From Echinarachnius parma (taxonomy: Eukaryota; Echinodermata; Echinoidea; Clypeasteroida; Echinarachniidae): a DNA stretch of 64,000 nt. A model generated the notes under the pieces. The model worked only from the letters and a program-made list of their open reading frames with translations, was not told the DNA's origin and searched no databases. The stretch lies in contig JBAMJV010008013.1 in the NCBI GenBank assembly GCA_037951105.1, positions 57,580 to 121,579 on the forward strand, given 5' to 3'. Shown piece after piece: positions 1-64,000 of this stretch (position 1 is the first letter of the stretch; the number at the start of each line of letters is the position of its first letter). The position numbers and the translations under genes are program-made.

Positions 1-154
1 ATCAGTGGTTATTACCAAATAGGAAACGAGTCTCTCGTCATCGAAGATCGCGTCATTGAGAGTGTACCCATCGACTAGGTCCATAAGGAGATCGAAACGG
101 TACTCGGTGGCAGCACAGGCGAGCAACCGGACGATGTTCGGGTGACAGACGAGA
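1..154 (-). CDS. NACHT-kinase exon 8: kinase N-lobe to hinge, truncated by window edge
   Basis: Encodes LVCHPNIVRLLACAATEYRF followed by DLLMDLVDGYTLNDAIFDDE. HPNIVRLL is the classic strand 4 motif of protein kinases, and LLMDLVDGYTL corresponds to strand 5, hinge and the start of helix D. The acceptor is CTTTTAG. The frame is open to base 1; HRD and DFG motifs would be to the left. Confidence 0.8.
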
Positions 155-3100
155 CTAAAAGTTGATAGCGGAGTTAAACAAAAGGACAATTATTATTAAT
201 CATGTGGAACACTTTCTTTGCTCTCATATGTATTGATATTTCAATATTTGAAATCAGGATGCATGTTTATAAGGACTCATATTAAAGGGATAGTTGAGTA
301 TTGATCAAACTTAGCTTTAGTAACCAAAACCTGCACCATTACGGTTCAAACTAATAGTTATAACTCCAATATGCTTGAAAAGTATACACAATTACAAACG
401 ACTAAGTAAAACCCCTATTATCATTCAAAAAGAGCCGTTAGAACGCAAGAGGGCGCTTTCTAAAGACTCTGGTTTTAGCCATTTTTCATACTAAATTGTG
501 CATTTCATGTTTTGTTAAAATCATGATTCAATAGAGATATTATCAACGGTTTTTTAAAAACATATCTAGATTTTGTTCATAGAGTCTATAAGCGATAAGC
601 ATGTATTTGAAGTGCCCTCAACTATCCCTCTAACTGTGTTATATACAGTTATGTGTATATGACCGCCTAACGGAAACAAGCAGGGTGAACATTTTAGACA
701 GGTGCCCTCTATGGACAAATTCCATAACATTGTTTTCTCAAATTAATGAATAATTGTTGGGCCCCAATATATATTTAATAGCCTACCTGTTTATCTTGAT
801 TTCCTTGATAACATCCTCTCTGAGCCGATTCTCCACGCCTTTTATTCGCTTCATAGCGACAATGTTGCCTTCAAACTCAGCGGTGTACACCTTCCCAAAG
901 CGACCCTCTCCAATCTTACGGAGTTTTTTGTACGATGATGTATCAACTATTAGAAAAGTGAGACACCATTGATTAAAACAATATTATAGTTAAATTGTAC
1001 CAACAATGGAGTGCAATTAATTTATTCTACAGAACGAAGGATAAACATGTATTGTGAAGTTTATAGTCCGGCAGCAAAAAGCAATAATAGTTATTACTCT
1101 GATAACAGTTACTTTTTCTTCAAATTATTCATGTATTTGATGTATAGATGAATCCAGAGTAAAGGGACAAGTTACACCTGGGCAATGTTATCTTATATGT
1201 ATGGGCATAATATCATAAATAAAGTTTCTTTCAAAAGGTACATTCTAATCTGGGCAGCAAAAAAAATATTTGTAAAACAATGTACTTCGGGATGGGTAAT
1301 CAATTTGTGCTATGATACTTTACCACAGAATGTTATTTTGTTATTATATAATTCTATATTATATCCCTCATAAGATCGTTTTACCATTGTATTTGACAAA
1401 TGATAGTTTTGGACAACACGCGCAATCCCCGCGCAATCATGTGACCGGGCTGTTAGCAAAAAATTAACACTAAAAGTTCGTTACGCGTTCGTCCCATAGA
1501 TCATGTGTTTAAGCAAAATGCACACGCGATCAAATTTGTGCAGTACTCTATGGCGCACACGTTCTAGTCACGTGATTGACATTGCTGGTAAAAACTAACA
1601 CCCTGGGAAGAAGAACGCCAAGACAGCCAATAAGCACATCCGTGGGAGCGCTAGCACGCATTCATCGCGTATGTGCGCAACTGCCAGCGCGTTGGTGCGC
1701 ACTCAGTTTTGCATCTTTGTGATTGTGTGTGCAAAATAACAATGACTTTAAGCGTATTAGATGCGCCGTGGTTCTGGAGGCTCATACTGGCTTCATTAAT
1801 GTCGATTGATTTTTATATCAAAATTTACAAGCGATTTTATGAAATATTCAGAGATTATCACTTATTTTGCTATAAGCTGAACACAATCACTGATATTGAT
1901 GAGTGATATAAAACAACTAACGAATGTGCTTGATTGTGATAGGCAATCTATTACCTCGGTGGGCTCAAAATGACTATTACCCTCAGCTACGCTTCGGGTA
2001 ATAATCATTTTGAGCCCACCTCGGTAATAGAATTGAATATCACAAGAAGCCCATTCGTTAGTTGTATAATATAACCCTACTTGTCTTATTGTAATATTAT
2101 ATGGGGATCCTGTAATAAATATTTACTTGATCGTATTTTACTCTTGCAGAAAAGGACAGTTCGTATCATTTGTCATAAGCCATTTTTAAGCCACTCAAGA
2201 CCCCTATTTTTAATGTTGAAAATTTTACCCATTAATTTATTGTATGAATTCCAGTTGTGTGTGTTTATGTACTCATTTTATAATAATTTATTACCAAAGT
2301 CATTTAGCAATACCTTGCACTGCAATAGTGATGTTCACCACTATAATACTATAACTGCTTCAGATATTCGGGCAATATATGGACGTAAATCCTTCTCAAA
2401 CTCTATATTTGTATGCAAAGGTCCGCTATTATGGAATAGACAACCTATTTGAATTAAACAGTGTAAAACTTAAAGCAATTTTAAAAGAAAGCTCAAATCA
2501 TACTTAATGCTTCAAATTTAGATGCAACATAATAATTTTTCTTCTCTCTTTCTTGTTTTAGTAACTTTATAGTAATTCCCATTTTTCTTTGGATAGATTA
2601 AACAAAAGTTTCGTTGTATGTATACCTTTTATTCGCTTGCCCCGAGGAGTGTCTATATATAAGTTCTCTGTAACTTCCAGACAATCCTCCCTCTCTTCAT
2701 ATCTGTTCTTTGATTGTTTTTTTTCTTACTTTATCCTGTGTTTGCAATGTACTTTATGTATTGTAATGTTGTTTTGTATTATTGTATACTTGTAAAAATG
2801 TATTCTATTTGTTTTTATGAAATTGGAAATAAAATTCAATTCAATTCAATTCAATTATATTATATTTGTGTGCATGTGCAGCAATCTAAAATCCAAGATG
2901 GCTTTTCCTTTTTAGAATATTCATGGTTTCGCTGAGGCTAGAGCCTCAAAACATAATGAGCAAAAACATTTAATCATGTTGCAATATACACGTAGGGCAC
3001 AAGTCATCGTTGGGAGAACTGAAGGAGTTGAGAAACAAATAATACAATGAGCAAACGAAGGAAAGCGGGGTAGAGGTCGTCAAGCAATACCGTGGATTGA

Positions 3101-3422
3101 TGATGTCAGCACTCAGCACTCTGCATCAACACGTGAACTTGATTATGATTATATTAAAGATATTTGAAATGGATTGCAATGTTGACGAACTTCGGAAATG
3201 CATACAATAATCATAACACAATCACTTACCCAGTCGACACGGTAAGCTGTCATGTACAATGGCTCGCCCTGAATAAGACAAGCAAAAAACAACCATGTGA
3301 AATTGCCATAGCAGTACTATGATTATCATAACTATTATAATAATAGTTAGCAACAGTAGTATTTGCTCTAGTATAAATTATTATCATTATTATTATTAGT
3401 AGTAGTAGTAGTAGTAGTTGCT

Positions 3423-3460
<38 letters not shown>

Positions 3461-3473
3461 CGTAGTCGTAGTC

Positions 3474-3530
<57 letters not shown>

Positions 3531-3532
3531 TG

Positions 3533-3575
<43 letters not shown>

Positions 3576-6500
3576 CTAGTAGTAGTAGTAGTATGAGTAG
3601 TAGTTATAGTAGTTCTTCTTCTTATTCTTCTTCTTCTTCTTCTTCATCTTCTTCTTCTTACTATTACTTTCTTAATATTGTGGTTGATGTAATGGCATCA
3701 TTATTTTTAATATTTTGTTATCATTATTATAAGAATAGAAACACAAATTCGAAATATATACCATCTCCCGATTCGACAACAATTTCGCTCTCCCTTTCAT
3801 TGTCTTGTGATTCGTTGATTGACAAAAGAAGTTGCTCATCTTCTCTAGCTGGCCCAGTGTCCACCGGAGCAGCAGCAAATGTTTGCGCCATAACTTGACT
3901 TCTGAAAGCTGTCAATATAAACATAACACACACAGTAAGTCCCCCTACACAGTTCGTAATAATTTCTTAATCATTACCTTAATGGTAGAACTACATTTAT
4001 ACTGTACATTGTGTCTGAAAAGCAGAGATATCCGTCTGAATAAATTATAAATTAAATTACAAAAGGACACATTTGCAAAGGTCACGATAACTTGCGTACG
4101 CATGTACCTTGTTGTACAGCACATTTTGTTCAACCCATTGATTATGGGTTGGGAAATGATTATGTTTTTATTTCCATAAATTTGTATTAATGGCACATGT
4201 GGTTAGATTGTTTTATTATTTATTGTAGAACAAGACAACTTGAAATTTCAAAATTCTCAAGAAACTGCAGTAATGATATAACTTGTTCGAATGCAATAAT
4301 ACGAAATATTGTTATGACATCATGAGGAGTTGTTTATATTTTGTGTTTACGACAATTTGCAGTGGTCTTTGATTAAGATTCTGGCAGGTTCGGAAGCTCG
4401 GGACAGATTCGACCCATAATAAATAATGGATAACCTACATACTTATACAAGACTAAAGTGTGAAGTGTATGAAACAATATATGGTAATGTTCATATAACG
4501 CCCTGCTCAGAGTTGAATATTGTTTTACATAATAGACTTACATATGTTACTTGTCTTCTTCTCGGCGGTCGAGTTGGTCGTGATGGAGAGTTGCGGCATC
4601 TTCTTGATGCAGTTTCCAGAAGATCCCTCATCAGCAACCGCACCGACATCCGCATCAACCTGATCTTGTAGAACTATTTTGACTTTGGCATCTGCCTTGT
4701 AGCTGAGTTTGAGCCATGTGAAGGTCTTCAGTTTGGTCCCCAAGTCTTCTGGGCCTTCAAAGACGTCCACCCGGATTCCTTCGAGAGCCAGGTTTGATTG
4801 ACCTTTCGGTATGCTTGGGTAGGCGTATTCTAACAGATAGACCAAAAACTTGCACACAGTAGCAGTTGGCTTCACGAACCGCATGCACCTGGTGACTGGA
4901 CGGAGGATGTCATTCAGCTGTCCGTCGTGGTGGCCCTCGAAGTTTAGTTCCAGGACCAATTCCGAAAATTTCTGGTGGGACAAATCAACCTGAAGTATGA
5001 CGCCATCTTCCATTCTTTTGCATGCGTCACCGAAATCCTCTTCCTTCTGCACGATGTCTATGACATGCTGGATAATTACCCTTGCTGCCTTCAGATTACT
5101 ACCTCCGCAAGCGAATTTCAGCAATTCACGCAAGACCAACACGTCATCCATGCTTCCAATCTTCTGCAGACTTGCTTGAAAGGAATCTCTTTCCCCGGTG
5201 TTACCGTCAAGGAGCTTGACCAGGTGATCTGCTGCAAACTTCTGTTGAAAATGGGGCATCTGGAATCGGATTATTTTTCCTTGTGTCGCTGCACAGGAAG
5301 TGGGATTGATTTCATCGATGCAGGATCTAGTGAGAAGACCGAGTCGACAGGCTTCATTAATGACTACGTCCTTACTGCCTCCACAGACTTCGAAATCATT
5401 GTAGCTGAGTAGGAGCGTTTCTCGGTTATTTCCTTGGAGATAACATCCGAATGCCACTTGCTGGAGATATTGGATGACCTTTTCCCGAGGAAGGCGATCT
5501 GCACTTGAACACCTACTCTCAGGTCTCGAAGGCCTACCTGCTGAACTCGTATGAATCGAAGCAGGGCGTGAATACCAACTGTTACTCGTGCCCGTATGTG
5601 CTCGGGGAAGATGAAAAAAATCATCATATGTCATGTGAGCCGATGGAGATGTTATTGGTGACCTTGTGTTATAATCCCATTTGCTGTCTTCATTTGCATC
5701 AGAAAGTCTCTTTCCTGTCGATTTCTCGCTGTCATCGCTCTCCTCATTGTGCTTGATGTAACAATCGATGAATTTGCTCACCAACTTAGAGATCGTCTCC
5801 TGATGTCCCATGTCTGATGGATTCTCCTCCCACTTGGCAATCTGACACAAACCGCAGAGAAGTACCGGTGAAGATGCCATGTGATGGGTCAGATCGTTGG
5901 CCTCAAGGTACTTCATTAGATCTCTCCCAAAGTCCAGGCGCCTCTTGAAGACCTGTTCTATGTAGGATCTAACGGAATATTTTGATAGCCCCTTAGCTGT
6001 CAGGTGGTTGTAGCTACCGTATACTTCATGGAAACCCCGTACTTGGTTGGGTACCGTGATTACCAGTATATTCAAGTTCTTGAATTTTTTTAGCTGGACT
6101 ACTGGTAGGAGGTTGGTCATTACATTGAGGTCATCATCGCGCATCTTATCATAGTTGTCCAGGATGACCATGACATCATCCCCGTTCTTCTCACACATGT
6201 TGGTAATAGTTTCTGTTGAAACATTGAAGGAGGGTGGGAAGCACTGGGCGGCAATTGCATCGATCAGTGTCTGATTCGGATCCATTTCCAGAGTATCCAC
6301 ATAGAAGACCACCTTGAACCTTGACAACGGACCGGATGGTATCGCTTGACTCCACAGGTACAGCCACATCTTCATTTCGGTTGTCTTCCCAACTCCCGAA
6401 GGCCCCACCAGGAACGTCTTCCTTCTCTTGCTCCCTTCACCAGTCGAGAAGAAGTCATCTTGTGAGACGCTCTCTGTTTCAGGGAGATCCGGGGAAATCT

Positions 6501-9500
6501 TGCTCAGCACCATTACCACAGGGACGTGAAGATCGTTTACTGGGTATATCTTCGCCTTTGTGGAAGGTAGGAGGGCGATCTGCAGGATGTTGCTCCCATG
6601 TGCCGTATATCGCTCCCTAACGGCATCACCATACTTAGGTAGATCTTCAGAAGGCCTAATCGTGGAAAACATAACCGTATTAATAGCGTTATGGGAAGAG
6701 AACACATCACATGTTTCAAAACTCAAACATAGATAAATTATATCATTCGCTCTTGTGATTGTGCTGATATCGCTCTTACTGGTGGATTTTATAAGAACAC
6801 CTGCTTAAAGTGAACGAACCGTTCTTGTTGAATCTCATTTGTACTCTAAGCTAAAAAAATAGTTTATAACCGATCGACACCTTTCATTCGACGTATATCC
6901 ATGTATATCGTGCACACATGGCGAGCACCTAATACGCCTTATTATTAGCACCGATTATTTGCAAATTGCCGAAAGGGAGTCCCAACAGCAGGGTATTTTT
7001 CATGTGTTAAAGGGTCTTACTAGATGACTGGGTCTGCCGCCAAGTGAACGTTTTGTGATGGAATAGGCAGAATATCGGAATGGCATGTTTGGAGAGTGCC
7101 ATTGCGTCGCTGACAGTGCTGTATAGTTCTAATAACTACTTCATCCAGAGAAATTCGGTCTGAGGATCACTAAACAAGAGCGAAGATATATATATATATA
7201 TGTTCTAACTAATACTTGAATCACTCTATTGTGATCCAGCTGAAGTAAAGGCGGCTTGCATTGTTCGTAACTCCTTCCCCATGAATACTTGAGTACAAAG
7301 GGCCGAGAGATTGGCTTGCCAATGACCTGAACTGGATCTGTCCTTAATCACACGGTCCCCGTGGCCTAGTGGTTAAGGCATCGGCGTTCCAAGCCGGAGA
7401 CCCAGGTTCGAGTCCTGGCGGAGACCAATTTTTCGACCAGTGCCTTTTTTCATTTGGCGGATTAAAAGGAGGAACATTGCTTATTAAGCTACGCCTACTA
7501 TTATTCTTCCTTCTCAATCATTTATGATTATTCCTTGCAATTATTTATATATTGGAAGAAACCGAAGCTGTATGTATGTATTAGTTCACTTCTCGCTTAT
7601 ATATATATATATATATATATATAGATATTTAGTAATAGTTTATCAGGCCTCAATATTAACTGTCTATGCCGTTTCTCGACCATTTCGTTTGGTTGAAAAA
7701 GAAAACAAATATTATACATAAAAAAAACGTTCAGTAACGTGTTTGACTCAGCACTAATAATAATAGTAAAATACTAATAAAAGAAATAGTTTTTGTAGTA
7801 ACTGTCATTTGCCCTGAAGAAGATCCTGCTAGGATTGAAAGCTAGGCTGTATACGACTCTCATTTTTTTTTTCAAGTTCGCGATTATGTCAATCTAATTG
7901 ATAATAGGAGCAAACGAATTCGCACGATTTGCGATAGCCGTGTCAAAGCAGCATTCAAATTCGTAAAGAGTCGTTCAAAATCACGTAGGAGCAAGTGAAT
8001 TTGCACAAAGAGCATACATTTTCATCAATGGTCGTTCAAATTCGCACGATATGTACGCTGGCGCTGCCGCTACTGCACATTCCCGAATTCAATTGCCCAT
8101 AATTGACTCTGTGTATATTTACGAAAGCTTATGTGTATGAAGAATTCGTCTGCACTAATTCGGAAGTTGATTGAGCTGGAAAACCTAAAATAATGATTAA
8201 AATTCAAAATATTTATTTTCTTCACAAGTATTTACAAAAAGGATTTCTGCAAAAGTTGTTCAAATACAATAAAACCTGTCTACGACGAATCAACCACTAG
8301 TGAGCATTTATGTTGTATCCCATAGTCAATGTGAAGTCAAACCTGTCTGTCACCTGTTTAACTTTATTTGGATGGCTACTGCTGACAGGTTTGATAGTGT
8401 AATAACTTGGTCAAATCATAGCACACTTACTCGTATTTGGACATCATGTGCGGTCCCCTGCCATGATTAGTTGCGTGTAGTCGATGGAAGGCGAGTTGGT
8501 CGAATGAAAGTTCTGTTAAAAGATGATTTGAAATGAGTTAGTATTGATTGATAATCAAAGACCATACAAGTGACAAATAAGGGCGTACTGGTAGAGGATG
8601 TAAATCGGGAAACGTACGTTTAAATTCATCCATGACGTCGCCAAATTCAATCAAAATGACTTGGAGCCAACAAATTGATTTTGCACCTGGATGATTGGCT
8701 TACAGGGTAGCGGAATAATTAAAGTTAAGACATCCTACCAATCTGAATATTTTCGAATTTCAAACGTCCCCCTAATGATGGAAATAATCAGTATTCAAAT
8801 AGCTTTTCTAGGTACGTACTTTTTGTACTTTTGGTGGACTGATACAACTAGTATCGTTCATTTATTTAAAAAATGTGTTGAGTTGTTTGATCCCTTAAAC
8901 ATATAGTGCGCTTGAAAAGCAGCTGGGGAAAGCATGATCCCCAGGCAGGTGAGATGGTACACAATACATTTGAGAGTTTGAACTGTACCTGTTCGCCGAT
9001 GATAATTGCCCCTCTAAAATGGGTACCGAGATACATTTGACTTAGACAAATACCATAACGGATGTTGTCGGGAACATTATGAAATGGTCCCTCGGGATTT
9101 AAAATAATTTTCGGGAAGACAGTGAGTCCCTTGATTACGTCTTGGGCATAAACATCTTCCCCTCAAATATAATTTCAATTCCATCGGAGAGGAACATTTC
9201 GGATCATGGTGATGTTCCCTCATCCATCAATTAACACCTATATATAATATCATATAAGTTGATAAAAACTGAAGATAGTCTCCGTCGATGAAAGTAAAAA
9301 AAATAAACAAAACAAACTCGAAAAACGCTTCTGATCCAAGGTAACTTTTTTTTGTTTAATCACTTGTTATTGGTTTCGCTATACGTCTTCAGAAAAGTAA
9401 CAGAAGACATGTAACATGATGGAATTAAAGGGATAGTTGAGTTTTGGTAGAGAGGGCGCTACACATAATAATTTTTGTGTGAGATAATGAAAAACTGAGT

Positions 9501-10996
9501 GTAAAATTTGAAAGAGCATAATATTTTAGTGACAGAATAAACTTTATTTGATCAAAATCGGTTCAGAAATGGCTGAAAATCCATAAACGTAACCATTTGT
9601 AATAAATGTGGGGCCCCACAAATATTAGGTAATTTTGAACCAACCGTTACAAATTTGTTTAAATGCTTCCTCTTTTAAACATTTTCAAAATAAGTTTTTT
9701 AATAGTTGTTGATTATCTCTCTATCTAATCACTATTTTTACTAACCTTCGCATGCACAATATTTTATTTCAAATGGTTTAAACCAATGTGTTTTAGATAG
9801 CACCATCTTGAGTTTGAACGCCTCTGTTTGAATGATAAAAGGCTTTTTACTCGGTCGTTTGTAATTTTGAATTCCTTTCAAGCATGGTAGAGTTATAACT
9901 TTTAGTTTGTAATGTAATGGTGCAGGTTTTGTTTACTAACATTCAGTTTGAACAAAACTGTACTCTCTTTACCAGAACTCAACTATTCCTTTAAAGACAA
10001 TTTACCATGGATTGGAAGCGTTTTTCGAGTTTGTTTTTATTACCATTCAATTGTCTTCCTGGCGGGCTATCAACAACACTAGGATTGGTAAGCGGTTGAG
10101 TAAATGATATGGGTTGCCTTGATGCGACCTGGTCCACACCTTCGGCCTGGCCGTTATTTGACCGGTCCAGATCCTCCTTGGACATATTCAGCTGCTCGAT
10201 AAAGCCTTCTGAATCTCTCATATGTCCGTCCGATTCGCGCAGTAAGCTTCTAAGATCTTTGTCACTTGAGTTACTTGAGTTACTTTATTGATGTTGGGTA
10301 AAGAGGACATGACACCACTTTATTTTGATAACAAGTAATTTTACAATAAGTACGTGTCACTATAGTCAAATACGTGTGGAAAAACAAAACAGGGAAACAA
10401 GAAAATGACCAGTGTTGACAGGCGACCTCAGTCTATAGATTGTTCCATAAAGAGATTTTCTCTCCAAGGGATTACCTTTGGTTTCAACTGCACGTGTATA
10501 GACAGGTAGCCAGCTATAGACGGGTAGTCGCTAGGATTCATCTGTATAATATCTCTAATTACAATCAAGAGGTCAAACATGTCGTAGCAGACAACACTAT
10601 AGAAGCCATATAGAAGCTTATCATGCAGGGAAAAGCGATGTTATGGAACCTGTCTGTAGGGGTCACCTGTATACACTGGCCACTGTTATTGGTTCCCCTA
10701 GGTAGTCATTATGCACACAAGTTTGACTTTATTAGGAACTGATCTCTTTTACAAACCAAACGATATATACTAGACTATATTCAACAATACATATATTATC
10801 ATTTTATTTTAAAAGTTCTTGTATCAGTGTGCTTGACATTTTAAGGAAATATTCACCTTGTGTACTTTGTACCTGAACCAATAAACAGTAACTGAACAAA
10901 CAAATAAATAAACTTACAAACAAATACACTAATAAACAAACCAACAATCACTTACCTGCATATCGACATTTCTGGGGATTCTTGGTAATGAGCCAT
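1..10996 (-). CDS. NACHT ATPase-protein kinase fusion gene, 8-exon model, 3' end beyond window
   Basis: Proposed coding exons, in transcript order: 10956-10996, 10044-10264, 8431-8512, 4542-6721, 3762-3908, 3230-3268, 787-946 and 1-154. Every intron is GT-AG, and exon phases agree at all seven junctions, giving 3024 nt (1008 codons) without a stop. Domains in order: about 114 residues of unrecognised N-terminus; a NACHT module with Walker A GPSGVGKTT (about residues 221-229) and Walker B VMVILDNYD (about 298-306), followed by NLR-like helical regions; a roughly 60-residue acidic linker; then a kinase N-lobe with glycine loop IGEGRFGKVY (915-924) and VAMK lysine (936). NACHT proteins are STAND-class NTPases that oligomerise, often in innate immune sensing; a kinase in the same chain would suggest direct phosphorylation output. 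The joining is inferred from phase and spacing, without transcript evidence. The alternative is two adjacent genes, with the NACHT exon reading through to a stop at 4525-4527. Confidence 0.6.
286..629. mobile_element. TTAA-flanked inverted-repeat element, family X (internally deleted)
   Basis: Begins TTAA/AGGGATAGTTGAGT and ends ACTATCCCT followed by CTAA, a mutated TTAA. The interior (AAAACCTGCACCATTACGG, GAGGGCGCTTT) matches the full 535-562-bp copies elsewhere, but about 200 bp are missing. It lies in the intron between kinase exons 7 and 8 and has no coding capacity. Confidence 0.75.
787..946 (-). CDS. NACHT-kinase exon 7: protein kinase N-lobe
   Basis: Encodes DTSSYKKLRKIGEGRFGKVY followed by TAEFEGNIVAMKRIKG: the glycine-rich loop (GxGxxGxV) and the beta-3 lysine (VAMK). 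REDVIKEIKIN supplies a helix-C candidate with its glutamate. The acceptor is TAATAG and the donor CAG/GTAGGC. It ends in phase 2 and joins exon 8 as AG+T (Ser). The type is Ser/Thr or tyrosine-kinase-like; the catalytic loop lies outside the window, so the subgroup is undetermined. Confidence 0.8.
1357..2068 (+). repeat. Dispersed repeat R with terminal hairpin, copy 1
   Basis: About 710 bp that recurs in reverse orientation at 30440-31148 with high identity, including a GC-richer block (CACACGCGATCAAATTTGTG). Its last ~154 bp (1913-2066) form an imperfect palindrome starting and ending in ACAACTAACGAATG or its complement, with inner arms GTGGGCTCAAAATGA. No coding capacity or simple terminal inverted repeats. 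It abuts a truncated LINE fragment. Confidence 0.7.
2072..2862 (+). mobile_element. 5'-truncated non-LTR retrotransposon (LINE) 3' end
   Basis: The frame at 2081-2452 encodes SYCNIIWGSCNKYLLDRI followed by LLLQKRTVRIICHKPFLSHS and QLCVFMYSFYNNLLPKSF, the characteristic C-terminal region of CR1/Jockey-like reverse transcriptases. A frameshift near 2450 ends the frame, and an AT-rich 3' UTR leads to a short (AATTC)n tail around 2836-2857, typical of LINE 3' ends. It is truncated at its 5' side exactly where repeat R ends. Non-functional. Confidence 0.8.
3230..3268 (-). CDS. NACHT-kinase exon 6 (micro-exon)
   Basis: A 39-nt exon between TTATTCAG and a consensus GTAAGT donor. In the frame demanded by its neighbours it encodes GRAIVHDSLPCRL, leading straight into the kinase N-lobe. 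Its size makes it uncertain alone; strong splice sites and phase agreement on both sides support it. Confidence 0.5.
3394..3660. repeat. Trinucleotide microsatellite (TAG/AGT)n then (TTC)n
   Basis: Nearly continuous AGT repeats with CGT and ATG interruptions from 3394 to about 3612, then TTC repeats to 3660. It sits in the intron between exons 5 and 6 of the NACHT-kinase gene. The serine-rich plus-strand reading frame across it is only the repeat translated. Confidence 0.95.
3762..3908 (-). CDS. NACHT-kinase exon 5 (acidic linker)
   Basis: The 147-nt exon encodes an acidic linker including PVDTGPAREDEQLLLSINES and ERESEIVVESGD. The acceptor reads TTGACAG and the donor GATG/GTATAT. It enters and leaves in phase 1, matching the NACHT exon and exon 6. 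The composition suggests an unstructured tether between the NACHT and kinase modules. Confidence 0.55.
4542..6721 (-). CDS. NACHT-kinase exon 4: NACHT NTPase module
   Basis: A single 2180-nt exon encodes about 727 residues. The N-terminal part holds YPVNDLHVPVVMVL and is followed by the P-loop FLVGPSGVGKTTEMKMW, Walker B VMVILDNYDKM and a sensor-like strand LNILVITVPNQVRG, as in NACHT ATPases. Downstream, FQMPHFQQKFAADHLVKLL resembles the conserved Phe/His helix (F.H..FQEYLAA) of the NLR winged-helix region. A low-complexity Ser/Arg insertion (SRPASIHTSSAGRPSRPESR) sits between the ATPase and that region. There are no leucine-rich repeats. The frame stays open upstream of 6721 without an ATG, so it must begin at a splice acceptor. 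The donor ATAT/GTAAGT lies just before a stop; unspliced transcripts would end at 4525. Confidence 0.85.
7355..7426 (+). tRNA. tRNA-Gly (anticodon TCC)
   Basis: A complete cloverleaf. Acceptor GTCCCCG/CGGAGAC with one C-A mismatch at the fourth pair; D arm GCCT/AGGC; anticodon stem TCGGC/GCCGG around loop GTTCCAA (anticodon TCC); perfect T stem CCAGG/CCTGG around TTCGAGT. Internal promoter boxes A (TGGCCTAGTGG) and B (GGTTCGAGTCC) are intact, and a T5 run at 7429-7433 plus a T6 run at 7445 are RNA polymerase III terminators. It lies antisense in an intron of the NACHT-kinase gene. The acceptor mismatch leaves some doubt about function. Confidence 0.85.
7812..7856 (+). other. Hammerhead-like motif (CTGAAGA ... 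GAAA)
   Basis: CTGAAGA at 7814-7820, a five-pair stem GATCC/GGATT with loop TGCTA, then GAAA at 7837-7840 and a small AGC/GCT stem. This order resembles the hammerhead ribozyme core and the CCTGAWGAAG...GAAA motif seen near Penelope-like retroelements. The position after the small stem is G, which a cleaving hammerhead would not have, and no stem I is visible, so it is probably a degenerate relic. Confidence 0.3.
8431..8512 (-). CDS. NACHT-kinase exon 3
   Basis: The 82-nt exon lies between TTTTAACAG and a consensus GTAAGT donor and encodes about 27 residues including FDQLAFHRLHATNHGRGPHM. It enters in phase 1 from exon 2 and leaves in phase 2, exactly what the NACHT exon requires. The consensus donor and double phase match make it convincing as an exon although the peptide matches no family I know. 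Confidence 0.55.
9429..9990. mobile_element. TTAA-flanked inverted-repeat element, family X (full length)
   Basis: 562 bp between two TTAA sites (9425-9428 and 9991-9994). Termini are AGGGATAGTTGAGTTTTGG and the inverse of AGGAATAGTTGAGTTCTGG. A GGGCCCC palindrome marks the middle. No coding capacity. It lies in the intron between exons 2 and 3 of the NACHT-kinase gene. Confidence 0.9.
10044..10264 (-). CDS. NACHT-kinase exon 2 (N-terminal region)
   Basis: The open frame includes DKDLRSLLRESDGHMRDSEG and later IEQLNMSKEDLDRSN, a hydrophilic and possibly helical stretch followed by a Ser/Pro-rich segment. It ends in a donor reading AATG then GTAATA. The acceptor is the last of several AG dinucleotides in a short CTCAAGTAA repeat, so the 5' edge could shift by up to about 18 nt without changing phase. 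It ends in phase 1, matching exon 3. No domain recognised. Confidence 0.5.
10265..10955. other. Intron 1 of the NACHT-kinase gene, no distinct element
   Basis: AT-rich, with scattered fragments like TCTATAGA and GACAGGTAGCC that resemble degenerate copies of the 58-bp minisatellite unit at 28.1-30.0 kb. No bounded element or coding signal. Confidence 0.4.
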
Positions 10997-11027
10997 CTCG
11001 GAACTCTTGGAGGAATGCAAGTATAGG
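10956..11027 (-). CDS. NACHT-kinase exon 1 (short 5' UTR plus start codon)
   Basis: The exon is bounded by a pyrimidine-rich acceptor (TTTTTATTCAG) and a consensus donor (GTAAGT). The proposed ATG occupies 10996-10994 in a good context (G at -3, G at +4) and begins MAHYQESPEMSIC, ending in phase 2. All three frames of this 72-nt exon are open. This frame is chosen because it alone supplies a well-placed ATG and the phase needed by the next exon's best acceptor. An acceptor upstream of the ATG implies at least one further 5' untranslated exon, not located. Confidence 0.45.
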
Positions 11028-11464
11028 CTGAATAAAAAAGGAGATAAAGTATATTCAAGGGGATGGTACAGTTTCGGTTTAGACGGCGATAGATTGCGCT
11101 GTGGGGAGGGGGCTTATGTTCTTATGGATTTGCGGATAAATTCGTGAAAACCATGTCATATTTATGCCAAATCGTCAAATACAGTTGAAGACGGGAGTGG
11201 TGAAAATGGACCAGGGATCAATAATATTTGGGCAAAAGATCTCAGCCACTGGCAAATATGTGCCCGTATATACGCCCATGACATGATTCATACCACAGTC
11301 ATTTTTTACCTTTACACAGTTCGTTTCGATAACCGACATTTAGTCACTAAAAGCGCCATAGCTCGAAAATAACAAAACCAAATTTTTTATTATACCTATC
11401 ATGCCTATGTTTTTTATACTTGTTTTCAAAAATAGATTTCGAATCTAACACAAGTGTTTTTATT
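11028..11464. other. Upstream flank of the NACHT-kinase gene, nothing recognised
   Basis: The 5' flank or intron of the NACHT-kinase gene. No TATA box, CpG-rich block or bounded repeat can be supported here. Confidence 0.3.
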
Positions 11465-11468
11465 TTAA

Positions 11469-12321
11469 CCCTAAAGAGGCCGGGCTGTTTGAGGTCTTCC
11501 TACGGCCGGGGGCAGTATAGTCCCTCCCCTAAGATTTCGGCCGTGAAACGGCCGATCGCCGCGACAATTTACAAGCATGTCAAGTGAAGTGTATAAAATA
11601 CTATGGTAATTTCAATTTCAACTTCAATTTCAAATCACCTCTTAACATATTATTGGTAATTTACGCAAATAAGGTCATAATTTGTTACCCTCAAATCATC
11701 TATTTTTCATAATTAAACATTGTTTTTTCTGTACATGTATTATTTAGACCAGTTGGAATATTAATACAACACAACAAAAATTGGAACAGCCAGGTTACTA
11801 TTTATTTTTTCTATTATTTGGATAACTTCTTATATAATTCTTTTTTTGTTCACTTATGAATTTTATTGTTTGTGTTAATTTATTTTATTTACAATTATAA
11901 TTTACTCCCAAAACAAAACACCAAAAATGTAAACAAGACCAAATAACCAATGCTTTAACTCTTTTTAGGAAATCTAAATTCTCCATTATGTTTTGTACAC
12001 AAGCATGGGCGTCGATACTTACGTAATACCTATTCATCAGGTGAGATGAATGAATAGATCATTCCCCTTGATGAATGGGTATCAATGACAGATCGACGCC
12101 CATGTACACAAATCTCGAAAATGAGCGATTTTAGGGCTGACATGCAAAAACAAAAGGTCACATTACTTCGTAACGGTAGGACCAATTTCCGAAAAACTTG
12201 TTTTAAAAGATGCACAAGACTCGAAAAACGGTCACCTAGCGACGGGGCCTAACCTTTACTCGTTCCCGAGCAATCAGAAATATCGCGAAGTGGGCAATAG
12301 AGCTCCTCTGCCTTATTAGGG
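11469..12321 (+). mobile_element. TTAA-flanked element, family Y, copy 1
   Basis: Starts TTAA/CCCTAAAGAGGCCGGGC and ends CCTTATTAGGG followed by TTTA (mutated TTAA). The CCCTAA terminus plus TTAA target is typical of piggyBac-type elements; there is no transposase. A separate hairpin is inserted at 12004-12113. Confidence 0.75.
12004..12113. repeat. Hairpin-forming insertion in the Y element
   Basis: Arms CATGGGCGTCGATAC and the inverse ending GATCGACGCCCATG enclose a second palindromic part around TTCATC. Compared with Y copies at 22.4 and 24.66 kb, which run uninterrupted through GTACACAAATC, this stretch is additional sequence, so it is a small palindromic insertion. Confidence 0.65.
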
Positions 12322-12970
12322 TTTATGTTGTGGATGTCATGGTTGTGTTTTTCTGTGTCACGCCGAATCATTGGATACATCATTTTGTTTATAGGCAAAT
12401 ATTTCTAAAAAGGAAATTAACAAGATAATGCACTAGTATTGTAAATGTACTGTGTCTACACCGGGCTTTATACAATATGACTGTGTACCATATATGATTA
12501 AAGGGATAGTTGAGTTTTGGTAGAGAGGGCGCTAGACTACTTATTCTTTTGGTGAGGTAATGAAAAACTGAGTGTAAAATTTGAAAGAGCATAATATTTA
12601 AATAATAAAATCATCTTTGTTTGATCAAAATCGGTTCAGAGACGGCTGAAATATCCATAAATATAACAATTTGTAATAAACCTGGGGCCCCAGGTTTATT
12701 AGAGAATTTTGAACCAGCCGTTAACAATTCAAAAAAATGCTTCCTCTTTACAAAAAGTTACAAAATAGGTATTTAAATAGTTGTTGGTTATTTCTCTATC
12801 TAATCACTATTTCAGCAAAGCATCACATGCACAATATTTTATTCAAAATGGTTGAAACCGATGAGTGTTTAGAGAGCGCCCTCTTACGTTTTAACGGCTC
12901 TTTTTGAATGATAACATGATCTTTACTACGTCATTTGTAATTTTGTGTTCCTTTCTAGTTATAACTATTA

Positions 12971-15900
12971 CCCAGCTAGCCACCTGACGTCGTGCCGATG
13001 TCCAAAGTTGTTGGCCGGATGTCGGCATATCGTGGTTGGCTCGAAGTTAAAATGTCCGCCAGCCCAACATCGTCACCACGTCATTTTGTGATACGTCAAT
13101 TTCTGACAATGGCCCAACATCAACTCCTGACATTGGACCAACATAACATTATGATGTGGGCGCGAGGTTAAAATGTCCGCTAGCCCAACATTGTCCCAAC
13201 ATCATTTTGTGATGTCGGGCAAATGTCAATTTCCGACAATGGCCCAACACCAAATCCTGACATAGGACAGATATCAAATTCTGATGTGGGCTCGACGTTA
13301 AAATGTCCGCCAGCCCAACATCGTCACCACGTCATTTTGTGATACGTCAATTTCTGACAATGGCCCAACATCAACTCATTACATTGGACAAACATAATAT
13401 TATGATGTGGGCGCGAGGTTAAAATGTCCGCTAGCCCAACATTGTCCCAACATCATTTTGTGATGTCGAGCAAATGTCAATTTCCGACAATGGCCCAACA
13501 CCAAATCATGACATAGGACAGATATCAAATTCTGATGTTGGCTCGACGTTAAAATGTCCGCCAGCCCAACATCTTCACCACGTCATTTTGTGATACGTCA
13601 ATTTCTGACAATGGCCCAACATCAACTCATTACATTGGACCAACATAATATTATGATGTGGGCGCGAGGTTAAAATGTCCGCTAGCCCAACATTGTCCCA
13701 ACATCATTTTGTGATGTCGGGCAAATGTCAATTTCCGACAATGGCCCAACACCAAATCCTGACATAGGACAGATATCAAATTCTGATGTGGGCTCGACGT
13801 TAAAATGTCCGCCAGCCCAACATCGTCACCACGTCATTTTGTGATACGTCAATTTCTGACAATGGCCCAACATCAACTCATGACATTGGACCAACATAAC
13901 ATTATGATGTGGGCGCGAGGTTAAAATATCCGCTAGCCCAACATTGTCCCAACATCATTTTGTGATGTCGAGCAAATGTCAATTTCCGACAATGGCCCAA
14001 CACCAAATCCTGACATAGGACAGATATCAAATTCTGATGTGGGCTCGACGTTAAAATGTCCGCTAGCCCAACATTGTCCCAACATCATTTTGTGATGTCG
14101 GGCAAATGTCAATTTCCGACAATGGCCCAACACCAAATCCTGACATAGGACAGATATCAAATTCTGATGTGGGCTCGACGTTAAAATGTCCGCCAGCCCA
14201 ACATCGTCACCACGTCATTTTGTGATACGTCAATTTCTGACAATGGCCCAACATCAACTCCTGACATTGGACCAACATAACATTATGATGTGGGCGCGAG
14301 GTTAAAATGTCCGCTAGCCCAACATTGTCCCAACATCATTTTGTGATGTCGGGCAAATTTCAATTTCCGACAATGGCCCAACACCAAATCCTGACATAGG
14401 ACAGATATCAAATTCTGATGTGGGCTCGACGTTAAAATGTCCGCCAGCCCAACATCGTCACCACGTCATTTTGTGATACGTCAATTTCTGACAATGGCCC
14501 AACATCAACTCATTACATTGGACAAACATAATATTATGATGTGGGCGCGAGGTTAAAATGTCCGCTAGCCCAACATTGTCCCAACATCATTTTGTGATGT
14601 CGAGCAAATGTCAATTTCCGACAATGGCCCAACACCAAATACTGACATAGGACAGATATCAAATTCTGATGTTGGCTCGACGTTAAAATGTCCGCCAGCC
14701 CAACATCGTCACCACGTCATTTTGTGATACGCCAATTTCTGACAATGGCCAAACATCAACTCATTACATTGGACCAACATAATATTATGATGTGGGCGCG
14801 AGGTTAAAATGTCCGCTAGCCCAACATTGTCCCAACATCATTTTGTGATGTCGGGCAAATGTCAATTTCCGACAATGGCCCAACACCAAATCCTGACATA
14901 GGACAGATATCAAATTCTGATGTGGGCTCGACGTTAAAATGTCAGCCAGCCCAACATCGTCACCACGTCATTTTGTGATACGTCAATTTCTGACAATGGC
15001 CCAACATCAACTCATGACATTGGACCAACATAACATTATGATGTGGGCGCGAGGTTAAAATATCCGCTAGCCCAACATTGTCCCAACATCATTTTGTGAT
15101 GTCGAGCAAATGTCAATTTCCGACAATTGCCCAACACCAAATCCTGACATAGGACAGATATCAAATTCTGATGTGGGCTCGACGTTAAAATGTCCGCTAG
15201 CCCAACATTGTCCCAACATCATTTTGTGATGTCGGGCAAATGTCAATTTCCGACAATGGCCCAACACCAAATCCTGACATAGGACAGATATCAAATTCTG
15301 ATGTGGGCTCGACGTTAAAATGTCCGCCAGCCCAACATCGTCACCACGTCATTTTGTGATACGTCAATTTCTGACAATGGCCCAACATCAACTCATGACA
15401 TTGGACCAACATAACATTATGATGTGGGCGCGAGGTTAAAATGTCCGCTAGCCCAACATTGTCACAACATCATTCTGTGATGTCGGGCCAATGTCAATTT
15501 CCGAAATTGGCCCAACACCAAATCCTGACATAGGACAGATATCAAATTCTGATGTGGGCTCGACGTTAAAATGTCCGCCAGCCCAACATCGTCACCACGT
15601 CATTTTGTGATATTGGCCTAACGCCAATTTCTGACAATGGCCCAACATCAACTCATGACATTGGACCAACATAACATTATGATGTGGGCTCGAGGTTAAA
15701 ATGTCCACTAGACCAACATTGTCACAACATCATTCTGTGATGTCGAGCAAATGTCAATTTCCGACAATGGCCCAACACCGAATCCTGACATAGGACAGAT
15801 ATCAAATTCTGATGTGGGCTCGACGTTAAAATGTCCGCCAGCCCAACATTGTCACCACGTCATTTTGTGATATTGGCATAACTTCAATTTCCGACAATGG

Positions 15901-16256
15901 CCCAACATCAACTCACGACATTGGACCAACCTAACATTATGATATGGGCGCGATGTTAAAATGTCCAATAGCCCAACATTGTCACAACATCATTCTGTGA
16001 TGTTGGCCCAACGTCAATTTCCGCCAATGGCCCAATATCAAATCCTGACGTTGGGCCAACATCAAATTCTGACGTTGGCCCGACATTACAATGTCCGCCA
16101 GCCCGACATTAGCCCATCGTTATTTTGTATTGTTGGCCCAACATCAAATCTTGACGTTCGCCCGACGTTTGAATGTCCGCTAACCCAACATTGGCCCAAC
16201 GTTATTTTTTGATGCTGGACCAACATCCAAATTTGACAATGGCCCAATGTCATTAA
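12971..16256. repeat. Left-arm minisatellite, ~251-bp dimer with 1134-bp higher-order repeat
   Basis: Successive units of about 125 bp alternate between a CGCCAGCCCAACATCGTC and a CGCTAGCCCAACATTGTC version, giving a 251-bp dimer. Diagnostic variants (CAACTCCTGAC, TTCTGATGTTGGC, TTAAAATATCC) recur at exactly 1134-bp spacing, so 13050-14183 and 14184-15317 are a recent tandem duplication of nine monomers. Units become more divergent toward 16256. Confidence 0.9.
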
Positions 16257-16644
16257 AGGGACTTAGTAACATTGTCCAAATCCTCAAAATAAAATTGTAA
16301 TTCTAGCGGTTCCTTTATACCTTGTTGTATTCGTATTAACAATAAAATCATGGGACAGCTTTCGGTTTTTCAAATTTCCCTTTCATTACAAAGATATGTA
16401 TGATTGAAGTATTTAGATAAGAAAATCTCCGGGCGAGATTTTCATCCCTGTACAAAGTGAATGCAGTGAGTTGGTGAATATCACCCAATATCACTTTGCA
16501 TTTTCGCTCATTACTTGGCCATACATTGTCCATTTGACCTGAAATTTTCACACAATACCCTGAGGACATATGAGATAACAACAGTATACATTGCATCAAC
16601 CATTCATCAATTTTTGCACATCTCAACAAAGTTACTAGATCCCT
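16257..16644. mobile_element. TTAA-flanked element, family V
   Basis: 388 bp between TTAA at 16253-16256 and 16645-16648. Termini AGGGACTTAGTAACATTGT and the inverse of AGGGATCTAGTAACTTTGT. A deleted relative is at 38131-38301. Inserted in the left arm of the foldback element. Non-coding. Confidence 0.85.
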
Positions 16645-16722
16645 TTAATATGACATCTCCAATAAGAGGTCGACCTAATATAGCGCCGGGGTTGGGACTG
16701 GTATCAATTTAAGAGGTCGCTA

Positions 16723-19158
16723 CCCAGCTAGCAACCTGACGTTGTGCCAACATTGGGCCAATGTAAAAAGTCGTTTTAAGACGACGTTGGTCCTACATTA
16801 AAAATCCCACGTCGCCGCGACGTAAAAATGTCCGCCAGCCCAACATCAGCGCGGCGTTTTTTGTTTATGCTGGCCAAACGTCATTTTGCGATTTCGACCC
16901 AACATCAATTATTCAGTCAGTGGTCAGTCATGGTTGTGAAATTAATGTCGGGACAATGTTAGTAATGAGACAAGAATAGGACATCTCAATTTTGACGTCA
17001 AACCGAAAACCTACGACGTCAGAATGGGCAGCAGTGAATCAAGTCGGCTAATAGTCATTAAGTTGATGTTGAACCGATGTCAATGATCCGACATGAATAT
17101 GACATCTCAATGATGACGTCAATGCGATATCCTGCCGATGTCAGAACTGACAGCAATGAAACAAGTCGGCAAATGATCATAAAAGTGATGTTGCGCCGAT
17201 GTCAATAGTCGGACATGAATATGCCATCTCCAATATGACGTCGGGCTAATATCTCGCCGATGTCGGAAAGGATAGCAATTAAGGAGGTCGGTAAATGGTA
17301 GTAAAATTGATATCGGTCCGATGTTATTAATTAGACATGAATGTGATAAATATGTCAGGCTGATGTAAGAACTTGCAACAATGAAACAACTCGGCAAATG
17401 GTCAATGATTAGACATGAATATGACATCTCAATGATGACGCCATAGCGATATCCTGCCGATGTCAGAACTGGCAGCAATGAAACAAGCCCGCAAATGGCC
17501 GCCAGTTCCGACATCGGTACAACATTGACCCAACGTCATATTTGAGCTGTCCTATTTATGTATATTTAATAACATAAGCCCAACATCAATTTTACAATCT
17601 TTGACTGACCTCTTAATTTGCTACTAGTTCCAACATCTGCGCGATATTAGCCCGACGTCATATTTGAGATCTCTTATTCATGTCGGATTAATGACATCGG
17701 CACAACATCAGTTTAATGACCATTTGCCGACTTGTTTAATTGCTGTCAGTTCTGACATCGGCAGGATATCGCTTTGGCGTCATCATATAGAGATGTCATA
17801 TTGAGGTCCAATTAATAACATTGGCCAGACATCAATTTCACAACCATGTACCGACCTCTTAAATTGCTACCAGATAAAACATCATCACAATATCGGACTG
17901 ACGTCATAGTAGAGATGTCATATTTATGTAGGAGTAATGACATCCGCCCGACATCTATTTCACAACCTTTTACCCACCTTTAAAATTTCGTAAAGTTCCG
18001 ACATCTGTGCGGTATAGGCCCAAAGTCATATTTTGGATGTCATATTTATGTCTAATTAATAACTGTGACCCGACATCAATTTCACAACATTTTACCGACC
18101 CCTTAAATTTCTAACAGTTTCAACATCGGCGCGATATTAGCCCGACGTCATATTGGACATGTCATATTCATGTCGGAATATTGACATTGGCTGAACATCG
18201 ACTGCATGACTATTGGCCGACTTGTTTCATCGTTGCCAATTCTGGCATCGGCGCGATATTGGCTTCACGTCATATTTGTGATGTCAGATTGATGTCTAAT
18301 CATTGACACCGGCACAACATCAGTTTAATGACCATTTACCGACTTATTTAATTGCTGTCAGTTCTGACATCGGCAGGATATCGATTTGGCGTCATCATAT
18401 AGAGATGTCATATTGATGTCCAATTAATAACATTGTCCGACATCAATTTCACAACCATGTACCGACCTCTTAAATTGCTACCAGATCCAACATCATCACA
18501 ATATCGGACTGACGTGATAGTAGAGATGTCATATTTATGTAGGAGTAATGACATCCGCCCGACATCTATTTCACAACCTTTTCCCGACCTTTATAATTGC
18601 TATAAGTTTCGACATCTGTGCGGTATAGGCCCAAAGTCGTATTTGAGTTGTCATATTTATGTTTAATTAATAGCATTAGCCCGACATGTATTGTACAACC
18701 TTTTACCGACCTCTTAAATTACTACCAGTTCAAACATCGGGGCGATATATGGCCGATTTCATATTTTAGATGTCATATTCATGTCGCATTATTGACATCG
18801 GCACAACATCAATATAATGACTGTTTACTGATTAGTTTTATTGCTGCTATTTGTAACTTTGGCAGGATATCGCTTTGGCGTCATAATTAAGAATGTCATA
18901 TGGATGTCCAATAAAAAAATATTGGTCCGACATCAATTTTTTACAACCCTCTATCGACCTCTTAAATTGGTATCAGTTTCTGCATTGGTGCGACATCGGC
19001 ACGACATTCAACTACAACCATTTTCCGACTTTTCTAAAATTTATAAAACCTCCAGCATAAATTCGACATTTGCGTAATGTTGGCGCGACGTCTGTTTGCC
19101 GACCGCGATCTTGCCGACAACCTGCCGACATCGGTCCGACGCCAGCTGGCTAGCCGGG
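16723..19158. mobile_element. Inner foldback element with its own minisatellite arms
   Basis: TA at 16721-16722 and 19159-19160 flank CCCAGCTAGCAACCTGACGT and the inverse of CCCGGCTAGCCAGCTGGCGT. The sequence from 16723 to about 17510 is repeated in opposite orientation, with multiple copies, from 17510 to 19158; units include TGACATCGGC, CGATATTGGC and TGTCATATT. The termini are clearly related to those of the enclosing element, but the internal unit is different. Confidence 0.75.
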
Positions 19159-19744
19159 TACTTATAATAGTTTTGTTAACTTGCTTTGAGATCTTGAATG
19201 AATTGAATTTCGTTTAAACGATTACAAACATTAGTAATCGATTCAAATTGTAAATCATCAATTGATAATTATAAATAAATCCAAACGTACAAACAAAGTA
19301 TTGCTATCGGAGAATTCATGATCAATTATAAGTGACGGTAAGTAAATTGTAACATTTCGATGTTTGTAATTATCTATGTTAAAAAATATATATTTTGTAA
19401 TGTCCTTGCTGCTGTATATAATTTATAAGGATATATAAGAATATAAATAGCACATGTAAATAGTGTTATGAATATGATTTGAAGGTGGATTATTTCAGAT
19501 TCAACGCTCTGAAATTACCAACCATTACAAAACATACATGCTAAGAAGAGGTGTATATATATTATACCGATTGCGACCTATGTTTGTAGGACGATAGGAT
19601 GATAGGTTAGGATTAGGCAATAGGTGTGGGAGTAGGATATTTATAGAATTATGATTTATGAATGTGTGTAAACGTTAAACAAAATGCATGGAGCAAACGT
19701 GTGATCTATGCATGACTTCACATTTCTTTTTACGTTTTTGATGT

Positions 19745-20489
19745 TGGTCCTACGTTGGCCATTTGACATTGGGTCATTGTCAAATTGTGATGCTGGTCCA
19801 GCATCAGAAAATGACGTTGGGCCAATGTTGGGTTAGCGGACATTCAAACGTCGGGCGAACGTCAAGATTTGATGTTGGGCCAACGTCAAGATTTGATGTT
19901 GGGCCAACAATTAAAAATAACGTTGGGCTAATGTCATGCTGGTGGACATTTTAATGTCGGACCAACGTCAGAATTTGATGTTGGCCCAACGTCAGGATTT
20001 GATATTGGGCCATTGTCGGAAATTGACGTTATGCCAATATCACAAGATGACGTAGTGACGATGTTGGGCTGGCGGACATTTTAACGTCGAGCCCACATCA
20101 TAATTTGACATCTGTCCTATGTCAGGATTCGGTGTTGGGCCATTGTCGGAAATTGACATTTGCCCGACATCACAAAATGATGTTGAGACAATGTTGGGCT
20201 GGCGGACATTTTAACGTCGGGCCGACGTCAGAACTTGATGTTCTCTCAACGTCAGGAATCGATGTTGGGCCTACGTTAGAACTGACATTGGGCCATTGTC
20301 AATAATTGATGTTGGGCCAAAATCGCTAAATGACGTTGGGCCAGCATTAAAAAAGACATCGAGCTGATGTTGGGCTGGCGGACATTTTCACGTCTCGGTG
20401 ACGTCGCATGTCGCATGTTGGCCCAACGTCCCCTTACAACGAAAATGACATCGGCCCAACGTTGGCACGACGTCAGGTGGTTAGCTGGG
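19745..20489. repeat. Right-arm minisatellite of the outer foldback element
   Basis: About 745 bp of the left-arm unit in reverse orientation, including GTTGGGCTGGCGGACATTTT repeatedly and ATGTTGGGCCAACGTCA. It is about a quarter of the left arm's length, so the arms have expanded unequally. Confidence 0.8.
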
Positions 20490-21971
20490 TAGTTTGTAAT
20501 GTAATGATGCAGGTTTTGGTTACTAAAATTCAGTTTTACCAAAACTGTACTCTCCTTACCAGAACTCAACTATCCCTTTAAGCTGTGTGGGGAAAACCCA
20601 CACTGAAGAAAGCAAAACACGCCATAATCGCGATGTGGGCAATAGTGCTCCCCGGCCTTATTAGGGTTTATGTTGTGGTTGTCATGGTCGTGTTTTTCTG
20701 TGTCACGCCGAATCATTGGATACATATTTTTTGTATAGGCAAATATTTCTAAAAAGGAAATAAACAAGAAAATGCATTGGTATTGTTAATGTACTGTGTC
20801 TATACCGGGCTTTATACAATATGACTGTGTACCATATGATTAAGCTGTGTGGGGAAAACCCACACTGAAGAAAGCAAAACACGCCATACTTGCATTATTG
20901 ATTTATCAAAGATCAAAGTCTAAATTAACTGATTGCAATGCAGCATTGTGACAGAGTTATTATACAACTATAATTATGTATGTAGTATAGTACAGCATGC
21001 AGCTGCAGCAGCCGATACAATTTGACTCGCTGTATAAATATTGTGATTAGCTCCTGTATATTATGTGAAATCGTAGTACATAAACTGCACTAGTAATTGT
21101 TCAGTTTTAGTTTCGTCCTTTTCATAATTTATACACACCCAACGCATTTAGCATGTTTAGATAAATGAATCATATATAATAAAAATGGATATGAGCAGAA
21201 AATGGTACAATAGGCATAAGTATGTATATAATATTATTGTATGTACTGTATGTATTTGTTTAATTAATATTATAATTAAAACGACAATAAAAAGCGTTAA
21301 TAACGTGCGTATAGTTTTGTTTATTTTAGCATGTTTTATAATATATTATTTCAAACCTAGGGAAACTGATCAAGCATTTTAGATGTTGCCATGGTAGTTA
21401 CAATAATTGGACACTTACAACAATTAGAAAAAGGGCCCATACATGTATAATATAAATGCAAATGCAAATGAGCAATGAATGTCATTCACACCATTCCAGT
21501 GAAATTCAGGCATCTAATCTAGGATGGGTAAAGTATTCCGAAAACAATGTATTGCAATACAAAAAAAAGTAATTATGGTATGTATTACAGTCAAACCTAC
21601 TCTATCATTCACATGTATACAACAACTACGGGTGGCATTCTCAAAGGAGGATTGTACAAACCATGGTTTAAAATCTGCATCAGTAGGAATGCCATTTGTA
21701 AACTGATGGAGAAATAATGTAAACTCGTTACAATGTTGATGCTACATATTTACTAATAAGGCACCACATACATGTTTGTCTTCTCAGATGGAGAAATTTG
21801 CTGGTTAGCCAGCACTTATAGTAATATCACTAGAAATTATGATTTTTTTAATTGGTCTACGAGCAGCACTCCATGGATGTAGACTATGGTTTGAACAAAA
21901 AAGTAATGGTTTACACAAACCTCCATTGTGAATCTGGGCCGAACTGTCTATGGGAACCACTTAGCTTGACT

Positions 21972-22587
21972 AAGTGCAATCGCCGTGACAATTTGCATGC
22001 ATGTCAAGTGAAGTCTACAGAATACTATGTTAATTTCAATTTTTACTACAATTTCATTTCACCTGTTAATATATTTATGGTGATTTACGCAAATAGGGTC
22101 ATAAATTGCATACTTTATGTTTACCCCAAAACCATCTTTTTTCATTATTAAACATTGTTTTCACTACATGTATTCTTTAGACCATTTGGAATAATAATAC
22201 AACACAAACAATTGGGAGAGCCTGGTTATTTACTATGTTTTCTCTTATGTATTTCTTTTTTGGTTTACTTATGAATTTTACTGTTTGTGTTATTTTATTA
22301 ACAATTATAATTGACCCCAAAAACAAAACACCTAAAATGTAAACAAGACTGAATAACCAATGCTGTATCTCTTGTTTGTAAATCTGATATCTCCTTTATG
22401 TTTTGTACACAAATCTCGAAAAAGAGTGATTTTAGGGCTGACATACAAAAACAAAAGGTCATGTGACTTCCGAAAATTTGTTTTAAATATGCACAAGACT
22501 CGAAAAGGGTCACCTAGTGACGGGCCCTAGCATTTACGCGTCAGAAAAATCGCGATGCACAATTGTGCTTCTCGGCCTTATTAGGGT
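21972..22587 (+). mobile_element. 5'-truncated family Y copy
   Basis: Matches the Y interior from GCAATCGCCGTGACAATTTG to the end CCTTATTAGGG, but the GC-rich 5' terminus is missing. A sister copy is at about 25095-25706 in the next segmental unit. Confidence 0.6.
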
Positions 22588-23699
22588 TTATGTTGTGGTT
22601 GTCATGGTCGTGTTTTTCTGTGTCACGCCGAATCATTGGATACATTTTTTTTTTATAGGCAAATATTTCTAAATAGGAAATAAACAAGAAAATGCATTGG
22701 TATTGTTAATGTACTGTGTCTATACCGGGCTTTATAGAATATTACTATGTGCCATATAGTTCTAGGTTATCATGGTTATGAATAAGCTGTGCGGGGAAAA
22801 CCCACACTTATATATTGTGACTGACAGAAAGAAAGAAAACCCCGCCATACATGCATTATTGATTTATCAAATATCAAAGTCTAAATCAACTGACTGCACT
22901 GCTGCATTATGACAGCGTTATTATACAGCTATAATCATGTATGTAGTACAGCATGCAGATACAGCAGCCGATACAATATGACTCGTTGTATAAATATTGT
23001 GATTAGCTCCTGTATATTCCGTGAAATCGTTGTACATAAACTGCACTAGTATTGTTCAGTTTTAGTTTCTTTTTTTCATAATTTATACACACCAAATGCA
23101 TTTAGCGTGTTTAGATAAATGAATCGTATATAATTAAATGGATATGAGCAGAAAATGGACAATGGGCATAAGTATATAAATAATATTATTGGTTGTATGT
23201 TAGTATTTGTTGAATTAATATTATAATAAATATGAGCAAAGAAAATGACAATAAATAGTGTTAATAACGTGCGTATAGTTCTGTTTATTTTAGCATGTTT
23301 TATAATACATGTATATTATTTCAAACGTACGGAAACTGATCAGGCATTTAGCTGTTGCCAAAGTAGTTACAATAATTGGAAACTTACAACAATTGGACAA
23401 ATTTTACATTAAGGGCCCATACATGTATAATATATATGCAAATGCAAATGAGCAATGAATGTCATTCACACCATTCCAGTGAAATTCAGGCATCTAATCT
23501 AGGATGGGTAAAGTATTCCGAAAACAATGTATTGCAATACAAAAAAAAAGTAATTATGGTATGTATTACAGTCAAACCTACTCTATCATTCACATGTATA
23601 TTCAACAACTACGGGTGGCATTCTCAAAGCAGATGTGTACAAACCATGCTTTAAACATAGTCTACATCTATGGAGTGCCATTTGTTAACTGATGGAGAA

Positions 23700-24052
23700 C
23701 AGTGGCGTACCCATGATTTGTTTATAGGGGGGGGAGGGGTTTCTTCAGAAACAAATTCTGTCAGCGGGGGCGGGGGGGGGGGGGCTAGTCGTAGAAATTT
23801 GTTATAGTCCAGACGAACAATTTTCGATATTTTGGAGGCCGAGACCACGGTTTTTGGCACTTTTCGAGGCCGAGCGCATCAAAAATTACGGTCGAGACCG
23901 CACAAATTTGGTCTCGAGACCAGTTCAAATTTGAAAAGGGGGAGGAGGGGGGGGGGGGGGGGTTCAAACACCCAAAACAGTAATTGTTTGGTCAAAGGAG
24001 GAGGGGTTTGAACCCCCCAACACCCCCCCCCCCCCCCCTTGGTACGCCTCTG
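23700..24052. mobile_element. hAT-type MITE with exact 8-bp target duplication
   Basis: Ends CAGTGGCGTACCCATG and the inverse of CAGAGGCGTACCAAGG, flanked by ATGGAGAA at 23692-23699 and 24053-24060. The paralogous segment at 21704-21720 has the site once (CTGATGGAGAAATAATG). Both 8-bp duplication and CAG...CTG ends are hallmarks of hAT transposons. The interior has long G and C homopolymers and CTCGAGACC-like motifs; no coding capacity. Confidence 0.92.
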
Positions 24053-24104
24053 ATGGAGAAAGAATGTAAACTCATTACAATGTTGATAGTACACATTAAA
24101 TTAA

Positions 24105-24873
24105 CCCTAAAAAGGCCGGGCTATTTGAGGTCTTCCTACGGCCGGGGGGGGGGGGGGGGGGGGGGGGGGGCATTATGGCCCCCTTAAGATCTCGGCTGCG
24201 GAGCGGCCGATCGCCGTGAAATTGTGAACGAATGATAAGTGAAGTGTTTAGAATACAATGGTAATGTAATTTTTTTGAAAAATTCATTAGTTTGCATATT
24301 TATGGTAACTTATGCAAATAACGTCATAAAATTCATATTTTTACCCATAAATCATATATTCTTCATATTCAAACTGTGGTGTTCACTACATATATTATTT
24401 AGAACATTTGGAATAATAATACGACAAAAACAAATTGGAAGAGCCAGGTTCTTCCTGATGTTATCTATTGTGTTTATAATTTCTTATGTATTTCTTTGTT
24501 TTTGTTTTACTTATGTATTTTATTGTTTTTGTTGTTAATTTAATTTCTGACTAAAATTCAACTATTTTTAACCCCAAAACAAACATATAAAATGTAAACA
24601 AGACCAAATAATCAATGATATACCTCCTTTCACGAAAACTGATATTTCCATATGTTTTGTACACAAATCACGAAAATTGAACGATTTTCGGGCTGACATG
24701 GATAGACAAAAGGTCACGTGCCTTCGTAACGGTAGGTCTGATTTAAAAAAAATAATAATAATAATTTGCAAGACCCAAAAAAGTCACCAAGCAGCCACGC
24801 GTCATCTTATCGCGTTTTGGAGCAATACAAAAAATCGCGGAGGCGGGCCATTATGTACCCGGTATTATTAGGG
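24105..24873 (+). mobile_element. TTAA-flanked element, family Y, intact copy
   Basis: 769 bp between TTAA at 24101-24104 and 24874-24877. Ends CCCTAAAAAGGCCGGGC and the inverse of CCCTAATAATACCGGG. The paralogous empty site is at about 21750 (TACTAATAAGGCACCACAT). Carries a run of 27 G at 24144-24170. PiggyBac-like by termini and target; non-autonomous. Confidence 0.9.
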
Positions 24874-25094
24874 TTAAGGCACCACATACATGATTGTCTT
24901 GTCAGATGGAGAAATTTGCTGGTTAGCCAGCACTTATAGCAATATCACTAGAAAGTATAAAGTGTTTTACTTGGTCTACGAGCAGCACTCCATGGATGTA
25001 GACTATGGTTTGAACAAAAATGTAATGGTTTACACAAACCTCCATTGTGAATCTGGGCCGAACTGTCTATGGGAACCACTTAGCTTGACTAAGT

Positions 25095-25706
25095 GCAATC
25101 GCCGTGACAATTTGCATGCATGTCAAGTGAAGTGTACAGAATACTTTGTTAATTTAAATTTTGACTTCAATTTCATTTTACCTGTTAATATATTCATGGT
25201 AATTTACGCAAATAGGGTCATAAAAGGCATAATTTATGTTTACCCCAAAATTATCTATTTCTCATAATTAAATATTATTTTCACTACATGTATTCTTTAA
25301 ACCAATTTGAATAATACTACAACACAAACAATTGGAAGAGCCTGGTTATTAGTATGTTTTCTATTGTTTGGATAATTTATTATGTATTTTATTGTTTGTT
25401 TTACTTTATTGTATTTACAACTGTAAATGCCCCCCTGAACAAACACCTAAAATGTAAAGAAGACTGAATAACCTATGCTTAATCTCTTTTTAGTAAATCT
25501 GATATTTTCATATGTTTTGAACACAAATCTCGAAAGTGAGCGATTTTAGGGCTGACATGCAAAAACAAAATGTCACGTGACTTCCGAAATTTTATTTTAA
25601 AAGATGCACAAGACTCGAAAAAAAGGGTCACCTAGTGACGGGCCCTAACATTTAAGCGTCAGAAAAATCGCGATGTGGGCAATAGTGCTCCCCGGCCTTA
25701 TTAGGG
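25095..25706 (+). mobile_element. 5'-truncated family Y copy (second)
   Basis: Begins at GCAATCGCCGTGACAATTTG and ends CCTTATTAGGG. It shares its truncation point with the copy at 21972, so the truncation preceded the segmental duplication. Confidence 0.6.
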
Positions 25707-26048
25707 TTTATGTTGTGGTTGTCATGGTCGTGTTTTTCTGTGTCACGCCGAATCATTGGATACATATTTTTTTTAGGCAAATATTTCTAAAAATGAAATA
25801 AACAAGAAAATGCATTGGTATTGTTAATGTACTGTGTCTTTACCGGGCTTTATAGAATATTACTATGTGCCACATAGTTCTAGGTTATCATGGTTATGAA
25901 TAAGCTGTGCGGGGAAAACCCACACTTATATATTGTGACTGACAGAAAGAAAGAAAACCCCGCCATACATGCATTATTGATTTATCAAATATCAAAGTCT
26001 AAATCAACTGACTGCACTGCTGCATTATGACAGCGTTATTATACAGCT

Positions 26049-26610
26049 ATATAATATGATGACGTCATAATGAAGGTAAATTGAGCATTCCCATTGGTTG
26101 ATTACCGATGCTTAATCCGGTATAATCAATGGTAAAGTTATAATACATATGTATTATAACTTTTCAGTATGTACAAACTGACCATAGAGAGCCAAACGAG
26201 CTGCGCAGGGGATTGCCTTGGAGTGCGTAATGTGCTCTTGTGCGCTTGTTCTTGAATGGGGAAAATGCGCAGAGCGCGCAATTATTTCTAATACGCGCTG
26301 GCACTTAACACAGTACGCAGGGCCGACAATGGCTGGAGAGAGTGCACTCACAATTTGAGCAAGGTCAATTTGGGTTTATCAACATGATAACCATATCAGT
26401 TCCTCAAAATAATCATATTATATAACAAATAGTACATGCTTCTTGTCGTTAAATATTCCACAATAGACACCTCTACATTTTTAATTTCTCTCGTGCGATT
26501 ATATTGCACTCGGCCTGCGGCCTCGATGCAATATAATCGCTCTCGAGAAATTAAAAATGTATCGTTGTCTATTCTGGTATATTCAACTCCAAACCATGCA
26601 CTATTTGTAT
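26049..26610. mobile_element. ~560-bp insertion with internal hairpins, class unknown
   Basis: The segment at 22928 reads CAGCTATAATCATGTATG, whereas here CAGCTATA and AATCATGTATG are separated by about 560 bp. The insertion holds an almost perfect palindrome (26455-26582, arms CATTTTTAATTTCTC and inverse, inner arms GCGATTATATTGCA) and a smaller one at 26136-26163 around ACATATGT. No clear terminal inverted repeats. Confidence 0.6.
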
Positions 26611-26993
26611 AATAATCATGTATGTAGTACAGCATGCAGATACAGCAGCCGATACAATTTGACTCGCTGAACAAGTATTGCGATAAAGTTATGTATATTC
26701 TGGGAAATGTTACTACATAAACTGCACTAGTATTGTTCAGTTTTTGTTTCGTTATTTTCATCATTTATACGAACCGAACGCATGTAACATGAATAATATT
26801 TAGCCACCATGATTACATGGATATGAGTACAAACTGATACAATAGTTATGTCTATAATATTAGTGTATTAATATGAGCAATGAAAAAAGGAAATTTTCTG
26901 TGTTCATTTTAATCTAAATGTAATTTATTTCTGGTCAGTCCCTCAATTATTTATTAAAATTATGATGTCATAAAGAAATGAGATTATTATATG

Positions 26994-27366
26994 GTCAAAC
27001 TGAATTTTAGTAACCAAAACCTGCATCATTACATTACAAACTAATAGTTATAACTCGAAAGGAATACAACATTACAAATCACTTAGTAAAGGTCCTGTTA
27101 TCATTTTTTTTAAAGGCATGTGATGTTTTGTTGAAAAGGTGATTAGATAGATAGATAATCAACAACTATCTAAATACATATTTTGTGACTTTTTGAAAAG
27201 AGGAAGCATTTTCTAAAAATGTTAACGGCTGTTCAAAATTATCGAATAAGTGTGGGGCCCCACATTTATTATAAATGGCTATGTTTATGGATATTTCAGC
27301 CGTTTCTCAACCGATTTTGATCAAATAATTTCTCCTATCATTAAAATATTATGCTCTTTCAAATTT
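26994..27366 (-). mobile_element. Family X fragment
   Basis: Interior of family X (AGTAACCAAAACCTGCATC, GTGGGGCCCCAC, ATGCTCTTTCAAATTTTAG) without either terminus. Both ends run into the segmental-duplication sequence. Confidence 0.6.
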
Positions 27367-27783
27367 TAGCATGTTTGATAATAATTATATTATTTCAAAC
27401 GTAGGGAAACTGATCAAGTAAGTTACAATAATTGGACACTTACTACAATTGAAGGAGCTTTATGAAACTTGGCCCAGAAATGTATAACGTAAACGCAAAT
27501 GAGAAGGAAAAAGTCATTGGCACAATTCCAGTGACTTTTAGGCATCTAAACTAATGTCGCTATTCTGAAAGCTATAATATTGCATTATAAAAAAACAACA
27601 TGAGTTTAGCTAAAATTTCTTGTTGCTGTATAATTGTTATCAAAGAACATTCGAAAAAAGAGACAAGGCACTCGTGTTAATATTTTCTTACAAAATATGC
27701 AAAACTCGTGATAAAGTGGGCGTTCGTTTAGGTATTAATTCGTTTTGTAAACAAGAAAATAATGAATTATTATAGAAGCAAGT

Positions 27784-28085
27784 TTAAAGGTGAGTTGAGT
27801 ATTGGTAATTTCCAAAGTGCCCCCCCCCCCCCTCCCCAAATAAATTGTAACGAATTTGGCTGATTTTTGTTTTCCCTCCATTCCGCATTAGGAGGACCTA
27901 GTTTTCTAGAGTTAATCTGTCACTTGAGTTGTAACGGCTCTCTTTGAATGATAACAGGGGTTTTACTTTGTCGTTTGTAATTGTGTATACTTTTCAAAAA
28001 TGGTGAAGTTATAACTATTAGTTTGTACCGTAATCATGCAGGTTTCGGTCACTAAAGTTAAGTTTGACCATTAAGTTTGACGCAA
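27784..28085. mobile_element. Family X fragment, degenerate
   Basis: Starts near TTTAAAGGTGAGTTGAGTA and holds GTAACGGCTCTCTTTGAATG and CATGCAGGTTTCGGT from the X interior. The right terminus is lost. Confidence 0.5.
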
Positions 28086-28105
28086 CGTTATCTTTAGACA
28101 TGTAA

Positions 28106-30012
28106 TACAGTCAAACCTATACTAGTGACCACCTTCGAATAAAGACCACCTGTAAAAAAACAGTTGACTTCATTCAATGTAGTTTACATGTAATGAACCT
28201 GTGTATAGAGACCCATTAATATTGACTCCCTTGAATGCAGTTTACATGAAATGAACCCGTCTATAGAGACCACTAATCTTGACTCCCATGAATGCAGTTT
28301 ACATGTTATTTGACCTGTCTATAGAGACCACTAATCTTGACTCCCTTGAATGCAGTTTACATGTAATGAATCTGTCTATAGAGACCACTAATCCTGACTC
28401 CCTTGAATGCAGTTTACATGTAAATGAACCTGTCTAAAGAGACCACTACTCTTGACTTCCTTCAATCCAGTTTACATGTAAATGAACCTGTCTGTAGAGA
28501 CCACTAATCTTGACTCCCTTGAATGCAGTTTACATGTAAATGAACCTGTCTATAGAGACCACTACTCTTGACTCCCTTCAATGAAGTTTACATGTAAATG
28601 AACCTATCTATAGAGACCACTAATCTTGACTCCCTTGAATGCAGTTTACATGTCATGAACCTGTCTATAGAGACAACTAATCTTGACTTCCTTCAATGAA
28701 GTTTACATGTAAATGAACCTGTCTATAGAGACCACTAATCTTGACTCCCTTGGATGCAGTTTACATGTAAATGAACCTGTCTATAGAGACCACTAATCTT
28801 GACTTCCTTCAATCCAGTTTACATGTAAATGAACCTGTCTATAGAGACCACTAATCCTGACTCCCTTGGATGCAGTTTACATGTAAATGAACCTGTCTAT
28901 ATAGACCACTAATCCTGACTCCCTTGGATGCAGTTTACATGTAAATGAACCTGTCTATAGAGACCACTAATCTTGACTCCCTTGGATGCAGTTTACATGT
29001 AAATGAACCTGTCTATAGAGACCACTAATCTTGACTCCCTTGGATGCAGTTTACATGTAAATGAACCTGTCTATAGAGACCACTAATCTTGACTCCCTTG
29101 GATGCAGTTTACATGTAAATGAACCTGTCTATATAGACCACTAATCTTGACTCCCTTGAATGTAGTTTACATGTAAATGAACCTGTCTAAAGAGACCACT
29201 ACTCTTGACTCCCTTGAATGTAGTTTACATGTAAATGAACCTGTCTGTAGAGACCACTAATCTTGACTCCCTTGAATGCAGTTTACATGTAAATGAACCT
29301 GTCTATAGAGACCACTACTCTTGACTCCCTTCAATGAAGTTTACATGTAAATGAACCTGTCTATAGAGACCACTAATCTTGACTCCCTTGAATGCAGTTT
29401 ACATGTCATGAACCTGTCTATAGAGACAACTAATCTTGACTTCCTTCAATGAAGTTTACATGTAAATGAACCTGTCTATAGAGACCACTAATCTTGACTC
29501 CCTTCAATGAAGTTTACATGTAAATGAACCTGTCTATATAGACCACTTATCTTGACTCCCTTGAATGAAGTTTACATGTCATGAACCTGTCTATAGAGAC
29601 CACTCATCTTGACTCCCTTCAATGCAGTTTACATGTAAATGAACCTGTCTATAGAGACCACTAATCTTGACTCCCTTGAATGCAGTTTACATGTAAATGA
29701 ACCTGTCTATAAAGACCACTAATCTTGACTCCCTTAAATGAAGTTTACATGTAAATGAACCTGTCTATAGAGACCACTAATCTTGACTCCCTTGAATGCA
29801 GTTTACATGTCATGAACCTGTCTATGGAGACCACTAATCTTGACTCCCTTCAATGAAGTTTACATGTAAATGAACCTGTCTATAGAGACCACTAATCTTG
29901 ACTCCCAGTTGACTTGCAGTTTACATCTAAATGAGCCTGTCTAGAGAGATTACCTGTGGATAAAGATCACATATCCTTAATACCCTTGAATGATCTTTAT
30001 ATACAGGTTTGG
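28106..30012 (+). repeat. ~58-bp minisatellite with 753-bp higher-order repeat
   Basis: About 30 copies of a unit containing TGTCTATAGAGACCACTAAT, CTTGACTCCCTTGAATGCAG and TTTACATGTAAATGAACC. Rare variants (TGTCTAAAGA at 28431 and 29184; CATGTCATGAACC at 28649 and 29402) recur at exactly 753 bp, showing a block duplication of about 13 units. Flanks ACAGTCAAACCTATAC and ATACAGGTTTGG are divergent half-units. Confidence 0.92.
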
Positions 30013-30439
30013 TCGCAATAGGAAATAATACTTTTGACTTGTATGTATAAGAAAGTAAAATTAATATTTTGTAATAATACGATTATCGGTGTAAGTGGAA
30101 CAAGTGTATCCATGACCAATATTCATGAATCAAATATTACACAGAAAAGAGCCCTGAATGTTACAAAACAGGAATACAAATCATAATACGAAAAGAGTAT
30201 TGTTAGGGTACCTAATTCACATGTTTTCCCCTATACAACATATACAGTTTTAACATTTCTATCCTGCATTCATTCAGCATGTTATGTATATTATATGAGG
30301 TTAGCGACTGTTAGTTCATGTAATAAGAAGCCAACTCATCGAGTTGCTAACTTGAATTTAAGTAGGAGAATCTAAAAAATAAAATGCTTATTTGCGCTAT
30401 AAAATTATTTATAATTTTCCCAAACCCTAATAAAAACAT
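30013..30439. other. Unassigned AT-rich sequence
   Basis: No coding signal, bounded repeat or RNA gene seen. Confidence 0.3.
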
Positions 30440-31148
30440 TAGTATACAACTAACGAATGGGCTTCTTTTGATAGTCAAATCTATTACCGAGGTGGGCTCA
30501 AAATGATTATTACCCGAAGCGTAGCTGAGGGTAATAGTCATTTTGAGCCCACCGAGGTAATAGATTGCCTATCACAATCAAGCACATTCGTTAGTTGTTT
30601 TATATCACTCATCAATATCAGTGATTGTGTTCAGCTTATAGCAAAATAAGTGAAAATCTCTTGAATATTTCATAAAATCGCTTGTAAATTTTGATATAAA
30701 AATCAATCGACATTAATGAAGCCAGTATGATCCTCCAGAACCACACGGCGCATCTAATACGCTTAAAGTCATTGTTATTTTGCGCATACAATCTCAAAGA
30801 CGCAAAACTGAGTGCGCACCAACGCGCTGGCAGTTGCGCACATACGCGATGAATGCGTGCTAGCGCTCCCACGGATGTGCTTATTGGCTGTCTTGGCGTT
30901 CTTCTTCCTAGGTGAATAGTTTTTACCAACAAGGGCAATCACGTGACTAGAACGTGTGCGCCATAGAGTACTGCACAAATTTGATCGCGTGTGCATTTTG
31001 CTTAAACACATGATCTATGGAACGAGCGCGTAACGAACTTTTAGAGTTAATTTTTTTACTAACGCCCCGGTCACGTTATTTTGCGAGTTGTCCAAAACTA
31101 TCGTTTGTCAAATTCAATGGTAAAACGATCTCATGAGGGATATAATTG
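30440..31148 (-). repeat. Dispersed repeat R with terminal hairpin, copy 2
   Basis: The reverse-orientation partner of 1357-2068. The hairpin here is at 30446-30598 and begins ACAACTAACGAATGGGCTTC. Both ends run out of homology at the same place as copy 1, so about 705 bp is the natural element length. Confidence 0.7.
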
Positions 31149-32423
31149 ATGTTAAAGTAAAGAGCAAGTATCAGGGTAAGGTTTTAGGTTTTTAGAACAT
31201 GTAGAAAGTATTAGATTATTTTTACCCTCAAATTGGCAATTGCATGACGCCATATTTTGTCTCTTTCAATTGCTTCAACAATCGTTCGATTTTGGTATTT
31301 TTAGGGAAAATACTGCAACTAATATATATCCTAAATCATGTTTTAGAAAATATCTTACTAATTAGGTCCTGTTTTTGAAGTTTTCATCTCCACACTCGTT
31401 TTTCTGTTCAAATTAGGGGCATTTTAGCATTTCACCACTCTAATTCGCACGTCATATTATCACAATAGGCTCATATAAACGATATGAACAAGTTTTTACG
31501 ATGGAATAATCCTTTTAAAACGGAGAAGATCAGTTAGTATAATCGTAAAATCAAATGACGTCGCGAATGAAAACAATATACAGTATATCAACATATCGAT
31601 AGGCAAATCATTGGCTTAGGGTCAGGGACATACTCGTGCATACATTCGTACGTTCATGTACGTCATGTATCATATTTTATTCAACAGTGGCGCGCGTATA
31701 ACGGCGTATCAATGTATGATAATGAACGCAATTAATAACTCATTCAAATAACTCATTCGCAATTAAATCTCTTCAAATATCTATAACTAGTAATAAAATC
31801 TTTATGTTTGATCAATATCAATACTCACTCTATTTAATAGCAGTTGCCAACGAGAATAAGACAGGTATATGGGTCATTTGTCAGCTTTATTGGTTCATAA
31901 GTTGACATTTTGTCCCCGTAACCTGGTAAGAGGAAGAGCGGAAATAATACACAATCCAATGTGTGGCTAGCAAGTGTCAACTTCCAACAGTACACAAGCA
32001 CGTAAAGGCAGATAACAAATCACACTAATTCGAGCCAATTTCAACCCCAAATCACCAACATATCCGGGCAAAGATGAGAAAATCATAAAATCACCACATT
32101 TTAGTTTGATGACATGCTTGATTTATGTCCATTACCGCGCCCCCGACACACCGCGTTTCCGATATTGGTAAGCGAGATTACCATGATTCCGATCCGGTGC
32201 GATGACGGATTTTATTGGGCCGCGGCTTCGCGTTCCGGGCAGTGCAATTTAGGTGGATATTTGTTGTGGTCGCTAACTTCAATTTCCATGTACGTTTAGC
32301 CACCGACTCTAACCATGGCCGCCAAATCCAATATGTCCACCATACTATGGGTACGTGGATAGGGTTAGGGTTATTCTGGTTCGAAGCCATATTTGGGGGA
32401 ATTGACGTTAGCAACCAAACATA
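31149..32423. other. Unassigned sequence
   Basis: No gene, RNA or bounded repeat supported. Short frames at 32114-32492 on both strands show no protein-like composition. Confidence 0.3.
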
Positions 32424-32761
32424 ATGGGTGGATTTCACAAAGGAGGTTTGTAGTAGGTTTGTACAAAGTAGGGTTTTTTTCATGGTGTACATCTATGGAG
32501 CGCCATTTTGTAAACTAATAGAGAAAGAATGTAAACTCTTTACTCGTTAACGATGTTGATGGTACATGTTTACTAAATGAACCAAATAAATGTTTATCTT
32601 CTCACATGGTGAAATTTGGTGGTTAGCAAGCTCTTACAGTCATATCATGATACATTATGAATCGTTTGACTTGTATACAAGAAGCACTCCGTAGATGTAG
32701 ACGATGGTTTGTCCATGGTTTGTACAAACCTCCTACAAACCTCCTTTGTGAATCCGGGCCA
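32424..32761. mobile_element. Short inverted-repeat element (MITE)
   Basis: Ends GGATTTCACAAAGGAGGTTT and the inverse of GGATTCACAAAGGAGGTTTG, with an adjoining GGGT versus GGCCC. A diverged relative in the segmental duplication (about 21640-21950) retains TGTGAATCTGGGCC. Non-coding. Confidence 0.6.
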
Positions 32762-33301
32762 ATGTATCGGCACCTCGGAATCTGTGAAATTTGGTTCGTG
32801 CGGACTAGACTATCCCCGCGGTCGGATAAGATCCGTCCTTATGCCGACCGGCAGACTAATTATACTAGACAATTTTGTCCGCAAACGGAATTCGACTCGT
32901 CATTTCCAAATTTTCTGTACAATAATAACGTTAAAATGTTCAGTATAAACAAAGTTTGCAATACAATAGCGTAAACAAAATAGCGTAAAATGTGATATAT
33001 GAAGAGGGTTAGGAAAAAAATCAGATAAGTAGCCTACTTGTTTTACTTGTTTTTTATTTGACTTATACGGAAACGTTATATTTCAAAATAGACAAAAAAC
33101 CTACAACTTTTCCCAAAGTTAGCATGCTTTTTATCTGACTATAGACATTGACCGAATATGAGATTTTTTTCCGATTTGTATATGATTTGTTTTTAATTAC
33201 GATTTTAGTTTGCCCGAATAAGAATTGCTTTAGCCTAAATGTTGAGTGCATTTGCAAAACTCAAAGAGGGCTGCATTTTAATTTAAAAAAAGTAAATGCA
33301 C

Positions 33302-33503
33302 TAAGGCGTTTTGTCATTAAGAACAACCGCGTCTTTCCCTGGCTTTCACAAAGTCCCGCTTTTCTGCTAAAAGGAGGAATTACGCGGGCCAGGAAACTGA
33401 GAGCATGAATGGTGCGTTTTTTTTTTGAAAAGGTACGACATCAGCGAGGCAGCGAGTGATAACAATAAACCGGATTTCGGAGTTCTTAATGACAAAACGC
33501 CTA
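33302..33503. mobile_element. 202-bp inverted-repeat element
   Basis: Terminal inverted repeats TAAGGCGTTTTGTCATTAAG and CTTAATGACAAAACGCCTAA match over about 23 bp. The ends read TAAGG and CCTAA, compatible with a TA target. Interior non-coding. Confidence 0.75.
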
Positions 33504-34440
33504 ATTTGAGTCCCCTAACCGTAATCCTATAGGTGTATCTACACTATTGGGGAAAATATGTTGTTGTTTTACTTTGCATTATCATCAGTAAATTGATCAT
33601 CATATGAAAGCCTGTTTATTTGTTTGTAATTATGCATCATCTGCCATTAGTTTGCTATCGGAGTGTGTGCAGCATAAACCGGGCCATGGGGCGCATTAGT
33701 GAAATTCATACCGTATTCATGGCTCCTAATATCATTCCATTTTGCATTATTGGAAAGCTTGTTGATTTATCTTTAATAATTATGATATATCATTTATAAT
33801 GATTATGCTACCGCTATGTGTGAAACACATGCAGGAACAAAAATGTCGAACGTAATGTGCAGGAGGTGCACTAAATATGACTTATTTCTGTGTGACAAAA
33901 CCACGACGTTGACATTATAGCGCCCTCTCTAGCCGTGTGGTCATGCTCTACATGCTGACCGTGACGAAGAGCAAAACCATGCATTTTGAGCCCCATAATT
34001 CAGCAATTTACTGCACACGTCCAAATCGCATAACCATTGCGCTAACAAAAACAAGTTATAATGATTATGTAAACAAAAGTATTAAGATATCTCCATAAAA
34101 TGTTGATGCAACGCCCAACGTTACCAACGTTACTTAAACAAATGCAGTGTTGTATAATCATAGACGGAGGAGGTGGGCAGGGGCTGGGGGCTGCATGACA
34201 ACAAATTAAAAATGTAAGAGACAAAGAAGAACGTCGTAATGCCCAATGCCAAAACGGGCCAAGCTCTACAGGTAGAGCTAACAAACTGGCGAATGGTCAT
34301 CCTTCTGGTGCCGAGCCAAAGTATGTATTTGCACATGTAACATGTATAATGTAAGACCACTGAGGTTAGAATAAGACCTAGACACCCTCCTTGAAGAAAT
34401 AGAGAATGTGAAGTGGAACATAAACGGGCACAAAGAAACA
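33504..34440. other. Unassigned sequence
   Basis: A few short frames without protein-like features. Nothing else seen. Confidence 0.3.
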
Positions 34441-34599
34441 TGACTACTACCGAAACTCATTGGCCCGAATTCTCATCAATGGCCCAACTTGTGCCCGGCC
34501 AAAGAAAAACAGAGACTACGGGTAACCAGTTAAACCATTTTGCACCTGCATACCTATTGTGTTGTCGCTATTGGTCACCGGAGATATCCCCCCCCCCCC

Positions 34600-34930
34600 C
34601 TTGACCATCAAATGGCTGTTTTACAACTTTACAACTTGTAGCTGGTCTCAAGCCCACATTTTAGTGGTCTCGACTATCAGTACCAATGGTCTCGGCTCGA
34701 AAATGTTGAACGATCCTGGTCTTGGCCTCGAAACTTGTGAAGAATTCTGGCTTCGGCCTCGAAAATTTTCGAAGTTCTCCGTCTCGGCTTCGAAAACTTT
34801 CTACGGACACCCCCACTCACGCGATTCTAACAATCGGCTTGGTCTCGGCCTCGAAATTGTTTGACTGGCCCTGGCCTTGGTCTCGAAAGCTTTGAAGTTA
34901 CTCGGTTTCGGCTTTGAAAATTTTCATGGA
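34600..34930. repeat. GGTCTCGGCCTCGAAA short-period repeat
   Basis: Repeats of about 30 bp built on GGTCTCGGCCTCGAAAATTT. The same motif recurs at 23820-23935, 40640-40720 and 44750-45045, usually beside G or C homopolymers and hAT-like ends, so it is probably the shared interior of one hAT-type family. Confidence 0.65.
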
Positions 34931-35649
34931 GATTTTATGTTCTTGATACAAAATTTATGAAGATTCTTAAATTCTTGGCTTTTTTGCTTTTGAATATATT
35001 GTATTCCAATGCTACAAATGGCTTTCCATAATAGTAAGGTCCAACTTAGAGTTAAGTTCAACTACCCCGTCACATATTGGACGGGGCAGATTTCAAACGG
35101 AACAAAACGCTCGACTCCCTGGCGGATTTGAAATTCGGCGATTCTCTGGCGATCTATAAATTATGCCGGGGTCCGTTGCATTTGTGACGCAGGCTTTAGC
35201 GCGATGCGTCGCATGACAAAACAGGCCCAAAATAAATGTTCGGATTAAAAAAGGCACTGCATCGGTTGAGGCTTTGTAGTTCTCATGAAGAGAATTAACA
35301 GCGCCATCACTCATTTGGCGGGTAACTCTTACCATTATTTCCGGTGGAGCTAGCTAAGCCACACCTCCGGGATGTTAACAGACGCCACACCAGCAACCAA
35401 TCATCTTGCAATGAGGGATTAGATTTCTATTGTTTTTTTCTCTAATTATTGGGGAGGGCACGAGCACCCCCCCCCCCCCCCCCTCCGTCGCTACGCCATT
35501 GAATAATACATACGCTCTATATACATGTAGTTTATGTTTTATGAACATTTTTTCTCCCATTTGTATGTTTAGGTTTTGCATTGTATAATCATATGTTTTG
35601 CTAATACAATTTCGACAACACTTCTCACATGCTTTATAATTTAGTTTGA

Positions 35650-36908
35650 AAATCGTTTTGTCGAGTGTCAAGCCTTAGCTGTACTGGGCTAATTGTAGTG
35701 CATGCGTGCATGTCGACCTTCTAGATTACATTGTCAATATTCTGTGGAAAGGCGCTTTTAACTTTCACCCATTTTGTTTTCGCAAGCTTAGGTTACTTTT
35801 TTCAATGTTTAATTTCGTATTATCACTTATTACAACCGTTGTATTGTAATTAAAATTTACACATTTTTTTCCCTCAGAAATTAATTAAACATATTGAATT
35901 ACTGTAGTCCATGTACAGCTGCACTTTTGCTAGCCGGGAAAGTAAACTGCGCATGACTGTTAATTATCATATAGGTTTCCCGTCCATTTTTACACTATTA
36001 TTCAAATTTATTTCTATTATTTTTGTCTTGATAGAGTAGCCTGGAATGAATTTGCCAACACTTATTTTTAATTTCGTCTTTGGCTGATCACTTTTAGTAA
36101 TTTTTCAATTACAATCGATTTCGTGCTCAAACTTTTGCTGTATACGGCGTTTTTAACAATTTGTTTTTCATTCTCCAAATCTCTTTGAATTATCACATTG
36201 TTTCCTCATTTAATTGTAATGAATAGCGACCCTCTTTCCGTATTATGAATAGCGACCCTCATTCGGTATTATGAATAGCGACCCTCATTCGGTATTATGA
36301 ATAGCGACCATCATTTCGTATTATGAATAGTGACCCTCTTTCCGTATTATGAATAGCGACCCTCATTCCGTATTATGAATAGCGACCCTCATTCGGTATT
36401 ATGAATAGCGACCATCATTTCGTATTATGAATAGTGACCCTCTTTCCGTATTATGAATAGCGACCCTCATTCCGTATTATGAATAGCGAGACTCTTCTCA
36501 TATGTGACCCGTCACAGATAGAAGAAACTAAAGGGCCGGGGGCCGGGGTACATACTTCTAACGTTTGTTGGTGCTTTCTCCGCGGTGTGAAATATTTTGA
36601 ACGAAATTTGTTGTCCCATTTGTCTCCATTTGATAGGTTTAGGTTCCAAAATGTAGATTATTTTAAAAATATATCTACATGTATGTCATCAATATTTCTG
36701 ATCAATAAGTAAGGCCATCGATTCATTTGCTTCCCGTATGCTGTTGTTATAGCTCGCAGATCGTTTTGTCAAGTGTCACGCCTTAGCTGTACTGGGCTAA
36801 TTGTAGTGCATGCGTGCATGTCGACCTTCTAGATAAGTTACATTGTCAATATTATGTGGAAAGGTGCTTTTAACTTTTACCCATTTTGTTTTCGCAAGTT
36901 TAGGTTAA
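35650..36908. repeat. Local duplication and 25-bp tandem repeat
   Basis: A segment of about 140 bp (GTACTGGGCTAATTGTAGTG to TTTTCGCAAG) occurs at 35670 and again at 36780. Between them, 36215-36488 is a 25-bp tandem repeat (TATTATGAATAGCGACCCTC) in about 11 copies. The sequence at 36530-36720 recurs at 42413-42622. Confidence 0.8.
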
Positions 36909-37444
36909 AGGGGTAGTTTAGTTTTGGTAAGGCTGAACTTTAGTAGCCAAAACCTGCATAGTAACATTATAAACTAGTAGTTATAACTCCACCATGCTCG
37001 AAAGGTATATGAAATTACAAACGACTAAGTAAAAAGCCTGTTATCATTCAAAAAGAGCCATTAAAACACAAGAGGGCGCTTTTTAAAAAGGCATTGTGTT
37101 CAACCATTTATCATACAAAAGTATGCATGTGATGTTTTATTGATATAATGAATTAATAGCGAGATCATCAACAACTATTTAAAAAATGCTTTTGAAATTT
37201 TTTGAAAAAGTGCAAGCATTTAAAAAAAAAATTCTAAAAATCATCTAATTATTTGGGCCCCAAATAATTATAAGATCAGATATATTTATAGATATATCAG
37301 CCGTTTCTGTGTCGATTTTGACCAAATAAAGTTTATTCTGCCATTAAAATGGCATGTTCTTTCAAATTCGACACTCAGTTTTTCATTACCTCACAAAAAA
37401 ATTGTGATGTGCAGCGCCCTCTCTACCAAAACTAAACTACCCCT
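36909..37444. mobile_element. Family X element, full length
   Basis: 536 bp between TTAA at 36905-36908 and 37445-37448, with ends AGGGGTAGTTTAGTTTTGG and inverse. The duplicated target context at 35785 (GCAAGCTTAGGTTAC) lacks the insertion. Confidence 0.9.
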
Positions 37445-37484
37445 TTAATAGTGTCAAGGTTTCATTTCATTCAGGTTAGCCCGT

Positions 37485-37672
37485 TCAGTGCTTTTGCTCT
37501 GTTTTCCCAGAGAAACCTGCTTGTAACATGACACATTTTATTTGTACCTGGGCCATTGGATACAGCAGCAATGTGCATATAGTGTCTTGTTGAAGGACAC
37601 AAGTGCTGTTCTGTACTGGGGCATCGATTTGGGTTTGAACTCGGCTCCCGTGCTTTTTCTCTCGCTTTTCTT
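37485..37672 (-). mobile_element. tRNA-derived SINE, degenerate
   Basis: The reverse strand carries a B-box-like GAGTTCAAACC, then TGTCCTTCAACAAGACACT and a GGTACAAATAAA-like region, the same order as the SINE at 56893. Diverged and without a clear tail. Confidence 0.6.
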
Positions 37673-38130
37673 CAATTCCTGATATCACTTGATATCCAGA
37701 TTTGCCATTTGTTATTTGAATTCTTGATAATCATAAATTCAGCTCTCGATGTCACCAATTCAATTCCCGAAATCAAGAAATCATTTCCCGTAGGTATCAA
37801 ATATCAACTCTTGATATAAATACAATTAAGTTTATTGTTATAATTAATCAGCTTCTTCTTTCTTTGGGCTCGGATCTTTCATAATTTTGAACAATATTGT
37901 CAGGTATAATATATTAGTTTAACTCTGTTTAAAAATATTTTTTAAATTCACAATTGGTTGAATAAAGTTGAAATGTAATTGAATTGAATATCACGAATTG
38001 AACCCTTGGTATCACATATTCAATTCATGATATCACGAAATTAAGTTTTAATTATCAAGAATTGGATATCACAAATTGATGTTTGATATAATTTTAAAAA
38101 AATGTTGTTATACCTAATTTCCAGAAGTAA

Positions 38131-38301
38131 AGGGACTTTAGTAACGTTGTCCAAATCCTCAAAATCCAATTGGAATTCTAGCGGTTCCCTCATACCTTGT
38201 TGTATTCGTATTAGCTATATATAAAATCATGGGACAGGTTTCGGTTTTTTTCAAAACCACTCGTCACTTTTTGCACATGTCAACAACGTTACAAGATCCC
38301 T
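38131..38301. mobile_element. Family V element, deletion derivative
   Basis: Starts AGGGACTTTAGTAACGTTGT after GTAA and ends GTTACAAGATCCCT. A second partial V-like start (AGGGATATAGTAACATTGTC) follows at about 38305. Confidence 0.65.
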
Positions 38302-40582
38302 ACAAAGGGATATAGTAACATTGTCAAAATCCGCAACAAAATTGTTGATCCCGCGATTGCGAGCGTAAACGTATCGCAAAAATTAGTGTGTGATATGTTG
38401 CCAATTTACAATGCATGAACTTGTTGTAAGGATTCTCCCCGTAATGAATATTACATTTATAAATTGTGTCCCCAATCCTTAACGCAATCATTTAGTATAA
38501 GTAAATGTGCTATAGGAAGTCAGACAATTTCAATATCTTAACACAAACAAAATACGTATCATATTTTCAGGTATTGTTCTTAGTATTTACAATGGCCATC
38601 ATCAAATATTCTATGATTGATAACTTTTCTGAGTGTTGCATCTATTGCATTTAAAAACTTAGTTTTATCAAACGTCTTTAAATCAACCGAAAATGTGTAC
38701 TTGCTATATGTATATCTGGCATAGAGCCTGGATGGGCAATGTTATTTTATACACGATGCCTGGTAGTACCTGGTGACATGTTTTGGCCAGAATTAGTCGG
38801 AGCAGCAATAGTAGTATATAATAGTGGTAGTAGAATTAGTATAGTGGAAGCACTAGTAAAAGTAGTATAGTGGAAGCACTAGTAAAAGTAGTATAGTGGT
38901 AGCACTATCAATAGTAGTATATATATATTAGTGGTAGCACATGTATAAGTAGTATAGTGGTAGCACTAGCAATAGTAGTATATAATAGTGGTAGCACTAG
39001 TAGAAGAAGTATAGTGGTAGCACTAGAAATAGTAGTATATGATAGTGGTAGCGCTAGTAGAAGTAGTATAGTGGTAGCACTAGCAATAGTAGTATATAAT
39101 AGTGGTAGCACTAGTACAAGTAGATGTTATCGTTGCTGATGTTGGTGTTGTTGTTGACGCTGTTGTAGTAGCTACAGCTCGGGAAGTTTATTTATGTTTT
39201 TGAAATGCTAGTCCGATTGCTGTATTTACATTACGAAAATATATAGGAGGTCAGTTAATTTCAATATCTTAACAAGCAAAACGTGGCATATTTTCAGGTA
39301 TTGTTTACTATATATTAGTTACTATTTACAAAGGATATCATCAAATATTCCATTGATATAACTTTACTAACAGCTGCCTCTGTATTATATGAGTGCATTT
39401 TAGTATTGAGCATTATCAAATAGCTTCAAGGCAACCGTGTATAATTATGCCCGGCGCAGACAGAGCCGACTCGACTGGTTGTCATTCCGATCGGCTCAAT
39501 TTTTGTATATATAAGGCAGAGCCTGGATGTATTTGTATTATTATCTAATCGATGCCTGGTAGTACTTTTTTGTTTAGTTTTTTACTTGTTTTTGGCATAA
39601 TGAGCTGGAGTAGCTATGGTAGTAGTGTTAGTACTATTATAAGTATTATATGTTTACGGTAGCTATATAGCAATGGTAGTAGTGTTTATAGTACTATTAT
39701 AAGTATTATATGTTGACGGTAGCTATACTTATTAGTGTTGTTCCTGTTGCTATTGGTGTTGTAGTAGCTATATTTCGGGAAATGGATTTCTGTTTTTATC
39801 AAGGTGAGCTGTTTTTGTAATAAAACATGCTCGTCCTTATTCTTTTATTTACATTATGAAAATAGGAGGTCAGATAATTTCAAACGCTTAACAACATATA
39901 ATAAAAAGTGTCATATATCCACGTATTGTTTGTTACTATTTACAAAGGCTTTTATCAAATACTCCATTGATAACCTTCCTAACAGCTGCATCTGTATTAT
40001 ATGAGTGCATTAAATATTAAGCATTATCAAATCTCTTCAAAGCAACCGTGTAGAATTCCTTTTTTTAATCATATCCATCAGAGCCTAGAAGCGTTTACTT
40101 TTTGTTTTCCAACCGATGCCTGGTAGTACTTTTTGACCTGGCTTGACAGAGTTCACCCGATTCACAAAAAGCACACAGTTAAGCCACCGTAAAAAAAAAA
40201 AGGCACACGGTAAAATACTGAAGGGATGACATCTTCTGTAATCTGATGGACACGGTGGGATAATCGGCTTGGTACGAACAGTCACGTCACGTTCACGTTC
40301 AGGTCACGTGAAGGTTTTGTACCTTTTGTGAAACAGGTCACCCAAATCTACGAAGTGTCACGTTCAGGTTCTGTACCTTTTGTGAAACAGGTCACCCAAA
40401 TCTACGAAGTGTTGGGTTACGTGACCCAACAGTTTGTAGATATAATATATGCAATTCATGAAAGCTCACGTAAATTGGCGCTTGCGTAAAACAAATTAAT
40501 GTAAATTGTCGTTGAGAAGAGACTAATTCTCGGTAAATTTAATCGTGAACGAACCCGTCCTACCTATACTGTAATATACAAT

Positions 40583-40830
40583 TATAGGCGTACACAGGCC
40601 TGGGGGCTTGGGGATGGACACCCCCTACCCCCATCCCCACCCCCTTACATAATTCAAGAAATGTCTTGGTCTCGGCCTCGAAATTTGTGACCGGTCCTGG
40701 TCTCGTCCTCGGCTGCGGTCATTTTCTACGGACACCCCCTACCCACACTCCCCCGCTTACATCAATTTGTCTGACGAAATACCCCCCCCCCCTACACCCA
40801 CCCCTTGAAAAAATCCTGGGTACGCCACTG
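40583..40830. mobile_element. hAT-type MITE, decayed
   Basis: Right end is the inverse of CAGTGGCGTACCCAGGAT; left end TATAGGCGTACACAGG. The flanking 8-mers TATACAAT and CCTACAAG share TACAA in register, consistent with an old 8-bp duplication. A similar start, CATAGGCGTACCCAGG, lies at 42288. Confidence 0.6.
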
Positions 40831-41506
40831 CCTACAAGTAGCTACCTAGTTCGAATGTCAAATACATTAATTGATTTATTTAATATTGATTGGTTGGTGT
40901 GATTGTTTCATTATAATGATTGACTGATTAATTGATTGTTTATTAGATTAAATGACTGACTTATAGATTGACTCGATTCAATAACCATAAATAAACACTA
41001 TTAATCAAATCATTGTTTTATTACTTTTAAACTCATTGATTTACTGCTGCCAGTCACTCACTCACTCACTCACTCACTCACTCACTTTCACAGGCATGCA
41101 CATACAACGCCGTTAAGGGCAGCGCCAGTACGCGCAGACGTCGAGCACGGGAACTTCAGGCGTATGCGAACTGAATTGTCCGCTGCGTGTAGCAATTCAG
41201 CTGGAAATCAACATTTGCCAAAATCCACGCACGACACGTCTTTAGAAATACTCCAATAACAAGACAAATAATGCAAGTGGTATGGTTGTACATTACCTAA
41301 ATGACAGAACTGCATATTATCGTCTCAGATTACTCTGAATTATGCACGTACATATTATAAACATAATGATTGAAAAGATTTGATTAGGGGGTATCGGCAT
41401 TTTCGTCGACATTTTAAATCTCTTTGTGCGTGTATATCTAGTCTTAGTAACAAGCGTTTGCAATTTAAAAAATCTTGATTAAACGCTCACGTCACGATTT
41501 GGTTAA

Positions 41507-42040
41507 AGGGGTAGTACAGTTTTGGTAAGGCTGAACTTTAGTAACCAAACCTGGACAGTAACATTATAAACTCATAGTTATTACTCCATCATGCTCGAAA
41601 GGTATACAAAATTACAAACGACTAAGTAAAACTCCTGTTATCATTCAAAAAGAGCCATTAAAACACAAGAGGGCGCTTTCTAAAAAGGCATTGGTTTCAA
41701 CCATTTTTCATACAAAATAATGCATGTGATGTTCTATTGAAATAATGATTAAGTAGATAGATCATCAACAACTATTTAAAAAACGCTTTTGAAATTTTTT
41801 GAAAAAGTGTAAGCATTTTTTAAATTTTTTTAAAAAATCATCTAATTATTTGGGCCCCAAATAATTATAAGATCAAATATATTTATTGATATTTCAGCCG
41901 TTTCTGGACCGATTTTGACCAAATAAAGTTTATTCTGCCATTAAAATTGCATGTTCTCTCAAATTCGACACTCAGTTTTTCATTATCTCACAAAAAATTG
42001 TGATGTGCAGCGCCCTCTCTACCAAAACTAAACTACCCCT
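41507..42040. mobile_element. Family X element, full length
   Basis: 534 bp between TTAA at 41503-41506 and 42041-42044, with ends AGGGGTAGTACAGTTTTGG and the inverse of AGGGGTAGTTTAGTTTTGG. Very similar to the copies at 36909 and 60289, so that subgroup moved most recently. Confidence 0.9.
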
Positions 42041-42218
42041 TTAACGCGACACTTCGAGTTTTACCGGCATGGAAAACGACAAATTGTTGGGTCACTTTAC
42101 CCTACACTTCATAGATTTGGGTGACCTGTTTCACAAAAGGTACAGAACCGTTCACGTGACGCGAACGTGAACGTGACGTGACTGTTCGTACCAAGCCGGA
42201 TAATCTGTACAGTGATCC

Positions 42219-42249
42219 TATCCCTAACCCTAACCCTAACCCTAACCCT

Positions 42250-42285
<36 letters not shown>
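42219..42285. repeat. Telomere-like (CCCTAA)n followed by (GTA)n
   Basis: About five CCCTAA units directly followed by eleven GTA units. Short interstitial telomere-type tracts are common; this one sits just outside the foldback element end. Confidence 0.85.
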
Positions 42286-42286
<1 letters not shown>

Positions 42287-43081
42287 CATAGGCGTACCCA
42301 GGATTTTTCAAAGTGTTAGGATTTTGTCCTAGTAGTCCGTGGCTGGTCTCGTCAAAATCCACCTGAACAGACATCGTATACAAATCCAATGGCCAATGGA
42401 GCGGGAGCCGGGACCAGACCGGGCGCCGGGGCGGGGGTACATACTTTTAACGTTTGTTGGTGCTTTCTCCGCGGTGTGAAATATTTTTAACGAAATTGTT
42501 TTTCCAATTTGACTCCATTTGAATAGGTTTAGGTTCTGCAATGTAGATTTTGTTTAAATATATCTACATGTATGATTGTATGTCATCAATATTTCTGATC
42601 AATAAGTAAGGCCATCGATTAACACGCTTTTGACATGGGGGCAGTACTGGTGGGGTAGTTGCTATATTTCGGGAAATGGATTTCTGTTTTATCAAGGTGA
42701 CCTGTTTTTGTAATAAGAAATGCTCGTCCCTATTATTTTATTGACATTATAAAAATAGGAGGTCAGATAATTTCAAAAGATTAACAACAAATAAAACGTG
42801 CCATATATCCACGTATTGTTTGTTGCTATTTACAAAGGCTTTTATCAAACACTCCATTGAAAACCTTGCTAACAGCTGCATCTGTATTATATGAGTGCAT
42901 TTAAATATTAAGCATTATCAAATCTTTTGACATGGGGGCAGTACTGGTGGGGTAGTTGCTATATTTCGGGAAATGGATTTCTGTTTTATCAAGGTGACCT
43001 GTTTTTGTAATAAGAAATGCTCGTCCTTATTATTTTATTGACATTATAAAAATAGGAGGTCAGATAATTTCAAAAGCTTAA

Positions 43082-43629
43082 AGTCATACCTGTAAAGTGT
43101 CCAAATCCACGAAAATTACTTGGAGCTTCCTCGTTTCTCTTCTACCGTGTTGTTTAGCTTATGGTAAAAGAAGAATAAAATAGGGTTTGATTTTTTCAAA
43201 TGTCCCTTTAGTATGAAGATAATTATCATTTAAATCTTTTATTTCAATCACGTTGATTAACGCTTTTGATAAAAAGTACAATATTGTCCTAGCTGAGAAC
43301 GTCCGCATGCATCACTCGTGAGAACATTCCGGAGATTGAACTTTGAGCCAAGCGAGTACAAATTCCATGAATTATGTACTACGTGTGTAAACATACAAGG
43401 GTGCGAATATCTCAAACGGATCATTCATTACTGCGACAAAATGTATGGCAGACCATCAGTATTCGCTGATAAAATATGAACTCAATATTCGTTTTTTCAC
43501 TAGGTAAACAGTGTTCGTTTTCTTTCAAACTTTCACAAATCTTTCAATTGTATTTTACAATGATATTGATATAGGATTGAAGTCTCAAATGTTATTTTGT
43601 GCAATATCTGACACTTTACAGGTATCACT
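43082..43629. mobile_element. TTAA-flanked element, family U
   Basis: 548 bp between TTAA at 43078-43081 and 43630-43633. Ends AGTCATACCTGTAAAGTGTC and the inverse of AGTGATACCTGTAAAGTGTC. The W unit at 42780 has the uninterrupted target (AAGATTAACAACAAATAAAA). Non-coding. Confidence 0.9.
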
Positions 43630-43847
43630 TTAACAACAAATAAAACGTGCCATATATCCACGTATTGTTTGTTACTATTTACAAAGGCTATCATCAAATA
43701 TTCCATTGATAACCTTGCTAACAGCTAAATCTGTATTATATGAGTGCATTTATATATTAAGCATTATCAAATCTCTTCACAGCAACCGTGTAGAATTACT
43801 TGTTTTTATCATATCCATCAGAGCCTAGAAGCGTTTACTTTTGGTAG

Positions 43848-44146
43848 CAGTGGCGGATCTACGGGGGGGGGGGGAGGGTTTAGGGGGTTTAACCCTCCCC
43901 CCTTGGGCTGCCAAATGAAAATGTGATGTGGAAAACATCACTTACGGGGGTTCAAAATAGCAAAAAAAATCGCCGCTTCGCGGCTCGTGGACGATGCTCC
44001 GCATCGTAATTGGGTCAACCCCCCCCCCCCCCTTAGCAAAAAGACATCACTTACGAGGTTTCAAAATGGCAAAAATAAAATCGCCGCTTCTTGGCTCATG
44101 GAAACCCCCCCCCCCCCCCCTTAGAAAAAAGCTAGATCCGCCCCTG
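43848..44146. mobile_element. hAT-type MITE
   Basis: Ends CAGTGGCGGATCTA and the inverse of CAGGGGCGGATCTA, flanked by GGTAG on both sides (the full 8-bp duplication has decayed). Interior holds homopolymer C/G runs and duplicated AATCGCCGCTTC blocks. Confidence 0.75.
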
Positions 44147-45057
44147 GGTAGTATTTTTTGACCAGGTTTGGCAGGGTTGGTGGAGCTCGCGTCTTCCAAT
44201 CAAGCATGTCAAGAGGTCCCGAGTTCAAACCGTACTATTAACTTGAATTGAGCTTGAATTGAATTGAACTGTATATATCTACATCGTCAACATATTATAA
44301 ACATATGAATCATAATTCACAACAAATAAAACAGAAAAAACAAAGAAGTAACAACACATGTTTATTGTGAACATGTGGGAATCATAAAAAACAATGTTGG
44401 GCTTTTAAGTCGCCTTGATCAGAATGTTCCACCAAGCTTACCTCGAAAAGATTAATCCAAATATAGATAATATCTGAACTGAAACGACTCTCCAGGAAGA
44501 AGAGGAGAGCATACAAGGAATTGTGTTCCCTTCAGTAGTAGTAGTGGCAGTGGTGGTGGTGGTGGTGGTATACAATTAATATAATTATAAATATTAGTAT
44601 TAGTAGTAATAGTAGAAGTAAAAGTAGTATTAGTAGTAGAATAAGTATTAGTTGTAGTATTAGTATAAGTAACCCTAACCCCCCCTCCCCTTTGACCAAA
44701 ACAAAATACTGTTTTGGGGTTTGAACCCCCCCCCCCCCCTCCTTTTTAAACGTGTAGCTGGTCTTGAGACCACATTTGAGCGGTCTCGACCATCATTACC
44801 GAAGGTATCGGCCTTGAAAATTGGGAAGAGTCGTGGTCTCGGCCTCGAAAATTTTGAAAATTCTCGGTCTCGGCTTAGAAAATTGTCTACGGCCCCCCCC
44901 CCCCCCCCCCCCCCTCCCCCTTCCCCACGCTTACATGATTTTCAACCTTTGGTCTTGGTCTCGGCCTCGACATTTTCTGACCGGTCCTGGTCTCGGCCTC
45001 GAACATTTTGAAGGTTCTTGGTCTCGGCTTCGAAATTTGTCTACTTAAGTATTTTAA

Positions 45058-45822
45058 ATTTAACTGTAAGTTGGGCCTAACAGTTATGGAAAGCCATTTG
45101 TAGCCTTGGTATAAAACATATTCAAAACAATTATTTTTAACTTCCTACATAATGTTATAGCAATTATTTTAGTAGCTCCTAAATAATATCAAATATTGCT
45201 GATTTCAATCAAGATTTACTTATTTTCAAAGAGCTGTTCCACACAATTAACAACGAAACTACACTGTTAAAACGCTGTGTAAAAAAAGTCAACAATTTGT
45301 TGAAAATTTTCTCCAACCGCTGTTTAACATATGAACCATCCAACTCTTGTTGAAAACGTTCAACAACCCCAGTTGTTTAAAGTTTACACAACTGTTGTTT
45401 TAATTTTTTCTACAACCGTTGTTTAGAATAAATGTTAAACAACCCTGTTGTTGAAATAGCAAATACAAAAATAATTGTACTATAAAACGGCAAAGTCGGA
45501 ATCGAACCGGGGACCTTTGGGTTATAAGACTAACACCCTACTTCGTCGCTATCTTGTTTCGCTTGGTTTGCAGTGGGACAAAAATTATGATTTCGCGGTC
45601 GAAACTATCACGTGATTTAACACGTTTAATCAACGCTTGAACAATGGGCGCTTTACACAACCCTTCTTTCTACAACTAATCATGCTACACCTAAGGTTGT
45701 ATAAAAAGAGTCAACAACTATTTTTACACAGTGTTTTAAGAGTGTAACGGCGTTCCATAATAGTAAGGTCCTACTTAGAGTTGATTTCAACTTAGAATCT
45801 TTGTGAAACACCCCCGCGCAAC
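45058..45822. mobile_element. Family S inverted-repeat element with nested TA element
   Basis: The right end TCTTTGTGAAACACCCCC is the inverse of the left end of the relative at 58609 (GGGGGTGTTTCACAAAG). Interior GGAAAGCCATTTGTAGCC is shared. The left terminus is eroded. A TA-flanked element interrupts it at 45262-45744. Confidence 0.65.
45262..45744. mobile_element. TA-flanked MITE with internal tRNA-like segment
   Basis: Ends CACTGTTAAAACGCTGTGTA and the inverse of CACTCTTAAAACACTGTGTA, flanked by TA. The S relative at 58846 has the joined site GAAACTAACGGC. AACAACTGTTG-type motifs repeat internally. On the minus strand at about 45490-45556 lies a tRNA-like block with B box GGTTCGATTCC and an Ile(TAT)-like anticodon arm. 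Confidence 0.85.
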
Positions 45823-46479
45823 AGGTGATGCTAGGCATCGATTACAAAAGAAGAGAAAACGATAAATATCCTAATTAACGAGAAATTGTACACGTTTGTT
45901 TGAAGATATTTAATAATACGTAACAATCATCATGCATTCATGCGGATGCACCTGTTAGGAAAGTTATTCATGGAATATTGGAATACAACCTTTGTAAATA
46001 GAAACAGCGATACTCTCAAAAATGATATACGGGTTTTTAATGAATAGAAGTTATCTGGCCATAGGCGTAGGAGGCGGTGGGCGGGGGGTTGCAGCCCCCT
46101 GGAATTTTGAAAGGACTTTACATATGTGTATGGTCCTCCTATACTGAAATTCGTTCTTTATCTATCGGTCTCTCTTTCCTCGATGCTTATGCGCCCAAAT
46201 CAACATATCATGAACTCAATGATAAATACAAATTCGATCCGGAAACAAATAAAGGAGTCCACTCCCTCCGATTTCTCGCTCCATCAGATACATCTATACA
46301 AATGAACAGCTTTGACCGCGATTTTTCATAATCATCGAGAGACTTCAGAGAACGAGGAACAGCACTCAAGAAGAGGAGAGGAACACACCAACTAACCAGA
46401 TTCGAGAATCAGCAGAGTTCGAAATATCAGCCAGATATTGAATCCCACAACTTACTGGTATTCATACTCCTATTCCGGT

Positions 46480-46605
46480 ATGAAGCCGATACTCGTCCTC
46501 ACACTGATAGCCCTGTTCGTCCAGGCCATCATGGCCGGACCGCTCGGCGGAGAAGCTCTCAGTCGATCGGCTCGTAGTCAGAAGCAGGAGCAAACTGCAT
46601 ACGTG
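46480..46605 (+). CDS. Astacin exon 1: signal peptide
   Basis: Encodes MKPILVLTLIALFVQAIMAG then PLGGEALSRS to QTAYV (42 residues). A hydrophobic core with likely cleavage after IMA. The donor is GTG/GTAAGC, phase 0. No upstream in-frame ATG precedes this start nearby. Confidence 0.9.
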
Positions 46606-46691
46606 GTAAGCCAATAATTTGCTGCGTTTTGAAACGCTATTACTGCTACTAACATTACTACTAATACTACTACATACTACTACTACTACTA

Positions 46692-46729
<38 letters not shown>

Positions 46730-49700
46730 GTAGTACTACTACTACTACTACTACTACTACTAATACTACTACTACTACTACTTCGACTACTACTACTACA
46801 ATGTAAACAAATGCATTCAGTTTAGTATTAGTATTATTACTTATTGTTTACAATTATAGAATCTAAACAAAAACACATTTTTTGTCCTGCTTACCTATTA
46901 AGTTTAAGTTCTTCAAACATAAACATAACGACTAAATGAATGTATATAAAAATGACATCAAGAACCTAAGTATTTTGAACAGAAACAAATAATTAAGCAT
47001 TTTCTACTTAAATGACCACACTGAGCAAATGGAGTAACGATAACTGTTAAAGCGTACATTTAAGTTATTTACTTTTAGAATATTCATCGATCATATTTTA
47101 AAGATAACAAGCATTCAAATTTAAAACTAATAATCTGATTTTAAATTAAGACGCCTTAATGATTATAACTGAAATGAATACGATGAACATCGAAATAATA
47201 TTAATAATACTAATAATAATAAGTGTTGCGTACCCACAGTTGCAATATGATGATTTTTACTTATCGTTTTTACCGACAATTTCGTCAAGATACTGTCTTG
47301 AAAGTAGACAGTTAATTGCGTTCAATTTTAGGGCAGAAGTTTAGCGACAACATATCAAAATGTAGAATAAAATTGATTTAGAATGAGCGAGACATGGCCG
47401 ATTACCGAACCGAGTAATTTTGTATTTAAACATGCAATATAATAGCGTCAGAAAGTTAAATTTAAGTTATTAGGCGTGCGTTTTTCAATGAACTCGACTG
47501 ATTTATATATGAATTACATTTTTTGGCTAAATTATACAATTAATAGCGAATTTAGGGAATATGGTCCATGAGAGATTTAACACCATTTCCTAAAATTGTA
47601 ATTGTGAAATCATTTGCCATTGCCCAACTTATTTTTCTTTCAGCAGTATTCCAGAAGCCCCCTGATTTATGTATATATGAAGTTGAATCTATTATATACC
47701 GTACTCTTTTATTTGTAATCGTAAACCAGACAAGACATTCGTAAAACAATTATATATGCAGATTATAATGAAGGGCGTTTGAAAACGTAACACTTACCAT
47801 CAAATTTCATAGGAATCAAGATCGCGTGGGAGATGAGATTGTTAAAATACAGAAAATAAAGGCTTCTGGAAATGTTTTTATTTTTTAAAATTTAATATGA
47901 TAAATTTAGGTTATGATTAAAGCTAAATAACAGTTCCGGGAAACGCCCCTCACGCAAAAAATGAAAAATATGCTTTCATCACCTACCACGCGAGAGAATA
48001 TATCATAACTTAGATGTTGTTGTAAAGATTTGGACAAAAATTGCTTTAAAATTGAATAATTGAGCATTTATTGGTTCCAAAATAAACGATATTTGGCAAA
48101 GTCCATTTTAACCTGCAAGCGCTACTATATAATGCGCTACGTGATATTTAACATGCGGTATGTTTGCAGGTATGAGGGCTTGTCGATATCTCCAGGCCAG
48201 CGCCAGCGGCGCGGACAATTGCGCGAAAGGGCCATAATTTGTAGGCCAACTTTTTGGGGCGCCCATTGGATGTCTTCCTATATTTCTGCATACTAACGAT
48301 ACTAAGGTTCGGATTTTACCACACAAGCCCTTTTTTATGTTTATCCAACAATATTGATCAATTGGTTTGGCCAATATAGATGTTTGCGGTAACTTTCCAA
48401 AAACTGTAATTTGGCTTTAATTTTGGACTTGCAATTTAAATAGTAAAGACCAATTGATGGAAATTAATTAACTCCTTTATAAAAGAAATTGTAGTAGCCT
48501 GGAGTGATATCAATGCCAACGTAACATCTTCAAACAACGGAGGCATAGACATGATAGATATCCATCCAGCAGCTACAGGTTGTATACTTCGACCAAACGA
48601 TCCTACAAAATACCGACCCCGTTTATCCTGACCAGCACCAGTGGCGTATCCAGCTGTCAGCCAGCTCGGCATCCTGAAAACTTACCCAAGGAGCTCACTG
48701 CCATGACTGTTGGGTTTCCCGCCGTCCTTTTGAACGGAGTTTTCCTGGAGTTTAGAGCAACAAAAGGGTGTTTTGCTTCATCATCGACTAGTATATTGCC
48801 GCCTGCTACCAATACCTTCTAATTGTATGTTTATTCCTTGCAGGAGAATCACTCTTGAAGGAAAGATGATCCGAAGAAGCAGGAGGAGCCGTCTGACGGA
48901 ACACAAGGAACCACATGATCGTCTAGTACGATGCTGGGTACTACCAATACCTACTTATTGTATGTGTTTATTCCTTGCAGGAGAATCACTCTAGAAGGAA
49001 AGATGATCCGAAGACGGAGGAGGAGCCGTCTGAGGGACACAAGGAACCACATGATCGTCTGGTACTATGCTGGGTACTACCAATACCTACTTATTCTATG
49101 TGTTTATGCCTTGCAGGAGAATCACTCTTGAAGGAAAGATGATCCGAAGACGGAGGAGGAGCCGTCTGAGGGACACAAGGAACCACATGATCGTCTGGTA
49201 CTATGCTGGGTACTACCAATACCTACTTATTCTATGTGTTTATGCCTTGCAGGAGAATCACTCTTGAAGGAAAGATGATCCGAAGACGGAGGAGGAGCCG
49301 TCTGAGGGACACACGGAACCACATCATCGTCTAGTACTCTGCTGGGTACTACCAATACCTACTTATTCTATGTGTTTATTCCTTGCAGGAGAATCACTCT
49401 TGAAGGAAAGACGATCCGAAGACGGAGGAGGAGCCGTCTGAGGGACACAAGGAACCACATCATCGTCTAGTACTATGCTGGGTACTACCAAGACCTTCTA
49501 ATTGTATGTTTATTCCTTGCAGGAGAATCACTCTTGAATGAAAGACGATCCGAAGACCGAGGAGGAGCCGTCTGAGGGACACAAGGAACCACATCATCGT
49601 CTAGTACTATGCTGGGTAATACCAATACCTACTTATTCTATGTGTTTATTCCTTGCAGGAGAAGCGCTCTTCCAAGAAGGATGATCTGGAGAAAGAGGAT

Positions 49701-52700
49701 GAGCCGACTGAGGGACACACGGAACCGATGGATGATGAGATGCCACCGGGAATCCTCTTCGGAGACATGATGCTGACTCCCGAGCAATACAAGGAGGTCA
49801 TGGCGGCCATCGAACACGAAAAGACAGGTCGGACGAGACGGGAGGAGCCGACTGAGGGAAACAAGGAACAGAATGAAGACGAGATGCCACCGGGAATCCT
49901 CTTCGGAGACATGATGCTGACTCCCGAGCAATACAAGGAGGTCATGGCGGCTATCGAACACGAAAAGACAGGTCGGACGAAACGGAAAGCGACTTCCGAT
50001 ACTTCCCTTCGCTGGCCCCTTGGCATCGTCCCATATGTCATCTCAGAGTCATCACGTAAGAAAATTGTCATTTAATTTTAAAATCATTATCTTTTCTTGT
50101 TAATTTCTTTTTCATTCAATAACACCGGTTCATTTAAATTTGAGAACAATTAACATGTATACAAAATGAATACATATAAATATAAATCGAGCAATGAAAA
50201 GGGTTTCATGGAAACGTCCCCTATTGAAGGGTTTTGTGGCTCATTGGTAGAGCACTGGTCTAGCAACACGGAGGTCTCTGGTTTGATTCCCGGCGAAGCC
50301 TATACATTTCTCTTTGCTCATTTTTAATCAACATATAAATACAATACACATGCTTATATTTCATCCAAAAATATGCCACCTGCATTCAGATTCTAAACAA
50401 ATTTACCACTTAATATCACCTTATAGGTATGATACTTTTGTCTTAAAATATGGAAATTCACATATATTTGATAAATCTCAAATGCATAATGGAATTCATA
50501 TTCCTTGTTTATATAGATCAACTTTTTGCAAACTGGAATTCTTTTATGAACGTATCTTAAAACGGTTCATTTTTTGTGCAAGAATTTATATCTAGTTTTG
50601 GCCGATTCCGTAACTAAAGATTTTATCCAACATTAAAACACAACTTTACAATTTAGGAAGCAGTTAATTGGCCCGAATTCTCATCAGTGGCTCAACTTGA
50701 GCCCGGTCTAAAAAGACAAAGACTACCGGTAACCAGTTAAACCAGTTAAACCATTTTGCACCAGCAGACCAATTGTCTAGACTTTTCGCCACCGGATATA
50801 TTATAATCGTTTCCTTTCATTATCCTGTCTATCCCTTGAATTCTGCCTACATACATCAGGTCAATGGGCCCCTTAAAGGACCTAAAAAATACAACGCACT
50901 TTGCACTTATTCTATAGTTGATGACTTGTAAAATAGGTCTGCCGAAAAAATCCATGAAAATAAACACAGTAGTGATTTAAGAATAATTTTCTGATGCCAA
51001 ATCTCATTTAGCAGCCTGTTTACGCCCCACCCACATTTAGGGTCCGGAATCGGCAGCGTGATTGACATGTAATTGACAATTCATTGGCTTACGTCATGAC
51101 GCGTCATCTACATAATTTAGTTCATTAGTCCGTTCTTTAGATGACGTCACATGTTGGTGATTTAAAAGGGGCGTTCCCAGGATAATTAGATATTTAACAA
51201 TTACCCCAAAATTGATTGATTTCATGAGAAATGACTGCAAAATTCTCTTTCTTCAGGAAAAATTATGTATAGAGAGCCGAATTGTGAAAATTAGGCCATC
51301 TAGACGCTGTAGTTCCTTCAAAATTCAGTCATAGTATAGTCGGTCATCAGTCAAATTGCGTCCTGGATCATCCAGGAAATTGTATTGCTGGTGACCAGTT
51401 TTACTATTATTCAAATAACAAGCAGACCTTTGTAAATTCCTAAGCAGAACTATAGGGGTTGGCTGGATAATGAAAGGAAACAATAAGAATATATCTGGTG
51501 GCGAATGGCAAAAATCAATAGGTTTGCAGGTGTAAAATGGTTTTACCCAAATAAGGCCGGGGGCCATAATGCCCCCCCCCCCCCCTCCGCGGTAAGATGA
51601 CGCGCCGTTGCTTGGTGACTTTTTTTTTTGGGGGGGGGAGGGAGGGGGGGGGGTCTTGCGCATATTTTAAAACAAAAATTTTGAAAATCGGACCTACCGT
51701 TACGAAGTCACGTGACCTTTTGTCTATGCATGTCAGCCCGAAAATCGATAAATTTCGTGATTTGTGTACAAAACATATGGAAATATCAATTTTCGTAAAA
51801 AGAGGTATCATTGGTTATTTGGTCTTGTTTACATTTTATATGTTTGTTTTGGGGTTCAAAATAGTTGAATTATAGTTACAAATAAAATAAACAACAAAAA
51901 CAATACAATACATAAGTTTAAAAAACAAAGAAATACATAAGAAATTATAAAAACAATAGAAAACATAAGGAAGAACCTGGCTCTTCCAAAAATAATTGTC
52001 GTATTATTATTCCAAATGCTCTAAAGAATATAATTATGTAGTGAAAACCAATGTTTAAGTATGAAGAATATATGATTTATGGGTAAAAATATGAATTTGT
52101 ATGACCTTATTTGTATAAATTACCACAAATATGCAAATTAATGAATTTTTCAAAAAATTAAAATTACCATTGTATTCTATACACTTCACTTATCATGCGT
52201 GCAAATTTTCACGGCGATCGGCGCTCCGCGGCCGAGATCTTAAAGGTACTTCAGATTCGCCAAATCAGATGCGCGGCGCCATCTTAAGTACACGTTGCGC
52301 ACGGTGCGTGATGCACGTTAGCTCAGTGTCATGCGGTGCGCGCAAACTAACCCAGTTCAAAATGGCGACCCGCTATGTAGCATCCCCACGCTTGATGCTC
52401 TTTAAGGGGGGCCATAATGCCCCCTCCCCCCGGCTGTAGGAAGACCTGAAATAGCCCGGTATTTTTATGGTTAGCTGGTTACTAGTAGTCTTTGTCTTTT
52501 TAGGCCGGGCTCAAGTTGGTGAGAATTTGGGCCAATATGTTTTAATTTAGGTGATATAACTTGTTCAATCTTGTTTATTGTATTTATCACGTTGCCGCAG
52601 AGGCCGACAGCAGCATCATCCGTGCCGCCATGGACCACTGGGAGGAGCACACCTGTCTGAAATTCGTACCTCGAGACTCGACAAACTCTACTCAGCTTGG

Positions 52701-55700
52701 ACACGACTCATATGTGTATTTCGTTCAGGATGACGGCTGCTGGAGTTCGCTTGGACGGGCCGGAACCTCAAGGCAAGATGTTTCTATCGGTGAAGGTTGT
52801 GCATATGTAAGTATGTTTGCGTTTTTCATTATAAGAATTCAGATCAACTTCATTGTTAGCTGTTCGCACTATACTGCCAACAAAACTGAAATCAGAGAAG
52901 ATTCTCTAAACCTAAATGGAACAAGTGCAATTTCATGTAACCAGCTCATTTAATATGGCCTTTTAGCAATTAATTCACACTTAAAAAACATTTATGAATT
53001 GTATCCTGGGAAAACGGTATGGGATGGTGTTAGATCGCGTGCCGTATTAGCATGATAATACAGTCTCATTTTTATTACGGACAGCGTCCACTTTAATGTT
53101 CTCTCAATGCCAAGACCAAACTCAGACCGACACCAAACAGACAAATTCGGAGTCGTTCGAGGTAATCATAAGATAATAATGTTTTTTCATTCAGCAAACA
53201 AAATGTCACATTCGCCACGACAAGCTAAATTGCCGTGGCATGTACAATACAATGCAACGAAATTTCCAAACATCAAAATAGCTAAGACGAATTCACGAGG
53301 TAAAAATAATTTTCGTTAATATACATACAGTAATTAGAAAATGAGATAATGAATAATGAATAATGTTACAAATTTGCAGTGAATATTAATGAACAGCGGA
53401 AAATTATGTTATTGTTGTTTTCTTTCGATACATAAATTAAGTGATATTGGAGGTCAATAACATAATATTAAAATTACCTGTTTCACTTTGTGTCGATTTG
53501 GTAGGGGCCGAATGTTAGTTTAACCCTATCAAGCCCAGGGAGGGGGGGGGGGGGGGGCTGAATGAGCCCCCCTTACATATTTTGTACTGCCACGCCCACA
53601 TTTTTCATCCAATTTTCACCAAATTCTGTAACTTTACCTAAAGTTTTATAGGGAACATTGTGGTATGAAATTTAAAAGTGTCATGTTTTTCCCGTTGCCA
53701 TGGTAACCACTTTCTCAAACAATAGAAATAATAAGAATTACAAAAAAAAATAAGTTTCTCATAATTTTTCGATTTTGTTTTCTTCAAAATTTTAATTGAA
53801 CAACCTTTTCATACAACACTCAAGGTATTGACATGGTATTTTCATCTTCAATTAGTAACAGTATCTAGTAAACTTATATTGAAAGTGATTTTATATAATC
53901 ATTATATAACACAAAATTGGTGTAATATGTGTAAATTCATTGTACTGTCCAGGCATTTACATGAATTAGGGTATTAATAATCTATACGATCGGTAATAGG
54001 TTGTCATGATCTGAAAAAAAACATTCATGGATATTTCTTTTGTTTTCTTTGTTTTTAAGGACAAAAGGGCGCAAAACAATGAATATGATAAGAATTAAGT
54101 CATATAATAGTTTTGATATATTTTGATGATATTTTTGTGATTAAAATCTGCTAATGAGGGTTTCTTATGATGTCAACAAACATTTTGATATGAAAAAATC
54201 CATTTGGTTTAAGTTTATAGGGTAAACATTAAATAAATCGCAAACGTAAATTATCATGTACTGTAATGTGTTTGATAGGATGTGTGAAGGTCACCTCCAC
54301 AATGACTTTGCGGACCTAATGGGCCTCTAAATCCCATCAAATTCCACAGAAATGTCCTGATCTATGTTCCAGAATATGTAATATTACATAATTATGTTGA
54401 AAAGTTAAATTTGCCTACTTGATAACAGTCCATTCGGCGAAAACAGCTCAAAAACTTCTATATTCTGACATTTTCTATGTTTTTATCATATGATCGTAAA
54501 TAGCGCCTCATGTGGTGACCAATAACAATGTTTATGATTGCAACTTGTAGAGATTGACCTGCTTGACACATGTGCCAAATATGAAATTGGTGGATTGAAT
54601 AATAAAGAAATTAGAGAGGGGGCCCTGTGAGCCCCCCCCCCCCCCCCCCCCCTTGGGCCTGGGAATGCCAAAATAGCTTGGGCTTGATAGGGTTAAGGGG
54701 GGGAATAGAAATGTTTAGGCTTGTGTTAAGTGCAATCTAAACCGACTAAAGATCGAATACAAACCGAACCCAAACATGCCAAATCGGGATGGTGTCGATT
54801 TGCTGTCGGTTTCAGTCCGAACTAAATTATCGTGGTGTCGTGACAGGCTTGATGCGGGGTTTGGATTCAGACTCCCAAATTTGTCGAAGTGGATTATTTC
54901 GAACGCGCTTGATGGCTTGAACCAATTGATTGACGGCTATGACCCCCAGTATCATCCCCTGTACACTGTATCCATGGTTAACTTCCCTCCGGTTGTTCTG
55001 TATAGCGGCCATAGGCGTAGGAGGCGGGGGCTACAGCTCCCCCCCCCCCCCCCCTCTCCCTGGTGTTTTCAAACCGGCCATATTCGTGCAAAACGAACCT
55101 AGCATTTGGGCAAATCATGACACATTTGAGCAAAATCATGTCATAATTTGGCAGATCCGTGTCAAATTCGGGCAAAATCATGTTATTGTTCCAAACAGAC
55201 AGCTTGTGCTTTCAGGTCGCAGGAAGCCGTATTCCTACCCCAGGGGGGGGGGGGGGGGGGCGGTCACTCCAAACATGACTGGCTACGCACCCGCGTCCAA
55301 ACAAGCGTCGAAAGGGTATACTTATGTGCTATATACGGCGTCGTCGAGGTCGTCGAGGGGTGGGTTCAACAACAACGAAAATTTGCGTTTCCTAAATTTG
55401 CTACTTTTTCGTCTCCAGCGATCCTCTGAACAATGAGACATTCTCGCCCCACGGCCTGCCATAGAATTAGCTGTACAGAAGAACCACATGACTGCTCTCC
55501 CTTTGATAAAGAAGACAATGTTGCGTAATCGAGTACCCCGTACGGTATGGCTCACATTGTCTTTCTTATCAAAGGGAGAGCAGTCATGCGGTTCTTCTGT
55601 ACAGCTAATTCTATGGCTGGCTGTGGGGCGAGAATGTCTCATTGTTCAGAGGATCGCTGGAGACGAAAAAGTAGCAAATTTAGGAAACGACTTTGCCTCA

Positions 55701-58700
55701 GAAAAATGGCCCTAGGATCCAAACGCCTTACCCAAAATCAATGCTCATGGTATCATTTTGTTGGAAAGATAATGTTCTACACAATCAAACAAAAAACAAT
55801 GACATTTGGTCGATGGTGTTGATGAAATTAACGATCGTAGGTGTTGCATTCTTTCTGAGACACGTATATGAGAGATAAGAGATAAGTATAATGTTCTATT
55901 ATCGAGCAGATTTCATATTCTTGATGCAAATATATGAAAAGTCTTGACATACTTGCTTTGTTGCTGTTAAATATATTGTATTCCAAGGCTACAAATGGCT
56001 TTCAAAAATAGTTAGGTCAAACTTAGAGTTAAGTTCGACTTCTTTGGGAAATACCCCCCCCCCCCCCCCCCCCCCATTTGGCCAAGAAACCGCCTACCAA
56101 TTGATATATTTCTGTATTTAACGATGCTTAGGTTCGGATTTTACCACACAACCCCTATTTCAATACATATTCAACAATAATGATCAATATAGATGTATTC
56201 GGCTACTTTCCCGAAACTGGACTTGGGCTTTAAAATGTGTTGGGTCTCTGCGTGGGCTTTGATCTAATAGGTCGTTCTCACTATTTCTCTCATAGCTCGG
56301 CACCATCGTACACGAGCTCGGCCACGCTATCGGTTTTGAACACGAGCAGACTCGACCGGACAGAGATGATTACATCACAGTCCACTTTGAAAACATCGAA
56401 AGTGGATGGCATGCTCAATTCGAGAAATATTCCTGGATCGATATCGCAACGCATGGCGTCCCCTACGATGTCGGGTCGATCATGCAGTACGGACCCTACG
56501 TAAGTGACAATGACTAGTGTGGAGCTACCGAAGGGTTAAATGATACTTGACATGCTTGCCAACTGATACCCCGTCTTGGCCCAAATAGTCGGGGTGACGT
56601 CCTGACGTCACCCGTGTAAGATCCTACCCCGTTCCCCGTTCGTGTGGTGTGGCAAGATTGGTATAGAGCGAGCGCTTTCTGATCTTGAGATATCGATATC
56701 TTTAGATACCACCGCGTTATTATGTATTATTATCATTAGGACGGTTCAATCGAAATACCGTCAGGACTACGTCGGGGTGAGTTTCAACCGAGTCGGCCAG
56801 GGTGAGGTCGTGGTTACGTCCAGACGTTACCCTGACATCACCCCGACAAAAGACTTGATAAAACCTCGTCTTAATAGACCGTACTTCGAGTGGGGGTGTC
56901 GCGGTGTTAATGGTTCGGGCCTTCGTCTTTCAATACGAGGGTCGTGGGTTCGATTCCCAACCACGGCACGTGTGTCCTTCAGCAAGACACTTTATCCACA
57001 ATTGCTGCTCTCAACCCAGGTTTAGTAAAATTTGTACCTGGCAGGAATGTAATCCTTGAAATGCTTGATGCGCCTGCAAGGCAGCTCGGCTACAGCCAGG
57101 GTGATAATATACTATACAGTATGATGCGCCTCGGAATAGAATTGTCTAGATTGATGGAGCAATATAAATGCTGGTCTATTATTATTATTATTACTTCGAT
57201 GTTACCCTGTCTACATCAAAACACGGGGGGGGGGGGGGACTTTTGGACGGTGGCTTAATACGCTTCGTTCGGTCACCCGCACAGATCCTTACCCGGGTGA
57301 GCGTAAAACAGTATAAAGTCAACTTTAGGAACAAGCATTATTATCATTATTCATACAGGTGCACGTGTACCTGATCAGCGATTGTTGTTGAATAGACCGC
57401 TTCTGTAATGTATGCAAATAATACACGTATGACGTAAGACTCCCCGTTGGCAAGCTTAACAATAGTAACTAAGTCCGGCAAGCTAAGTATGCCGGAGCTT
57501 GCCGGACGTAGTTACTATTGTTAAGCTTACCAACGGGGAGTCTGACGTCATTCGCATATTATTTGCATACATTACAGAAGCGGTCTATTGAATGCACACA
57601 GTCATATATCAGTTGTTATGCTTACCTAATTGTAGCTTTTAAAATTTACGAATCATTTATTAATTGTATTCAAACTTGTATTATTTTATTAATTCATTAG
57701 GAACACAGGTGTTAGTGAATGTGTGTTAAACCTAGAGCAAGTTAACTTGGCATCCTCGCCAATTTAACTTGATGTAGGTTTAACACACATAACCTTTTAC
57801 TTGCATTCCTTATTTGACACGGGAAATTAATAAAATGATAAATTTTTAATACAATTAAAACATGAATCGTAAATCTGCATTCTGATACAGTTTTCTGATA
57901 AAGTATCATCGTGTCTAAGTATGTGTGCAAGCCATGCTTGCTTTTTCTTATTTATGATTCTAACTACACATATTGTTTTCATTCTCCTCCTACCACCTCA
58001 TAATTTCGCCAATTTCTGTCCAATTTATCTCCAACATTCTTCCCCAGCACCATATTGTTTAATATGCTTCCAATCTCTGAACATATGCCTTCATTATAGG
58101 GTTATTGCCTATAGGGCATATATTTTTTGAATATGTTTGCGGAAAATAGAAAAATGGGTACAAATTTCATCAAAATGTTCGCGAAATCTAAAAAAGGGTA
58201 CCTTTACGTGAAGGCACACAAATTATATTTTATCTGTGCACTTGAAGTCTTTACAAAGGGGTCTTTGGTACTCGAAATACAAAAAATAACGTCACTTTTT
58301 GTATGCCAATTTGTACCCGTTTTTTGTGTTAAAAGGGGGTATATTTGCTGAAAATGAACGCAAAACGCAGGGCAAATAAGGGGTCATTTTCATGTGTTAC
58401 GCCTTTGAATATGAAGTGACACCATCGGAAAAGTAATGGTAGCCTCTTAATTGTACACTTTGTATTTGCCAATTTGTCCCGCCAGATTCGTTTAATTATT
58501 ATTGTTCGCGTTATGAAATCACGAGTTGTCAAAGGGGAATTTACTTGTTGTGTTATGTTTCTTTTACCGACATCAACTTCTCGATACCCTTTCATCGTAT
58601 GTCACCAGGGGGTGTTTCACAAAGGTCTTAAGTTGAACTTAAATTCTGCTTTGGACTTTAAATTATGGTAGGCCATTTGTAGGCTTCTAATAAAACATAT

Positions 58701-61700
58701 TCAAAAGATTAATATTAAATTATTTGAGACTTCTAACAAAGTTTTACATACATAACTTCAAAGCTCCTTGATAATAAGAAATATAACTGTTTTTTATCAA
58801 AATGTATGGTTTTTAAGAAGAACTGTTGCAACTATTTTACAAAGAAACTAACGGCTTTCCATAATAGTTAGGTCCAACTTAGAGTTAAGTTCAACTTTGA
58901 ATATTTATTACACACCACCCCACACTCAGGCTGCTTCGAAGAACGGTCAACCGACCATTACCACCGTGAACCCTGCTGACCAACATCTCCTCGGAAACGA
59001 GGTAGGACTCAGTCCGGCCGACGTCCAACTCGCCAACCTTTTCTACGAATGCGACGTCGAGAATTGTCCGAGGGACTTGCAGTGCGAGAACGGCGGCTCT
59101 TTAGACCCCAGCAACTGCGTGTGCGTCTGTTCATCCGGCTTCAGCGGAGATCTCTGCGAGATCGTTGACGAGATCGTTGGCGAGACCAGTGAATCGGTGT
59201 TCGTGTTCGAGCTCACTGATCCAGAGGGCAGGGTTGTTTCACCTAATTACCCGGACAACTACAATAACGGCGATGTCTATATCTACCGAATTCAGGTTTG
59301 TGCAATTGCCACCCGGACATGACCCGGACAACTACAATAACGGCGATGTATATATCTACCATGACTACCGAATTCAGGTTTGTGCAATTCCTTACCCGGA
59401 CATGACCCGGACAACTACAATAACGGCGATGTATATATCTACCATGACTACCGAATTCAGGTTTGTGCAATTGCTTACCCGGACATTACCCGGACAACTA
59501 CAATAACGGCGATGTATATATCTACCATGACTACCGAATTCAGGTTTGTGCAATTGCTTACCCGGACATTACCCGGACAACTACAATAACGGCGATGTCT
59601 ATATCTACCGAATTCAGGTTTGTGCAATTGCTTACCCGGACATTACCCGGACAACTACAATAACGGCGATGTCTATATCTACCGAATTCAGGTTTGTGCA
59701 ATTGCTTACCCGGACATTACCCGGACAACTACAATAACGGCGATGTCTATATCTACCGAATTCAGGTTTGTGCCATTGCTTACCCGGACATTACCCGGAC
59801 AACTACAATAACGGCGATGTCTATATCTACCGAATTCAGGTTTGTGCAATATTACATTATACGAAAAACCTCTGCTGACAACTACAATAACGGCGATGTA
59901 TATATCTACCGAATTCAGGTTTGTGCAATTGCTCTGTTTTACATTGTGTCATCTCAACCGGACAACTACAAGAACGGCGATGTCTATATCTACCGAATTC
60001 AGGTTTGTGCAATTGCTCTGTTTTACATTGTGTCATCTCAACCGGACAACTACAAGAACGGCGATGTCTATATCTACCGAATTCAGGTTTGTGCAATTGC
60101 TTTGTATTATATTACCCGGACAACTACAATAACGGCGATGTCTATATCTACCGAATTCAGGTTTGTGCAATAAGGGAGTTGGTAGTTAGCCCATGGAGCG
60201 ACGGACGTAATCGGGTTTTCGGAAGATTGTACCAAATTTGAGGCTTTACGCGTACGTTTACGGCACAGCCTGTGACGCACGCATTTAAAGGGGTAGTTTA
60301 GTTTTGGTAGAGAGGGCGCTGCACATCGCAATTTTTTTGTGAGGTAATTAAAAACTGAGTGTCAAATTTGAAAGAACATGCAATTTTAATGGCAGAATAA
60401 ACTTTATTTGGTCGAAATCGGCCCACAAACGGCTGAAATATCAATAAATGTATCTGATCTTATAATTATTTGGGGCCCAAATAATTAACGGTTTTTTCAA
60501 AAAATTCAAAAAATGCTTCCACTTTTTCAAAAAATTTCGAAAGTGTTATTTAAGTAGTTGTTGATGTTCTCTCTATAAAATCAGTCTGGTAATAAAACAT
60601 CACATGCATTATTGTGTATGGAAAATGGTTGAAACTGACGCCTTTAAAAAAGCGCCCTCTCGTGATCAAAATGGCTCTTTTTGAATGATAACATGCTTTT
60701 TACTTAGTCATTTTGCAAGTTTGTATACTTTTCGAGCATAGTGGAGTTATTACTATTAGTGTTTAAGGTTATTGTCCAGGTTTGGTTACTAAAGTTCAGC
60801 CTTACCAAAACTAAACTACCCCTTTAAAGTACAGGAGCTCTATTTCCGCGTGCGCGCGTGAATTCTCCTTGTGTTTTGTTACGTTTGAAAGACCTGACAA
60901 AAAAAACTCTCCTTAATCCTAAAATATTTCAAATTGAATAAATACAACCATTCATTTTAATTTTCAAACTTGAAGCAGGCTAAATAAATTTGTTAGAATA
61001 AAAATACACACACATCTACGCATGGGGCCTTTACGATTTCAATAAAAGCCCAGATACGAACGTTGACATTTTTGTTAAAATCCGAAAATAAATAGAAAAC
61101 AAAAATATATTAAAAAATCAGTGTTATGTATATGAGATGTCCATTATGATTAATTCGGAAAAACATTTATGAATTCGAGCCAAATTTCCCGTGAAAACAC
61201 GTTTCAAATGTGACAATAATTGCACGAAGGTCTATGGGACAACGGGCAATATCGGTGTTTTTGGTACAGTGAATTTTCGTCTCAGAAATTGGCGCATGCG
61301 CAGTTTGTAACTACGAACTCCCTTATTCCTCTGTTTTACATTGTGTCATCTCATTACCTGGACAAATACAATAACGGCGATGTCTATATCTACCGAATTC
61401 AGGTTCGTGCAATTGCTCTGTTTTACATTGTGTCATCTCAACCGGACAACTACAAGAACGGCGATGTCTATATCTACCGAATTCAGGTTTGTACAATTGC
61501 TCTGTTTTACATTGTGTCATCTCATTACGCGGACAACTACATTAACGGCGATGTCTATATCTACCGAATTCAGGTTTGTGCAATTGCTCTGTTTTACATT
61601 GTGTCATCTCAACCGGACAACTACAAGAACGGCGATGTCTATATCTACCGAATTCAGGTTCGTGCAATTGCTCTGTTTTACATTGTGTCACCTAATTACC

Positions 61701-62680
61701 CGGACAAATACAATAACGGCGATGTCTATATCTACCGAATTCAGGTTTGTGCAATTGCTCTGTATTACATTATAGGAACAAACCTCCGCTGACGATTTGT
61801 TAAAGGACAATAAAACTCGGGAAAATTAATTGTTTTCACAATTATACACTAAATAGGATAAATATTCTCTGAAAGTTTGAGCACGATCGGTCATGAAATC
61901 AGAAAAAAAATGTACAAGCAATGGGCAATAGATGATAGAATCAGTCATAAAGTTTCCCTTTTCTCACTTAAAGAATCAGTGTTTTTATATAAATAGTTTT
62001 ACAGAACATTCAGAAAGATTTTTACAATGATGTATTCTGTATGACTAATCATGATTAATCGTGTTTTGAGGGAGGGACATGATGCACTGTGTTTAAGGAT
62101 CGGTCACATATTACCGGATAGAGTCAACGGATGCCCAACGAATTGAAACTTTGCGAAATCAAATAATCCTGTGGTGAAAGTCGTCTCCATTGCTTCATGC
62201 ACAAACCATTCCGCCGGATAGGGCAACGTTAATCGCCTAACAAGAAACGCATACCAACGGAGACGAACGAATTAAAAAATGGTGCTCTCCGTCGTGCGTC
62301 TGTTTACCATAAGCTCTCCGGTGAAAGGTGACCGGGCCTTTATATTACCCAGTATATATATATTGTTCTTGCAGGGACCTCCAGAGTTAATCACAACGAT
62401 CACACTGACCTTTCACGACATGGAGATTGAGAGTAGCGAATCATGCGCGCACGACGCAGTCGAGGTTCGAACCTACGATGTCGACGCTCCCGGCCAGATG
62501 TTCTGCGGCAGCGTCCTCCCTCCCGTTCAGACGTCGGCCGGGAACCAGATGCTGGTCGCATTTACATCCGACTTCAACAACCTTGTCGGCCGAGGCTTCA
62601 ATGCCTCTTATGTCATCGTCGAAGAAGACATGTATGACTACTTGGAGAGCTATTCAGAATTCTCTTATTATAGTGTATAA
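46480..62680 (+). CDS. Astacin-family metalloprotease with EGF and CUB domains, complete 6-exon model
   Basis: Exons: 46480-46605, 49659-50055, 52601-52806, 56296-56499, 58930-59295 and 62375-62680. All splice sites are GT-AG and all phases agree (0,1,0,0,0), giving 1605 nt or 534 residues. Order: signal peptide; propeptide with two FGDMM motifs; furin-like RTKR; mature domain beginning ATSDTSLRWP; catalytic HELGHAIGFEHE and Met-turn SIMQY; one EGF-like domain; one CUB domain; short Tyr-rich tail. Astacins are secreted zinc endopeptidases of matrix remodelling, hatching and growth-factor processing; the single EGF-plus-CUB layout resembles echinoderm blastula proteases and short tolloid-like enzymes. 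The specific substrate cannot be inferred. Introns carry many transposons and two arrays derived from exon boundaries. Confidence 0.93.
46660..46802. repeat. (ACT)n microsatellite in astacin intron 1
   Basis: About 140 bp of ACT/TACT triplets, 55 bp after the exon 1 donor. The Leu-rich frame across it is the repeat translated. Confidence 0.95.
46826..48270. other. Astacin intron 1, AT-rich, no distinct element
   Basis: Short hydrophobic frames occur by chance in AT-rich sequence. No bounded repeat or exon found. Confidence 0.35.
48271..48413 (+). repeat. Intronic repeat shared with astacin intron 3
   Basis: AGGTTCGGATTTTACCACAC and following AATATAGATGTNTNCGG match 56107-56222 in a later intron of the same gene at roughly 75-80 percent by eye. 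Confidence 0.6.
48790..49658 (+). repeat. Tandem array of six decoy exon-2 acceptor regions
   Basis: Units of 134-137 bp each contain the pyrimidine tract and TTCCTTGCAG/GAGAA acceptor followed by about 80 bp resembling the start of true exon 2. Pseudo-exon starts: 48844, 48981, 49117, 49253, 49389 and 49523; the real exon starts at 49659. Read in the required phase, five of six begin GAG AAT CAC TCT TGA (stop at codon five); the copy at 48981 has AGA and stays open. Each copy keeps an excellent acceptor but lacks a good donor. Confidence 0.9.
49659..50055 (+). CDS. Astacin exon 2: propeptide with duplicated FxGD motif and furin site
   Basis: Begins EKRSSKKDDLEKEDEPTEGH. The block DEMPPGILFGDMMLTPEQYK followed by EVMAAIEHEKTGRT occurs twice, almost identical even at DNA level. 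In astacins the propeptide FxGD aspartate ligates the catalytic zinc and keeps the zymogen inactive; here two candidates are present. RTKRK then ATSDTSLRWPLGIVPYVISE marks the activation site and start of the mature enzyme. Ends in phase 1 at a GTAAGA donor. Confidence 0.93.
50230..50301 (+). pseudogene. tRNA-Ala-like sequence (AGC), probably degenerate
   Basis: Acceptor GGTTTTG/CGAAGCC pairs fully with wobbles, the D arm GCTC/GAGC is perfect, and the loop CTAGCAA has anticodon AGC. The anticodon stem CTGGT/CACGG is mostly mispaired and the T stem TCTGG/CCCGG has a mismatch. B-box-like GGTTTGATTCC. Best read as a tRNA pseudogene or SINE head in astacin intron 2. Confidence 0.5.
50667..52543. 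mobile_element. Inverted-repeat element (~1.9 kb) in astacin intron 2
   Basis: About 70-bp inverted ends: ATTGGCCCGAATTCTCATC...AAAAAGACAAAGACTAC at the left and its inverse at 52474-52543. A single related end is at 34457. A family Y element occupies much of its right half. No transposase frame seen. Confidence 0.65.
51545..52470 (-). mobile_element. Family Y element, reverse orientation, with nested 158-bp element
   Basis: Reverse complement of Y: starts ACCCAAATAAGGCCGGG and ends GAAATAGCCCGGTATTTTT. At 52244-52401 a 158-bp insertion is flanked by TTAA on both sides (52240-52243, 52402-52405) and begins AGGTACTTCAGATTCGCC; other Y copies lack it (CTTAAGATCTCGG). Confidence 0.8.
52601..52806 (+). 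CDS. Astacin exon 3: N-terminal half of the catalytic domain
   Basis: Encodes ADSSIIRAAMDHWEEHTCLK through FVQDDGCWSSLGRAG and SIGEGCAY. HWEEHTCLKF and the GCWS...GEGCA cysteine pair are standard astacin-fold elements. The acceptor CCGCAG joins in phase 1; the donor TAT/GTAAGT is consensus. Confidence 0.95.
53524..54692. mobile_element. TTAA-flanked element, family Z (piggyBac-like termini)
   Basis: 1169 bp between TTAA at 53520-53523 and 54693-54696. Ends CCCTATCAAGCCCAGG and the inverse of CCCTATCAAGCCCAAGC. Subterminal G and C homopolymers face each other across the element. AT-rich interior without a transposase. Confidence 0.9.
54700..55385. other. Astacin intron 3, mostly unassigned
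   Basis: Contains a C/G-homopolymer stretch with CATAGGCGTAGGAGGCGG at about 55010, an end also found at 46060. The short frames here look non-coding. Confidence 0.35.
55386..55689. repeat. Near-perfect 304-bp hairpin
   Basis: Arms 55386-55521 and 55554-55689 (136 bp each) are nearly perfect inverses, e.g. AATTAGCTGTACAGAAGAAC against GTTCTTCTGTACAGCTAATT. The 32-nt loop includes a small palindrome around GTACCCCGTAC. In the sense strand of astacin intron 3, so it would be transcribed as double-stranded RNA. Confidence 0.9.
56107..56222 (+). repeat. Intronic repeat shared with astacin intron 1
   Basis: Partner of 48271-48413, sharing TTAGGTTCGGATTTTACCAC. It ends about 75 bp before exon 4. 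Confidence 0.55.
56296..56499 (+). CDS. Astacin exon 4: zinc-binding and Met-turn exon
   Basis: Encodes LGTIVHELGHAIGFEHEQTR through PDRDDYITVHFENI and VGSIMQYGPY. HExxHxxGxxH supplies three zinc histidines and the catalytic glutamate; the following Glu of HE and the SIMQY Met-turn tyrosine are family hallmarks. All catalytic residues are present. Acceptor TCTCATAG, donor TAC/GTAAGT, both phase 0. Confidence 0.97.
56893..57195 (+). mobile_element. tRNA-derived SINE
   Basis: A B box GGTTCGATTCCC in a tRNA-like head, then GTGTCCTTCAGCAAGACACT, ACCTGGCAGGAATG and an (ATT)n tail at about 57178-57192. The order head, conserved core and short simple-repeat tail is typical of metazoan tRNA SINEs. 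In astacin intron 4, sense. Confidence 0.75.
57391..57599. repeat. 209-bp hairpin
   Basis: Arms AATAGACCGCTTCTGTAATG ... CCGGCAAGCT and inverse, with a loop of about 11 nt. Only a few mismatches. A second, smaller hairpin follows at 57719-57788 (arms TGTGTGTTAAACCT). Confidence 0.85.
58609..58924. mobile_element. Family S element abutting the exon 5 acceptor
   Basis: Starts GGGGGTGTTTCACAAAG and carries TAGGCCATTTGTAGGC and CTTTCCATAATAGTTAGGTC. The right end appears as a degraded inverse terminus running to about 58924, five bases before the exon 5 acceptor CAG at 58927-58929. The element therefore probably supplies the branch-site region. Confidence 0.6.
58930..59295 (+). CDS. Astacin exon 5: end of catalytic domain, EGF and start of CUB
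   Basis: Encodes AASKNGQPTITTVNPADQHL to QLANLFYEC (astacin C-terminus), then NCPRDLQCENGGSLDPSNCV and CVCSSGFSGDLCE (EGF-like, six cysteines), then GRVVSPNYPDNYNNGDVYIY RIQ starting the CUB domain. The usual first and second CUB cysteines are absent. The donor CAG/GTTTGT is suboptimal and is followed by 16 tandem copies of itself. Confidence 0.93.
59296..60170 (+). repeat. Tandem array of exon 5 donor regions, part 1
   Basis: Eleven copies of 74-84 bp, each containing GACAACTACAATAACGGCGA TGTCTATATCTACCGAATTC and AG/GTTTGTG. Exon-like ends fall at 59377, 59460, 59543, 59617, 59691, 59765, 59839, 59918, 60002, 60086 and 60160. The 74- and 83-bp periods are not multiples of three, so most copies are out of frame with one another. 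Confidence 0.95.
60173..61323. mobile_element. TA-flanked element splitting the donor array
   Basis: Ends AGGGAGTTGGTAGTTA and the inverse of AGGGAGTTCGTAGTTA, flanked by TA at 60171-60172 and 61324-61325. A full family X element (60289-60823) is nested inside. Interior otherwise AT-rich and non-coding. Confidence 0.8.
60289..60823. mobile_element. Family X element, full length, nested
   Basis: 535 bp between TTAA at 60285-60288 and 60824-60827, with ends AGGGGTAGTTTAGTTTTGG and inverse. Inserted within the TA-flanked element. Confidence 0.92.
61326..61790 (+). repeat. Tandem array of exon 5 donor regions, part 2
   Basis: Five further copies with exon-like ends at 61402, 61486, 61573, 61657 and 61744. 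Spacing is 84 or 87 bp, multiples of three, so the frame stays open through all of them (repeating FYIVSSQPDNYKNGDVYIYR). The last copy restores the true exon peptide VSPNYPDKYNNGDVYIYRIQ. Confidence 0.95.
61791..62374. other. Remainder of astacin intron 5
   Basis: AT-rich, no bounded element. Ends in a TA-rich tract and TTGTTCTTGCAG acceptor. Confidence 0.5.
62375..62680 (+). CDS. Astacin exon 6: CUB domain and C-terminus
   Basis: Encodes GPPELITTITLTFHDMEIES, SCAHDAVEVRTYD, FCGSVLPP and NNLVGRGFNASYVI, the middle and end of a CUB domain with its second disulfide pair (SCAHD, FCG). A short acidic, Tyr-rich tail (DYLESYSEFSYYSV) ends at TAA 62678-62680. Confidence 0.95.
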   Translation, partial: GPPELITTITLTFHDMEIESSESCAHDAVEVRTYDVDAPGQMFCGSVLPPVQTSAGNQMLVAFTSDFNNLVGRGFNASYVIVEEDMYDYLESYSEFSYYSV

Positions 62681-64000
62681 TTTTCATCTATTTGGCGTTT
62701 TCGACGTTTTCCTTTTTAAAAAAAGGGGGTGGTTTTCAGCACTCATCGAAAACTAATCACATAAAGGATATCTTCGCAGGTGCATTTTGCGCCGTTATGA
62801 GTAGGTTTTCTAAGCATTTCGCCATTAAGGGGTGTAAACTTACGATGGTGTGATACGCCATGCAGGGGTAGATGGACGCGGGTGGTTAGCACTTTTGTAT
62901 GAGAGTTACCCCCGGGGGGGGGGGGGGGTTCTGGCAGGAGAAGTAATGCAAGCATGCAATCAAGTGTTATTTCTATAAAATATGGAAGTCCTTTGAGACT
63001 GTGTCGACATTTAAGCTTTAAACAGCTTTAATTATACAAAATAGTCTTCATAACATTTGTTATTGTACTTGTGATGGGTATATATACTGATTTGAAATTA
63101 TACTCCAACTTAAATTGTTTATACATATACATGCAGCATATGATTGTTAGATTATCATTCATTATATTCCGCCTATCTTCTGTGGATATGGTCTAAGCCT
63201 AGTGCCGAGAAGCCTGCTGAATGTACCTAGCCAAGCTGGCAAGATTATACCATTAGACAGCGGATTTTAGGATGAGAGGATCAGTACAACGGATATAATT
63301 TTTGTCTCGTTCTTTATTTAAAAATTTAGATTTTGTTATTTGAAAAATATTTTGAAAAATATTGTTTGGCCTAAAATATTCTAAATCAAATGTAACGCCA
63401 AAATGTTAACAACAACAACAGCGCGGTATGTACATGATGATCACGCCTAGTAAATGTTTTTTAATGTTTATAGAAATTGTTATAATTGTAATGAAGTTCA
63501 TTATTGTTATTCTTACCTTCCTTCCATTTGACAGTAGATGACACATATCTTTATAACATGTATATGTTTGAAGACCAATAACATTTATCTTATCTTATCT
63601 TATCTTATCTTCTCTAAAGTGGCATGCCAATAAATTTCATGAAGTCAAAGGTCACCTACCGCTTCCGGTGTTTTTTGTGCGTTAAAGTGTCTATAAATAA
63701 GGTTAAAGGGGGGCCGCAACGCAAAGAAAAGCAAAGGAATATACATGTATGTGTTGATACCGTTGTTTACATTACGTTTCACTCAAGTTAGAAAATATCC
63801 GATTCTCAGGCCTGAGGAGAGGTTGAGAGATTCGTGCCTCTAGTAGAATTTTATCACCGTTTACACCGTTCTTATCGGTTTTACTGCGTGTAACCGGAGG
63901 AGATTATCTCTATAATACCACTAGGTCTCGGTAGGCAGTTAACAGGGCATGGAATGTTGACGAAAGCTATTAAAATGGTTGAGTTGATTTCCACCGTGGT
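62681..64000. other. Astacin 3' flank
   Basis: A possible AATAAA poly(A) signal is at 63629-63634, about 950 bp after the stop; nothing closer matches well. A (TTATC)n tract at 63585-63611 resembles a LINE tail but no LINE body is recognised. No further gene seen to the window end. Confidence 0.4.

Follow-up and report, generated by a model that had tools for sequence, protein, structure and literature searches.

Plant NLRs contain NB-ARC rather than NACHT and possess LRRs, and the animal NLRs NOD1 and NOD2 signal by recruiting a separate kinase, RIPK2. In the latter case NLR sensing is linked to a kinase, as may be the case in the predicted protein described here, but the kinase there is a separate protein (RIP2 is named in PMC13133943). 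Fusions in which NLR and kinase lie on one chain are stated for plant NLRs with integrated kinase domains, and NACHT proteins with a C-terminal kinase are known in fungi (PMC12258605). The fungal cases, nine NACHT NLRs of Chaetomiaceae and Podosporaceae, all keep the complete tripartite build, and their kinase is similar to CHK2 (PMC12258605). Our predicted protein would share with them a kinase placed C-terminally on the NACHT chain, but the fungal NACHT is TLP1-like (T-NACHT), whereas NAIP is the only significant relative found here among solved structures, a hint that the present NACHT is of the NAIP-like type. Other fungal NLRs have PKinase as effector and likewise present a kinase as a candidate NLR effector; the kinase is N-terminal there and C-terminal here (PMC4986451, PMC9815663).

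Among animal NLRs, NAIP and NLRC4 resemble the present locus in the NACHT and the adjoining helical region, NAIP being the top match among solved structures (4.4e-10). They differ in that no LRR, BIR or CARD was detected here and a kinase is found instead. Echinoderm NLR sets can be large, with 203 members in sea urchin and 53 in Chiridota (PMC8913654), and LRR-less forms occur, for example AjNLRC4, which similarly has a NACHT without CARD and LRR; its partners are an Ig domain and transmembrane parts, and the word kinase is absent from the main text of that paper (PMC8699970). In surveys of animals the partners of NACHT include DD, DED, CARD, TIR, HEPN, Ig, WD40 and TPR (PMC2575513, PMC8260672, PMC9646362, PMC8913654, PMC8699970), with 35 Pfam partners in cnidarian NACHT proteins (PMC8260672) and about 21 domain combinations in amphioxus (PMC2575513). 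An animal NACHT-kinase protein was not found in the main-text passages of open-access papers that were covered; the full partner lists of such surveys may include a kinase.

The features of the gene model, all on the minus strand of the window (the whole 64-kb stretch of DNA that was analysed), are in protein order:

10956-11027, minus strand: exon 1, 72 bases, phase 2-in/2-out, with an ATG at 10996
10044-10282, minus strand: exon 2, tentative, no Pfam domain
8431-8512, minus strand: exon 3, tentative, its phases fitting both exon 2 and the NACHT exon
4542-6655, minus strand: large exon with NACHT and helical domains, 2114 bases, 704 codons
5944-6417, minus strand: NACHT domain (Pfam), residues 80-237 of the large-exon product
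5020-5178, minus strand: NLRC4-type helical domain (Pfam NLRC4_HD), residues 493-545 of the large-exon product
3762-3908, minus strand: exon 6, linker, 147 bases, phase 1-1, containing an ATG at 3891
3230-3268, minus strand: exon 7, linker, 39 bases, phase 1-1
787-946, minus strand: exon 8, kinase N-lobe with GEGRFGKV glycine loop, VAMK lysine and alpha-C glutamate
16-154, minus strand: exon 9, which continues the kinase (HPNIVRLL...LLMDLVDGYTL); its remainder lies beyond the window

The large exon is the spliced part (6655-4542) of an open frame of 759 amino acids (6804-4525, minus strand). The NACHT ATPase claimed in the initial annotation was confirmed in this exon by Pfam (5.2e-13, 49.6 bits against a cut-off of 26.7). 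We take GPSGVGKT at 6405-6382 to be the Walker A motif and VMVILDNYDKM at 6174-6142 to be the Walker B region. The match to NLRC4_HD (2.6e-5) has 25.0 bits, exactly its cut-off of 25, and the helical region also matches NAIP weakly over residues 461-544 in the search of solved structures (i-Evalue 3.8). Significant matches of the large exon in that search are four NAIP sequences only, and the fifth PDB entry, Uup, is not significant at 0.42. The single-sequence fold of the NACHT exon product was unusable (pLDDT 38.5, pTM 0.30). Residues 304-388 of the product contain 21% serine against 8.5% overall; speculatively, this stretch and the linker might offer phosphorylation sites.

In the large exon and onward through the linker and the kinase N-lobe no LRR family was found at E up to 10, in a search where the HMMER filters drop most matches above 0.1 and in a window that ends inside the kinase. 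The same regions together with exons 1-3 gave no BIR, CARD or death-fold domain in Pfam. A second copy of the NACHT or of the kinase is absent from the 64-kb window, the next tblastn matches having E values of 0.5 or worse, and no relatives were found in viral_contigs and genome_contigs, where 1 and 12 pattern matches, respectively, yielded 0 confirmed cases.

The kinase N-lobe that had been read from 946-787 was borne out, and was extended by the segment 154-16, which lies outside the span 787-10996 covered by that annotation. Separately, both exons stay under the Pkinase cut-off of 31.7 bits (2.3e-6 and 27.6 bits for exon 8, 0.034 for exon 9). When joined they match profile positions 1-90 without a gap at 1.3e-14 (54.7 bits against the same cut-off). 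Alignment to a solved kinase showed that the glycine loop, the VAIK-type lysine and the helix-C glutamate are all present in exon 8. Exon 9 has a codon score of 0.0025; as a predicted exon it rests on the kinase match, its own splice sites being modest (2.9 and 2.4). The joined N-lobe aligns with Ser/Thr kinases in the PDB (256 distinct sequences at E up to 0.001), and most of the 60 of these matches that were listed are CDK2-type, for a query that consists of the N-lobe alone. The window contains only this lobe of the kinase; the HRD and DFG region falls beyond its edge.

Splice sites were scored with matrices of approximate textbook values. For the codon score, the large NACHT exon alone was the training set and 2000 non-coding segments were the comparison. 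The bridge between the NACHT exon and the kinase exon measures 3595 bases and every junction in it is phase 1: the donor at 4542 has phase 1, the segments 3908-3762 and 3268-3230 are 1-in/1-out, and the acceptor at 946 has phase 1. Direct splicing of the NACHT exon to exon 8 is likewise in frame. Exon 6 has a coding-like codon score, reached by 2% of the 2000 non-coding segments, and ordinary splice sites (acceptor 4.4, donor 3.1); five open 1-1 exons in the bridge reach these splice values, against 0.8 expected. Exon 7 is the top open exon of the bridge (acceptor 9.65, donor 8.85). None of 300 dinucleotide-shuffled introns holds a 1-1 exon as good, whereas its codon score of 0.44 is uninformative. 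Among 294 overlapping real window and phase trials its score was reached in 11, nine of them minus-strand windows containing exon 1 of the same gene and two overlapping plus-strand windows. Comparable scores also arise elsewhere, with 18.9 at 20602-20560, which is of another phase type and lies beside a dispersed repeat, and 19.9 at one place on the plus strand. What exon 7 supports is that the kinase is preceded by an exon, and not by itself the join to the NACHT.

The 5' part of the model is less uniform. Exon 1, which corresponds to the first exon of the initial annotation, has an acceptor of 10.4 and the donor CAGGTAAGT, which at 12.8 is the top-scoring GT in 1-12500 (sum 23.2), and its codon score of 0.06 is not significant. 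The acceptor is excellent and the frame stays open on the 5' side of the ATG at 10996; therefore this ATG may not be the true start, and translation could begin further upstream. A search to 30 kb for exons with out-phase 2 gave no convincing coding exon before 11027. The two best-scoring candidates were rejected; 12404-12254 is similar to another frame, at 22705-22544, and 20602-20560 extends into the margin of a dispersed repeat (20490-20581). Exon 2 is strongly coding-like, its codon score exceeding that of all 2000 non-coding segments, but its best acceptor is weak (-1.8, donor 3.9). Exon 3 is plausible from its splice sites only (acceptor 5.2, donor 7.1), the codon score of 0.08 not being significant. 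A further segment, 7127-7021, was left out of the model, as joining it to the NACHT exon creates the stop codon TA/G. Exons 1-3 and the start of the large exon gave no Pfam family at E up to 10 and hence no recognised N-terminal domain, and no immune domain was present in the seven upstream frames that were scanned against Pfam.

Together the eight exons, including 154-16, comprise 2961 bases and 987 codons, with 0 stops. The open frame across eight minus-strand exons that had been proposed was thereby confirmed in part; its length of 1008 codons was not reproduced by this model, in a comparison that covered part of the possible exon combinations. The phases agree as had been proposed for canonical splice sites throughout, with the acceptor of exon 2 as the weak point. 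The accompanying chance estimate of 1 in 2000 is too strong and does not apply, because phase guided the choice of exons; the bridge, on which the claim depends, was assessed separately by the shuffles.

The exons of the model are free of the dispersed repeats found in 1-12000, while the introns contain some. An element of 0.7 kb is present as inverted copies at 1358-2071 and 30440-31146 (93.7% identical), one of them inside the intron before the kinase exon. At 9309-10037, a few bases past the donor of exon 2, inverted ends of 45 bases (87% alike) surround a dispersed repeat, a MITE-like insertion beside the splice site. The intron preceding the NACHT exon contains a tRNA-Gly (TCC) on the opposite strand (7354-7427, plus). 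Large minisatellites are located at 13038-16110, where the period is 251 bases (also 130 and 381), and at 28164-29949, where it is 58 bases. An astacin metalloprotease gene with CUB and EGF-like parts occupies 49620-62677 on the plus strand, opposite to the NACHT-kinase model; Astacin (1.6e-16) and CUB (1.3e-12) are above the Pfam cut-off and the EGF-like matches below it. Within it, tandem copies of a CUB-exon fragment (YPDNYNNGDVYIYRIQ and its neighbours) with periods of 74 to 171 bases are found at 59246-60171 and 61325-61771, and directly before the astacin part, at 48779-49985, tandem repeats of 136-144 bases carry a repeated coding-like stretch (PPGILFGDMMLTPEQYKEVMAAIEHEKTGR). The astacin-CUB gene and the intron-rich NLR together point to an animal as the source, perhaps an echinoderm.

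We consider it probable, at roughly 0.6, that one animal minus-strand gene joins a NAIP/NLRC4-like NACHT to a protein kinase. Evidence from domains, splice sites and codon make-up supports the placement of both domains in one reading frame, as proposed in the initial annotation, with an in-frame model without stop and an exon 7 unmatched in the 300 shuffles, and the resulting chain remains a prediction from DNA. The most direct alternative is that two adjacent genes lie on the same strand, one for a NACHT protein that terminates with the stop at 4525, the other for a kinase, with its first coding exon being the one that carries the ATG at 3891. This ATG has a good context (GTTATGG, G at -3 and +4), the frame of exon 6 is open upstream of it behind an acceptor of ordinary quality (4.4), and at least one echinoderm has many NLRs that consist of NACHT only (22 of the 53 in Chiridota; PMC8913654). 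The stop, named earlier as a possible gene end, is real, but it lies 17 bases past the good phase-1 donor TAT/GTAAGT at 4542, which outscores 97% of the 680 GTs in 1-12500. The minus strand of the 64 kb has 95 donors of such strength, or 0.15 per 100 bases, and one of them 17 bases before a stop is therefore unlikely to be there by chance. With a gap of only 634 bases from the stop to the ATG at 3891 and with the phase matches at the NACHT-kinase join, two separate genes appear rather unlikely. That the model is an artefact or a decayed gene, assembled from unrelated pieces picked by phase, is considerably less probable still: exons 1-3 do lack a recognised domain, the acceptor of exon 2 is poor and gene calls of this type require transcripts, in fungi and elsewhere, but 704 unbroken codons contain the NACHT, both kinase exons fit without gap or stop, and exon 7 is better than all 300 shuffles.

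A different alternative accepts the anatomy of the single gene and departs from it in mechanism. The kinase of a real fusion could be an integrated decoy or sensor, contacted by pathogen factors that attack host kinases, with the NACHT reporting via a partner. The nine fungal NACHT NLRs whose C-terminal PKinase is similar to CHK2 have been suggested to work in this way (PMC12258605), and NLR sensors are usually located at the C-terminal end. Against this, the catalytic residues of the N-lobe are retained, although a decoy might also retain them, and Pfam recognised no N-terminal effector in exons 1-3 and the large exon that could signal instead; we regard a decoy as unlikely. The reading that we tentatively prefer, though at less than even odds, is that the built-in C-terminal kinase is the effector of an animal NLR, a one-chain sensor kinase replacing LRR and adaptor. 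Shuffling of phase-1 exons onto a NAIP-like NACHT would have produced it, independently of the plant fusions and of the fungal ones with their TLP1-like NACHT. Between effector and decoy we cannot choose firmly, because the C-lobe lies beyond the window edge and the N-lobe alone is visible.

If the kinase is the effector, the predicted protein would run from a short N-terminal region without recognised domain through the NACHT and helical domains and the phase-1 linker to the kinase, with no LRRs detected. A ligand or partner would release the NACHT module, and nucleotide exchange would then drive its assembly. Assembly would gather the tethered kinases, which would phosphorylate one another and a downstream target. 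One chain would thus do what NOD1 and NOD2 achieve by recruiting RIPK2, and sensing, presumably in immunity, might be coupled directly to phosphorylation.

A NACHT-kinase variant in animals is probably real, to judge from the sequence evidence. The TLP1-like NACHT of the fungal proteins, as against a NACHT nearest to NAIP here, speaks for an origin that is probably independent of the fungal NACHT-kinase NLRs. The outputs of LRR-less NLR forms are little known. If NACHT and kinase are on one transcript, the locus would join the fungal and plant examples as a further, probably independent, case of a kinase within an NLR. It would then offer a way to test directly if a kinase can be activated by NACHT assembly alone, with no adaptor.
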